A program made the translations under genes and the position numbers. Below, in pieces: positions 1 to 64,000 of a DNA stretch of 64,000 bases. The notes below the pieces were generated by a model, which saw only the letters and a program-made list of their open reading frames with translations, searched no databases and was not told where the DNA came from. The DNA comes from an uncultured Bacteroidia bacterium. Lineage in GTDB: Bacteria; Bacteroidota; Bacteroidia; Bacteroidales; Prolixibacteraceae. The stretch is from assembly GCA_903850335.1 (NCBI GenBank), contig CAINLJ010000147.1:1-64000 (forward strand). Reading direction: 5' to 3'. How positions within the stretch are numbered: the stretch's first letter is position 1; every line of letters starts with the position of its first letter.

Positions 1-885
1 AGCGTGGTCTGGCCCGTGCCGCATACACTCAGCGTGCCGGTAACAGACGCTCCCGAAAGAACAGTTACCGTGGCAGTGGCGGTACAACCGTTGCTGTCAG
101 TATAGGTGATTAAACTTGTACCTGCGGTAACACCCGTAACAACACCTGCGTTATCCACCGTGGCAACACCCGGTGTGGCCGATACCCAAGGAGTACCCGC
201 AGCCGGAGTCCCCGAGCCTGCAAGCGTAGTCTGACCCGTGCCGCAAACACTCAGCGTGCCGGTAACAGAAGCTCCCGAAAGAACAGTTACAGTGGCAGTG
301 GCGGTACAACCGTTGCTGTCAGTATAGGTGATTAAACTTGTCCCTGCGGTAACACCGGTAACAACACCTGCGTTATCCACCGTGGCAACACCCGGTGTGG
401 CTGATACCCAAGGAGTACCCGCAGCCGGAGTCCCCGAGCCTGCAAGCGTGGTCTGACCCGTGCCGCAAACACTCAGCGTGCCGGTAATAGATGGAAACGA
501 GACCGTAACAGTGGCAGTAGTGCTGCAACCATTCGAATCGGTATAGGTAATCAAACTTGTTCCTGCTGTTACGCCAGTCACAAGACCCACGTTATCCACC
601 GTTGCGACAGCTGTTGTAGCCGATACCCATGGAGTAGTCGCAGCCGGAGTCCCAGAGCCTGCAAGCGTGGTCTGGCCCGTGCCGCAAACGCTTAACGTCC
701 CTGTGATAGACGGATCTTGAAGTACCGTTACCGTAGTTGATATGCTGCACCCATTAATGTCTGTATATGTAATTAAACTTGTCCCTGCCGTTACGCCGGT
801 CACAAGACCATTGGTACTGACGGTGGCAACACCAGTTGAGGCAGATACCCAAGGATTAGTTGCAGCAGGAGTTCCAGTCCCAGCA
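1..885 (-). repeat. Four tandem Ig-like (BIG2-like) repeats, array continuing off the left edge
   Basis: The units are 1-222, 223-444, 445-663 (one codon shorter) and 664-885. The sense sequence per unit includes TPWVSATPGVATVDNAGVV, TGVTAGTSLITYTDSNGC and SVCGTGQTTLAGS, a typical bacterial Ig-like (group 2) pattern with VTGVTAG. Units 1-222 and 223-444 differ at eight bases, all at third codon positions and all synonymous, so their proteins are identical. The other two units are more diverged. The array is cut by the window edge, so the true copy number is unknown. Confidence 0.85.
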
Positions 886-3800
886 AGTTGAGTATTTCCT
901 GTGCCGCAAATACTTAGACCACCACTAATAACCGGCAAAGGATTAATTGTTATTGTTGCACTTCCAACAGTGAATCCGGTTGTTTCAACGCAACCATTGA
1001 CATCAGTTACTGAAACGATTGTGTAGGTCGTTGTAGTAGTAACCGGTGTAGTAGCAACAGCAAAAGGTGTTCCGCTGACAACTCCTGAAGCAGTTCTGTT
1101 AGCTGTACCATCATTATAGACTATTGTGAATGGTCCTATTCCGGATGTTGCAGTCCAGGTTAATTGTCCGGCACCTGTAACACAGAATGGTCCGTTCGAT
1201 GTTAAACTTCCCTGAGGCAAAGCATTTATAATAATGCTCTGGTTTGTAGAGCTTGTTGCTGTACAGCCATTTGCATTAGTATAGTTAATCAAAATATGCC
1301 CTGTCCCGGCATTTCCCCACGCAACAGTAACAGTACTATCTGCCGCTGTACCTCCGGTAGAAATTGTTCCGCCGGTAACACTCCAGACGTATGCAGTCAT
1401 GTTTTTCTGGGTAGTATAAACATTGCCTGTTGAGTTAGCACAAATGGCTGTTGTAGGTGCAATTGTTGGAACGGGTAGAGGATTAACAGTGAAAGTTGAA
1501 ACATTGCCGGTACTGATACCTGTACAATCGACAAAATGAATAGTGACAGTAGTCGCACCAGCATTTGCTAATTTCCGGGTTAAGAATGTTGCCTTTCCAC
1601 TGGCTATTGTTATTGATGCGGTTGTATCTGTAGCGGTAACATTTGCTCCGCTAAGTCCGTAAGTTACAGTATAAGTAGCATTTGGAAGATTTGGAGCTGT
1701 TACTGAAACTGTCGACGATGTACCCTTACATACGCTTGTTGCAGATGAGCTGAAATTAGTAAGATCAAGCAAGGTTACGGCAGCATAGGTTATGACAACC
1801 CTGCCATTTGCACCGGATCCGGAAATTGTTCCTCCGACGCCTTTACCGCCACCGCCACCGCCAGGTACGAATCCATTAAATCCTGATGCGGCAATTCCGC
1901 CGGATCCGCCAACGGCACCACCAAGCAGAGGAGCCGATGCCAGACCGGCTATTCCACCGACTGTACCTGTACCATTTCCTCCAACGCCGCCTGAGCCACC
2001 GGAGCCACCCCCGGCACCACCATTGGAACCTGCATTGATTGAGCCAGATCCGCCATTATAGGATACTCCGCTAAGAATAACTGAAGATGGTGTTATTGTA
2101 CTCGCTGTTCCGCCTGTACCACCGGTTCCTGTTCCACCATAACCGCCTGCTTTAGCCACAGCAATACTGCCCGTTGAATTTCCAGGAGATGTATTTCCAA
2201 AATAACTATCGCTTGCAACCGAAGGAGCTGTTGCGGATGCAGTAGGTACTCCACCAGCACCAATGTGATAATTATAAATGGTTCCGGGAATAACAGAAAG
2301 AACTTCTTCTGTATAAGCACCACCGCCGCCGCCACCTCTGGCCTGGGCAGCTGTTCCGGAGCCACCTGCACCCCCGGCTCCCCAAACCTGAACTGTAATC
2401 TGGGTAACACAGGCAGGAACCGTGAATATTGTATCTCCTGCTCTTGAAACGATAGGACTATTTACTGTAATATAACCTGTCTTGGTCAGGGTGCTCGTTC
2501 CGCACGTATCCTTAGCCGTAAGGGCTACATCGTAAACACCCGGATTATTGAAATATACAACAGGATTCTTAAGAATGCTTGTTGATGGGTTTCCGCCTGT
2601 AAATGTCCATGCCCATGATGTAGCATTTGTAGAAGCGTCTGTGAAAGTAACAGGGTCACCAGGGTTAATAGTTGTCGGAGAACCAGAGAATGCCGCGACG
2701 GGAACAGTAGTTACGACGATCGGCAGAGAAGCTGTGGTTCCGTTTCCACAACTATTGGTTCCAAATACCGAAAGGGTTCCGGAAGTTCCTGTTGTAAAAT
2801 CAATTGTAATACTGTCGGATGTAGCAACTATTGATGATGCTGTACCAGTGTATGCCCATGTATAACCTGTCGCATTTGTTATCTGAGGAACCTTATATTT
2901 GACAACACCAACGCCACGGCAAATAAATGCCGGGCCGGAAATTGTTCCGGCTGCCCCTGGTCCGGTATTAACTGTCACTGTTATAGAATCTGCAAGTCCC
3001 GGACCGCAGTTGCTGACTCCCTGTACAAAGAGTTTTCCACCCGTTGAACCTGCCGGGAAGGTCATCGTTAGCGCATTTGTAGTTTGATTTGCAAATGTTA
3101 CACCTGTACCGGTATAAGTCCAGAGGTAAGATGAAGCACCATTAATTACAGGTACATTAAATATATAACTTGACCCTGAACATACTGAAGCAGCAGTGCC
3201 TGAGACTACATTACTTGTTATTGCTCCCGCTTTATCAGGGGCCGTATACACAATGAAGTTTGACTTACCAGGAATGTAGCTGTTACATCCATTAGTTCCG
3301 GTATAGTTAACCTTAACAGAGTCAGGAGCAGAGACCAGCCAGTTTACGACGACAGAATCGGCACCTGCACCACCCGAAACAATCGAATAGTCAGTACCTG
3401 CCACACCTGAGATCGTCCAGGCATAATTTGTCATGCCGGCCTGAGTCTTATAAGTAATAGGCACATTAGTACAGGTTACTGCTCCTGCAGATGAAGTGAT
3501 AGTCGGTGTAGGAGAAGCATTTACAGTCATCGCATAAGTTACTCCATTAGGAACCGGGGAACAATCGACTGAAGATACTGCCAAAGTCACTGAACCTGTC
3601 AGGGTAATAGGAAGTGTAGTAAATGAACCTGTATTATCTGCATTCATTGTCAGTGGTACAGTATATGAACCGGCGCCATTGAGTGTGTAAGTGATATAAA
3701 ATGCTCCGGCTTTTAGTGGACTAATAGTCGTTGAACTGATTGTAATTGCTGCAGTAGTACCCTGACATAACGTTAAAGGACCTGGTGATGTGATACTCAG

Positions 3801-6800
3801 GTTTGAAATGTCAACCTGGACACAAGTCCACAGGATTGCCATCTGTCCACCACCGCCACTACCACCGGATGTCTGATATGCCATTAGGATGTCGCTCACA
3901 CCGCCACCGCCGCCACCAGGAGTTGAACCTGGCAGACCTGCTGCTGTAGCGGAGAGTGAACCTGAACCACCACCACCGGCGTATCCGGGAACGGATCCTG
4001 TACCACCGGCACCTCCGACCGGATTCAGACCGCCGACGCCGACGTAGCCATTACCGGAATCTCCGGCACCGCCACCACCGCCTGCACCAGTAGCCGGAGC
4101 AGCACCTGTTTTAGTACCACAGCATCCTGTTGCCCCGGCACCACCCGAGAAGGTCGCCGGTAAGGTAATACCTGCACCAGAGGATGACCCTATGCCGCCT
4201 GCTCCGCCGACACCATAATTAGGTGTTACCCCGAGACCTCCACCTTTACCACCACCGGCAGTAACCGTAATTGTGGAAGCACCGTTAGGTCCGGTGAATG
4301 TTGTATTCTGGCCGGCTGTTCCTGCAACTGTCGAGCTGCCTGTTCCTCCTGCACCAATATTATAGTTATAAACCTGTCCTGGTGTGACTGCAAGCCTGAC
4401 TTTGGAGAAGCCTCCGCCGCCTCCACCGCCACCGGCATAGAAATTACGCAGCAGACGACCACCGCCGCCACCACCTGCACCCCAGACATAAACATCTATT
4501 GAGTTTACACCAACTGGTACAGTAAACGTGCCAGGGCCAGTGGTTGTAATAATACCTGTACCCGTAGTTGCCTTGATTGTCCCAACGAGGAAATCACCGA
4601 ACGAAGCCACCCCGGTAGCTGTGATAGATGTTGCTGCCGGTGGGTTATAATTAGGATAGAACCAGCTTGGCGAGAGAAACTTGGCTACTGAGAAAGTATT
4701 TGAATTCTTGGCCCTGATCGTATCTGTTGGTACCCAGTTAAATGTAGTATTCGAAACAAAGGACGCAAGTCCGCCACCTGGTGTCAGCGTCCAGTAGCGC
4801 TTGATACACCATGTAGGATCTAACCCTGAAGCAGCAAAATTAGCATACGGACCCGCATAGGTTGAGGCCGTTAAGTTTCCGGACGTACCTACACTTGTAA
4901 AATCGACTGTGACTGGAGCGTAATTGGTTGTTAAATCGCCTATCGGGAAGAGTTTGGTTTGGGCTCCTGTGGTTACTGGTACTGTTAATCTTCCGTTCAC
5001 CCATCCTTTTGTCCGGGTTATTGCACCATTTACAGTGAGTGTATAAGCTGCCGTTGTGGCCAGAACTCCGTTTGTCAGGGTTAATGGACCAGTGACTATT
5101 TTACTTGCAGTACCCAGTGTAACGCCGAGAGAATCATTAATGATCAGACCCCCGGTTCCGCTAAACGTCGCAGGGAACTCAACACCGGTTGTTTGGTTGG
5201 CACTACCTTTGTATTGCAGCGCTGCAGCCACCCCATAAACAGGTAAGACAGTGGCTGTCGCAGTTCCTTCCATTGAAAGAGTATCCGCAACTGTTACTCC
5301 TGTTGTAGTCTTTGCACCGGATCCCGATAGGGTCAGATTATAATAAGATGTATTTGCTACTGTTTGAGCAGCACCATAATAATTAACAAGAGTTCCAACA
5401 CCAGCTGTAAATGTTCCCGCAGTATTCGTTGTATTCCCGCCGATGAATAACTTACTTGTTCCAAGATCAATGGTTCCATTTGTCCTTGTCAGGTTACCTG
5501 TGATTGTATCCGTGAAGTTCGTACCCAGATTCATAGCTCCGCCTGAACCGTTCAATATAAGGGCACTACCCTTAAAATTACCTGACAATGTGGCTATTCC
5601 ACCTGTTTTCAGCATGGATATGATACCTGTAGTTATACCATCACCAATCGTTGTGAATCCGGCAATATTTTGTGTGGCAGCAGTACCCGAAACATTAATA
5701 GCAGAGGCACCTGCACTTAGGATACCTGTCTTTATGAAGTCACCATAGAAGTTTAATCCATAATTACTGGCAGAGGTACTAAGTGTTCCTGAAACAATGT
5801 TCAACGGAGCACTATGAGTAAGATCGCCCAATTGTTTGTTTGTGTTCAGGGTTATTGTACCTGAACCTCTGATTACAACACCACCTGCGGCTGTAAATAT
5901 TGGAGGCCATTCGAAATTAGCGGTTCTGCTGGCGGCTCCTGCGTTGTACTGAAGTGTCGCAGCGGGACCAAACTGCAATAATCCGCTCGGACCTGTGGCT
6001 ATGGCACTTGTTCCGTTTTCGATGGAAAGTGTGTCATTTACGGTTATTGTAGAGTTTAAAGTCAGAGTTCCTGTACCGGCAAGAGTAAGCTTGTAGAATG
6101 TTGAATTTCCTACTATTGTCTGCGCACCTCCATCGAAACTAACTTCACTTTGGTTAGGAGTAAATGTAGCACCGGTAGTCGTCCAGTTTCCCCAGACAGA
6201 AAGAGAATTTACAGCCGGGGCAACCGATCCTGCAATTGTAAGGCTTGCTCCTGGATTGATTGTTATATCCTTACAGGTGTCAGCAGCATTAATAATCGGG
6301 TAATTATTTGTGACCAAAATTGGAATCACGACACTCGAATTTTTATCCGGCACCGCTCCACTACACCAGTTTAACGGATCATTCCAGTCTGTAAGTGATG
6401 CTGGCAGATTTGTAATTGATCCACCGATCCAGTTATTCTGGATACATGTCCCACCTACATTCAGAAGTCCTGTAGCGGTACTGCCAAAATAGTTTGCATC
6501 CATTAATGTTGATGCATTCGACACTGTTGATCCAAATATACCTGTCAAATATGGAGTACTGTCGAGATTAAGTGAATTAGCCGTGTGACTTAACGAAGTT
6601 CCCAGATCAGCAGATGCCCCGGTTCCTGCAGGACTGTTATTGATAGTCACATTATTCAGAATACTTGTATTTACTGTAAACGATTTTACACCAGTTCCCT
6701 TGAGAACCAGATTGTAATAGGTTACATTAGCAATCCTTTGATCACCCGTACCAGTATAATTAACTGTACCTGTATTGGGTGAGAAAGCCCCTCCGGTATA

Positions 6801-9800
6801 GGTATAGAATGGAACAGTCAGTGAACTGAAGTTAATCGTAGCTGAGCCACCATCGAGCGTACCGGAGGTACTTGTCCAGGTTCCCGTAAAGGTATGATTC
6901 AGTCCGACCGCACCAAGGTTAAGTGTACCACCGGTACCGTTAATAATCAGATTCAAACCAGTGACATTACCCGTGAAGGTTGCAGTTCCCGCTGTTTTTG
7001 TCATTGATATGACCCCACCTGTAGTAAATCCTGCGATACTCTGAGCCGCCAGTGTTCCGGCAAGTATTATATTTGAACTTCCTGCCTGCAATCCTGCAGT
7101 CGGATCTGTTCCCGGGTTAAAGAAATTACCATTGAGGGTGATATCTTTACTGTTTGTAATAAGCGTTGCTCCTGAGGCAATTGTGAAATCGACCTTTGTA
7201 TTTTGTCCGATAATCTTAGGACCCTCCAGAGGGTCGAGTGTGACAATTCCACTGTTTATCGTTATTCCACCCAGACCTGTAAATGTACCCGGCCATTCAG
7301 CACTGCTAACCATTCTCGTTGAGTTATACTGAAGTCCGGCGTTCGGTCCATATTGAATATTGGAGGCATAAACATTCTTGTTAGCGCCATTCCCAACTGA
7401 GTAAATATTGTTAACCGTTGTGAATCCCTGATTTCCAAATGTCACAACCCCGGTTCCGCTAAGCGTCAGGTTGTAGAAAGTAGTCCCACCTGAAACAGAC
7501 TGAGATCCACCATTCAGAATTACTGTGCCTGTTCCCGCATTAAACTTACCGCTGTTATTCCAGTTTCCACTAACTGTTAATGTAGGTGTACCTGTAATAG
7601 CCAGAGTATCACCCGTTGCAATAGTTATACTTCGGCAGAACGCATTGGCGTCGATCACCGGCTGGTTACCACCAGGAAGGATTGTTGGAATGATAACGTC
7701 AGAAGTCGCGTCAGGAATAACACCACAATTCCAGTTAGCCGGATTGCTCCAAAGATGATCGGCACCTGCGCCGATCCATGTTGGACCAATACACGTACTG
7801 ATGTATAATGCTCCTGTTGAAGCTGGTGAAGCTGAAGCAAAATAGACCGAGTCAATAGTTGCTCCAGCGGTGATACAATATTTACCACCAAAGACACCAG
7901 TTGCATTACTTAACTTGACCAATCCATTACGATTCAGGATATTAGCCGTATGGGTAAAGGTTCCCAGATTGGCAATAGCCAGTGTGTCAATCGTCACAGC
8001 ATTACTAATTATAGCAGCAGGGAATGTTTTTGCACCACTCCCCGAAAGGATCAGATTATTATATGGGATACTGGCAATCGTCTGAACACCATTTGCATTA
8101 TACTGAACAGTGCTTGTCCCGGGAGTGAAGGAACCGGCTGTATTTGTTGTTGTTCCTCCAATAATCAGGGTACTTGAATTACCCAGCAGCGAACCAGCTG
8201 TTCTTGTCCATGCTCCCGTATAGGTATGAGTCATCCCGATCCCCAGATCCAGAGTCCCGGCACCATTTAGTGTGAACCCGGCTCCGCCTGTATTTCCTGT
8301 AAGAATTGCCGTTCCTGCACTCTTGGTCATTGAAACCAACCCAGTGGTCGTGAATCCTCCAATGTTTTGATTGACAGTAGATCCTGCCAAAGTAACGGAG
8401 GATGTGCCAGCATTCCACTGACTTGCATTATTGTTAATGAAATCACCATGGAATGTAATACCAAAGCCTGCGGTGACAAGATTGGCTCCGGACATGATTT
8501 TTAAAGGTACATTTGTGTTGTTACCCAGCTGCTTGGCTGAATTTAACGCGATTGTACCGGTTCCCTTTATAACGACACCACCCAAAGCATTGAAAGTAGC
8601 AGGCCATTCACCGGATATCACTGTACGATTGCTGGATCCTGCATTATATTGTAGTGTTGCATTTGGTCCAAAGGTTAATATTCCAATAAAGTTATTTGTA
8701 TTTGAACCATTCTCAATCGATAGAGTATCACCAACCTGTACTCCTCCTGTTCCACCAGGTAAAGATTTTATCCCGGTACCCGACAAGATAAGTTTATTGT
8801 AGCTTAGCAAGCCCATAGTCTGCGCAGCACCGGCATAATTCACAGTTCCCAGACCAGCGGTAAAAGTTCCTCCGGTTCCGGATACAACGGCTCCCGGAGC
8901 AGTTAAATTAAGCACACTTGAACCACCATTTAGTACACCTGCATTTCTTGTCAATGTACCACTGAAAGTATGTGTCAACCCTGCACCAAGATTTAATGTT
9001 CCTGTCGAAGATCCCGTACCAATAGTGAGGCCTACACCCGAAACATTTGCTGTTAAGGTTGCTGTACCCGAAGCCTTTGTCATAGCTACCGCTCCAGCCG
9101 TTGTAAAGCCTCCAATACTTTGAACTGCAGTAGTTCCGGTTATAGTAATATTGGAAGTTCCTGCTGCCAGGGTACCATTATTGATAAAATCACCATGCAA
9201 CGTCAGTCCAAGATTATTTGTGGAAAGAGTAGCTGATGGATCAATAGTTAATGGGACACTTGTATTGTTACCCACTTGTTTAGCTGCACCAAGTGTTACG
9301 GTACCTGTATTCATGATGTGAACTCCTCCGGTTGCCGTAAATATTGGCAACCATTCAGCACCAGCAGTCATTGGTGATGTGGAATTGTACTGAAGTATCG
9401 CATTCGTTCCATAGGTTGGCGCCGCAGAAACTGCTAATGAATTATCACCTTCCATAGAAAGAATACCACTGACTGAGAAATTAGCCGTTGTGATCGTCTT
9501 TGTGCCCGTACCGCCTAATGTTACATTACTAAAATTTGTTGCACCTAATATGTTTTGTGCAGGACCACTGAAAATGACTGTTCCTGTACCAGGGATCAAT
9601 CCTCCAATTCCAGCCTGGTTATTCCACAAACCGTTAACTGTCAATGTATTTGTACCCGAAATAGTAAGGTTTGCACCAGATTGGATTGTAATTGTATCGC
9701 ACAGAGCAGCAGAGGTGATTACCGGGAAATTAGTAATAGCCACAGACGGTATGATAACATCTGTTGTGGCTGTAGGAATGATCCCACTACACCAGTTCGC

Positions 9801-12800
9801 TCCATTATTCCAGTCTGTACTAATCGCACCAAGCCAGGTTCCAGGGAGACATGTAGTTGTATTGACATTCAAAACTCCGGTAGCTGTAGTACCAAAATAG
9901 GTTGAGTTTTTCACTATTGCCAATATCGAAGCCGTTCCCCCATATAAGTTTGCTGCCTGCGGTAAATTACCCAGAACAAGACTCTGAGAACGATGTGTAA
10001 ATGAACCAAGATCAGCAGACGATCCATTAATAGTAAGGATGTTCACTATTGTATCGTTTGCCGTAAACGATTTTACTCCGGTCCCAACAAGATCCAGATT
10101 TTGGTATTTAGTCTGATAGATAGTCTGAGCTCCTGCAAGCCCATAGGCTACATCATTATTATTCGTGGCAGCATCAATAACCGAAATTGTAGCAGGGCCA
10201 GCGAAGTTAAGATCAAGAGTAGCTCCCGTGGCCTGCAAAAGTTTACCTGTACCGGTAAGATCCGTGGCGATTGTCAAAGTCTTGCCATTCGTCAGCGTAA
10301 TCCCGTTCACTGTGACAGCAGGGATTGTAAACGTACCAGTAAGCGTCTGATTATTAGTATCAAATGTTTGAATTCCTGCACCTGCAGTCATTGATCCTGT
10401 ACCCAGCAGCGTAATTCCATTTTGGAAGTTAACCGGTGAGTTTCCTGAATTATTCCATGTTGCACCTGATGCGATCGAAACAAGACCTGAAAAGACCGGT
10501 GTTGCGCCAACATTGTTAATAATAAGGCTTCCGCTTGTTCCTCCACCCACGGTTGTGGTTCCGGTTACAAGCAGAGGGAAACCTCCTAAAGTTAAAGAAG
10601 AACTGTTTCCAACAGAAAGGTTGCCACCAATTGTCAAACCGGATGCTGTAGCTGTAGAAGAAGCTCCGCCACTAAGTGTTAAATTACCAGAAACAGAGGT
10701 TGTTCCTGCCAGAAATGTTTTCACTCCGGCTCCCGACAAGGTCAGGTTGTAGTAATTTACCCCACCAACAGTTTGTGCAACTGCCAATGGATAAACGACA
10801 GTACTCGTGCCAGGATTAAATATACCAGTGTTTCCTGATACAACGACACCCGGTGAAGTAAGATTGAGTGTCGATCCTGTGCCTCCGTCAAGGGTACCAG
10901 CTGTGTTGGTCCATGTGCCCGAGAATGTATGCGATAATGTATTACCGAGGCTCAGTGTACCACCGGAACCATTGATCGTTAGTCCGGCACCATTAACCGG
11001 ACCGATTAAGGTAGCGGTACCTGATGTCTTTATCATCGATATGGTTCCTGTTGTGGTAAAACCTGAAATACTTTGATCCAAAGCGCCGGCAAAGGATATG
11101 CCACCTGTTCCACTTGTTAACGTGCCTGTAGGAGTAATTGTCAGATTACCTCCCAGAGTTAAAAGGTTTGCCCCACGGGTTAAAGTCGCACCTGCATTGA
11201 TTGTTAAAGGAACACCATCTCCCAAAACTTTATCACCGTTTAACGAAACCGCACCTGTTCCTCCGATAACTATGCCTCCAAGCCCGTTGAATGTTGCAGG
11301 CCATTCGGAAGATACTGTCCTTAATGAAGCACCCGCATTATACTGAAGGGTAGCATTTGCTCCATAAATAAGTGTTCCGGTGAAAACATTCACATTCGCT
11401 CCGTTTGCAACCGAAAGTATACCGTTCACTGTCGTTGCATCACCTGCAACTGATCCAAAAGTTACAACACCTGTTCCGCCTAAAGTAAGGTTATTGAATG
11501 TTGTGCTTCCTGCTATTGTTTGGGTCACACCATTCAAATTAACAGTACCTATTGCATCAAGGAATCCTGATGATCCGTTATTATTGGTCCAGCTTCTGGC
11601 AACATTAAGTGTGTTAGCTCCTGCAAAAGAGAGTGATGCACCTGAATTGATTGTAATTGTATTACAATATTTTTGGGTACCATCGGCATTAATAACCGGT
11701 TGAACAGGTACACCTGAAATGACAACAGGGTTAATCACAACATCAGTCGAAGGATTTGGCAGTGTATTACAAGACCAGTTGGTCGGGTCAGCCCAGTCAG
11801 AAGATGTTGTTCCAAGCCATTGACCTGGAATACAAGGCGCATTACCGACATAAAGAATACCTGTTGCAGGCGCAAAGTTGACAGTATTAATCACGGTAGC
11901 CGAAGAACCCGTTCCTCCATAGGAAGTATCCACAGTCTGCGGTGTACCATTGAGAGAGAATGTCTTGGCTGTATGATTAAATGAGCCCAGGTTCATAAAC
12001 ACACTATTAACACTCGACAGATTGCCACCGATTGCAGTGTTGGCTGTAAACAATTTGCTGCCACTATTTCCAGTGAAAGCCAGATTGTTATAAGGTAAAC
12101 TTGCTAACGACTGATTAGCAGATAGATTATTGTAAGTAACAGTTCCGGTTTGGGCATTAAATACCCCGGTTGTAACAGTTGAGTTGCCACCGATATTCAG
12201 GTTACCTGAATTACCTAATAATGTCCCGGCCGAAAGTGTAAGATTACCTGTAAAAGTATTCGGACCCGTACCGAGGTCGAGTGTCCCTGTACCTGAACCA
12301 TTGACGGTCAGTCCTCCACCATTGACGCTGCCTGTAAGAACTGCTGTTCCATTTGTTTTTATCATCGACACCAGCCCTGTGGTAGTAAAGGTTCCAATAT
12401 TCTGGGCGATTGTACCTGCAATGACAACTGGAGAACTTCCACCTGTGAATGTTCCGTTATTTATGAAACTTCCAAAGAAAGTTACTCCAAAATTAGATGT
12501 TGCAAGTGCCGAACCCGAATTGATTGTTAATGGAACATCGGTTGCTGCATCTCCCAGCTGTTTGAGTGCATTCAGGGTAATGACACCTGTATTTTCAACA
12601 AGTACTCCACCTGTAGCTAAGAATGGACTTATCCATTCGGCACCTGCAGTAAAGTTTGCAGGTTTATTGTACTGAAGTCTGGCTGCGGTCCCGTAGGATG
12701 GAGCGGCAGAAACAGAGGCAGTTCCTTCCATGGAAAGAACATGGGTAACATTAGGCTGGCCAGTCAGGGTTTTGGTACCAGCACCTGTAAACGTAAGGTT

Positions 12801-15800
12801 ATAGAACGTAGAGGCAGCTGTAAGTGTCTGAGCGCCATTCCCACCAAAAATAACTGTTCCTGTACCTGCCACAAAGTTTGAACCTGTACCAGACCAGGCA
12901 GTTCCGGTGGTATTTTCATTCAGAGTGCTTAACCCGCCATTCAAGGTTCCGGATGTAAGAGTCACTGCGCCTGTGAAAGAATGGGTTAATGCAGTACCAT
13001 TATCCAAAACCAGTGCAGTACCGGCAGATCCGGCTACTGTTAGTGCACCTCCTGTTATATTCCCGTTTATGGTTGCTGTACCGGCAGTTTTTGACATTGT
13101 CACTGTTCCGGTTGTGTTGAAAGAACCTATATTCTGGTTAGTGGCTGCCCCGGTAATTGTAAGTCCAGAAGCTGCAGTACTTGCAGTTGTGGAACTGTTG
13201 TTGATCAGGTCGCCATTTAAAGTCAGTGAATAGGTCGACATATTCAAATTCGCACTGTTGAGTGTAAGGTTGCTACCCGCAGCAAGTGATTTGTTCCCGT
13301 TAGCAGTAATCATTCCCGAACCGTTCAGGGTAATTCCTCCTGAACCGGCAAATGTGGCAGGCCATTCACTCGATGCTGTTCTTGTCGAACCACCCTGGTT
13401 GTAAACAAGTGCATAGGCAGATCCACCATAAGCCAGCGTTCCTGTGAAAATATTTCCAAAACCGCCATTCCCAATTGTGAGTGTCCCGTTGACTGTCAGA
13501 ACGTCTCCTGCAATTGACCCAAAAGTTACAACTCCTGCAGTACCTGCTAATGTCAGATTGTTGAAAGTTGTACTTCCAGCAATCGTCTGCGCAGCATTGG
13601 TGCCAGCTCCGTTAAAAATAACGGTTCCAAATGCATCTGAAAATCCGGTAATTCCTGCGTTATTACTCCATTTACCATAAACGGTTAAACTATTTGCACC
13701 AGTGACTGTAAGCGTTGCATTGGCATTAATTGTTATATTATGACAAAGTGCTGCAGGAATTGCACCAGATATTTCAGGCTGAACGATACCTGCACCCGAA
13801 GAAATCACTACATCTGTCGAAGCACCAGGTAATCCTCCACACCAGTTATTTGAATCATTCCAGTCAGAAGTTACCCCTAACCAGAATCCAGGATTACACG
13901 TACCAACATTTAGAATTCCTGAAGATGCAGAATCAAAATAACTATCATTAATAACATTTGCAGGAGTTCCTGCAGCAGTAGTACCCGACGAACCATAGCT
14001 TTTCCCTGAAGCCTGTGAAACTGCACCCAAAGTCAGCGCTGTTGTCAGCGAATTAGTCAGGTTAGGCAACGAAGCCCGTGCTCCGGTAATAGTTAACAAA
14101 CCTTTGACATTGGTAGGATTACTAAATGTCTTCAGCTCAGTTCCTGTGCCGTTGAGTGTCAGGTTATTAAAATAGGATTCTGTTGTAGTGATGCCCTGAG
14201 CACCACCTCCAAAGACTACTGTACCGGTTTGGGGAGTGAAGATAAGAGCTGTTCCATTCCAAGCCGTCGGTGTTGAAGAGTTGACATTCAGTGTAGCCGA
14301 ATTGCCAAGAAGTGAACCGGCAGTTAAAGTCACATCACCTGTAAAAGTATGGGTTCTGGATCCAAGATCCAGTGTACCACCGGATGTTCCGTTAATCGTA
14401 AGACTTCCCCCGTTGATGTTCCCTGTGAAGAGTGCAGTACCGGCTGTTTTTGTCATTGCGACCGCACCAGTTGTTGAGAATGCCCCAATATTTTGTGATA
14501 CTACTGGTCCTGTTATCGTAACTGGTGAACTACCGGCAGTAATTGTACTGCCGTTGACAAAATCTCCCCAGAATGTAAGCCCAAAATTTCCAGTCGCCAG
14601 CGTACCTCCTGAATTGATATTCAGGTAAGTAGGATGAGTTGCGTCACCCAGCACCCTTGCAGGTGTATTGAGCGTGATGGTTCCCGGATTAGTTCCCTTA
14701 ATTATAATTCCCAGTCCGGTAAAGGTGGCAGGCCATTCTGTTGATACTGTCCTTGAAGAAGTTCCAACATTATACTGAAGCGTAGCATTGGATCCATAAG
14801 AAAGCCCTCCGGTAAATGTGTTGGTATTAGTTCCGTTTTCAATCGAAAGAATGCCATTTACTGTTGTTGCAGAGGTGAAAGTAACCGGACCTGTTCCGGC
14901 AAGAGTCAGGTTATTAAAGACCTGACCCGGAGTAACTGATACTGTTCCGCCGTTCAAAATAACAGTATTGCCGGAAGCAGTTGTAAATGTACCACCCGTG
15001 TTTGTCAGGTTTCCGCCAACAGTTAATGTACTCGTACCGGTAGAGAATGTACCCGTGTTCGTCAAATTGCCGGATATAGTTAATGTCCCGTCATTCGAAG
15101 TTACTGTACCTCCACTTAAAAAGTTTCCACTCGCTGTAAGTGAATTGGTTCCAGTCGCATCAAAGGTTAGCGACGCTCCGCTACTTAGTGTAACATTATT
15201 ACACGTTTTAGGTACACCATCTGCGTATATCACAGGCTGATAGGTTGTTGGAGCTATTGTAACATTGGTTGTAGGCAGAGGTATTACATTACCCGACCAG
15301 TTTAAAGGATCATTCCAATCTGTCAGTGATTTAGTGGACGGAGCACTTGCTGTTGATCCACCAATCCAGGTACCTGGGATTGTTGTACTAACATATAAAA
15401 TACCTGTAGAAGGGGATAAGAAATTTGAATTATCTGTATGACTGGCAGGGGATGCCGTTGAACCCCAACTTCCCAAAACCTGCAGGGCAGAATTAAAATA
15501 TAAGCTGTCAGTAGTATGATTAAATGACTGAAGGTCAGCTATGGCACCCGAACCGTTATTTATATTCACGTAGGTGGATGTTATTGCAGCAGGGAACGTT
15601 TTTGTTCCGGTTCCCGACAGGAACAGATTGTAATACGTGACATTTGCAATTGTCTGCCCTGCACCGTTAAAGTTAATTGTGCTCTTGCCCGGGGTAAATG
15701 TTCCGGCAGTGTTAGTCGTAGTACCCGCTATGTTTAATGTACTTGTATTACCGGCCAGTGTACCTGCTGTCCTGGTCCATGCCCCTGTGAAGGTGTGAGT

Positions 15801-18800
15801 TAACCCTGCACCAAGATCAAGCGTTCCGCCCGGACCGTTTAATGTGATGCCAGCTCCGCCTACGTTACCTGTAAAGGTTGCCGTACCCGAAGTCTTTGTC
15901 ATCGACACGGGGCCCAAAGTTGTAAACCCGCCAATACTCTGACTGGTCATGGTCCCCGCTATTGTCACACCACCAGATCCACTCGTAAGTGTACCATTAT
16001 TGATAAAATTGCCGCCAAACGTCAGCAGATTTACTCCGGGCGTAAGGACTGCATTCAAATTAATAGTTAAAGGAACACTTGCATTAAATACTTTTGGTAC
16101 TGCAATAGTAATCGCTCCTGTGTTGGCAATGACAATACCACCTGTAGCAGCAAAAGGAGTGATCCATTCAGGACCGGCTGCAAACGGGCCGGCATGTTTA
16201 TTATACTGAAGAGTCGCTGCCGCACCATAAGTTGGAGGGGCAGAAACTGTTGCAGTCCCTTCCATGGAAAGGGTTCCGGAAACACCTGTTACTGCAGTTG
16301 TCAAAGTCACCAGACCTGTCCCTGCAAGGGTGAGGTTATTGAATGTCGTTGATCCTGTTCCGGAGGTGGCAATTGTTTGAGTACCACCGTTTAAAATAAC
16401 TGTACCCGCTCCTGAGGTGAAACCTGCTGTACCATTACTGTTGGTCCAGTTTCCGGCTACCAGCAACGTTCCGGATCCGGCATTTAGATTTGCTCCTGAG
16501 GCAATCGACAACGCTCCAGTAAAGGTATTTGTCAATCCGGTCCCAAGGTTAAGTGTTCCTCCACTTCCGCTTAAGGTAAGTCCGCCACCATTAACATTAT
16601 CCGTAAAGGTAGCAGTACCGGAAGTCTTTGTCACTGTTACAGTACCTGTTGTTGTAAATCCGCCAATGCTCTGAGTTACCATAGTGCCGGCAATCGTCAG
16701 ACCACCTGATCCGCTTGTAAGCACACCATTTTTAATGAAGTTACCTCCAAGGGTTAAAAGATTGGCACCAGGTGTTAAAATAGCACCTGTGTTTATCGTT
16801 AGTGGAACACCTGTTCCAAAGACTTTAGCACTGCTAAGTGTAATTTCCCCTGTGTTGGCAATGACGACACCACCTGTCGCGGCGAAAGGTGTGATCCATT
16901 CCGGTCCTGAAGGATTTGGACCTGTAACCTTGTTGTAGCGCAGTGTAGCCGCAGCACCAAAAGTCGGGGCTGCTGAAACAGTAGCAGCACCTTCCATCGA
17001 TAGGATTCCGTTTACAATTGGTACAGTTGAAGTTAAAGTAACTAATCCTGAACCACTCAGAGTCAGATTATTAAAATTTATAACACCTGTTCCTGTAGTC
17101 GTAATCGTCTGAGTTCCGCCATTTAAAATAACTGTTCCGCTTCCAGAAACAAATCCAGATGCGCCATTACTATTTGTCCAGCTCCCACTTACAGTCAAAT
17201 TGGAAGATCCTGAAACTGTAAGTGTTGCTCCTGTGCCAATCGATATATTGTTACAAGCAGCATCTGCACTGATAACAGGGAAATTGATAATACCACCTGA
17301 GTTAATAATAACATCAGTAGAGGCTGTTGGTACTGCTCCACCACACCAGTTGGATGGAGTATTCCAATCAGTCGTTCCTCCAAGCCACGATCCGGGTATA
17401 CATGTACCCAGTGAATTTACAACCAATATACCTGTACCCGGCCCAAATGATCCAGGTATGATATTCCCTGCAGGAACTGATGCCCCGGTTCCTCCATAAC
17501 TTCCTGCACTCTTTGGAGTAGTACCGAGGAATAAAATATTTGCTGTATTCCCACCAAAACCTCCGAGACCAGCTAACGCAGAACCTGAAATTGTTAAAGT
17601 TCCTGAGATTGCCTCCTGAGTCAGGAAGGTCTTTGTACCGCTTCCACTTAAAGTCAGATTCTGATAAGGGGTCGGGAAAACAGACTGATTACCCGCAAGT
17701 CCATAATTGACTATGTTTCCGGTTGCCGTTGCATCAATAGTATTAATAGTCGCAGGACCTGCAAAGTTCAGATTAAGTGTCGACCCGGCACCTTGTATTA
17801 ATGAACCTAATCCCTGAAGTGATCCGGATATCGTTAAAGTGCCCGGGTTATTAAGATTAATACCCGAAACTGTGACATTTGGAATTGCAAAGACACCTGT
17901 AAGAGTCTGGTTATTATTGCTAAACGTATGATTTCCCGTTCCAGCAGTAAAGATCGCATTGCCCAGCAAAGTAATACTGTTCCGGAAAGTGGCCGGTGCA
18001 TTTCCAGAGTTGTTCCATGTTGCACCTGCAGAAACTGTAACAAGTCCTGTAAAATCCAGGATCCCTGCCGCATTGCTGATCAACATGCTTCCGCTTATTC
18101 CTCCACCAACAGTCGTTGTTCCAGTCACTGTTAATGGGAAAGCTCCAACAGTAAACGTTGTGGCATCACCTATCGCAAGATTGTTTCCAATTGTCAGACT
18201 TCCAAGAGTAGAAGTAGTTGCTGTTCCAGACAGATTAAGGTTATGCAGGACAGCAGTTCCGGACGTCAGCGTTTTCGCACCGCTTCCCAATAAATTAAGG
18301 TCATAATAGGTGACACCCCTGACAGTTTGAGCTGCTCCGGAATAGTTCACAACATTGCCTGTGGCAGACGCAGTAAAGCCTGTAATATCGGAGATACCGC
18401 TGAGATTTAATATCCCTGTGGTACCCTGAGCTAATCCACCAGTTCCTGAAAGCGCGGTAGTAGCTGTGATAGTGCCATTATTTGTAAGTGTTCCGCTTAC
18501 AGTCAGCAATGTTGAGCAGGTTAAAATCCCTGTGTTGGTATAGGAACCACTTACCGTTAAACCAGGAATACTTAAAGGCTGGGTACCGCCAATTGTTTTG
18601 GTTGTACCGGTAAGATGATAACTTCCTGCAGCAGCAGTAAATGTGGCACCGTTATTTGTAACGTTACCACCAATCGTATAGTTTGTGTTAACAGCATTCG
18701 TAAAGGTTCCGGCATTTGTCAAATTACCATTTATTGTAACGGCAGCGATAGCACTTGTACTGCTCCACGTACCACCTGAACTGATTCCTAAACTGTCGGC

Positions 18801-21800
18801 GACAATATTTGTTCCGGCAAGCATGCTTACCAAACCTCCGCTACGAACCGAAATCACACCCAGGGTTACCGGATTTACAAGACTGTTGACAGTCAAAATT
18901 CCACTTACACCTGTTCCTACATTGGTTCTGCCTATTGTAAGTACGTTGACTCCTGCTGTGAAGGTTGTCCCGTCACCAATAGTCAGGTTTTTACTTATCG
19001 TTGCAGCAATTCCAGTTGTTACGTTTGCAGTACCCTTGAGTAAAACATTATTGAAGGTTGTGGAAGCCAATCCACCTATTGATTCTGTGGTTCCGTTAAA
19101 AATTACAACCCCTGAATTATCTGTGAAGGTACCACCATTATTAATCCAGTTGCCACTTACAAACAATGAATCGCTGTTGGTTAATGCAGCACCCGGCTGG
19201 ATTGTGATATCCTTACAATAGGCTTTCTCTGTTAATCCGATAACCGGATAAGGGAAGCTAAGACCACCTGGAATGATTACATTTGTAGTAGCAGCGGGTA
19301 CAGAGGGGCAAGACCAGTTTAATATGTTATTCCAATCACCATCTCCCGCAACACCTGTCCATGTACCAGGTACACAAACACCGCCAACATAAATAATACC
19401 ATTCGAGGCAGGTAAGAAATTTGCAGGATCAATGTTACCAGCACCTGATGCAGCTGTTGAACCCCATGAACCTGAAGTTGGGACAGAGGCTATCGAATTA
19501 AATTGTAAACTATTGGCTGTATGTGTAAAATTGCCTAGGTCTGCTACTGCTGACGGGATAATGTTCAGGTAACCTGTTATAGCCAGAGCTGCAGGGAAGG
19601 TCTTATTCCCACTTCCCGAGAGGATCAGATTGTTATATTGAACATTGGCAATGGTCTGATTTCCTGCACCATAATAGTTAACAACGCCTGAAGCAGGCGT
19701 AAAGGTTCCGCCTGTGTTTGTGACAGAACCTCCAATTTTTAAGGTGCTTGAATTACCGAGTAATGTGCCGGCAGTACGGATCCATGGACCCGAAATAGTA
19801 TGTGTTAACCCGGCTCCCATGTCAAGTGTCCCACCAACGCCGTTCAATGTTAAGCCTGTTCCCGAAATATTTCCGGTCAGTGTGGCAGTACCTGCAGTCT
19901 TGGCCATCACAACCAAACCGGTAGATGTCCCGTTTCCTGTAGTTGTGAGCCCTCCAATATTCTGGACAAGAGTAGTTCCTGCAATTGTAATAACTGAGCT
20001 TCCAGCACTTAACGTTCCACCATTTACAAAATCACCATGGAAAGTAAGCCCGTAATTGGTTCCTGATGTACTAAGAGTCGCTCCCGGATTGATGTTTAAA
20101 GGAACATTTGTATTGTTACCAAACTGTTTAGCCGCATTCAGGGTTATAACACCCGAATTTTTAATCACGACACCGCCCGTTGCGATAAATGTTGAAATCC
20201 ATTCGGCTCCGGCTGTTCTAGCCGTTGCAGTGTTGTACTGCAATGTAGCCGCCGGACCGTAAGTTGGGGCAACATTTGCAGTTGCAGCACCTTCCATCGA
20301 TAGTATATTATTAACGACAGGTACACCAGTTAATGTCTTCGTTGCAGTTCCTGTTCCTGTGAAGGTCAGGTTATAAAATGTAGATGAAGTAGCCAGTGTC
20401 TGAGCAACTCCGCCAAAAACCACGGTACCGGTACCGGCATTAAAGAGTGTCCCGGTCCCATTCCAGGCAGTTGTACTCGTTGCGTTTTCGTTCAGGGTAC
20501 TTAACCCGCCGTTTAAAGTTCCTGTAATAAGGGTTACCACACCACTAAAGGTATGAGTCAGTCCGGTGACTCCGGAATCCAGGTTCAGGCTTCCACCTAA
20601 TCCGTTAATCGTCAGTGGTCCTGCTGACAAATTACCTGTAAATGTTGCTACACCCCCGGTTTTCGACATTGTAACTGTTCCGGTAGTAGTGAATGCACCA
20701 ATATTCTGGGCTGCAGTACCGGTAAATGTTAACCCGCCGGAACCACTTGTTGTAGCTCCGGAATTAACAAGGTTACCAGTAAGCGTAAGTAAGCCATTTG
20801 AAGCAAACTGGGCACCGGAATTCAGCGTCAGATTAATACCTGTCGACGTAAAGGTACGTGCTGAAGATAAAGTGATTACGCCTGTACCTCCCACTATTAC
20901 ACCACCACCCAGAGTGTTTACAGTCTGAGTGACAGGCCATTCATTGCCTACTGTCCTGGCTGATGAGCCTGAATTATACTGAAGAGTTGCATTTGGTCCA
21001 TAAACTGGTGTTCCGGATCCTCCAAAAGTCACTGCACTGATCCCATTTTCAACCGAGAAAACATCATTGATGGTTGTAGTAGTTCCTGAGAATGTAACGG
21101 CTCCGGAAGTAGCAAGTGTTAATTTATTGAAAGTATTAATTCCGGTGATTGTTGTTGCCGCACCATTAAAAATAACTTTTCCACTACCTGCATTAAAACC
21201 TCCTGTTGCATTCCCATTGATCCAGTTACCACTGACGGTTAATGTATTTGATCCTGAAATTGTCAGTGAGGCGCCTGAATTAATTGTAATATTATTACAC
21301 ACCGGAGTTGGATCGGTGTCAATAATTATTGGCTGATAGAGTGTAGTACCGGATAATGGGGGGATTGTCACACTCGTCGTTGAAGTTGGTACGCCGAGGC
21401 TCCAGTTAAGAGGATCGATCCAGCTTGAGCTGACTCCTCCGATCCAGGTACCTGGCAGCGCCCCACCACCTACATTCAGAACACCCGGTGCAGTGGATAA
21501 GAAATATGTGTTATTTGTGTTTGTTGCGCCGGATCCGGGCGTACCACCCCATGATCCAGTGGCAGGCACAGAAGCTAAACCACCCAAAAGCAATGAGGCC
21601 GATGTCGAATTGTTTTGAAGTGCCAGCTGAGCCCCTGTATTGGACGGACTTATTGAAACCACATTATTGACAACAATTGAACTGCTGAAAGTCTTGGTCC
21701 CTGCCCCTGCAATAGTAAGATTATAGAAAGTAGGTGTAGCAGAAGTAATTGTCTGATCACCCGATGCGCCAAAGACAACAGTTCCCGCCGCAGGATTGAA

Positions 21801-24800
21801 CACAGAAGAGGTTCCGCTCCACGCAGCCGGACTCACCGAGGTTACATTTAACACTGCAGCATTCCCATTTAGTGTACCTGCCGTGAGAGTAACATTTCCG
21901 GTGATTGTATGGTTTAACGAGGCTCCACCAAGGTCCAGAGTTCCCCCCGCACCATTTATTGTAAGTCCGGCTCCTGTCAAATTGCCTGTCAATGTTGCCG
22001 TAGCGCTGGTTTTAGTCATTGAGACAAGACCAGTGGTACTAAAAGCACCAATTGACTGGACACTGGTTCCGGTAAGTACAAGACCTCCTGAACCGAGTAT
22101 TGAGGCTGCTCCGTTGTTTACAAGATTACCATTTAAAGTCAATAAATAGGTCGACATGTCAAGTTGTGACCCGCTATTTAGTGTTAAAAGTGAGCCTGCG
22201 TTGAAGACCTTTGCTGCCCCTGGATTGATTAATCCTGTATTGGCAATGATTACACCTCCGGTCGAAGTAAACGGAGTTATCCATTCTTCTGTTGTGGCAG
22301 TTCTTGCCGTTGGAGTATTATATTGCAATGTCGCAGCCGGGCCATAAGTCACTACACCAGTTGTTACAACTACACCAGCAGTTCCTTCCATCGAGAGAAT
22401 CCCATTCACGGTTGGAGTCGTTGCAAAGGTTTTTGTACCGCTGCCTGATAGTGTAAGGTTATTGAAGGTTAATGCAGGTGCTGTCTGATTCCCGGTAAGC
22501 GAGAAAGCAACAGTTCCGGCATTTGAAGTAAATGTACCTCCTGTTCCGGAAAATACTGTTCCTGAAGCTGTGAAATTGATAATACTGGATCCGCCATCAA
22601 GTGTGCCATTTGTCCTTGTCCACGTACCACTAAATGTGTGTGTTAATGATGTACCCAGGTTTAAAGTTCCACCGGTTCCATTAATCGTGAGGCCTGCACC
22701 GGATACATTTCCGGTGAAAGTTGCAATACCGGCTGTTTTAGTCATAGAAACAGCACCTGTGGTCGTAAATCCGGATATTGTTTGAGCTAACATTGTATTG
22801 GCAATAGTCACTCCTCCGGTTCCAGGCGTCAGGGTACCGTTATTCGTAAAATTACCTCCAAGTGTTAATAGATTTGAACCAGGTGTAAGTATGGCACCTG
22901 AGTTTATAGTCAAAGGAATACCGGAGTTAAACACCTTAGCGCCGCTCATCGTGATTTCAGCAATATTTGAAACCACAACACCACCTGTTCCTGTAAAAGG
23001 AGTCACCCATTCGCCACCCGTAGTTAATGCATTGGTGCGGTCATACTGAAGTGTAGCAGACGTCCCGTAAGTAGGAGAGCCGGAAACTGTACAGGATCCC
23101 CTGACTGTAAGTATCCCATTAATTGTCATACCACTGGAAACCGTTTTCACGGCACTTCCATCAAAAATTACATTATTAAATATGGAGGTTCCTGTGATAG
23201 TCTGTGCTGCACCACTGAAGATTACAGTCGCTGTACCAGGATTAAAGGTTCCGGTACCGTTGATCGTCCACCCTCCGCTGACAGTTAAATTCACCGGATT
23301 TAGCGGATCAATCGTTACCGAAGCACCCGTTTGAATTGTAAGACTCTTGACAGCTGCAGATGCAATTGTAAGAGAAGATATGGTCGGATACACAGATAAA
23401 CCGGCCGGAATTACAACATCTGTCGTACCATCCGGCACAATATTACATGACCAGTTTCCAATAGAATTCCAGTCACTGCTGGCTAACCCAGTCCAGGTAC
23501 CTGGTGTACAGGATGATCCAACATTGAGAACACCAGGTGCACTTGTACCAAAGCGTGTTGGATCCTGATTTGTAGCCGGTGAAACTGTCGATCCCCATGA
23601 TCCAGTAGCCTGAAGGACATCATTAAAATGCAGTGAGAGTGCGGTATGTGTAAACGTTCCAAGAACAGCCGAGGTTGACCCGGGTGTACCATTGGAAATA
23701 ATGTTGACATCGTTACTGATAGTTGTTGTTCCCAGGAATGTTTTTAATCCTGAACCTGAAAGTTTAAGATTATAGTAAGTATTCGTAGAGTTTCCACCCG
23801 AGTATGGAAGTGTGACAATATTTTGAGGTGCCAAAGCGGTATACTCAATCGTTCCGGAATTTGTTATAAAGTTTGTAAGAGTTCCTGTGATTGGTGTTGT
23901 TGCCGTCAGTGCAAGATTACTTGTACCTCCATTTAACGTACCTGCAGTAAGAACAACGGAGGTAAATGAATGACTCAGTGCTGATCCGAGGTTCAATGTT
24001 CCACCGGTTCCGTTTATTGTAAGAGTGCTGCCACTGGTTAGGTTTCCTGTTAAAGTAGCCGTCCCACCAGTTTTAATTACAGATATCGGTCCTGTTGTAG
24101 AGAACGATCCGATACTTTGATCGGAAGTTCCGTTTAAAGTCAGACCACCGGATCCAAGAGTGACTGCCCCATTATTTACAAGGTTACCATTGAGGGTCAG
24201 TAAATTCGCAGACATATTTAAAGATGCCCCGCTTCCTAAAGTTAAAGGAACACCCGTATTTAAAACTTTGGCTGTAGTAACTGTAACTGTACCTGTTCCC
24301 CCAATAATAACACCGCCGGTACCAGTAAACGGGCTGGGCCATTCACTTGTAGAAGCCGTACGGGCAGACGCCCCGGCATTGTATTGAAGTGTTGCAGCTG
24401 GTCCGTAAGTAAGCGTTCCGGTAAAAGTGTTTGCACTTGTTCCATTCTCAATAGACAGAATGCCATTTACTGTTGTATTCCCAGTACCAAAAGTTACACC
24501 TCCTGTTGTTTGAAGTGTGAGGTTATTAAACGTAGTACCACCACCAATAACGGGAGTAGCACCGTTCATTATCACCTTACCTGTACCGGCATTAAAGATC
24601 CCGGTGCTTGTAAGATTTCCTCCGACAGTTAAATCACCCGAACCCGCATTAAAGGTTCCTGCATTTGTATAGTTCCCTGCTACAGCCAGGGAATTCGAAC
24701 CACTAATTGTAAGCGAAGCTCCCGTCTGAATTGTAACTGTTTTGCTTACTGCTGCAGAATTGATGACCGGATAGTTGGACAATGCATTTAACCCGATTAT

Positions 24801-27800
24801 TACGTTGGTTGTTGCGTCCGGCAGTGTATTACATGACCAGTTTGTATTATCTTCCCAGGCTGTTGGAGAGGATAAAGACAATCCGGTCCAGGTGCCAGGA
24901 ATACAGGTTCCACCCAAAAATACAATCCCACTTGAGGCCTTCACAAAGTAAGTATCACTTGTGCTGGCAGCTGATGATCCGGTCGATCCCCATGAACCGG
25001 AAATGTAGTTTAACGCATCAAGACTGAGGATATTGGCCTTATGAGTAAATGCTCCAAGGTCCAGAACAGTTGGACCCGGCGTGTTTTGAATGGAGAGACT
25101 ATCATTGACAGTCATCGCCGTAGTAAACGTTTTTACTCCGCTGCCCGAAACCTTAAGATTATCATAAAGGATATTGGCAATGGTCTGGGCCGTTCCATTA
25201 TAATTAACCCTGTTTCCAACTACTGAAGCTACAAGCGTAGTCGCTGAGGCTGTACCCTGAAGATTGAGCAAACCTGTGGCACCATTGGTTAATATTCCTG
25301 AGCCGGTAAGAGCTGTACCCACACCAAAGTTACCATTATTCGTGTAGGTGCCTGTGAACACTGCATTCAGAATTGAGGACGTATTTGATCCATTCAGGAC
25401 CTTCCCTGAACCTGTAAAAGTATGTGCTCCAGTGCTTGTAGCGGTAAATGTAGTTGCGTTATTTGTGAAATTTCCTGCAAAATTGAAAACATCATTTGCC
25501 GTATTAGATACTTCAGTCCACACGGCACCACTATTTAACGTGACATCTCCGTTGAGATTCATAGTCATAGCAGTACCGTTTGTCGCTGAGGACCAGTTTA
25601 CTGAACCAGAAATATTTGTGGCTCCCGTTACGGTTAAATTCCTCATTATATTAACAGAGGCCAGACTATTAACTGTAAATGTACCGGCAACAGTCAGACT
25701 AGCCCCTGTCGGTGATGTGATCAGACCCGTATTTGTGATAAGTAAATTGCCTGGCAACGAATTTATCCACTCTACTCCGGCTGAGAATGAAGCCGACTTA
25801 TTATACTGAAGTGTAGACGTTGCCAGATAAGTTGGAGCTGCAGAAACTGTAGCAGTCCCTTCCATTGAGAATACATTATTGATCGTCGGTGAGCCAGTTA
25901 AAGTTTTTATAGCAGCACCCGTTCCTGTAAAGGTCAGATTAAAGAAAGAAGTCGGAGTAGACAATGTTTGTGCAACACCTCCAAAAACGACTGTTCCTGT
26001 TCCCCGCTGGAAATTCGAACCTGTTCCTGTCCAGGCCGAACCTGTAAAATTCTCATTTAGAATGCTCGAACCGCCATTCAGAGTACCTGATGTAAGTGCT
26101 ACTGCACCAGTAAAAGTATGAGTTAAGGAACTTCCCAGATTTAATGTTCCTCCTGAACCATTAATCGTCAATCCTGCACCGTTTACATTACCTGTGAACG
26201 TTGCCACACCACCGGTCTTGGACATTGTAGTAAGACCGGTCGTTGTATAACCGGCGATACTTTGGGTCGACATAGTTCCATTAATGATAATGGGTGAGCT
26301 TCCAGCTGTAAATGTGCCGCCGTTGTTGACATAATTCCCACCAAACGTTGTGGTAAGATTTTGGGTAATTAAAGTTGCTCCACTGCTTATCGTCAATGGT
26401 ATTCCAGTACTGAATACTTTGGCGGCATTCATTGTAATTGCTCCTGTATTGGCGATGATTACTCCACCCGAAGCCACAAATGGATTCAGCCATTCTACGC
26501 GGGCAGTTCTCGCTGTAGTCGTATTATATTGCAGTGTTGCTGCAGGTCCGTAGGTTAGTGCACTAGGAACGGTAACAGTCCCCTCCATCGATAGCACACC
26601 ATTCACTGATGGTACGTTGACAAAATTAACCACTCCTGTACCGGAGAAAGTCAGGTTATTAAAGGTGGTCGCACCCGTAATAGACGGGGAAGTACCACTA
26701 AAATTAACCGTTCCTGAATTGTCAAGGAAAATACCACTATTATGCCAGTTACCGCTAACAATCAAGGTATTTGGACCACTTATAACAAGTTTTCCTTTAG
26801 TACCAATAGTTATGCTGTGACACGCTGTTGCCGACAGAAGGATTGGGTAATTGTTATAGGTAGTAGTACTGTCAGGGATAATAACATCGCTGATCGCAGT
26901 TGGTAAAATGCCGCATGACCAGTTGTTGGGATTGTTCCAGTCTGAGTCACCTCCGGCACCTCCCGGTCCTCCACCAATCCATGTTCCTGGAATACAGGCG
27001 TTACCAACATATAAAATACCAGGACTTGATGCCACGAAGTTTGCTGCAGTAACCGCTGCTGCCGAGCTGGTTCCTCCGTACGATGTGTTTGTCGCCTGCA
27101 GAGTGCCATCCAGTGTATAAGTAGTACAGAGAGGATTGAAGCCCCCTAGATCAATCAGTACACCCGTAATCGTAGACACATCCCCACTAATGTTTATACT
27201 CGAGGTTATTGTTTTTGTCCCGGTACCTGTGAAGGCTAGATTAGCATACGAAGTTGTATAAACTGTTTGAGAGGATCCGGAATAATTAACAGTGTTCCCC
27301 GTTGATGTGGCATTAAGAGCATTAATGCTTATTGTTCCGTTTAATAATAATATTGCAGACGGCCCCTGAGTAAACGTGCCAGTTCCGGACAATGTGGTTC
27401 CGGAGGTCAGGGTTCCAAAGTTGGTGAGTGTAATACCCGTAACAGAAACATTGGGAATATTAAAAATTCCGGTTAGTCCCTGGTTGTTTGTATCAAAGGT
27501 TTGGATCCCGGTCCCTGCATTAAAAGTGCCGTTATTTGTAATGCCGCCACGGAAAGTTACCGGCGAATTATTCACTGAATTATCCCAGGTTCCACCAGCG
27601 TCAATTGTTACAAGCCCGCCAGCGGTAAGACTAAAGGTTCCAACTGCAAATGATGTTCCTCCTCCCACAATAAGATTTCCATTGATTGCAAGTGCAGCAA
27701 CAGGAGCAAATTGTGAAGTTCCGCCAAGAGTAAGGTTAAAGAATGTTTGAATCCCGGAGTAGGTCTGCACTCCGGCACCGTTAAACACTACTGTACCAGT

Positions 27801-30800
27801 TCCGTAATTGAAAGTGCCTGAATTGTTGAAGGTTCCTGCGACAGATAAGGTACTTGAATTTGCAGCAATTGTTCCTGCATTGCTTATTGTTCCGCTTACG
27901 GTCAATGGTCCGTTCATTGTTAGGGTGGCTCCTGAACTGATCGTAATATTATTACATACTGCTCCTGCAATCCCAATAACAGGCTGATTTCCACCGGCAG
28001 GTATAATAACATTAGTTCCCGCCACCGGTACGGCATGACCACACCAGTTATTGGCAATATTCCAGTCTGTACTTACATTTCCCAGCCAGGTTCCTGCCGT
28101 ACAACTCGATCCGGATACAGTTAATGTTCCTGTAGATGTTCCGAAATAGGTCGGTACATTATAATCGGCCGTGGCTCCGGTTCCACCATAAATACCAGAA
28201 TCCTGACCTAAAGTGCCAAAAGTTAGCGTATTAAATGTATGTGCCAGTCCATTCCCCAGATTCAGTACCGGTCCTGTATTGTTAATTGTCAAATTGTTAC
28301 CACTTATTGCCCCCGTGAGAGTTGCAATATTTGCACCACTATTTGATACAACTACATTTCCTGTTGTGGTGAAACCGGCAATATTTTGAGCCGCTAAACC
28401 GGCAATGGTTATAGGTGAACTCCCGGCAGTAAATGATCCGCTGTTCAAAAAGCTTCCACCAAACGTTAGAGCATAATTATTTGTATTTAGAGAGGCTGAG
28501 ATATTATTGATATTAACCGGACCATTAACCACTTTGGCTCCGCTTAGGGTTACAGACCCCGAAGTATTCGCGATAATAAGTCCTCCTGTGCCAGCCCATG
28601 TTGCGGGAAATTCAATATCTGTAACCTGAGCAGCACTTCCATTGTATTCAAGTCCCGAAGCAGGACCATAAGTTGGGACAGCCGTTAAGGTAGCTGTTCC
28701 TTCAAGGGACAGAATTCCATTTACTGTGACACCTGTAGTTGTTTTGGCCCCTGAGCCTGCTAAGGTAAGGTTGTTATAAACCAAGGCTGCAACGGTTTGT
28801 GAACCGGCATTATTGTACTTAAGAGTAGAGGTATTTGCAGTAAACGTTCCTCCGCTACCTACCGGATTACCCCCGATGATCAGGGTACTTGAATTCCCCT
28901 GCAAAGTTCCGCTTGTCCTGGTCCAGTCACCACTAATGGTGTGCGTCATGCTGGAACCCAAGTTTAAGGTTCCTGCTCCGGTCAAAGAAAGACCCGAACC
29001 ATCAACATTTCCTGTTAATGTCGCAACCCCGGCAGTTTTGGTCATGAGAACATTTCCTGTTGTCGTGAACCCTGCAATATTTTGTGTGCCCGCACCTCCG
29101 ATTGTAACAGAAGAACTTCCTGCTGACAAGGTTCCGGTGCTTACGAAATTCCCGTTTAGAGTTACAGCAAGATTTGCTGTTGACAAAGTAGCACCATTTA
29201 GTGTGAGTGCCCCATTTACGACAAGTGCAGAGCTTAAGGTTTTTAAACCTGAACCTGTGAATGTGACATTATTAAAAGTAGCAGTACCACTGCTGTTTAG
29301 GATGGCCTGAGGTGACGAACCTGTAAAATTCACTGTTCCACCTGTACCTGGAGTAAAGGTACCGCTATTGGACCAGTCGCCGGATACAGAAAGAGTGTTA
29401 GCACCTGAAATTGTAACACTGGCTCCACTCAAAATCGTAATACTGTTACATGCAGCAGCAGAACTTATTACGGGTTGCCTGCCACCTGACGGAATAGTAA
29501 CATTCGAAGTAGCATTTGGTAAACCACCACACCAGTTGGAACCTGTATTCCAGTCAGTACTTGTAGCTCCGGTCCATGAACCCGGATTCGGGCAACCAGT
29601 AGTAAACTGAATATCTCCGGTTGAACCGTTCTGGAACCAACTGTCATTTTTAATCGTTGCATGTAGTGAAGTGCCGCTGCCATAATCTCCGGCAGGCATT
29701 AAAGAGCCGGCAGTTAAGAAGGCATTGGCTGATGAGGAGTAAGAACCTAAATCGGCAATAGCACTGCCCGAAATATCAAATGACCCGATGATATTCAGGG
29801 AAGCAGGAAAAGTCTTTACTCCGGAATTGGAGAGATTGAGGTTATTATATGCCAATAATGGGATGCTTTGAGCACCGGAACCATTAAAGTCAATCGTAGT
29901 TCCTGTAATTGCCGGAGTAAATCCTGGTAATGTAATTGTACCTCCAATACCTATTACTCCTGTTGAAGATAATGTAATTGAAGTTTGTGCACCACTTAAA
30001 TCAAGATTTCCATAATTAAATGCCGGAACAGTTTGGCTTGTTCCTGTAAACTGGAATGTATTTCCGGTTGAACCCTCGGTTATCACGGCTGCAGGGGCAG
30101 TAAATGTTCCTGAAACACTAATAATTCCGTTGCCAAGTGTGATGGCAGTAGTTGCAGAACCAAGATTAAGATTGACATAATTAAATGCCGGAACTGTTTG
30201 GCTCGCACCATTGAACTGAATTGTACTTCCTGTCATTGTTGCAGGAACCGAAGGAACAGTAAATACGCCAGCAATAGCAATGTTTCCACTGCTTGGAAAG
30301 GTAATACCAGTCGTGGCTGAACCAAGATTAAGATTAAAATAATTAAACACCGGAACACTTTGGCTATCACCATTAAAGGACACAGTACTTCCTGTGACTG
30401 ATGTATAGGCGGTGGCACCAGGTGTGAAAATTCCGGAAACTACTATCACTCCTGAACCAAGGGTCCTGCTTCCGCTTGTACTTGTAAGATTATAGTAGTT
30501 AAAGGCAGGAATAGTCTGGGCACCTGCTCCATTAAAGTTGATCGTGCTGCCTGTAATGTTTTGAGTTATTGCCCCTGGAGCCGCAAAGGTACCCGCAATT
30601 CCAATAGTTCCAGTGTTCGCCAGCGTAATGGATGTTGTAGCAGAACCAAGATTAAGATTATTATAATTAAATGCGGGAACAGTCTGACTATCACCATTAA
30701 AACGAATAGTGCTTCCAGTAACTGTCTGGGTTATCGCTCCAGGAACAGTAAATAAACCGGCAATCCCGATAGTACCGCTATTTGCTAATGTAATAGCAGT

Positions 30801-33800
30801 GGTGGCAGTACTTAGATCAAGGTTGTTATAATTAAATGCCGGTACAGTCTGGCTGGAACCTCTGAATTGTACTGTATTTCCTGTCGCAGTCTGGGTGATT
30901 GCTCCCGGACCCGTAAATGTCCCTGAGATACCTATAGTGCCACTTGCAAGAGTTATTGCAGTTGTTGCTGAGCTTAGATTCAGGTTGTTATAATTAAATG
31001 CCGGTACAGTCTGACCCGATCCGTTGAAGCTGATCGTACTTCCTGTGAAGGTATAACCGTTTGTTCCCGGTGTAAAGGTTCCCGAAATTCCGACAGTTCC
31101 CGAGGATGCAAATACCCTTGCTCCGGTGCTGGAACTGGTCAGATTGCCAAAATTAAATGCAGGTATAGTTTGTGAACCTGAACCATTGAAGTTAACAGTG
31201 CTTCCTGAGGCAAAGGTGTTAGTACCGCCAAAGGCAGGGAAAGTACCACCAACCAGGAGTGATCCGGTCGCGGATACTGTAAACGTTCCGGTTCCTTTTA
31301 CTGTATTTAAGCTGTTGTCCAGATTACCATCAAGCTGGAGGTTCCCGATGTTTGCAGTATTTGAATCGACTGTTATGGTTGCTCCACTGACAATTTGCAC
31401 ATTGTCTCCACCCGCCGGAGCAACTCCTCCGACCCATGAGCTTCCAGTATTCCATGCACCACCAGTTGCGGTTGAAACTATATTTCGTGTCACTCCGGCA
31501 TATGGATACTGAATATAAGACGCAACATTCCCGGTATTTGCAGTAATATTAGCGGCTAATCCGGTTACTTCGATCGAAAGTCGTAAACGGTCACCGGATG
31601 CCCAGGTCTGTGACGGGGTAAAACTAAGAGTCGCGGTCTTGGTGCCCGTAGTAGTGAAGGTAGCGGAATATCCTGTGGAAGCCTGAACCGTACCACCCGA
31701 GTTTACCCTCTGTAACCTAAATCGTGCAGAGCCCCCAGTTACGGATATGGCACTTACGGACAACGAAACAGGGAAGCTGTTTCCTGAAATCTGACTGGTT
31801 AAGCTACTGTTAGTGATCGTAAATGCGAGTACCTCAGTGTTATTACCAAGTGCTGCTGTTGGAGATGCAGCTGTACCAGCCGCACCCTGAAGGTTGGCAA
31901 GATCATAAACACGTGGTGTACCGGAGGTTCCTGTTCCAGCCTGGGTGAGTGTATTTTGAAGGAAAACTGTACCTGTGCTTGACTGCGAGGATGCACCAAT
32001 ATTTACTATTCCTGTTGCATCCGCAAAGTAAGTTGGAAGGATATAAGTTGCACTTGATCCTGTTCCTCCATAGAAACCCGAACCCTGACCAGCTACACCT
32101 AATGTAAGTGTATTGAAAAGATGGGTTAACCCTGTACCCAGACTAAAAATAGGTCCGGTATTACTTATAGTAAGGTTATTTCCATTCACAAGACCGTTAA
32201 GTGTGGCAATATTTGTGCCTGTCTTAGTCACCGAAACGTTTCCTGTAGTTGTAAAGCCTGCAATACCTTGAGTAGCTGTTCCACTGATAGTTACATTATT
32301 CGCACCAAAATTCAGTGTACCTCCGCCAGTATTTGCAAGATCTCCTTGAACTGTCAAAGCCGCACTTACTCCGGCAGTCCCTGATCCGCTAAAGTGAAGG
32401 TTCTGATAGGTAAACGAGCCGTTTATTGTTGGATTTGCATTATAATATTCAATCGTAAATCCTGCAGCGGGAGTGGAAGTAAAGGAATAATTCCCTCCCC
32501 ACGTCGTGGTACCTACCCTTAGTGTTCCAGCAGTTAATGTGGCAGAAGCTGCTGTCAATAAGAATGTTGTAGGGTCTAGTGTTCCGGAAGTCATTGTAAA
32601 TACGCTCGATGTCCCTAATGTAATTGCACTGCCAAGCGTTACGGTTCCACCCGATTTATTGACTGTCAGACCAGGAGCATTGGAAGTTGCTGTGGAAATC
32701 ACACCCGAAAGGGTCTGGGCTCCAGTTCCATTAAGCGTCAGCGATATAGCCTGTGTTGAGGTTCCGTTAAACGTCCAGTTTCCTCCAACGAGAATTGACC
32801 TTGTTGCTCCACCGGTTATTGTTCCTGTGCCGGAAACATTCCCTGTAACAGTAGTTGTACTGCCTGATGCCAAAGTAAGACCTGTCCCGCCTGAGGTACT
32901 TAAAGTCAGGTTACCACCGATTGTGTAAGGGGTAGGAAGTGCAACAGTACAAGTACCGCTCATTGTAAAATTGCCCAAAACAGATGTTCCGGTTAATGTC
33001 TTCGCACCACTTCCGCTCAGACCTAAGTGATAATAAGAATTCACATGTGCCGTTTGTGCTGTTCCGGTATAATTAACAGCATTACCTGTTGCACTGGCTG
33101 TAAGACCTGTAATACCGGATGTCCCTCCAAGGTTAAGTGTACCCGTTGTACCATCCCCATTGGTCAGCGACCCTGCGCCGGACAAGGCAGTTGCAACTGT
33201 CAGCGTTCCTGTGTTCGTATAGGTCCCGGTTATGGCAAGTGAAGGAATCGCTATTGTTCCATTAATAATTTTTCCTGCTCCGTTAAGTGTATAAACACCG
33301 GTTCCTGCATTAATTACGCCCGGACTTGAAAGGTTTCCACCAATTGTCACAGGCGAATTGGATGCTGTATTAGTAAAAGTAGCTCCCGTGTTAACTGTGA
33401 AATCACCATCAAATGTTTTTGATCCGGTTGCTGATGAGATAGTCAAAGTGCCACTTACTCCGGCACCAACTGTTGTGCTTCCGGTTACTGTCAAAGGAAA
33501 GCCTGCCGCCGTAAACGTGGATCCATCGCCAATTGAAAGATTTCCCCCAATAGTCATTGCGGCTACAGTGGTAAGAGCAGACGTTCCATTTAAAGTAAGA
33601 TTGCCTCCTACTGAGCTGCCAGTGCTAAAATTAACTGCGCCAGCTCCTGAGAAGGTTAGGCTATTAAAACCATTTGTACCTGTCAGGACAGGTGCTGCTC
33701 CAGTGAAATGAACTGTTCCGGTATTTCCGGTGAAGGTACCGCCATTGGTCCAGTTGCCAATAACAGTTAAAGTATTTGCTCCTGTTCCGCCATCAAAAGA

Positions 33801-36800
33801 AGCTCCCGGCTGAATTGTAAGGCTGGCACAGGATGCATCGATATCGAGTGTAGGAAAGGAGGTTGCTGACGACGGAATCACAACATCTATTGTTGCATCA
33901 GGAATTGGTAACGCACTCCAGTTCCCTGGAGTACTCCATTTGCCATCCCCGGCAAGGCCGGTCCATGTCCCCGGTATTGAAGTGGCAGAACCAACATAGA
34001 TAAGTCCTACCGCCGTGGATCCAAAATAAGTTGAGTTTTGATTCGGTGCCGGAGCGGGTGAAGCAGTGGATCCAAAAACTCCGGAGCCCTGATCTGTGGC
34101 TTCATAAAAGAGGAACCCGGCTTTATTTGATGCGAAACTGGCCAGATCCGCCTGAGCCGGACTATTTAAAGTAAGATTATTACTGATTGTTATCGCAGCT
34201 GGAAATGTTTTTAAAGTTGGAATTGGTCCCCCAGAAGCCGACAAGGTAAGGTTGTAGTATAAAACATTGGCAATAGTTTGTGCAGAGGAGCCAGAGAAAT
34301 TAACTGTACCCAGATTTGCGGTGAAGGATCCACCGGTTATGGATACAGGAGTGCCAGCCTGACTTAATTGAAGAGTAGCCGAACCTCCGTCCAAAGTTCC
34401 CGACGACAGAGCTATGGCACCAGAAAATGTGTGCGTGAGGCCGGAACCGCCAAGGTTTAGTGTTCCTCCACCGGCACCGCCATTTATTGTCAGCCCAACT
34501 CCTGAAACATCTCCCGTAAGGGTAGCTGTTGTACCTCCGGTCTTGGTCATCGAGACGGTACCTCCGGTAGTAAAACCATCAATGGATTGAGTATTGGCAC
34601 CCGTGATCGTAATATTGGATGTCCCGGCAGCCAATCCTGCCAAAGTTGGATTTATAAAATTACCATAGAAAGTAAGACCTGCATTATTTGTCGACAGGGT
34701 TGCTCCTGAATTAATATTCAAAGGAACATTATGGGTTGCATCTCCAATTTGTTTTGCACCTGACAGGGTAACATTGGTGCCGGCCCCCTTAACAATAACA
34801 CCACCTGCTGCAATAAATGGAGTGATAAATTCCGGACCGCTAGTAAATGTTCCGCCTGTATTATATTGTAAAACAGGAGATCCCGTAGCACTAAAGGTTG
34901 GAGCTGCAGACAATGTTGCAGCTGAACTCCCTTCCATTGAAAGGGTATTATTGACAGTAAAATTGGCAGTAGTAATCGTCTTTGTACCGGTACCTCCAAT
35001 GGTGACATTGTTAAATACAATCGCTGCACCTGTAACAGACTGGGCAGCACCGTTAAATGACAATGTCTCACCTGTACCTGTAGTGAAAATACCACCTGTG
35101 TTATTCAGGTTTCCACTTATGCTGATTGTTGTTGTCGCTACCGGATCGTCAGTGAATGTGCCTGAATTGGTCCAGTTACCGGCTACTGCTAATGTATTTG
35201 TTCCAAGTATTGTAAGTGAAGCACCTGACTGAATCAGCAGGTTCTTGCAGGTTGCTATGGCAGAAGTTGGAAGTGAAGCGTCAATTTTTGGAAAAACGCC
35301 ACCTGTAGGTGAAGTGGGAATTGTAACGTCAACTGTACTTGTTGGAACATGACCGTCTGACCAGTTAGCTGCAGTGTTCCAGTCTGTTGGATAGGTGGCA
35401 TCCCCTCCATCCCAAACACCGGGAGGAACAGCGCCAATAAAGATTTCACCAGTCGAAACCGGGGCAAAATAGGTTCCATCAGTTGTTGCTGCCGAGGAGT
35501 TTATACCACCAAAAGTTCCTGTTGTTGCAGTTGAGGGAGCAGAACCTAAGAATATCAGAGAATTCTTGACCACATGGGTAAAGTTCCCCAGATCAGCAAT
35601 CCATGCAGCGCCTGTATTATCGAGTGTCAGATTTGAATTTATCTTAAGTGCAGAAGGGAAAGTCTTTTTGCCTGTGCCTTCAAGATAAAGATTGTCGTAA
35701 ATTGTTGCGAAAATAGTCTGGGCGGCACCCTTATAATGAACTGTATTTCCTGGATTAGCCGAGGCATTTAAGGTGGTTATTGAACAGGTTCCTGCAAGAT
35801 TTAAAACTCCTGAAGCTCCCTGTAAAAAGGTAGAAGATCCACTTGTAGTAGCCAGCGAAGCCGTTGTAGTGACCGTACCATTATTTGTAAAGGTGATGCC
35901 GTTTGCAACTGTAAGAAGTGTTGTTGCAGTTATTGTACCATTGTTTGTAAATGCTCCATTCACATTGAATGCCGTACCAATACTTAAAGTGCCACTGTTA
36001 ATCGTTGAATTTGTAAAGGTTGCAATTGCAGGTGCAGTAGTAGTAGACCCGCTAAGTGTCTTGGATGCACCGCTAAACGTATGAACACCGGTGGTATTTC
36101 CGGCTGCATTAAATGTAGTTGCATTGTTTGTAAAGTTTCCGGCAAAACCATAAGCTGCATTAGCATTTTCGTTCCAGATCCCTAAGTTATTAAGCGTAAC
36201 ATCACCGGTGAAGGTCTTTGTGCCGGTGCTATTGTCCGTATACGTTCCGGTAACTGAGGTTGTACCGGTTACTCCCAGAGTAAAGTTAGGTCCGACAGTC
36301 AGTGTGGTACCGTTGCCAATACTAAGGTTTCGTCCAACTGCCAGGTTAGCCGCTGTGGTTACAGTTGCAGCCTGGGTCATTGTCAGATCTCCCCCTATTG
36401 TTGCGTTGGCAAGTGATTTGGCTCCTGAACCCGACAGTCCAACATTATTGAAGGTGTATGCAAATGGGGCAATACTTTGTGCACCCAGTGCAGTGAAATT
36501 AACCGTTCCGGTAGAAGCAGTAAAGGTACCTGCCGTACCACTCATAAATGTACCACCTGCATTTAAAGTTCCGGCACCAGTAAATGTGAGGTTTGATACA
36601 GTTCCGGCTGAGGTTAAATCACCGGTTAAATTAATCGTTCCGGTCGAAACCGAAACTGTTGTACTTCGTGTTGTTGTTGTGGTCCCGCTTAAGGCGATAG
36701 ATGTACTGGTTAAAGTTCCTGAACCCACTGAAAGAGTTACTCCCCCTGTTGATCCGTTAGACGGACGACTTAATGTAATTGCTCCTGTGGTAAAAGTAAC

Positions 36801-39800
36801 ACCTGTGTTTATTGCAAGTACAGGAGAAGCGGCAGTTGAACTTGGAAAAGCTACAGGACCTACAGTTGCATCACCCGTAATTGTCGCTGTTCCGGAGGTT
36901 TTGGAAAACGTCAAAGTTCCGGTATTCGTCAGAGATCCAATACTTTGGGCGGCAGTACCAGTTAATGTTATCCCACCTGATCCTGTAATTTTAGTCTTAT
37001 CATTATTATTATTGACGAGATTGGCATTAAGGGTCAATAAATTAGCCCCCAATGCTAACGTTGCTCCTGAATTCACAGTTAAGGAAACACCTGTACTCAA
37101 AGTCTTTGCACCTGTTCCAACTGTTACTGATCCTGAATTGATGATTATACCACCGGTCCCGCTAAAGGTAGCAGGCCATTCAACTCCTGATGTATAAGTA
37201 CTTCCATTATTGTATTCGAGAGTCGCAGCAGTGCCAAATGTAGGAACAACAGATAGTGTTGATGCGGACGTGCCCGCCATTGAAAGAATTCCGTTAACCG
37301 TAAAGGTTGCGGTTGTAATAGTTTTAGACCCGGTTCCGCCGATGATAACATTGTTGAAAACAGAAGCCCCTGTTCCGGTTGTGGTGATCGTTTGTGCTGT
37401 TCCGTTAAATGCCACGGTTCCAGTCCCTGCTACAAAACCTGCAGTTCCACGGGAGTTTGTCCAGTTTCCGTTAACTGTCAAAGTTACAGCCCCTGAAAGA
37501 GTAACCGAAGTTGTTGATCCTATCGTGATGTTATTACATACAGCGGCGGCCGAAATTGTCGGGCCGGTTACTCCGTTTGGTATATTCACATTGGTTATCG
37601 CATCAGGTACTGACCCACAGGACCAGTTAAGTGCATTGTTCCAGTTGGTGTCGGAGGCGCCGGTCCATAGTCCGGGTGTACATGGAGTGGCCGAAAGATT
37701 TAAGACACCTGTTGAAGTAGAAAGAAAGTAGCTGTTATCTTTTGTTGTTGCCGAGGAAGAAGTAGAACCAAAAGTACCTGTTGTATAAGTATTACTGTTA
37801 TAAGTTAAGGATATTGCTGTATGCTGATAGCTTCCAAGATCGGCAAGGGCTCCGGTTCCAATAGAAATATTATTACCAATCGTTATTGCTGCCGGGAAGA
37901 TAACAGTTTCGGCACCCGATAACCCAAGATTATAATAAGTAACTGCCTTTAAAGTCTGCCCGGATATACCAGTGTAATTAACGGTGTTTCCTGTACTTGA
38001 TGCTGTTAGTGACGTTATTCCTGCAGTTCCGCCTAAATTTAATATACCTGTCGGTCCGTTTGTAAATCCACCTGTGCCGGATAATGCAGTTAAGGCAGAT
38101 ATTGTTCCGTTGTTTGTAAGAACGGCCGGACTTGTAACTGTGAGAAGTGTCCCAACATTCAATGTTCCGCTGTTTGAATAGGCACCAGTTGTAATTGTCA
38201 CATTTGGAATCACTGAGGATGTTGCTCCGCCAAGAGTCTTTGTGCCGCTTCCGCTAAAAGTATGGGTTCCGTTTCCAGCAGTAAATGTAGTTGCATTATT
38301 TGTGAAATTCCCGTTGATTGTATAAGCAGAACCTCCGGTTTCGTCCCATACACCTCCGCTGTTAAGGGTTATATCACCAGTGAAAGATTTTAATCCGCTG
38401 CTGTTGTCCGTATAGGTTCCATTCAGCGTTGTAGTTCCACTAACACTTAGGGTGAAATTTGATCCCACAACAAATGAATTACCTGCCCCAATATTCAGCG
38501 CATTTGTAATCGTTAGATTTGATCCCGTTGTTAAGATCGCCGAAGATCCACTTAAAGCAATCGCTCCTATTGTTGTTAATCCGGAAGCAGGGGTTGTCGC
38601 AGTTGTCGTTCCATTCAATGTAAGAGTGCCGCCAATGCCCGTAACTCCGGTCATGTCCTTGGCTCCTGAACCCGAAAGTATAAGGTTATTATACGTAACA
38701 TTTGCCATGTTCTGGGCACCGGTTCCATTATAATTTACAGTGCCAGTCTGAGCCGTGTACGTACCCGCTGTATTGGTTGTATTCCCTCCTACGGTTAAAG
38801 TACCACTACCACCCTGCAGTGTTCCGGCCGTCCTGATCCAGTTTCCGGAAATTGTGTGCGTACTGCTGCCAAGATTAAGAGTACCTCCGGAGCCATTTAA
38901 GGTAAGGCTTCCTCCGGAAACATTCCCGCCTAAAGTTGCAACTCCGGCAGTTTTCGTCATCGAAATATCCCCTGTCGTACTAAACCCGGCAACAGCCTGG
39001 GTGTTAGTGCCTCCTATTATTACAGGAGAGCTTCCTGCGGAAAACGAACCACCTGAATTCACGTAATCTCCATTCAGGGTTACAGTATTCCCAGCAGTCG
39101 TTAAGGTCGCACTTCCAGTAACTGTAAGTACACCGTTTGTCGTTAAGGCTGATGTTAGGCTGGTTACACTGGATCCGGAAACTGACAAACTATTAAAAGT
39201 TGCAGTGCCGCTTAAATCTGAGATTGACTGTGCGGCACCGTTAAAATTGACTGTTCCTGATGTGCCCGGATTGAAGGTCGCAGCATTATTCCAGTTACCC
39301 CCGACATTAATTGTGTTGCCTGTTCCATTTACAGTTATCGTGGCATTATTTGTAAGATCTGTTGTCACTGTCAGGGAATTGGATCCGGAGATAGTTAGCG
39401 TGCCATTATTAACCAGAGTGCCGCAAACAGCACCTGCACCTGCATTTATCGTTGGCTGGAGTCCACCGATCGGACTGGCAGGAATGATCACGTTTGTTGA
39501 AGATGTTGGTAATCCACCGCACCAGTTAGCCCCGTTATTCCAGTTAGTGTCTGCAGTTCCTAACCACGTACCGGTAGTACAGGTAACAGCTGACAAACTC
39601 AATACTCCTGTTGATGACGGGCTTGCAATAAAATGGTTATCATCTACATTTGCCGGTACTGGTGAGGCTGTACTGCTTCCCCAGGTACCAACAGCCTGTA
39701 CTGCTCCATTAAACGCCAGGTTAACTGCAGTGGAATTAAAGGATAGAAGGTCAGCCTTTGCACCTCCGGAAATATCTAGTGTATTACCAACCGTCAATGC

Positions 39801-42800
39801 TCCGGGAAAAGTTTTAGTCCCAGATCCGGAGAGAGTCAAATCATAATAACCAAGTGCCAGAATAGATTGATCGGCACCCGAATAGTTGACATTATTGTGA
39901 TTTGTCACTACATCCAGTATCCCTGTAACTGAGGCAGTACCCCCAATAAATAAGGTAGAGCCCGCACCCTGTGTTAACGTGCCAGCCACATCCAAAGATG
40001 ATCCGGCAGAGAGTGAAACATTGTTAGCAACTGTTGCACCAGAATTAATGAGTACTGTTCCACTTGCTGCAGTGGCAGAACTTAAAGTCTTTATACCGGA
40101 TCCCCCAAACGTTAAATTGTTGAAAGAGGTAGCTGATGCAGCGAGAGTCTGCACTCCCGGGGCACCAAATACAACAGTACTTGTACCCGGGACAAATATT
40201 GATCCGGTTCCATTCCAGGCTGTTGCAGTCGAAGAGTTTACATTCAATGTTGCTGAGCCCCCGTTCAGCGTTCCTCCGGAAAGTGTAATATCACCTGAGA
40301 AAATATGATTGCCCGAACCCAGGTTAAGGCTTCCGGGACCGTTAATAATCAGTGCTGCTGCGTCAACATTCCCCCCCAGGGCAGCTGCCCCTGCGGATTT
40401 TGACAGCGTAACGTTTCCGGTTGTTGTAAATCCGGCAATAGCCTGAGTTATGGCTCCTCCTGAAATTGTAATATTGGAACTTCCGGCAGTAAATGCACCA
40501 CCATTGTTAATAATAAAATCACCACCAAATGTTATTGCAGAGTTTCCTGTTGTTAATGTTACACCACTATTAATAGTCAGTGCACCGTTTGCCGTTAATG
40601 CTGAACCTAAAGTCACAGTACCTGAACCTGAGAATGTTATATTGCCAAAAGTAGTCACACCGGTAATGGACTGAGAGGCTCCGTTAAAATACACGGTGCT
40701 TGAAGCCCCAGTAAACGTGCCGCCATTCGACCAATTTCCAGACACAGTTAATGTATTGGATCCGGAGATTGTAAGTACAGCCGAACTGTTAATCGTTAGA
40801 TTATTACAGACTGCAGTTGCACTGATAGTTGGTGCAAAAGGTGTTCCCGACGGGATTACTACATCAGTGGAAGATACAGGAACGCCACCACACCAGTTAG
40901 TTGCAGTATTCCAGTCTGTACTCGTTGCACCGATCCAGGTTCCCGCAGTACAGCCACCGGTTACATTGATGGATCCCGTTGACCCTGAAAGGAACCAGGT
41001 ATTATCCTGATGTGTGGATCCAGAGGCCACACTTCCCCATGTTCCTGAAGGCATTGAAACACCGCCTAATGATAGGGTAACTGCACTTGAAGCAAAACCG
41101 GATGGGTCAGCCTGAGCAGTGCCGGATATTACGAGACCCCCACCAATAGTTGTAATTCCGGAAAAAGTTTTCGTCCCGGAATTTGAAAGCGTCAGATTGT
41201 TATATGGGAATACGGGAATTGTCTGGGCTCCGGGTGCATTGAAATTAACCGTACTACCAGTAACTGTATAGCTATTTGTCCCCGGGGTAAATGTTCCCGC
41301 GACCCCTGTTGTTCCCGAACTGGCAAGTGTACGGGCACCTGTTCCGGTGCTTGTAAGACTATAATAATTAAATGCGGGGATTGTTTGTGGTCCGGATCCG
41401 TTAAAGGAAACAATATTCCCTATGGCAGTTGCCGTAATGGTTGAGAGACCGGAAGAACCACCAATATTTAATACTCCTGTTGTTCCCTGGGTTAAGTTAC
41501 CAGTGCCTGAAAGAGCTGTTGTCGCAGTTATTGTCCCGGTATTGGTCAAAACAGCAGGGCTGGTAACTGTGAGTAATGTGGCAACTGTTAAGGTTCCAGT
41601 ATTTGTATAAGCGGCACCTGTGCCTGAGAATGTGACAGTCGGAATTGTATTCGTTGTTGAACCGCCAATAGATTTTGTTACCCCTGTAAATGTATGAGTT
41701 CCGGTATTTGCAGTAAATGTCGTCGCATTATTCAGGAGGCTGCCGGCAAAATTAATTGAGGCAGCTCCTGATTCATTCCAAACACCTCCTGAGTTAATTG
41801 TTACATCCCCGGTAAATGTCTTAGCCCCTGTATTTGCAAGGGTCAGGGTTCCGGTTACTAAGGTTGTCCCGGTTACACCCAATGTCCATGTATTTGTGGC
41901 TCCGGTGGCCAGTGTCGCTCCTGTTTGAACGTTTAGAATACCCCCAATAGCTAAGGCAGCTCCTGTTGTTGCAGTCGCTGCCGAACTGAGTGTAAGATTA
42001 CCGGCTACTGTAGTAATTGCACCAAAGGTCTTGGCACCTCCGCTTAGAGTTAAATGGTGATATGCAGTTACTTTAAGCGTTTGTGTTGTTCCGTTGTAAT
42101 TAACAGTATTTCCTACTGCTGTGGCTGTAAGAGCAGGTGTTACTGTTGCTGCTCCAATATTTAAAATTCCCGCCGCACTGTTAGTCAGGGTGCTTGCTCC
42201 TGCAAATGTTGTGGCAATAGTAAGAGTACCATTATTAGTGGTAGTCCCGCTTATTGTTATACTTGGTATTGCAATAGCATTTGCTCCGCTTATCGTCTTT
42301 GCAGTTCCCGAGAAAGTATGAACACCTGTATTTGCCGTATAGGATCCGTCATTTTGAAGGTTTCCGGCATAACCAATCGCTGCTATTCCGGTTTCATTAT
42401 ATATCCCCCCTGAATTAACTGTTACATTTCCTGTAAATGTTTTGGACCCTGTACCAGCAAGCGTTAAAGTTCCTGTTATGCTCGTAGTTCCCGTTACGCT
42501 CAGGGTAAAGTTTGTGCCTGTTGCAAAAGTACTACCTGTGGCAACCGAAAGATTACCACCAACGGTTACGTTAGCGGTTGTTGTTGCAGAGGTTGCGGTT
42601 ATAGTTAGATTACCATAGGTTAATCCGGTTACATTTTGGGTACCCCCGTCATAATTGACTAAACTGGCTCCGTTAAGGTTACCGGAGGAGAATGCGGGCA
42701 TAATTCCGCCCACAAGATATACACCGGTAGCCGACATAGTAAGGGTTCCGGTTGCAGAAACATCAAACGAACTTGCATTTAGCTGATCATTGATAGTCAG

Positions 42801-43721: not shown

Positions 43722-43872
43722 TGCAGGAGTAGGGTGATGCGATACTATTAATCTCATATTGTCAGGCTTATTTTTTTCATTAAATCAGGTCGTTCTAAAC
43801 TTTGTACAACTCAGGTTTATAGTGGAATAACAAATTACCAATCGGATGTCACAGGATTTCCGGCTGAGTGAT

Positions 43873-45075
43873 CTACATATTAACTGTATTTGCTTTCTTG
43901 CGTTTAAGGAATGAATCCATATTAAACAGTAAGGTAAACCGTATCGTATTAGCCAGTGGATTATTGTGCTCAGCAGGTATCATATATGAAATATCTATAC
44001 CTGCGATATTCAGTTTCACTCCGACCCCGGCAGTAAAATATTTCCGGTTACCCTTGTATTGTGATTCATTAAAATAACCCCCTCTTACTGCAAATAATTT
44101 TTTATACAGGTATTCGGCACCGAAAGAAATGGTAACCTCCTGAAGTTCTTCCTTCATTCCCCCGGGGGCATCCGAAAAGGAACCAAAAATGGAGCTTATA
44201 ACAGATTTCCCCGTATTTGAATCCGGTACAATATTCCCCGAACTGTCAACATGGTTAGCAGGTGTTGGGACAAGCAGTTTATTAAAGTCGAGTGAAAGGG
44301 AAAAAGAGGTAGAATCTCCAAGATCGGCCGTGTAGGTACTACCCAATTTCAGGTTAGCAGGAAGGAATTCTTTTGTAGATCCCTGATTATAAGAGATTTT
44401 AGATCCAATATTCGAGAAATTTATACCTGCCGCCAATGAGCTGTTTGACCCTTCACCTCCTGTCTTAGACCTATAAAAGAATGAAATATCTGAAGCATAA
44501 GCATTTCCGGCACTATATGAATCTGTTTGCGTACCCCCAAAACCTGCAGCCAAATCAGACCTGATATAACGCAGTGTCACACCCCCCGAAAGATTGTCCG
44601 TCAACCTGCGTGAATAACTGCAATCCAGTGCAAATTCAGCAGGACTAACAGTACCAACGTGAGTTCTGTCAATACTTGTAAGATTAATCTGCCCCATAGA
44701 AAAATAACGCAGGGAGGCACCTATAACCTGGGTCGGGTCAAGCTGGTAAAAACCAGAAACATAGGCAAGGTTAACATCATTCACAAGTCTCCGTAACCAA
44801 GGTGTAAATGAAAGTCCAAAACCCCATTTGTCACTGGCAAAGGCGAACTTCGACGGATTCATAAACTGGGAATTGGCATCCGGAGATGTTGCAGCACCAA
44901 CATCACCCATCGCCCCGTGACGGGAATCGGGAGTTATTGTGAGAAAGGGGACTGCTGTGGAGATCGGATTGTAACGGGTTTCCTGACAAAAAACCGAATA
45001 AGACGAAATAAACAGTATAAAACCCGAAGTTAGTAAACAGTTCAGAGAGGACTTAAATTTTAAAAATAAGTTCAT
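43873..45075 (-). CDS. porV: T9SS outer-membrane beta-barrel protein PorV
   Basis: The product has 400 residues, close to the roughly 390 of characterised PorV. A signal peptide (about residues 1-30, ending SYSVFC before QETRYNP) is followed by the family signature AVPFLTITPDSRHGAMGD at 41-58 and TSPDANSQFMNPSKFAFA at 63-80. The rest alternates like a FadL-type beta-barrel, with repeated Y/F-rich strands and a terminal strand IRFTLLFNM. In T9SS, PorV (LptO) binds the C-terminal signal of translocated cargo and hands it to the attachment complex at the cell surface. The gene lies about 150 bp upstream of the giant repeat gene on the same strand, so a shared transcript is possible. The 364-bp gap upstream separates it from the divergent guanylyltransferase gene. 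Confidence 0.9.
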   Translation of the reverse strand: MNLFLKFKSSLNCLLTSGFILFISSYSVFCQETRYNPISTAVPFLTITPDSRHGAMGDVGAATSPDANSQFMNPSKFAFASDKWGFGLSFTPWLRRLVNDVNLAYVSGFYQLDPTQVIGASLRYFSMGQINLTSIDRTHVGTVSPAEFALDCSYSRRLTDNLSGGVTLRYIRSDLAAGFGGTQTDSYSAGNAYASDISFFYRSKTGGEGSNSSLAAGINFSNIGSKISYNQGSTKEFLPANLKLGSTYTADLGDSTSFSLSLDFNKLLVPTPANHVDSSGNIVPDSNTGKSVISSIFGSFSDAPGGMKEELQEVTISFGAEYLYKKLFAVRGGYFNESQYKGNRKYFTAGVGVKLNIAGIDISYMIPAEHNNPLANTIRFTLLFNMDSFLKRKKANTVNM

Positions 45076-45439
45076 TCAATTGCATTTAGAATTTAGATAT
45101 AAGAAAATGGCAATCCGGTCCCTGAAAAAATTTAATTAAATTCTTCAGCAACCTATGCTTTTACAATTCAATAGATTACAAATTACCATTTTAAGGTTGG
45201 CGAAAAATACAAAATAATCGTTAAAAAAAATAACGATATCTTTATTTTGAAAAAAAAATAAGGAATAAAATATTTAACCATATAAATACTTTATTTTATA
45301 TTTCCTTAACCTATCAATTTTAACGGAATATAAATTTAAATTGGTTTTTCCCCTGTGTTTTAGTTTAAAACTAAATTCTATTTATCTTTTAATGCTAATA
45401 TATTTCAAAAAAATAGATAATTTTGATAAAAATAACCTT
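45076..45439. other. AT-rich divergent intergenic region
   Basis: This gap separates porV (minus) from the guanylyltransferase gene (plus) and must hold both promoters. It is very AT-rich. A short inverted repeat, cgtta-N7-taacg, lies at 45,219-45,235. Upstream of the plus-strand gene, ttgg at 45,341 and tagttta at 45,361 loosely resemble the Bacteroidota -33/-7 elements, but the match is too weak to call a promoter. Confidence 0.4.
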
Positions 45440-46525
45440 ATGGAAAATTGTAAAAAATTTTGTGTGATTATGGCCGGTGGCATTGGAAGCCGTTTCTGGC
45501 CGCTAAGTACTGCCGGGAAACCTAAACAATTTTTAGATATCCTTGGAGTTGGGCGTTCACTTCTTCAGCTTACTTACGACCGTTTCTCAAGAATTGTGCC
45601 TCCGGAGAATTTCCTTGTGGTTACAAGTGAGAGCCACAAAAATCTTGTCATTGAACAGTTGCCTGAGTTAAAAAGTTCGCAGGTTCTTTCTGAACCACTG
45701 AGGCGCAATACTGCCCCTTGTGTTGCCTATGCTACCTATAAAATTCTCAGCACCTGCCCGGATGCAAATGTAATTGTGGCCCCCTCCGATCATCTGATCC
45801 TTAAAGAAGACTATTTTCTCGAAGAGATTAATAACGGTCTGGACTATGTTACCCACAACGACGTGCTTCTAACCCTTGGCTTGCAACCTAATCGTCCTGA
45901 AACCGGATATGGGTATATTCAGGTAGCTGAAAAAGTCGTCTTCAGGCAGAGTGAGAATCTTTTCAGGGTTAAGACCTTCACCGAGAAACCAGACAGGAAA
46001 ATGGCCAAAGTATTCATAGAAACAGGGGAGTTTTATTGGAATTCCGGGATCTTTATCTGGTCTGCAAAAGCCATTTTGAATGCCTTTGCAAAACATTTAC
46101 CTGAAGTAAATGCCTTGTTCGATTACGGGAAAAAACACATCAACACACCTGATGAAGTTCAGTATATCAATAAAGTTTATTCAGAGTGTCCAAACATCTC
46201 TATTGACTACGGTGTGATGGAAAAGGCAGACAACGTGTACGTCTTGTGTGCCGATTTTGGATGGTCAGACCTTGGAACATGGGGATCATTGTATGAGAAT
46301 CACAAAAAAGATGAATCCGATAATGCAGTAACTGGCAATAAGATCTTCCTTTACGACACACATGAATGTTTAATTAACATGCCGGACAATAAGATAGCTG
46401 TAATTCAGGGACTTAATGATTACATTGTTGTTGAATCCGAGAAAACACTCCTGATCTGTAAAAAGGAAGATGAACAACAGATCAGACAGTTCGTGGCTGA
46501 TGTTAGTCTGGCTGAGGGGAAGTAA
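45440..46525 (+). CDS. Mannose-1-phosphate guanylyltransferase
   Basis: The enzyme makes GDP-mannose from mannose-1-phosphate and GTP, for surface polysaccharide or glycan synthesis in the cytoplasm. The nucleotidyltransferase signature MAGGIGSRFWPLS, with the following PKQF, lies at about residues 11-31. Other family features are EPLRRNTAPC, APSDH, GYGYI, FTEKP, WNSGIFIW and the FGWSDLGTWGS segment. I start at ATG 45,440 (MENCKKF, 361 aa), where family homology begins. An upstream ATG at 45,341 would add 33 residues encoded by AT-rich DNA with no family resemblance. The gene is of the short bacterial type, with no fused isomerase domain. It is convergent with the M23 gene. The ManC or RfbM naming is ambiguous, so no symbol is given. 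Confidence 0.92.
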   Translation: MENCKKFCVIMAGGIGSRFWPLSTAGKPKQFLDILGVGRSLLQLTYDRFSRIVPPENFLVVTSESHKNLVIEQLPELKSSQVLSEPLRRNTAPCVAYATYKILSTCPDANVIVAPSDHLILKEDYFLEEINNGLDYVTHNDVLLTLGLQPNRPETGYGYIQVAEKVVFRQSENLFRVKTFTEKPDRKMAKVFIETGEFYWNSGIFIWSAKAILNAFAKHLPEVNALFDYGKKHINTPDEVQYINKVYSECPNISIDYGVMEKADNVYVLCADFGWSDLGTWGSLYENHKKDESDNAVTGNKIFLYDTHECLINMPDNKIAVIQGLNDYIVVESEKTLLICKKEDEQQIRQFVADVSLAEGK

Positions 46526-46581
46526 AAATCATCCGGAAAGGCCTTTGCATTCAATAAATTATATCTGTAATTATCTGATTG

Positions 46582-47829
46582 TCAAATTCTTTTAATTGCA
46601 AGTTGCTGAAGGACTGAATCACGAACCGTATTAAATTTCGTAAGATTAGCAGGCTTAACGGGTTCTGCAGGTTCCGACTTTATTTTAAGCGGATCGACAG
46701 CAGTGCCTCCCATATAGACTCTGAAATCGAGATGTGATCCCGAAGCCAGCCCTGTTGAGCCAACAAAGCCTATCACCTCACCTTGTCGCACATGAGATCC
46801 GGTCTTCAGTCCTGCTGCAAATTTTGACAGGTGCATATAGCTTGTCGTGTAAACAGAGTTGTGCTTAATTTTCAGATAATTTCCGCCGCCGGCCGGCTGA
46901 TAGCTTTTTTGAATCACTACGCCGTCACCAATTGAGTGAACCGGGGTTCCGGTTGCCGCAGCGTAATCCACGCCATGATGTGGCCTCACAATACGTAAAA
47001 CAGGATGCATCCTGTTGTTAGAAAAACGGGAACTTATATGCGAGAACTTCAGAGGTGCCTTGAGGAATGCCTTCCTCAGACTGTTCCCTTTCTGGTCAAA
47101 GAAACCATCTCCATCCTCCTGAGTAAAACGTATCGCATAAAAATCTGTTCCTCCCTGAGTAAAAGAAGCCGAATATATTTTCCCTATTCCAATTGATTCA
47201 CCATTGACAAAATCCTCATCATAAATTACAGTAAACTTATCGCCTCGCTGAATCGCGAAGAAGTCAATCGTCCATGCGTAAATATCTGATAACTGAATCG
47301 CCAGCAGAGGGCTTATATTACTTTCTTTCATCGCATTCCACAACGAACTATTGATGACACCCGATGCAGTCTGCCGCTTCGAAGTTACTTTTTGCTTGCC
47401 GGCAGTAACCAGGAGTGATCCTGTCAATGAATAGATAAAGTAATCAACGCTATTGCTCTCATAAGCAAGATATTGAGGTGTACGGTTAGAGTCTTTGGAG
47501 TAGAAAATTGTATATCTGTTTCCAACGCGCATCTTTCTCACATCAAATACTTTAACCGAATTTTTTGCCAGCTGGTCAATTGTTTGGGCTGAAACACCGC
47601 GGTCGAGGAGAATATCTGAAAGATTCTGGTTTCTGGCAACATTATTCTCTTCAATATGAAAGGAGTCAGCCTTTAATCCAAAAAGCATCTTAGGTTCCGG
47701 CACATGTACTACCAGATCGTCTCCTAATGGTGGTATTTTATAATAAAAACGTAAGTAGACAAAAGTCATTAAAAAAATTACTCCTGCGATCGCTATTCCG
47801 CTGATCACATATTTCCGGCGATTTGTCAT
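46582..47829 (-). CDS. Membrane-anchored M23-family peptidase-like protein
   Basis: The 415-residue protein has one N-terminal membrane helix (about 8-30), a middle region that includes a LysM/OapA-like or peptidase-associated segment, and a C-terminal LytM/M23 domain (about 258-385). In M23 enzymes this domain cuts peptide bridges in peptidoglycan. Visible residues are H284 and D288 (HHGVD, the first zinc motif) and H333 (YMHLS). The usual HxH appears as H366-L-D368, so the expected zinc-ligand histidine is aspartate. Similar HxDF/HVCF variants occur in Bacteroidota members of the family, and whether they are catalytic is uncertain. It could be a cell-wall hydrolase or a non-catalytic regulator of one. 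The gene stands between the convergent guanylyltransferase gene and the end of the cytochrome cluster, about 117 bp from the 9-heme gene. Confidence 0.85.
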   Translation of the reverse strand: MTNRRKYVISGIAIAGVIFLMTFVYLRFYYKIPPLGDDLVVHVPEPKMLFGLKADSFHIEENNVARNQNLSDILLDRGVSAQTIDQLAKNSVKVFDVRKMRVGNRYTIFYSKDSNRTPQYLAYESNSVDYFIYSLTGSLLVTAGKQKVTSKRQTASGVINSSLWNAMKESNISPLLAIQLSDIYAWTIDFFAIQRGDKFTVIYDEDFVNGESIGIGKIYSASFTQGGTDFYAIRFTQEDGDGFFDQKGNSLRKAFLKAPLKFSHISSRFSNNRMHPVLRIVRPHHGVDYAAATGTPVHSIGDGVVIQKSYQPAGGGNYLKIKHNSVYTTSYMHLSKFAAGLKTGSHVRQGEVIGFVGSTGLASGSHLDFRVYMGGTAVDPLKIKSEPAEPVKPANLTKFNTVRDSVLQQLAIKRI

Positions 47830-47946
47830 TTGTAAAGTATTACTGGTAATGCTTCAAAAATACGAAAAGAAAACTTATGACTTGTTTCAGGCAGGAATTT
47901 TCATTTAATCTGTTCCCTGTATCCTAAAATCGATCGGTGAAAAATG

Positions 47947-48876
47947 TCAACGGGTGTAAGATTTCCCGGAGTGACACCCCGGAAAACATGAACCGCCATT
48001 TTGACGGGGAGCATACTTAAGCGGCATTTCCCATTCGCCAAATTGGACTTTATTTTCAATAAGATGCTCATTTGGTGCTGCATGCACATTATGGCACATT
48101 GTGCAGGTTCGTCCGCTTTTTTCAAATGAGTGAACGGTATGAAGATTCTTGTTTCCATTCCGGAAATTTGTGGCAGAAGTTGTTTGTGCCGTAAGCATCT
48201 CACTGTCGTGACATTGCCAGCACAAACCGTAAACCTCCTTTCTTAATGGTGCATATTTCCCTGTTGGAAAAGTATCCTTTAACATATTTGTATTGGTTGA
48301 CCCATGCGGATTATGACAAACTATACAGCCATCACTTTCCAGAACAGGATGAATTACCTTGCTGTATGTCAATAGCTTATCCATGTTCAGAACTTTCCTG
48401 CCAGTTTCATTTACATCTCTGTTATGGCATGCCAGGCACATCTTCTTTTCATCTGATACCAATAATTTTTTCTCGTCCGACGAATGAGGTGAATGACAAC
48501 CTGTGCAACTTTTTACGCTCTTAACCGCCTGATGAACAAATTTGACTGTATCCAGGAAATTTTTTATCCCATCATGGCAGGTATAGCATAATCCGGGAAC
48601 GTTATCACTAAGGCCTAATCCTTTACCGTTTCCATCTGTATGCTCCTTAATTTTGACTGTATGGCAATTTTCACAGGATTCAGAAGCTGGCGGATGAACC
48701 GTTTTTTTTGTGATAAGATCAAGGTGGCAGTCGCTGCACTTAGGTTCATCATTTTGACGCAATGAATCAGTTTGCCAGGTTACAACTGCCTTATTCTCCA
48801 ATCTTAATGCAGGATTAAAAAGAAATACAAGATTGATAAGGGAGATAGGTATCAGACTAATTATTCGATTTTGCAT
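47947..48876 (-). CDS. Nine-heme c-type cytochrome
   Basis: The 309-residue protein has an N-terminal hydrophobic export signal. It carries eight CxxCH motifs starting at C47, C68, C97, C124, C147, C184, C219 and C258, plus a terminal CxxxCH (C297-H302). Several are followed by xPH or NPHG, as in doubled-CxxCH cytochromes, where the extra His can be an axial ligand. It starts 2 bp after the end of the barrel gene, so it is probably translated from the same message. I infer an electron carrier on one side of the outer-membrane barrel, but whether it is periplasmic or extracellular cannot be seen. The homologous family (cytochrome c3-like, doubled CxxCH) occurs in metal-reducing and anaerobic bacteria. 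No catalytic domain was recognised. Confidence 0.88.
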   Translation of the reverse strand: MQNRIISLIPISLINLVFLFNPALRLENKAVVTWQTDSLRQNDEPKCSDCHLDLITKKTVHPPASESCENCHTVKIKEHTDGNGKGLGLSDNVPGLCYTCHDGIKNFLDTVKFVHQAVKSVKSCTGCHSPHSSDEKKLLVSDEKKMCLACHNRDVNETGRKVLNMDKLLTYSKVIHPVLESDGCIVCHNPHGSTNTNMLKDTFPTGKYAPLRKEVYGLCWQCHDSEMLTAQTTSATNFRNGNKNLHTVHSFEKSGRTCTMCHNVHAAPNEHLIENKVQFGEWEMPLKYAPRQNGGSCFPGCHSGKSYTR

Positions 48877-48878
48877 AT

Positions 48879-50840
48879 TTAAAACTTTCGTGATATTTTC
48901 AAATACGTGCCATTAAAATTAATTATTTCACCAATGTAATTCTGTCTGTAAAGTTCCAGACCAAGTGTAAGCTGAAGGTGGCTAAAAGCTGAAGTTAACT
49001 CTGTTCTTGCTGTCACCAGATTCAGGTCTATCCCTCTTCCGCTTTGTTTTCGATACATCAGGTCGACATTCAGGCTTGTCTGCTTAAAGATTGAATAGTT
49101 AATTTTTCCTGTCACATCACTATATTTTTGATATTTAGCTACTGGCTCGTCAAGCATTACATAATCCTGCATATTTCCATTTAGCATAAGAGTCAGCTTC
49201 TCCCTGATCTTTTTTTGCAAATTTGCATAATACCGCATTCTTCGGTAAGGAAGAATCGAGCTTTTATAGTCTTCATATTCGGCACCTGTCTCGATAAATC
49301 CAAAATCCAGACGGCAACCAACAAGATTTTGGGTGAAATAATTTAAGGTTACCCGGTCTGTTTTTTCAAGATTTGAGTAGCCCTGAGTGGAGTACCTGTA
49401 ATTCAGTGACAGCAAATTTTTTAGTAAGTAAATACTTGTCGAAAAAACCTGTGTGTTCGAGTCATATTTGTATGAACCAGGCTGAGTAGCATTATAGTCA
49501 ACGTATACGGTGGAATTATCCTCAATCTTACCACCTGGAATTCTCCTGATTTCAACGAAATTCTTACGACTTATTGCAAGATAATCAATTCCCTTCTGGT
49601 ATATTATTGTTCCCGTCACATCCCTCACAACGACAGATTCTATATTAATATCAGCAATTCTCAGAAGGTTAATTTTATTATCCGAAAGAACGTAACTTTC
49701 GTTAGCGACATAAACAAGGAATGGATCCGATTTATAGTCCTGATGATATCTGTCGAACCGGTAATTGATTAGCAACTGACCCGTTGGTATTTTTTTTGTG
49801 TAGTTGAATTCAATGCCTGCCCGCCGGTTGAACTCCTGGTAAACAGTGTGGTTAATAAAATTAAAATCCGCATTTATTTTAGATTGCAGACTTTCGAAAA
49901 GCTGATGCTGGAGGTGAGCGTCCACACTATGTTGGGACAGATTGCTAAAATCCTGACCAATCTTATTATAACTATAATTACCAAAGAATGTTATCCGCTT
50001 TGTTAATCCGGCATTAATATTTTCACTCGCTTGTAACCGCCTTAAATTCATGTTGCCTCTTTGATTAAAATCTGAAACCAAGGTGTTCAGATTAAACTTT
50101 CTTTTTGAACCCAGGGAGACATAACTTGTAAAATCAAGATTTTCAGTGGTATTAGCTATACGAAAAAGATTCTGATTAATATTTACATATTCATCATGTG
50201 AATATTTGAACGAATTTCTGTCGTGTGCCGAAAAAGATTTGCTCATTTGAGCTCCATATGTATTCTGATCGAGCGTATACTTACGACCGCTTTTTACCTC
50301 TTCCTCATCCCATTTTCTGCTTGACGCATTGAAAGTAATAGGAATGATTTTGTTATTTAAATTTAAAATTCCTCCGAGAAGCCGGTTTTTCGATTTTATA
50401 TTTGAAAGATTTTCCCGTGTGGAATAGCTTTCATCATAGTTCTCAAAAAAATTAAGACTAACCTTTTTCTGCTGTAAAAACTGACCATTAATACCGATCT
50501 TTTTTAGCGTTCTGACTTCAGCCTGATTGGGAGTTATGATGAATTTATCCCGGCTGCTTTCCGGCGTATAACCGGCATCAATGTCAAGCATCAAGAAATT
50601 CGGATGTACTATGGAACTGCTCGTTCTGAGTAATAATCCGCCTGAATAAAAGGAACTTTTTTGAAACTCCTTAAAATTCAATCCATTGCGTTCCTGTTCC
50701 CGATAATGCCCATAAAGCTTTGCCTCGCCGGACAGAGAATGTAGTTTCCAAAAATGGAAAGCCTCATTCTGAGAAATAGCATTACCTGATATTAATAAGC
50801 TCAATATCGGCACAAATATGTATTTCTTCTTAAGTCTCAT
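48879..50840 (-). CDS. Outer-membrane beta-barrel protein of the cytochrome cluster
   Basis: The 653-residue protein has a signal peptide (MRLKKKYIFVPILSLLISGN, cleavage near AISQ). After it come many alternating amphipathic strands rich in Tyr, Phe, Asn and Lys, ending in a C-terminal Phe (YLKISRKF), which is typical of outer-membrane barrels. An insert near residues 425-480 has the pattern VVRDVTGTIIYQKGIDYLA and RRIPGGKIEDNSTVYVDY, seen in some large barrels near cytochromes. I start at 50,840, four bases after the pentaheme gene ends. An upstream in-frame ATG at 50,906 would overlap that gene by 62 bp and bury the signal peptide. Lying between a pentaheme lipoprotein and a nine-heme cytochrome, it is a good candidate for the porin of a porin-cytochrome conduit. 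I see no sequence match to MtrB itself. Confidence 0.75.
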   Translation of the reverse strand: MRLKKKYIFVPILSLLISGNAISQNEAFHFWKLHSLSGEAKLYGHYREQERNGLNFKEFQKSSFYSGGLLLRTSSSIVHPNFLMLDIDAGYTPESSRDKFIITPNQAEVRTLKKIGINGQFLQQKKVSLNFFENYDESYSTRENLSNIKSKNRLLGGILNLNNKIIPITFNASSRKWDEEEVKSGRKYTLDQNTYGAQMSKSFSAHDRNSFKYSHDEYVNINQNLFRIANTTENLDFTSYVSLGSKRKFNLNTLVSDFNQRGNMNLRRLQASENINAGLTKRITFFGNYSYNKIGQDFSNLSQHSVDAHLQHQLFESLQSKINADFNFINHTVYQEFNRRAGIEFNYTKKIPTGQLLINYRFDRYHQDYKSDPFLVYVANESYVLSDNKINLLRIADINIESVVVRDVTGTIIYQKGIDYLAISRKNFVEIRRIPGGKIEDNSTVYVDYNATQPGSYKYDSNTQVFSTSIYLLKNLLSLNYRYSTQGYSNLEKTDRVTLNYFTQNLVGCRLDFGFIETGAEYEDYKSSILPYRRMRYYANLQKKIREKLTLMLNGNMQDYVMLDEPVAKYQKYSDVTGKINYSIFKQTSLNVDLMYRKQSGRGIDLNLVTARTELTSAFSHLQLTLGLELYRQNYIGEIINFNGTYLKISRKF

Positions 50841-50844
50841 AGCA

Positions 50845-51402
50845 TTAACGTAAGATGAAGCGGTCATCTCCGCCATGTGGATTATGGCAGTCAGTACAAT
50901 TGGCATCCTTAATATCCTGGTGTTCTTTTGCAGCCAGAACCGTTTCTGAATTGTGGCAATAAAGACAAAGTGCCTGACCAGATCTGATCAACAATTTTTC
51001 ATTCATCGACTGATGGGGGCTATGACACATAACACACTGTCCTCCACCAACGGGTCCATGCAATACCTTAAACTTAGTTGTAAAATCATCATGACACTGG
51101 TAACACAACTCTGGCAAGGAATTGTTAAGCTTTCCCATTCTGGTCCTATCGTGACACGAACTACATTCCTGCGCTTTGTATGGAGCATGAAAAAATAACC
51201 TGGGAAACATTTTCCCCATTGTGGTTTGTTTTATTGCAGTCGTATCTTTTCTGCCTAATGTGTCAGTCGGATGAACACCCACCTCACGTGAAGGATTTGG
51301 TACCCCGTCAAAGAAAAATGATAGTACTTTAATCTGACTTTGTGACGAACACCCAAACAGACTCATTAGCAGTACGAAGAAAAGCAGAGATGACAATTTC
51401 AT
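50845..51402 (-). CDS. Pentaheme c-type cytochrome lipoprotein
   Basis: The 185-residue protein has a lipoprotein signal with lipobox LFGC (lipidated Cys 18) and five CxxCH motifs at C80, C100, C123, C146 and C169, several followed by xPH. After the lipobox there is a segment KVLSFFFDGVPNP, which resembles the N-terminal region of other periplasmic cytochromes next to NHL proteins. It is probably anchored in the outer membrane, facing the periplasm, and passes electrons to the barrel complex. It starts 57 bp after the NHL lipoprotein gene and ends 4 bp before the barrel gene, so the NHL, pentaheme, barrel and nine-heme genes look like one operon. Confidence 0.88.
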   Translation of the reverse strand: MKLSSLLFFVLLMSLFGCSSQSQIKVLSFFFDGVPNPSREVGVHPTDTLGRKDTTAIKQTTMGKMFPRLFFHAPYKAQECSSCHDRTRMGKLNNSLPELCYQCHDDFTTKFKVLHGPVGGGQCVMCHSPHQSMNEKLLIRSGQALCLYCHNSETVLAAKEHQDIKDANCTDCHNPHGGDDRFILR

Positions 51403-51459
51403 CTTATTGATTGCCTGAAGAATAATTAATATGAGCGGAACTTAAATTTCCTTCTAAAT

Positions 51460-52590
51460 TCACTTAAACATTGGACCGTTAATTTCCTTCTTTTTTGCTG
51501 AACTACTTTTATCAGGTTTTTCGCCTGGCTTAAGAGGTCGAACAGCCCCGTAAACGTTCAATTTATCCGGGCCAAACTGATTGGTAATAAAAATCAGATA
51601 TTTTAATTTGAAGGAGGGATCGACAAATTTTTGAAAATATTCCAGATTATCATAATCCAATGTCACCTTCGCGGGTAACCACATATTTCCCTGACTCTTA
51701 TAACTTCCACCAAAGGACATTAAAAGTTTTCCTTTCTTATTGAAGATCTGAGTATTTTCGAAACCGGCATCGACTACAAACAAATTCGATTCCCTGTCAA
51801 CGGCTATCCCCTTGGGTCGCACAAATTGTCCTGGATTCTGCCCATAGGTTCCGATTGATTCAATAAATTCACCCTCAAGTGTGTAAATTTTTATCTTAAA
51901 GTCACCAAAATCTGTTACATATACCTTATTATCTGCAATATACAAATTTGTAGGAGAGAATAAATTTCCTTCGGCTTTACTATTGTCTTTTGGAAAAGTT
52001 CTTAGAAGTGAATGATTTGTATCCATATTATAGACAAAAATTTTATGCCCCTCAACATTTGATACCCAGATTTTATTATCCTGCACAAATACATCTGTCG
52101 GTTTGAAATTTGCTGTTTCTCCAAAACTATCCAGATATTTCCCTTTCGAGTCAAATAATACTATCTGCTTCCGCTCTGAATCGGCTATATATAAATTATC
52201 ATTACTATCAACGAAACAGTTTACAGGAACTTTCAATTCACCCTTACCCTTTGGAATGAATTGTTCAAACTTGCTCTTTTTCATATCTATAATGGCAAGT
52301 CCATGAATATAAGTGTCGCAAACAAGTATTTTGCCTCCATGAACCGCAACACCATAAGGTTTATTAATCAGTAAATCCTTCTCTTCACCGAGCATTGATT
52401 TAGAAAATGAATTACGGTTTCCGGTTATATCATGCGAAGTGCTTACTCGGGTGAGAAACTGAACCCTTGCAGTGTCGGGAGGCGCTGGAAAAATAACTAT
52501 ATTTTCGGAACTGGCTGTGGGATAAACCTTCCTGGAACAGGAGATTATAAGTGATGCAGCTAATATTAACAACAGGGACCTGATGATCAT
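51460..52590 (-). CDS. NHL-repeat beta-propeller lipoprotein
   Basis: The 376-residue protein has a lipobox ending at Cys 18 (LIISC). It continues with NHL/6-blade propeller repeats of the form KPYGVAVHGGKILVCDTYIH, CFVDSNDNLYIADSERKQI, NLYIADNKVYVTDFGDFKI and PKGIAVDRESNLFVVDAGFE. The C-terminal tail is Lys/Pro-rich (PGEKPDKSSSAKKKE). NHL propellers are protein-binding scaffolds, and genes for them are known to sit beside multiheme cytochromes in electron-transfer loci. The gene starts about 70 bp after the terminator of the tetraheme gene and leads the pentaheme-barrel-nine-heme set. Its molecular role is unknown. It may organise the surface complex or cytochrome assembly. A second NHL protein is encoded at 58.4-59.5 kb. 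Confidence 0.85.
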   Translation of the reverse strand: MIIRSLLLILAASLIISCSRKVYPTASSENIVIFPAPPDTARVQFLTRVSTSHDITGNRNSFSKSMLGEEKDLLINKPYGVAVHGGKILVCDTYIHGLAIIDMKKSKFEQFIPKGKGELKVPVNCFVDSNDNLYIADSERKQIVLFDSKGKYLDSFGETANFKPTDVFVQDNKIWVSNVEGHKIFVYNMDTNHSLLRTFPKDNSKAEGNLFSPTNLYIADNKVYVTDFGDFKIKIYTLEGEFIESIGTYGQNPGQFVRPKGIAVDRESNLFVVDAGFENTQIFNKKGKLLMSFGGSYKSQGNMWLPAKVTLDYDNLEYFQKFVDPSFKLKYLIFITNQFGPDKLNVYGAVRPLKPGEKPDKSSSAKKKEINGPMFK

Positions 52591-52661
52591 TTTAAATATA
52601 TTTACTGGTTTATGATATTCGCACTTCCAAATAAGTGAAATTTGAATTTTTCCTTGTTAAA

Positions 52662-52695
52662 ACAGAAAAAGAGGGCGAATGTTCTCCGCCCTCTT
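52662..52695 (-). terminator. Rho-independent terminator after the tetraheme cytochrome gene
   Basis: A perfect 9-bp stem, aagagggcg at 52,669-52,677 and cgccctctt at 52,687-52,695, surrounds a 9-base loop. On the minus strand it is followed by a T-rich tract (tttttctgtttt). It starts about 33 bp after the stop codon of the tetraheme gene. It separates that gene from the NHL lipoprotein gene downstream. Confidence 0.85.
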
Positions 52696-52727
52696 AAGTA
52701 TTCATTCAACCCACAATTCAAAATTAT

Positions 52728-53351
52728 TTATTTCTTATGGCAAGTCAGGCATAATGCACTCCCACTATTCGATTTTAATAGCAGGTGAGTTACGCCGGCT
52801 CCATTATGTACGTCATGACAGGATGAACATTGCAATTTACCACCAGATAACATGTTGGCGGCAATTGTACCACCAAGACCTGAAAGTGCTGTTGCTGGAT
52901 TGTTCAGACCTCCGTCGGCAGTAGCTAGCGCAGCATCATAGGTAATTGAAATCGGATGATCATTGCTCAACGATGTACCTAAAACTGAAGTACCTGTCAT
53001 CATGTTAGTACCTGTAGTTATTCCTCCGAAATTTTCAAGGGCAACAGTACCATCATGGCAACTTAGACATAGCTTTGAACTTCCGTCTGGCTGACCAGCT
53101 ACAGAATTCATCGTCAAACTCGAATAAACACCATACGTTGAAGTCGCAGAAAGCTGGTGGTTCCATAAAGGAGCATCAGTAACTGCGGTATTCGCATTGT
53201 GAGGTGTATGGCAAACAATACAAATTTCGGAGGTTGTATTCCACGCCTTTCCGGTAAAATCGTGCTTTGAACCTGCAATACTCTGGGAATATCCAAACTG
53301 AGCCAATACAAGCAAAACTGATAAAACAAATAACATTCTTAAATTTTTCAT
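52728..53351 (-). CDS. Tetraheme c-type cytochrome (OmcE-like small cytochrome)
   Basis: The 207-residue protein has a signal peptide (to about residue 23, GYSQ) and four CxxCH motifs at C44, C95, C175 and C201, the last ending three residues before the C-terminus at CHKK. Extra histidines available as axial ligands include H30, H51, H65, H132, H182 and H189. I start at 53,351 (MKNLRMLF) because the upstream in-frame ATG at 53,417 lacks an export signal and overlaps a sigma-54 promoter. Four hemes in about 200 residues is the scale of OmcE, a filament-forming cytochrome, and the neighbouring NHL proteins fit that context, but filament formation is inference. The N-terminal 205 residues of the 12-heme protein are homologous. 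The gene has its own promoter and terminator, suggesting separate, strong expression. Confidence 0.85.
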   Translation of the reverse strand: MKNLRMLFVLSVLLVLAQFGYSQSIAGSKHDFTGKAWNTTSEICIVCHTPHNANTAVTDAPLWNHQLSATSTYGVYSSLTMNSVAGQPDGSSKLCLSCHDGTVALENFGGITTGTNMMTGTSVLGTSLSNDHPISITYDAALATADGGLNNPATALSGLGGTIAANMLSGGKLQCSSCHDVHNGAGVTHLLLKSNSGSALCLTCHKK

Positions 53352-53395
53352 AGATCTTATTTTTTGATGATACATACTGAATCCGACATACAACT

Positions 53396-53411
53396 TACAA
53401 CATGCGTGCCA
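53396..53411 (-). promoter_or_regulatory. Sigma-54 (-24/-12) promoter upstream of the tetraheme gene
   Basis: The minus strand reads tggcacgcatgttgta, which fits the sigma-54 consensus TGGCACG-N4-TTGCW with one mismatch (GT for GC at -12) and exact spacing. It ends 45 bp before the tetraheme start codon. The gene just upstream on the same strand encodes a sigma-54-dependent activator, which supports the call. Confidence 0.75.
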
Positions 53412-53744
53412 AAACATTTATATATCTAATCTATAAGTATTTAGAAAATTTAGTGCGCGTTATGGAAGCTCCCTATCCGCAAAACTTGAATTAGCTCTTA
53501 AATGGCATCGGTAATTTGGGAAAATTGACGAAAGATCGGCCCATTTATAGTATAAACTATTGATTATATGATATGTATGTGGAGGACAATTGAAACTAAA
53601 TTCCATATGCACCAAAGTAATTATAACGTAATAAGACATCATAACCTTCACCCTGGCAGACAAGAAATCAAATTAAATATTATAAATAACTAATTATTAG
53701 TTAGTTACGCGTCTTGATAGGTAAAGTTCAGAATTAAACCCTCA

Positions 53745-53784
53745 AGGGGCATTTAACCCATAAGCAACTGGGCCATTTAACCCA
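53745..53784. repeat. Twin direct repeats of 15-16 bp (possible activator site)
   Basis: The plus strand has ggggcatttaaccca at 53,746-53,760 and gggccatttaaccca at 53,770-53,784, 24 bp apart, which is just over two helical turns. Each copy has TGGG/CCC-type ends. They lie just past the stop codon of the response regulator gene and about 340-390 bp upstream of the sigma-54 promoter. A role as an upstream enhancer is possible but unproven. Confidence 0.45.
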
Positions 53785-53791
53785 ATTATTG

Positions 53792-55207
53792 TCAGAGCAG
53801 GTATTTTTTTATCTTATACCGAAGTGTATCCCGGGAGATTCCAAGTAACTCAGCTGCTTTAGTCTGATTATAATCAATCTTTTGAAGTGCCTGTTTGATG
53901 AGTTGTTTCTCTATATCGTATAATGAAAGACCTTCAGTTGAAAATCCAAATTCCGGGGACCCTAACGTAACTTCAGCAGAAGGACTATCCACATATCTTG
54001 AAATTGCACCATATCGTTTTCCCTCATGGAGTGAGGCAATATCTGTTGGAAGACTGTCTGTTTGAAGGGTATTCAATGATTCAAGTATCACTGCGCGTTC
54101 CATAACATTACGCAGTTCTCTGATATTTCCCGGCCAGTCATATTGTTTTAGAATTTGAATTATAGGTTCAGTTAACTTACCTATATTTTTTTGAAACTGC
54201 ACGTTATAGTAATTTATAAAATGCTCGGCAAGTATAGTAAGGTCCTCTTTCCGTTCACGTAACGACGGAAGTGTAATCTGAAAAACCTTAAGCCTGTAAT
54301 AGAGATCCTCCCTAAAAGTTTTTTCTTCTACAGCCTTCTTTAAATCTTTGTTAGTTGCGGCCACAACCCGAATATCGACAGGAATATTAACAGTCCCCCC
54401 AAGTCGCCGGACAACTCTGTTTTCCAGGACTCCAAGTAATTTAATCTGGGTCGCCTGATTAATTTCGCCAATCTCATCCAAAAAGACTGTGCCTCCGTCA
54501 GCAACTTCGAAGAGTCCTTTTTTCATCTGTTTGGCATCTGTGAAGGCACCTTTTTCATGACCAAAAAGTTCACTTTCAAGGAGCGTTTCCACAAGTGAAG
54601 AGCAATTTATTGTAACAAAAGGATTTTTATTCCTGTCGCTTTCATTATGAATTGCCTGGGCAAACATGTCTTTCCCGGTACCACTTTCTCCCAGTAATAA
54701 TACAGTCGTTGATTTTGTTTTTGCAATTTTTTTAGAGAGCTGGAGAATCTGTTTGAATATCGCACTCTCACCAATGATGTGATCGAAGGTCACAATATCT
54801 TTTTGTTGCCGTCGCAGAACCTGAATCTCCTTACCTATTTTTAATCTCGAATTGATATTTTCCAAAACAACATCAACTTCTTCAAACGTGAATGGCTTAT
54901 TGACATACTCTGATGCCCCGGCCTTCATTGCTTTGACAGCAGTTTCGATTGAACCATAGGCAGTTATAAAAACTATGATCGTTTCCTCTTCAATAGATTT
55001 TAATTTTGCTATCACTTCCAATCCCTGCATTTTCGGCAATTTATTATCGACGAAAACAATCTCCGGGGAATTTAACTCAAATTGTCTGATCCCCTCCTCC
55101 CCCGTTTCGGCAGTGAAAACCAGGTAACCTTTCGAGGATAAATGCTTCTCCATTGACCACCGGATCAACTTTTCGTCGTCAATTATAAGGATTTTTAGCT
55201 GCTTCAT
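53792..55207 (-). CDS. Sigma-54-dependent response regulator (NtrC family)
   Basis: The 471-residue protein has a receiver domain (about 1-120, acidic pair D10/D11, phosphoacceptor D54, T82 and K104), an AAA+ sigma-54 interaction domain (about 143-370) and a Fis-type helix-turn-helix (about 430-471, ELLGISRDTLRYKIKKYL). In the AAA+ domain the Walker A motif is GESGTGKD at 173-180 and Walker B is VFLDEI at 241-246. The sigma-54-contacting loop is GAFTDA (220-225) rather than the more usual GAFTGA, a variant that occurs in the family. When phosphorylated it would remodel sigma-54 polymerase. It starts 30 bp after the sensor kinase gene, its likely partner. The nearest candidate target is the sigma-54 promoter at 53.4 kb, upstream of the tetraheme gene. 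Confidence 0.93.
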   Translation of the reverse strand: MKQLKILIIDDEKLIRWSMEKHLSSKGYLVFTAETGEEGIRQFELNSPEIVFVDNKLPKMQGLEVIAKLKSIEEETIIVFITAYGSIETAVKAMKAGASEYVNKPFTFEEVDVVLENINSRLKIGKEIQVLRRQQKDIVTFDHIIGESAIFKQILQLSKKIAKTKSTTVLLLGESGTGKDMFAQAIHNESDRNKNPFVTINCSSLVETLLESELFGHEKGAFTDAKQMKKGLFEVADGGTVFLDEIGEINQATQIKLLGVLENRVVRRLGGTVNIPVDIRVVAATNKDLKKAVEEKTFREDLYYRLKVFQITLPSLRERKEDLTILAEHFINYYNVQFQKNIGKLTEPIIQILKQYDWPGNIRELRNVMERAVILESLNTLQTDSLPTDIASLHEGKRYGAISRYVDSPSAEVTLGSPEFGFSTEGLSLYDIEKQLIKQALQKIDYNQTKAAELLGISRDTLRYKIKKYLL

Positions 55208-55237
55208 ACTTAAAATAAATTACTTCACAACTGTATT

Positions 55238-56683
55238 TCATTCAGGCAAAGAAACGAAAAAAGTACATCCTGAATCTTTATTATTCTCATACCATAAATC
55301 ACCTCCATGTCTTTCTACGATATCTTTCGATATTGGAAGACCAAGCCCTGTCCCCTGGGTGCGGGTTGTAAAGAATGGTTTAAAAATTTCTTTCCCTACG
55401 TCTGGCGAAATCCCCCCTCCATTATCGCTGATTGAAATTATAACCATTTTTGCTTCTGCATCATAACGTGTACTGTATTTAATTGTTCCATCTTCAGGAA
55501 TCGCTTGTATCGCATTTATACTTAGATTTAAAAGGACATTTTCAATAAGTTCGTGGTCGAACCGTATAGGAGGACATTCATTGCAAAGATCTAATTTCAA
55601 ATTAATTATCTTATTATGAGCCTGATTTTCGAGGAAGAATACTATGGAATTAATAACCTTGTTTATGTCGCCACTGACCAGTAGGAGTTCTTTTGACTGA
55701 GAAAATTTCAGCAAATTGGAAATAGCCTGGTTTACCCGCTTAGCCTGACGTTGAATCTCCTCAAGGATCGGTTTATTTTCTGCGTCTTTCATCTCAGACA
55801 TGATGATTTCCATTGCCTGTGATATTCCCGTAATCGGATTTCTAATCTCATGAGCTATCCTGGCCGACATTTCACCAATTGTAGCTAATTTTTCTGATTG
55901 CTTTAACTCTTTTTTATGGTACTTCTGAAGTTCTATCTGGGTTTTTTCAAAGGTATCAACCATATCATTGAAACTTTTGCCGAGATTCCCAAGCTCGCTC
56001 ACTTCAGGTATCTCCAGACGAGTCGACAAATTTCCCTCATTTATAAGGGTTATTTTCGATTTAAACTGACTGAGCGATTGTCTGATAAATTTATAATGCA
56101 AATAAGCTACAAGAGCTGTTATGCAAAGTAAAATAAACAGCGTGTAATAGATCCCAAATTGCCGTGCAAAATTAAGTATCCCCTTTGTCTCATTGCTTGA
56201 TACATCCATAACAATCATCCCAAGATTATTCTGTACCCTGCTATGACAGGCATTACAAGAATGCCGGTTATGCAATTTAATAAACACACGATAATAGGGT
56301 ACAAATTCGTCTGCATACGTCTTCATTGAGATATTCTTTTGTCCCCTGTAAAGTTCCTTGATTATAGCAGAATCGGGATATAGTGCTTTAGAATTTTCAG
56401 GGAATATAACTTTCGATTTGGCGTTTACAAGAAAGGTTCTAAGTACATTCTTGTCTTTCTCAGATTCTTTTAACATATTCCGAATAACACGGCCATCATG
56501 CTGAGTTATAGTAAAATAATACTGATCCTTTAAGAGATTGATCTGGCTAAAGGTCTCTTCCGTGTGAGAAAGAAGTTTGTCCTTTAGTATATGACTAAAA
56601 AAGGTAATCGAAATAAATGAGGATATGCTCACAACAATGATGATTGTGCCGACAATCCGTAGTCTAAAACTGAGTTTTTTCAT
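55238..56683 (-). CDS. Sensor histidine kinase with a periplasmic c-type heme site
   Basis: The 481-residue protein has two membrane helices (about 9-31 and 176-198) enclosing a periplasmic domain of about 145 residues. That domain contains CNACH at 143-147, a c-type heme attachment motif, preceded by YRVFIKLHNRHS. It is followed by HAMP (about 200-252), a HisKA domain with phosphorylated H278 (ARIAHEIRNP), and an ATPase domain with N390, DNGGG at 420-424 and GTGLGL at 444-449. Heme-bearing sensor domains of this kind detect redox state or small ligands. I infer redox sensing, because the gene lies 24 bp after a 12-heme cytochrome gene and 30 bp before the response regulator gene. The signal cannot be named from sequence. 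Confidence 0.92.
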   Translation of the reverse strand: MKKLSFRLRIVGTIIIVVSISSFISITFFSHILKDKLLSHTEETFSQINLLKDQYYFTITQHDGRVIRNMLKESEKDKNVLRTFLVNAKSKVIFPENSKALYPDSAIIKELYRGQKNISMKTYADEFVPYYRVFIKLHNRHSCNACHSRVQNNLGMIVMDVSSNETKGILNFARQFGIYYTLFILLCITALVAYLHYKFIRQSLSQFKSKITLINEGNLSTRLEIPEVSELGNLGKSFNDMVDTFEKTQIELQKYHKKELKQSEKLATIGEMSARIAHEIRNPITGISQAMEIIMSEMKDAENKPILEEIQRQAKRVNQAISNLLKFSQSKELLLVSGDINKVINSIVFFLENQAHNKIINLKLDLCNECPPIRFDHELIENVLLNLSINAIQAIPEDGTIKYSTRYDAEAKMVIISISDNGGGISPDVGKEIFKPFFTTRTQGTGLGLPISKDIVERHGGDLWYENNKDSGCTFFVSLPE

Positions 56684-56707
56684 TTTATATCGATTTGTTC
56701 AAAAGGT

Positions 56708-58423
56708 TTAGTATGTTTTTGGATTGTGATCCTGACCATGACAGGTCAGCGTACAACTACCATGTCTCAACCCGGTATCTGTAAACCTGATTATCCCACC
56801 TGATGACGGAGTGACAATTCCTGTCCTGAAATTTATAAGATTCGAATTGTTAGCTGCAGTTCCCTGAGTACTGCTTATTCCATGCGGATCATGACACGTA
56901 TTGCAAGGAGCCCTTTGACTTACAATATGCAAACTATGATAGGAAAACGTATTACTGGCACTGCTTGCCAGGATATTTGTCCGGTTATGACAACTATAAC
57001 ACAAGGCATAAGCAGCTGCTGATTCTACAGTACCATTCGAACTTCTCGCACCATCAGTGGTAATATATTGCAACTTCAGAATCTGAGGATATATTGAACC
57101 ATGCGGACCAGCAGGTGCTCCTGCCCCATCACTTGCATGACATGATGTGCAATAAATAATGGTACTTGCCGAATTCGGAGCAATCAAATTAGTCGTTACC
57201 TCCGTATTATTCCTTGCCACAGCAACCGGATGAAAAGATGGATTTCCCGACGCAAATTCAAGCTGCGTGTTATTTTGACTAATGACCCTGGCTGTTGAGG
57301 AGGGTGCGGAGCCTGAACTGCCGGCATGACACCGGTAACAGATTTCATAAGAGTTGGCAGCAGTACTTACTGCAGCTCCGCTTTGATCTACCCCTTTTAC
57401 CCCCGCTAAAAACCCGTTTACTGCAGGCGCGGTCGCAGTCGCAGCATTGGAAGCATGAGGATTATGACAATCAACACATTCAACGTGCATTGAAGTAACT
57501 TTTGAAGGCTCATTGGCATCATGAACACCTATATATCCAGCGACATTGTGCTTGTATGTTTTGGCAAGCTGAGTTGCAATATTTTTTGCAGCAACATTAC
57601 CATTATGACAATCCATACAATTGCTCTCCTCTGCCTGGTATTTTAAATTCAATACATTTCCACCTGAATTATGAGGATTATGACAACTTTCGCATCCATT
57701 TTGTGCAACTGTTGTCATTGCAGGATATGTAAAAGGCCATGGATTGGATAACGTCCCATTCCATGTCTTTGCAGAGGTATTGTGGGTACTTGCTGTCCAG
57801 TAGGTTCGTTGATGACAGCTGTTACATAAATTTGAATTGGGCGAAGGTGTCACCAGAAAGTTAGACGAATAAACATCCTTGTGAGGATCATGACATGAAG
57901 TACATTGCATCCTTCCGTTTTTTAGGGAAACTGGTGCTGTGATGTTAACAGGATCCTTTAGTTGTCCGTCAGAAGTTGCCAGAGCAGAAGTATAATCAAA
58001 GGAAATCGGGTGATCATAGCGAAGATTGGTCGACAAATTAGTTATACCAGCGGGTATAAAGGTTCCAGTGGCCATTGTTATCGGAGTGGTTCTGCTTATA
58101 ACACTCCCCAATGCAACAGTTCCATCGTGACAGGAGAGACAAAGTAAGGATGATCCATCAGGCTGTCCCGGCAAAGCCTGAAGTGTAGAACTTGTATAAA
58201 GCGTATAATTTAATCCTGGATCGCTCCTGTTCCATAATGGTGCTAAGGGCCGGCTGTTATGAGGAGCGTGACAAAAGATGCAGATCTCTGTTTCGCCGGT
58301 TGCCTTCACCGTCCCGGGGCCGCTTACAGACAAATTGTGTTTTGTTGTCACTATAGATTGGGCGTTTAACTGTACAGAAAAGCCGTGAAATAGTATGACA
58401 CAAAAAATTAAAGCCTTTCTCAT
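56708..58423 (-). CDS. Twelve-heme c-type cytochrome with a tetraheme N-terminal module
   Basis: The 571-residue protein has a signal peptide (to about residue 22, LNAQ). It carries eleven CxxCH motifs (C48, C95, C174, C200, C244, C269, C316, C362, C425, C475, C507) and a terminal CxxxCH (C557-H562). Residues 25-205 are homologous to the tetraheme protein at 52.7 kb, sharing PLWN, GQPDGSS-x-LCLSCHDGTVAL, DHPIS-x3-Y-x2-ALAT-x-DG and the spacing of all four hemes. The remaining eight hemes form a C-terminal module with CHNPH and CHDPHG motifs. The first codon overlaps the stop of the NHL gene (ATGA), so translation is probably coupled. It could be an extracellular cytochrome or a cap, terminal reductase or partner of a tetraheme filament. 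Substrate and location are unknown. Confidence 0.88.
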   Translation of the reverse strand: MRKALIFCVILFHGFSVQLNAQSIVTTKHNLSVSGPGTVKATGETEICIFCHAPHNSRPLAPLWNRSDPGLNYTLYTSSTLQALPGQPDGSSLLCLSCHDGTVALGSVISRTTPITMATGTFIPAGITNLSTNLRYDHPISFDYTSALATSDGQLKDPVNITAPVSLKNGRMQCTSCHDPHKDVYSSNFLVTPSPNSNLCNSCHQRTYWTASTHNTSAKTWNGTLSNPWPFTYPAMTTVAQNGCESCHNPHNSGGNVLNLKYQAEESNCMDCHNGNVAAKNIATQLAKTYKHNVAGYIGVHDANEPSKVTSMHVECVDCHNPHASNAATATAPAVNGFLAGVKGVDQSGAAVSTAANSYEICYRCHAGSSGSAPSSTARVISQNNTQLEFASGNPSFHPVAVARNNTEVTTNLIAPNSASTIIYCTSCHASDGAGAPAGPHGSIYPQILKLQYITTDGARSSNGTVESAAAYALCYSCHNRTNILASSASNTFSYHSLHIVSQRAPCNTCHDPHGISSTQGTAANNSNLINFRTGIVTPSSGGIIRFTDTGLRHGSCTLTCHGQDHNPKTY

Positions 58424-59454
58424 TTCCTGTTTGTGTAAATTAATTGAAAAACCTGTACCCTCGAATTGTATGAATCGGCAACATAAATACGATCATGACT
58501 ATCTATAAATATACCCGTTGGAATCCAAAACTCTCCATTCCCATGACCCTGATTGCCAAATTTATAAAGCAGATTTCCTTTAATATCAAAAACCTGAACC
58601 ACATGAAAAAGGGCATCAACGACATAAATGTTACCAAACGAGTCTGTTGCAACACCTTTGGGACTGGCAAAGTAACCCGATGCATCTCCAGCCTCCCCAA
58701 AAACTGAGATTACTCCTCCATCTGAATTTAATACCTGAATACGGAAATTCATGGTATCAGATATATAAATAGTTCCTTTTGAATCGATCCAGATATGGGT
58801 GGGATAATTGAACTCTACCGGACCATTACCCCTCTTCCCGATTCTCCTGATTACATCTCCTTTTTCATTTAAGACGGCTATACGGTGACCCTTGGTTTCC
58901 AATACCCATATTTCCCTTTTCGATGATAAATATGCAATTCCGGTCGGTTGTTCCAGCGCTAAATTTTTATTCAGTACATCCAGCTTTTTCCGGTCTGGAG
59001 ATAACCGGTATATTTTTCTCGCATGTGAGTCTGTAAATAATAAACTTTTATCAGGACCGGAACAAATTCCAACAAGTGAAGACATATCAAATTCGCTTTT
59101 TGCGATCGATTGGGGGATATGACCCACCTCTTGTTGTACCCGAAACACTGTTTTGTTCCCCTGGTCCAGGATCCAGAAATCGTCTGTATTTTCGGCAAAT
59201 ACAGAAACCGGATTACGCAGGGCAGGTGGCTTTATCCCAAATAAAATTGAATTAAAATTGTCTTTAAATTGTTTGCTATGCTGCTTTTTACCTGGTGAAG
59301 GCCATGTTGTAACCCATTCAATATGTGGATATTCAGACGTGACTGCCGCTGAGTTTATTTTGGAATTCTGCACCTCTGAAATATTCTTTGCAGATACATT
59401 AATCTGAATTAGAATAACCAGGAAAAGAATAATATAATGCTTAGTTGAGATCAT
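58420..59454 (-). CDS. NHL-repeat beta-propeller protein, secreted or membrane-anchored
   Basis: The 344-residue protein has an N-terminal export signal (STKHYIILFLVILIQINVSA) followed by about six propeller blades. Examples are PTGIAYLSSKREIWVLETKG, YPTHIWIDSKGTIYISDTMN, PKGVATDSFGNIYVVDALFH and PTGIFIDSHDRIYVADSYNS. I start at 59,454. ATGs at 59,463 and 59,511 are in frame but either add little or push the hydrophobic segment inward. It overlaps the 12-heme gene by four bases, so the pair is translationally coupled, as expected for partners. NHL proteins next to extracellular cytochromes are thought to help assembly or surface organisation. Unlike the second NHL protein (51.5 kb), it has no lipobox. 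The restriction-gene relic ends only about 65 bp upstream. Confidence 0.85.
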   Translation of the reverse strand: MISTKHYIILFLVILIQINVSAKNISEVQNSKINSAAVTSEYPHIEWVTTWPSPGKKQHSKQFKDNFNSILFGIKPPALRNPVSVFAENTDDFWILDQGNKTVFRVQQEVGHIPQSIAKSEFDMSSLVGICSGPDKSLLFTDSHARKIYRLSPDRKKLDVLNKNLALEQPTGIAYLSSKREIWVLETKGHRIAVLNEKGDVIRRIGKRGNGPVEFNYPTHIWIDSKGTIYISDTMNFRIQVLNSDGGVISVFGEAGDASGYFASPKGVATDSFGNIYVVDALFHVVQVFDIKGNLLYKFGNQGHGNGEFWIPTGIFIDSHDRIYVADSYNSRVQVFQLIYTNRK

Positions 59455-59518
59455 TTTAGCCATAGCTGTAATTAAAAAATGACAGTGAAAACATCGCAAA
59501 TTTGTTTTCAATTTTCCA

Positions 59519-61211
59519 TTAAAACAAATTCCATGCTAAGAATCCGGCAAATGAACCATTAAGACTCTCCCGACACAATTTCAGAGGTTTTTTTATGATA
59601 GTTAAAAATTCTTCTAATCTATATGCACCATCAACCGTTCGTCTCTCATAAACCATAAAATAGCGGAAACTATTTCCCGCTTTACTTTTACATAACTCAC
59701 CAAGTTTGATTTTCTGTTCGGCATCCAGATTATCCCCTTTGGTTTCAAGCAAAATGATTTTTCCGCTCTTCGTTTGAACAATAAAATCAGGATAGTGATT
59801 GATAAATCCGTTAATCCGAAAGCCCCTCCGTTCAATATTACTGGTCCAAAAGGCAACATTTGGCATATTCCCAATCTCATTAATAACCCTTTCTTCAAAT
59901 CCGTTCATCCCGCCTTCCCTCTCATAGAGTGATTTCGTAATATTCTTCGATGTCTCACCGGGTGATATATAACTGGGTAAAGTATAAGACGGCTTTATAA
60001 AAACCTTATCAGTATCAAGAAAATCCTTAAATTTTTGTTCTGCAAATACATCCGATAACATCCTGATCTTTATCTTTATTTTATTCGTATAGGTGTACTT
60101 CTGATTGTAAAAATCGGAAAATTGCTCATCTGTAAAATCTTCCAAAACACGCTGAATATACCTTTCTATCTCCTTGTCCGGAATAGGATACATGTTCCCG
60201 ATCACCTCCATAATGAATTTTGTAGTCGTTTTTATGCGCCCATCATTTCGGGATGGATCCAAAATATACGATACCAGACTATCCTTTACCTCTCCGTCGA
60301 GCCTGATAAAAGTTGGTGTGTGCTCCTTAACAGTTTCATCCAGATCAACTTTGTAAAGTTCAGAAGTGATACTGTCGAAGGCAATATTGGTATCCGACTT
60401 TCCCAAGGCAAAACCCTCCAGAAGGTTCTCCTTCTCCAAAGGCCACTCCTCCTCCCTTTTTCCAAAAAGGTCATTGGCTGGCACTTTCAGAAAAAACTGC
60501 GGCAAAACAATCTGAGCCGCCTGTTGCTTAAAAATCTCCTTTATCTCATAGGTCTTCACAAGTTGTTGTATTTCATTAGGTAAGATAGGAAGGTTTTTCG
60601 ATTCAACTTCGTCTTTAAAATTCTTGCCACTTTTAGGTTGCGCCTGAAACAAAACAATCGGACGACTATATTTCCCACCCTTCATCTCCTCCTCACTGGC
60701 TTGCAATTCAAGTCGCTTCTGCAATTGCAAAGCTGAATTAATCACCTTAAGCATATCGACACTGAGCTCACTCTCTGCATTGTGGCTCTAATCAACGATG
60801 ACCACCGGATTCAGAAAATCGATAACAGCAACAAGGGTTATTTCGGCTTCATTACCTAACAGGTTTTCAAACGATTGGAGGTTTCCGTTCTCCTGGAATA
60901 CCTTCCTGTCATCTTTGTTTTTGGCCCTTAAACTATCAAAGCTAAAAACCAGAATATTCAGCTGCTCTCTGATTGAAGTTGCGTTAAATCCGGACCCCTG
61001 CAAAAGGGTTGACTTTTCAAAGATCTCAACCTTATTCCCAAAATGTGAATTAATCTTTTGACGGTAGGTGTGCGAAGTATCTTTCAGGTTCTTAATAGTC
61101 TGGTCGAGAATCGTAATGGAAGGGACCAGCCAGACAACCGCCTTGGGCCTGTCGTAGGCAAAGGAATCGAAGATCGTTAATGACTTGTTGTTGGTAGGGC
61201 TTAAGTTCCAT
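59519..61211 (-). pseudogene. res: Decayed type III restriction endonuclease subunit (res)
   Basis: The remnant begins with the usual Res start, MELKPYQQQVIND, at 61,211, 7 bp after the RhuM stop. It then jumps, with a frame change, to TIFDSFAYDRPKAVVWLVPS, so the segment with helicase motif I (Walker A) is missing. At 60,788 the DEAH box reads VVIVD-stop-SHN: TAG replaces the GAG of the catalytic glutamate, and the frame continues intact beyond it. After KVINS the text goes straight to ALQLQKRLELQ, and after AQPKSGKN to FKDE, so segments that normally carry motifs III and V-VI appear to be deleted. The C-terminal nuclease is still visible (HYPDFIV, then ILLETKG, a PD-(D/E)xK site). An intact Res is near 900 residues, against about 560 left here. 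It cannot make a working helicase. Confidence 0.88.
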
Positions 61212-61217
61212 CGGATG

Positions 61218-62219
61218 TTATTGCTTATCCAGCTTTTTAATCTCCTTGTCGAAATCGGAAACAATCTTTTGTATTTTATTGAAATAATCAAATTCTGTAA
61301 TCGCCTTTTTCTGTGCCTGAATTTGAGATATCTTTCCTTTCCCTTCAAGAACTTTGTAATCGTTAAAGTTTAAAAATTTGTTGACACTTTCAGCCAGTTG
61401 ATTCATTGTAAAAGTGTTCTCCCTCTCAATCTGTCCCTCGATATAATCAAAGTAACCTGTGACTGTCCGCTCCAATTGCCGGATCTCTTTCTCAGGCAGG
61501 AAGTTTTTGGCGATGAAAACATCCGACTTTAAGACTCTTCCATCGGGTGAATTTTTCCAGGTGGTTAGTCCCATATGATCTTTGTGATGATCGGCAGATT
61601 TAAAAACAATCTCGGCAGCAGTTTTTCCGGTAATTGCAAAGTGAAACTTATTCTGAACCATCGCATAAAAGTTCCTGGTTATTTCTGAATTTGGATCGTA
61701 ATCAATTGTGCATTCTGCAAAAATATCAGTAATCTGCTGGTATATCCTCCTTTCGCTTGCACGAATGGAACGTAACCTTTGGAGCAACTCCTTAAAAAAG
61801 TCTTTGCCAAAAACGGTCTGCCCTTGCTTTAAACGATTGTCATCAAGGACAAACCCCTTGATAATATATTCCTTCAGCGTTTTTGTGGCCCAGATACGAA
61901 ATTGGGTGGCTCTGGATGAATTAACCCGGTAACCAACAGAAATAATAGCATCAAGATTATAATATTTCTGATTACGCTCAACCATGCGTTCCCCCTCTTT
62001 TCGAACTTGTAAGTAATTCTTACAAGTTGCCGACTCACTTAATTCTCCTTCTTCAAAAATATTTTTAAGATGAATGGTAATGTTCTGTGGTGTTGTTTGA
62101 AACAACTCTCCCATAGCCTTTTGTGTGAGCCAAACCGTTTCATCCTCCAGAAAAACGTCGACCCTCACTTCTCCTGATGGGGAAGTGTACAGTACGAATT
62201 TGTTCATTGACTTATCCAT
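61218..62219 (-). CDS. RhuM family protein
   Basis: The 333-residue protein matches the RhuM (virulence RhuM) family along its length: VDVFLEDETVWLTQKAMGEL near the start, then TTPQNITIHLKNIFEEGEL, YYNLDAIISVGYRVNS and RATQFRIWATKTLKEYIIKG. The function of the family is unknown. It is often found between mod and res genes of type III restriction systems, as here. An internal ATG at 62,207 (MNKFVLY) is an equally good start. Unlike its neighbours the gene appears intact, and its stop lies 7 bp before the res start, so it was once co-transcribed with the restriction genes. Confidence 0.9.
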   Translation of the reverse strand: MDKSMNKFVLYTSPSGEVRVDVFLEDETVWLTQKAMGELFQTTPQNITIHLKNIFEEGELSESATCKNYLQVRKEGERMVERNQKYYNLDAIISVGYRVNSSRATQFRIWATKTLKEYIIKGFVLDDNRLKQGQTVFGKDFFKELLQRLRSIRASERRIYQQITDIFAECTIDYDPNSEITRNFYAMVQNKFHFAITGKTAAEIVFKSADHHKDHMGLTTWKNSPDGRVLKSDVFIAKNFLPEKEIRQLERTVTGYFDYIEGQIERENTFTMNQLAESVNKFLNFNDYKVLEGKGKISQIQAQKKAITEFDYFNKIQKIVSDFDKEIKKLDKQ

Positions 62220-62308
62220 ATTCCCAATTTTAAAATCTGGTTATATCTCTGGGTATCTTCTTAAATATCAGATGATGCCGTGTCATAAAGTCTTTGATGA
62301 GCACACAG

Positions 62309-63409
62309 TTATCGGCTTAGATAACATATTGCTCCGCCCAGGTTTTTAGTGCTGCCAGAAAATCGTGGTTCAGCGTGGTGACCTACTTCCAAATTTGACC
62401 ACCAAGTCCAAACAGAAATGCCCTCAATTTCCCTTAGAAATTTCTTCAGGCTAGGCTTTGAATTACCATTCTTTCCAAACCAAATTCTATTATCTTTTTT
62501 TAAATCTAAAAATGATAATTCATTTAACGCCCAGCATCGATCCTTAGGAGGAAAATACTTTTCTCCATTTGGTGTAGTAATTTCATAAAACTGACTTTCT
62601 GTTGCATGACCAATCTGCCCTGTCAAATCGACTGAAGCCCATGAACCTCTAGAGTCAAAATCAAGATTTTTAAAATCTTTGACTCGAGAATCTGATGGAG
62701 GTAATAAGTTAAATTGCTTACGTGAAGGATTATAAGTCTTTGTATAACAAATTACAAAATCATGTGCCGGCCCTAGATTTAATCTTGCATCCGGAGAGGT
62801 TCGTTTTTGCCAAAGTATATTTGCAACAAAATTTCTTCCTCCAAAAATTTCATCAAGGATCAACTTTAAATTCGCCTGTTCATTATCATCGATCGAAATA
62901 AAGATTGCCCCGTCGTCGGCCAGTAATTTATTGAGCAATTTAAGCCGCGGGTACATCATGCAGAGCCACTTGTCGTGCCGGCTTAAATCTTCGCTCTCTT
63001 TCCCAACCACCTGCCCCAGCCATTTCATTATTTTTGGGTCAGTCACATTGTCGTTGTAGACCCACCCCTCGTTGCCGGTGTTGTAGGGTGGCGGATCGAT
63101 ATAGATGCATTTGATTTTTCCCTCGTATTCGGGGAGAAGCGGTTTGAGCGCCTCAAGGTTGTCGCCGTGGATAATTTGATTGCCGGAATTGACAATGACC
63201 TCGCCCATAACTCTCTGCGGTGGAATTGGGTCTTCAGGATCAAAATTATTACTTTCCTCATCCGGATTCTTCCTTATAATTTCATCCTTGTGAGATAAGG
63301 TTGTCTGGGTTCCGTTATCGAAGTGGTAAGTGTGCTCCAAAACTTTATAAGGCACATCCAAATGGTGATTAATAACTTTATCTTTCCCTATCCAGTGTAG
63401 TGTAGGCAT
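62309..63409 (-). pseudogene. mod: Truncated type III DNA adenine methyltransferase (mod)
   Basis: The 366-residue remnant starts like an intact Mod (MPTLHWIGKDKVINHH) and carries the N-terminal half of a beta-class methyltransferase. The catalytic motif IV reads D105-PPP-Y-N, with one extra proline relative to the usual DPPYNTG. RLKLLNKLLADDGAIFISID and NEQANLKLILDEIFGG follow as expected. After EVGH (about residue 341) the sequence departs into an unrelated tail and stops, so the C-terminal half, including the AdoMet-binding FxGxG motif I of this permuted class, is missing. An intact Mod has about 600-700 residues. It is very unlikely to methylate DNA. The 89 bp down to RhuM show no continuation of mod. 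Confidence 0.85.
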
Positions 63410-63491
63410 AGAATAATAAATACAAGTTCCGTTTAAGTCGGTTAAAGTACGAAAAAAGGTGAATATAATTCGCCTAATACTGTATACCCAT

Positions 63492-64000
63492 TTAATACTT
63501 CAGCTTATCAAACCCCTTTCCATATACTCCCATCACCTTGCTCAACGAGATGAATGCATTTGAATCGAGCTCCTTTATTTTTCGGAAAATCTCTGGCGAC
63601 TCCCTCTGCCTCACAACTGTCATAATTACTTTCACATTTCGCCCTGTGTACCAGCCCGTACCATCGAAGACAGTAAGTCCGCGCCGGGATTCGTGATTGA
63701 TAAAATCAGCTATCAACTCATACTTCTCCGAAACGATAAACAACTGGACCGATTGCTGGGCACCCGTAAGAAAGGCGTCGATCGAATACGAAACCACCCA
63801 CATGGAGACATATCCATAGACAAGTTTTTCAACAGAGTGAAGCACAAAAAAGGAGGATGCAATGATGATCACATCACAATACATGATTATGCGGCCGGGA
63901 GAAATATTCCGGTACTTATTAATGATCATTGCTATAATATCCGTTCCTCCTGTGCTTCCACCCTCATTAAATATTAAACCAACACCAACACCACCAAGTA
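63492..64000 (-). CDS. YitT family membrane protein, C-terminal part (5' end outside window)
   Basis: The frame is open to the right edge, and about 169 residues are visible of a usual 290 or so. Visible elements are GVGLIFNEGGSTGGTDIIA, three to four hydrophobic membrane segments (VIIIASSFFVLHSVEKLVYG and others) and the cytoplasmic DUF2179 domain at the C-terminus (YELIADFINHESRRGLTVFD, then GTGWYTGRNVKVI and VMGVYGKGFDKLK). It is a polytopic inner-membrane protein of uncertain transport function. An internal ATG at 63,929 is not the true start, because family homology runs upstream of it. It is 82 bp downstream of nothing related: the next gene leftward is the mod remnant. Confidence 0.9.
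   Translation of the reverse strand, partial: LGGVGVGLIFNEGGSTGGTDIIAMIINKYRNISPGRIIMYCDVIIIASSFFVLHSVEKLVYGYVSMWVVSYSIDAFLTGAQQSVQLFIVSEKYELIADFINHESRRGLTVFDGTGWYTGRNVKVIMTVVRQRESPEIFRKIKELDSNAFISLSKVMGVYGKGFDKLKY

Follow-up and report, generated by a model that had tools for sequence, protein, structure and literature searches.

Described systems and the arrangement of the locus

The sigma-54 regulome of Desulfovibrio vulgaris, as described (PMC4641369), combines NtrC-type regulators with distant upstream activating sites and -24/-12 promoters, four of which lie more than 300 bp from their cognate site, and the promoter consensus is given as tGGcacg / tTGCt. That sigma-54 promoters function in Bacteroidota is reported from promoter mutagenesis in Flavobacterium psychrophilum (PMC9723704). 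Heme-c sensor domains are described for GSU0935 and GSU0582 of Geobacter (structures 3b42 and 3b47; PMC8396549), in which the axial ligand switches with the redox state and the output is a chemotaxis module, and as the sCache_heme type, which according to the preprint describing it (PMC12889525) is also found fused to histidine kinases and includes a signalling-linked protein that acts as a NO sensor.

Multiheme cytochromes beside NHL-repeat proteins are described in Desulfovibrio ferrophilus (DFE_0448-0451, DFE_0461-0465; PMC9769857), where the products are presumed to be located close to the outer membrane; in the same report the genome shows no apparent porin-cytochrome conduit, and the deletion of cytochromes caused no defect in Fe(III) reduction. 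An uncharacterised Bacteroidetes cluster from an electrode community (PMC8258643) is described as combining six multiheme cytochromes with a predicted outer-membrane beta-barrel, its best matches being in Bacteroidetes/Ignavibacteriae; the main text of that report contains none of the words sigma-54, histidine kinase and regulator.

The stretch of DNA analysed in this study (64,000 nucleotides, hereafter the window) carries a tetraheme cytochrome gene behind a sensor kinase and an NtrC-type regulator (Table 1). Each part of the circuit is of a known kind. A description of the wiring, of its spread and of the dyad within a coding gene was not found in the open-access literature searched, nor was any circuit that regulates multiheme clusters in Bacteroidota or Calditrichota. 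To our knowledge, the control of multiheme machinery outside the model electron-exporters is poorly known. The locus shares with the D. vulgaris regulome (PMC4641369) the layout given above, and differs from it in its target, a tetraheme gene occurring mostly in MAGs of Bacteroidota and Calditrichota, and in the -12 element, which in the present loci mostly reads TTGT. By description, the neighbourhood of multiheme cytochromes and NHL-repeat proteins is like that in D. ferrophilus, and the combination of multiheme cytochromes with a predicted barrel is like that in the electrode-community cluster.

Our main reading, to which we assign a probability of roughly 0.87, is that a sigma-54 promoter, switched through the dyads by a heme-c kinase and the adjacent NtrC-type regulator, drives the single tetraheme gene. 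RNA polymerase with RpoN would wait as a closed complex at 53411-53396, and the kinase would sense a periplasmic condition through covalent heme c in its Cache-type domain and phosphorylate D54 in the receiver of the regulator. The phosphorylated regulator would assemble on the tandem TGGGN8CCCA dyads 3' of its own stop codon, the linker of about 330 bp would loop, and the GAFTDA loop would remodel the holoenzyme. The tetraheme cytochrome alone would be transcribed, up to the terminator, and would probably feed the neighbouring NHL/barrel/multiheme set. The circuit as predicted is complete, with a sensor on the outer face that likely carries heme, an activator, an enhancer, a promoter, a single target gene and a terminator; relatives belonging to several phyla have the same wiring, which may show how the conditions for electron export are sensed.

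Table 1. Features of the locus with their positions in the window and the basis of each call
Feature	Position	Strand	Basis or remark
8-CXXCH cytochrome	47947-48876	minus	
Putative outer-membrane barrel	48879 to ~50840	minus	by eye and gene context
5-CXXCH lipoprotein	50845-51402	minus	lipoprotein call by eye and gene context
NHL lipoprotein	51460-52590	minus	lipoprotein call by eye and gene context
Intrinsic terminator behind tetraheme gene	52669..52695	minus	fold and recurrence
Tetraheme c-type cytochrome, 207 aa, 4 CXXCH	52728..53351	minus	
-24/-12 (sigma-54-type) promoter of tetraheme gene, TGGCACGCATGTTGTA	53396..53411	minus	motif and conservation in relatives
Candidate proximal enhancer dyad, TGGGTTAAATGCCCCT, one mismatch	53745..53760	minus	conserved tandem dyad
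Candidate distal enhancer dyad, TGGGTTAAATGGCCCA	53769..53784	minus	7 bp after regulator stop codon
NtrC-type response regulator / sigma-54 activator	53792..55207	minus	receiver, AAA+, Fis-type HTH
GAFTDA loop, GAFTGA variant	54533..54550	minus	sequence and linked loci
Sensor histidine kinase: periplasmic, predicted heme-c Cache-type domain, HAMP, HisKA, HATPase	55238..56683	minus	domains and model
Predicted heme-binding motif CNACH in kinase sensor domain	56243..56257	minus	sequence
Cytochrome, 11 CXXCH, second regulator-operon gene	56708..58423	minus	
NHL/6-bladed beta-propeller protein, first regulator-operon gene	58420..59463	minus	
Single perfect dyad in first NHL coding sequence, TGGGTCATATCCCCCA	59111..59126	minus	candidate downstream enhancer
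Sigma-54-like element with AG at -24, TAGCATGGAATTTGTT	59523..59538	minus	candidate regulator-operon promoter

The -24/-12 site and its conservation

The promoter site is composed of TGGCAC as the -24 element, a 5-bp spacer and TTGTA as the -12 element. GG at -24 and TG at -12, the features that with their fixed spacing define a sigma-54 promoter, are both present, and relative to TGGCAC-N5-TTGCW there is one mismatch, T for C in the -12 element. The sequence-only reading had described a near-consensus sigma-54 match with exact spacing and one mismatch, 45 bp before the start codon and just downstream of a sigma-54 activator gene; this description was borne out, including the position of the activator gene, with the distance from the site to the ATG at 53351 recounted as 44 bases (the stated figure being correct within one base). 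An alternative longer open reading frame starting at 53417 would place the site inside the coding sequence; the ATG at 53351 is the start in all four aligned relatives, and the signal peptide begins there (by eye). The search for rpoN proposed in the same reading returned a 499-aa open frame in the same genome (PF04552, E 6e-53). We predict that 53411-53396 is very probably the functional on-switch of the four-heme cytochrome gene.

Among 60 searched relatives the tetraheme gene was found in one, a genome of a different genus in the same family (G021). Its gene order is that of the window (NHL, multiheme cytochrome, kinase, regulator, tetraheme, NHL protein, multiheme lipoprotein, barrel, multiheme), and TGGCATATTTGTTGTA is located upstream of its tetraheme gene, 45 bp from the ATG; TGGCATatttgTTGTA is retained at this distance in the syntenic locus. 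A wide scan of named genome contigs, from which the best 80 of at least 551 relative-encoding stretches were taken, gave 77 loci (with MAG labels of Bacteroidota, Calditrichota, Chlorobiota/Ignavibacteria, Marinimicrobia, proteobacteria and others), and together with G021 and the window 79 loci were compared. Loci with an adjacent kinase/NtrC-type activator were considered as linked (25 of 79); in 24 of them it is co-directional and at most 1.5 kb upstream, and in L022 it is divergent. The 54 unlinked loci, which have relatives of the same genes without an adjacent kinase/regulator, served as a natural control. L063 was counted as unlinked though its contig begins inside a regulator gene, of which it has the end only, and the distant kinase of L076, which is without CXXCH and on the other strand, was scored as non-adjacent.

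A sigma-54-like site scoring at least 9 of 11 within 200 bp upstream of the gene was found in 27 of the 79 loci (best-80 set), against 0.8 expected from Markov shuffles. Such sites were present in 19 of 25 linked vs 8 of 54 unlinked loci (Fisher p 2e-7), and within 300 bp in 21 of 25 vs 8 of 54 (p 4e-9), these p-values overstating independence because the loci share ancestry. This contrast between linked and unlinked loci makes the prediction of the circuit sharp. Control windows of 300 bp in the linked loci reached 9 in 53 of 1900 cases. Of the 22 linked sites scoring at least 8, 14 are located 39-50 bp before the start. The six linked loci failing the 200-bp test are L052 and L058 (both scoring 7), L074 (6), L076 and L082 (both 8), and L070, which has a good site at 228 bp. 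The site found in L082 within 300 bp, at a distance of 266 bp, is probably spurious.

These counts bear on the explanation that the resemblance arose by chance and that the tetraheme gene is read from an ordinary main-sigma-factor promoter, which we consider very unlikely. Matches with at most one mismatch are no rarer in the window than chance would have them (5 vs 2.6 expected, with at least 5 in 13 of 100 shuffles), so that the match of TGGCACGCATGTTGTA taken alone is little proof and the case for the site rests on its conservation. The site, however, is kept at a similar distance across several phyla, far above the shuffles and the control windows, and no same-strand sigma-70 match was found between regulator and gene using an E. 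coli-type pattern, which does not model this phylum.

The third base of the -12 element is T in 15, A in 5 and C, the canonical base, in 2 of the 22 linked sites. In the window's own genome (G000; 5.5 Mb, 284 contigs) there are 15 exact matches to TTGGCAYN5TTGYW and 4 to a control pattern. Seven of the 15 were judged to precede genes, and five of the seven, the window site included, have TTGT. The T in the -12 element suggests a taste of the lineage. Among the genes behind the six other gene-start sites (L122, L125, L126, L131, L133, L134; TTGT in four) are, as named by eye, one for an HtrA-like protease and one for a serpin-like protein.

The regulator has the Pfam domains Response_reg, Sigma54_activat and HTH_8, with the phospho-acceptor D54 and the Walker A motif GESGTGKD, as defines an NtrC-type protein. 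Its GAFTDA loop is among the motif variants that are expected to keep activity according to the D. vulgaris study (PMC4641369), and GAFTDA is present in all 24 readable regulators of the 25 linked loci. The idea that GAFTDA and the T at -12 form a co-evolved pair was rejected: the GAFTDA regulators of L022 and L047 adjoin TTGC sites, and the TTGT at other gene-start sites of the genome contradicts it as well.

Good sites (score at least 9) in unlinked loci were found in L038, L053, L054, L066, L068, L073, L075 and L083, with C as the third base of the -12 element in six of the eight; the upstream sequence of L038 and L068 is short. L075, from a Geopsychrobacter MAG, has a perfect 11/11 sigma-54-like site. 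As far as such sites indicate, the tetraheme family may elsewhere be under sigma-54 control through other activators. L035, which was counted as unlinked, has a GAFTDA regulator at a distance of about 2.7 kb upstream; it lacks both a good site and a dyad pair.

Tandem dyads and the regulator operon

The two dyads behind the regulator gene are 24 bp apart from start to start, and the proximal one is located 333 bp before the -24 element. Their counterparts in G021 are two copies of TGGGGCATATAACCCA, likewise 24 bp apart and soon 3' of the regulator stop codon. Dyad pairs were defined as two copies of TGGGN8CCCA within 700 bp, spaced by 21-25 bp and each allowed one mismatch. By this definition pairs were found in 18 of 25 linked vs 1 of 54 unlinked loci (best-80 set), the one being L063. 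The spacing within the 18 linked pairs is 22-24 bp, about two helical turns, and all 18 are located 3' of the regulator gene. At the set stringency no pair was found in the linked loci L015, L022, L046, L047, L058, L074 and L076; by eye, the regulator stop codon is followed in L015 by one perfect dyad and one with two mismatches, and in L058 by two dyads with two mismatches each. A strict tandem-pair pattern matched in 1 of 61 genomes (the own genome and 60 relatives), namely G021, a count that sets no bound on the distribution because the window's own mismatched pair is missed by it. The claim of a sigma-54 promoter, originally made from the window's sequence, gains support from two elements, the site and the tandem dyads, that are conserved in regulator-carrying loci. 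The tandem dyads, the kinase sensor domain with its predicted heme and the further dyad and promoter-like element of the regulator operon are additions to that sequence-only reading. In G021 (L003, ~1105-1165) a TTAGTGAGGGTTTCACTCAAA-like repeat occurs twice, followed by an inverted copy, between the regulator stop codon and the dyads (by eye).

The dyad pairs also bear on the question of which activator is involved. We consider it quite unlikely that the promoter is real and switched by a different activator of the genome, with the adjacent regulator controlling something else. This explanation could draw on the six full-length sigma-54 activators encoded in the genome (with the loops GAFTSA, GAFTGA, GAFTDA, which is the window's, GSFTGA, GSFTDA and GSFTGS) and on the eight of 54 loci that have a good site and no adjacent regulator. 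Against this, both the site (19 of 25 vs 8 of 54) and the dyad pairs (18 of 25 vs 1 of 54) co-occur with the adjacent regulator, the dyads are located directly 3' of its gene, and among the matches to TGGGNNAWATNNCCCA in the own genome with at most one mismatch no second place with two copies about 24 bp apart was found. Two further perfect dyads in the genome (C47 and C255) have no cytochrome adjoining them, as inspected by eye.

The tandem dyads are discussed here as a predicted enhancer, very probably that of the adjacent regulator, which would bind them. Alternatively, another protein could use them as its operator, or they could be a structure at the end of the regulator-operon transcript, in keeping with their position close behind the regulator stop codon and with the long perfect inverted repeats that they form in L014, L033 and L052. 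We regard this as unlikely, since the two units stand in a 22-24 bp register and each is a dyad, as expected of tandem activator sites, a third copy is retained within a coding gene, and the dyads are without the terminal T-run of a terminator (by eye).

The NHL gene, the 11-CXXCH cytochrome gene, the kinase gene and the regulator gene follow each other in close succession and are referred to as the regulator operon. The dyad within the NHL coding sequence was found, with at most one mismatch and in aligned codons, in 12 of 15 linked loci having the NHL gene and in 0 of 29 unlinked loci, 25 of which are alignable there (Fisher p 8e-8 for the 25); some of the unlinked NHL relatives occupy other places in their loci, possibly as paralogues. 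Mere conservation of the protein was considered as an explanation and is unlikely, as the encoded residues vary (V/A/E, H/D/E/K, I/M, P/T, Q/H). The third codon positions that fall within the fixed letters of the dyad are G and C in 12 of 12 cases, and comparable codons of the NHL genes have G and C there in 219 of 902 and 120 of 324 cases, respectively.

The element TAGCATGGAATTTGTT precedes the ATG of the first NHL gene by 59 bp. Elements of the form TAGCAY-GAAAW-TTGCT were found in L014, L042 and L044, 404-427 bp before the intragenic dyad (the distance in L044 spans undetermined bases). L021 has TAGCATATTTTTTGCT 31 bp before the NHL start; instead of the intragenic dyad this locus has a pair of dyads, located about 100-140 bp upstream of the TAGCA element. 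Including the window, five linked loci have a TAGCA element before the NHL gene. A scan of the 250 bp before the start used found it in 4 of 14 linked vs 0 of 28 unlinked loci (0.01 and 0.05 expected), with the pattern chosen after the first hits and L021 as the sole fresh find; L044 was missed because a later start was taken. The 64-kb window has one match to the TAGCA-type pattern vs 0.5 expected, which is unsurprising, and the argument for the element is thus its shared position. With AG in place of GG at -24 it would be a weak promoter, and judged by these elements autoregulation of the regulator operon is probable. A further candidate sigma-54 promoter, found in five linked loci (L051, L070, L027, L033, L067) at 349 bp past the intragenic dyad, was set aside because it falls in codons of an apparent NHL repeat motif, where conservation of the protein can explain the match.

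We tentatively propose, at somewhat less than even odds, that a self-reinforcing circuit with two promoters is common to the Bacteroidota-Calditrichota branch. The heme-c Cache kinase and the GAFTDA activator would read the periplasmic redox state or NO. In the output arm, a strong GG-type -24/-12 promoter with a tandem upstream enhancer would drive the single tetraheme cytochrome. In the feedback arm, a weak AG-type promoter (TAGCAY-N5-TTGYT) would raise the sensor-regulator operon with the help of an enhancer dyad that is hidden among the codons of the operon's first gene, some 400 bp downstream of the promoter. If so, the coding sequence carries a conserved regulatory word, and the intragenic dyad may offer a clean example of selection acting on an enhancer that lies within codons.

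Terminator, following genes and the predicted heme-c Cache sensor

The 76 nt around the terminator behind the tetraheme gene fold with -21.5 kcal/mol (z -3.1). Terminator-like hairpins with T-runs were found in 21 of 24 linked loci vs 1.8 expected in shuffles (L051 ended too early), and in 31 of 53 unlinked loci vs 3.8 expected. The sequence-only reading had held that site and terminator together define a single-gene regulated unit. The terminator stands and recurs in relatives; as a mark of the regulator-linked unit it was rejected, since 31 of the 53 unlinked loci have such structures too, and the single-gene unit is therefore a habit of the tetraheme family and not of the regulator. Read-through past the terminator into the next gene is possible.

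The four genes following the terminator (47947..52590) occur in identical order in L009. Gene order and CXXCH counts fit those of an outer-membrane electron conduit, which the NHL/barrel/multiheme set resembles and as which it may act by this analogy; the barrel protein matched no Pfam family.

The kinase has a single CXXCH, in its N-terminal part. The motif is present in 22 of 22 kinases beside linked activators and precedes the kinase domain in each of the 21 that were inspected (all but that of L022). An alignment of 18 sensors (A4; the window and 17 of 19 sensors) was constructed, from which L044 (truncated), L074 (distant) and L009 were left out. C143, C146 and H147 are invariant in 18 of 18 aligned sensors. 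The same holds for H196, a residue close to where the second membrane helix ends on the inner side.

As judged from sequence and model, the CXXCH domain is located between two membrane helices. The model of residues 1-202 (mean pLDDT 78.8, pTM 0.62) has a Cache-type fold, in which the motif lies in a short helix (141-145) that is followed by the last strand (153-162). Both the periplasmic Cache-type domain between two membrane helices and the CXXCH directly ahead of the last strand are shared with GSU0935/GSU0582 and sCache_heme as described (PMC8396549, PMC12889525). Unlike GSU0935/0582, the window sensor feeds a histidine kinase, which is predicted to pair with the adjacent regulator in a phosphorelay.

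Compared with solved structures, the alignment profile matched GSU0935 (3b42), the nearest by this measure, with E 4e-4 and GSU0582 (3b47) with E 0.03. Foldseek ranked 3b42 second (E 2e-5, rmsd 14) behind a WalK model. By VIA-align, Tll0287 (5b82) gave Z 9.7 (rmsd 3.4 over 121 residues) and 3b42 gave Z 7.8 (rmsd 2.2 over 82 residues), with several heme-free Cache domains ranking above both. The best structural matches of the model are Cache domains without heme (WalK, KinD). Because heme-free Cache domains rank above the heme-bearing ones, the fold is assigned as Cache and the predicted attachment of heme is based on the CXXCH motif.

The window sensor scored below the Pfam cut-offs of PF21563 (19.3 vs 27 bits) and PF11845 (14.8 vs 24.1 bits), and weak matches among the 18 sensors were to PF21563 in 13 (best E 3e-4), to PF11845 in 3 and to dCache_1 in 7. 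It looks like the heme-c sensors GSU0935/0582, as far as its sequence indicates, and is a non-member by the models PF21563 and PF11845. Met, the redox-switched ligand of the Geobacter domains, was not found among the invariant columns of the 18-sensor alignment. The signal of the kinase is most likely the redox state or NO.

G021 has a second tetraheme paralogue (L010, 8581-9246); the gene behind it encodes a hybrid kinase (9522-11474) whose sensor is of the Tll0287 type, with PF11845 above the cut-off. This hybrid kinase is likely, by sequence, a further heme-sensing kinase adjoining the tetraheme family.
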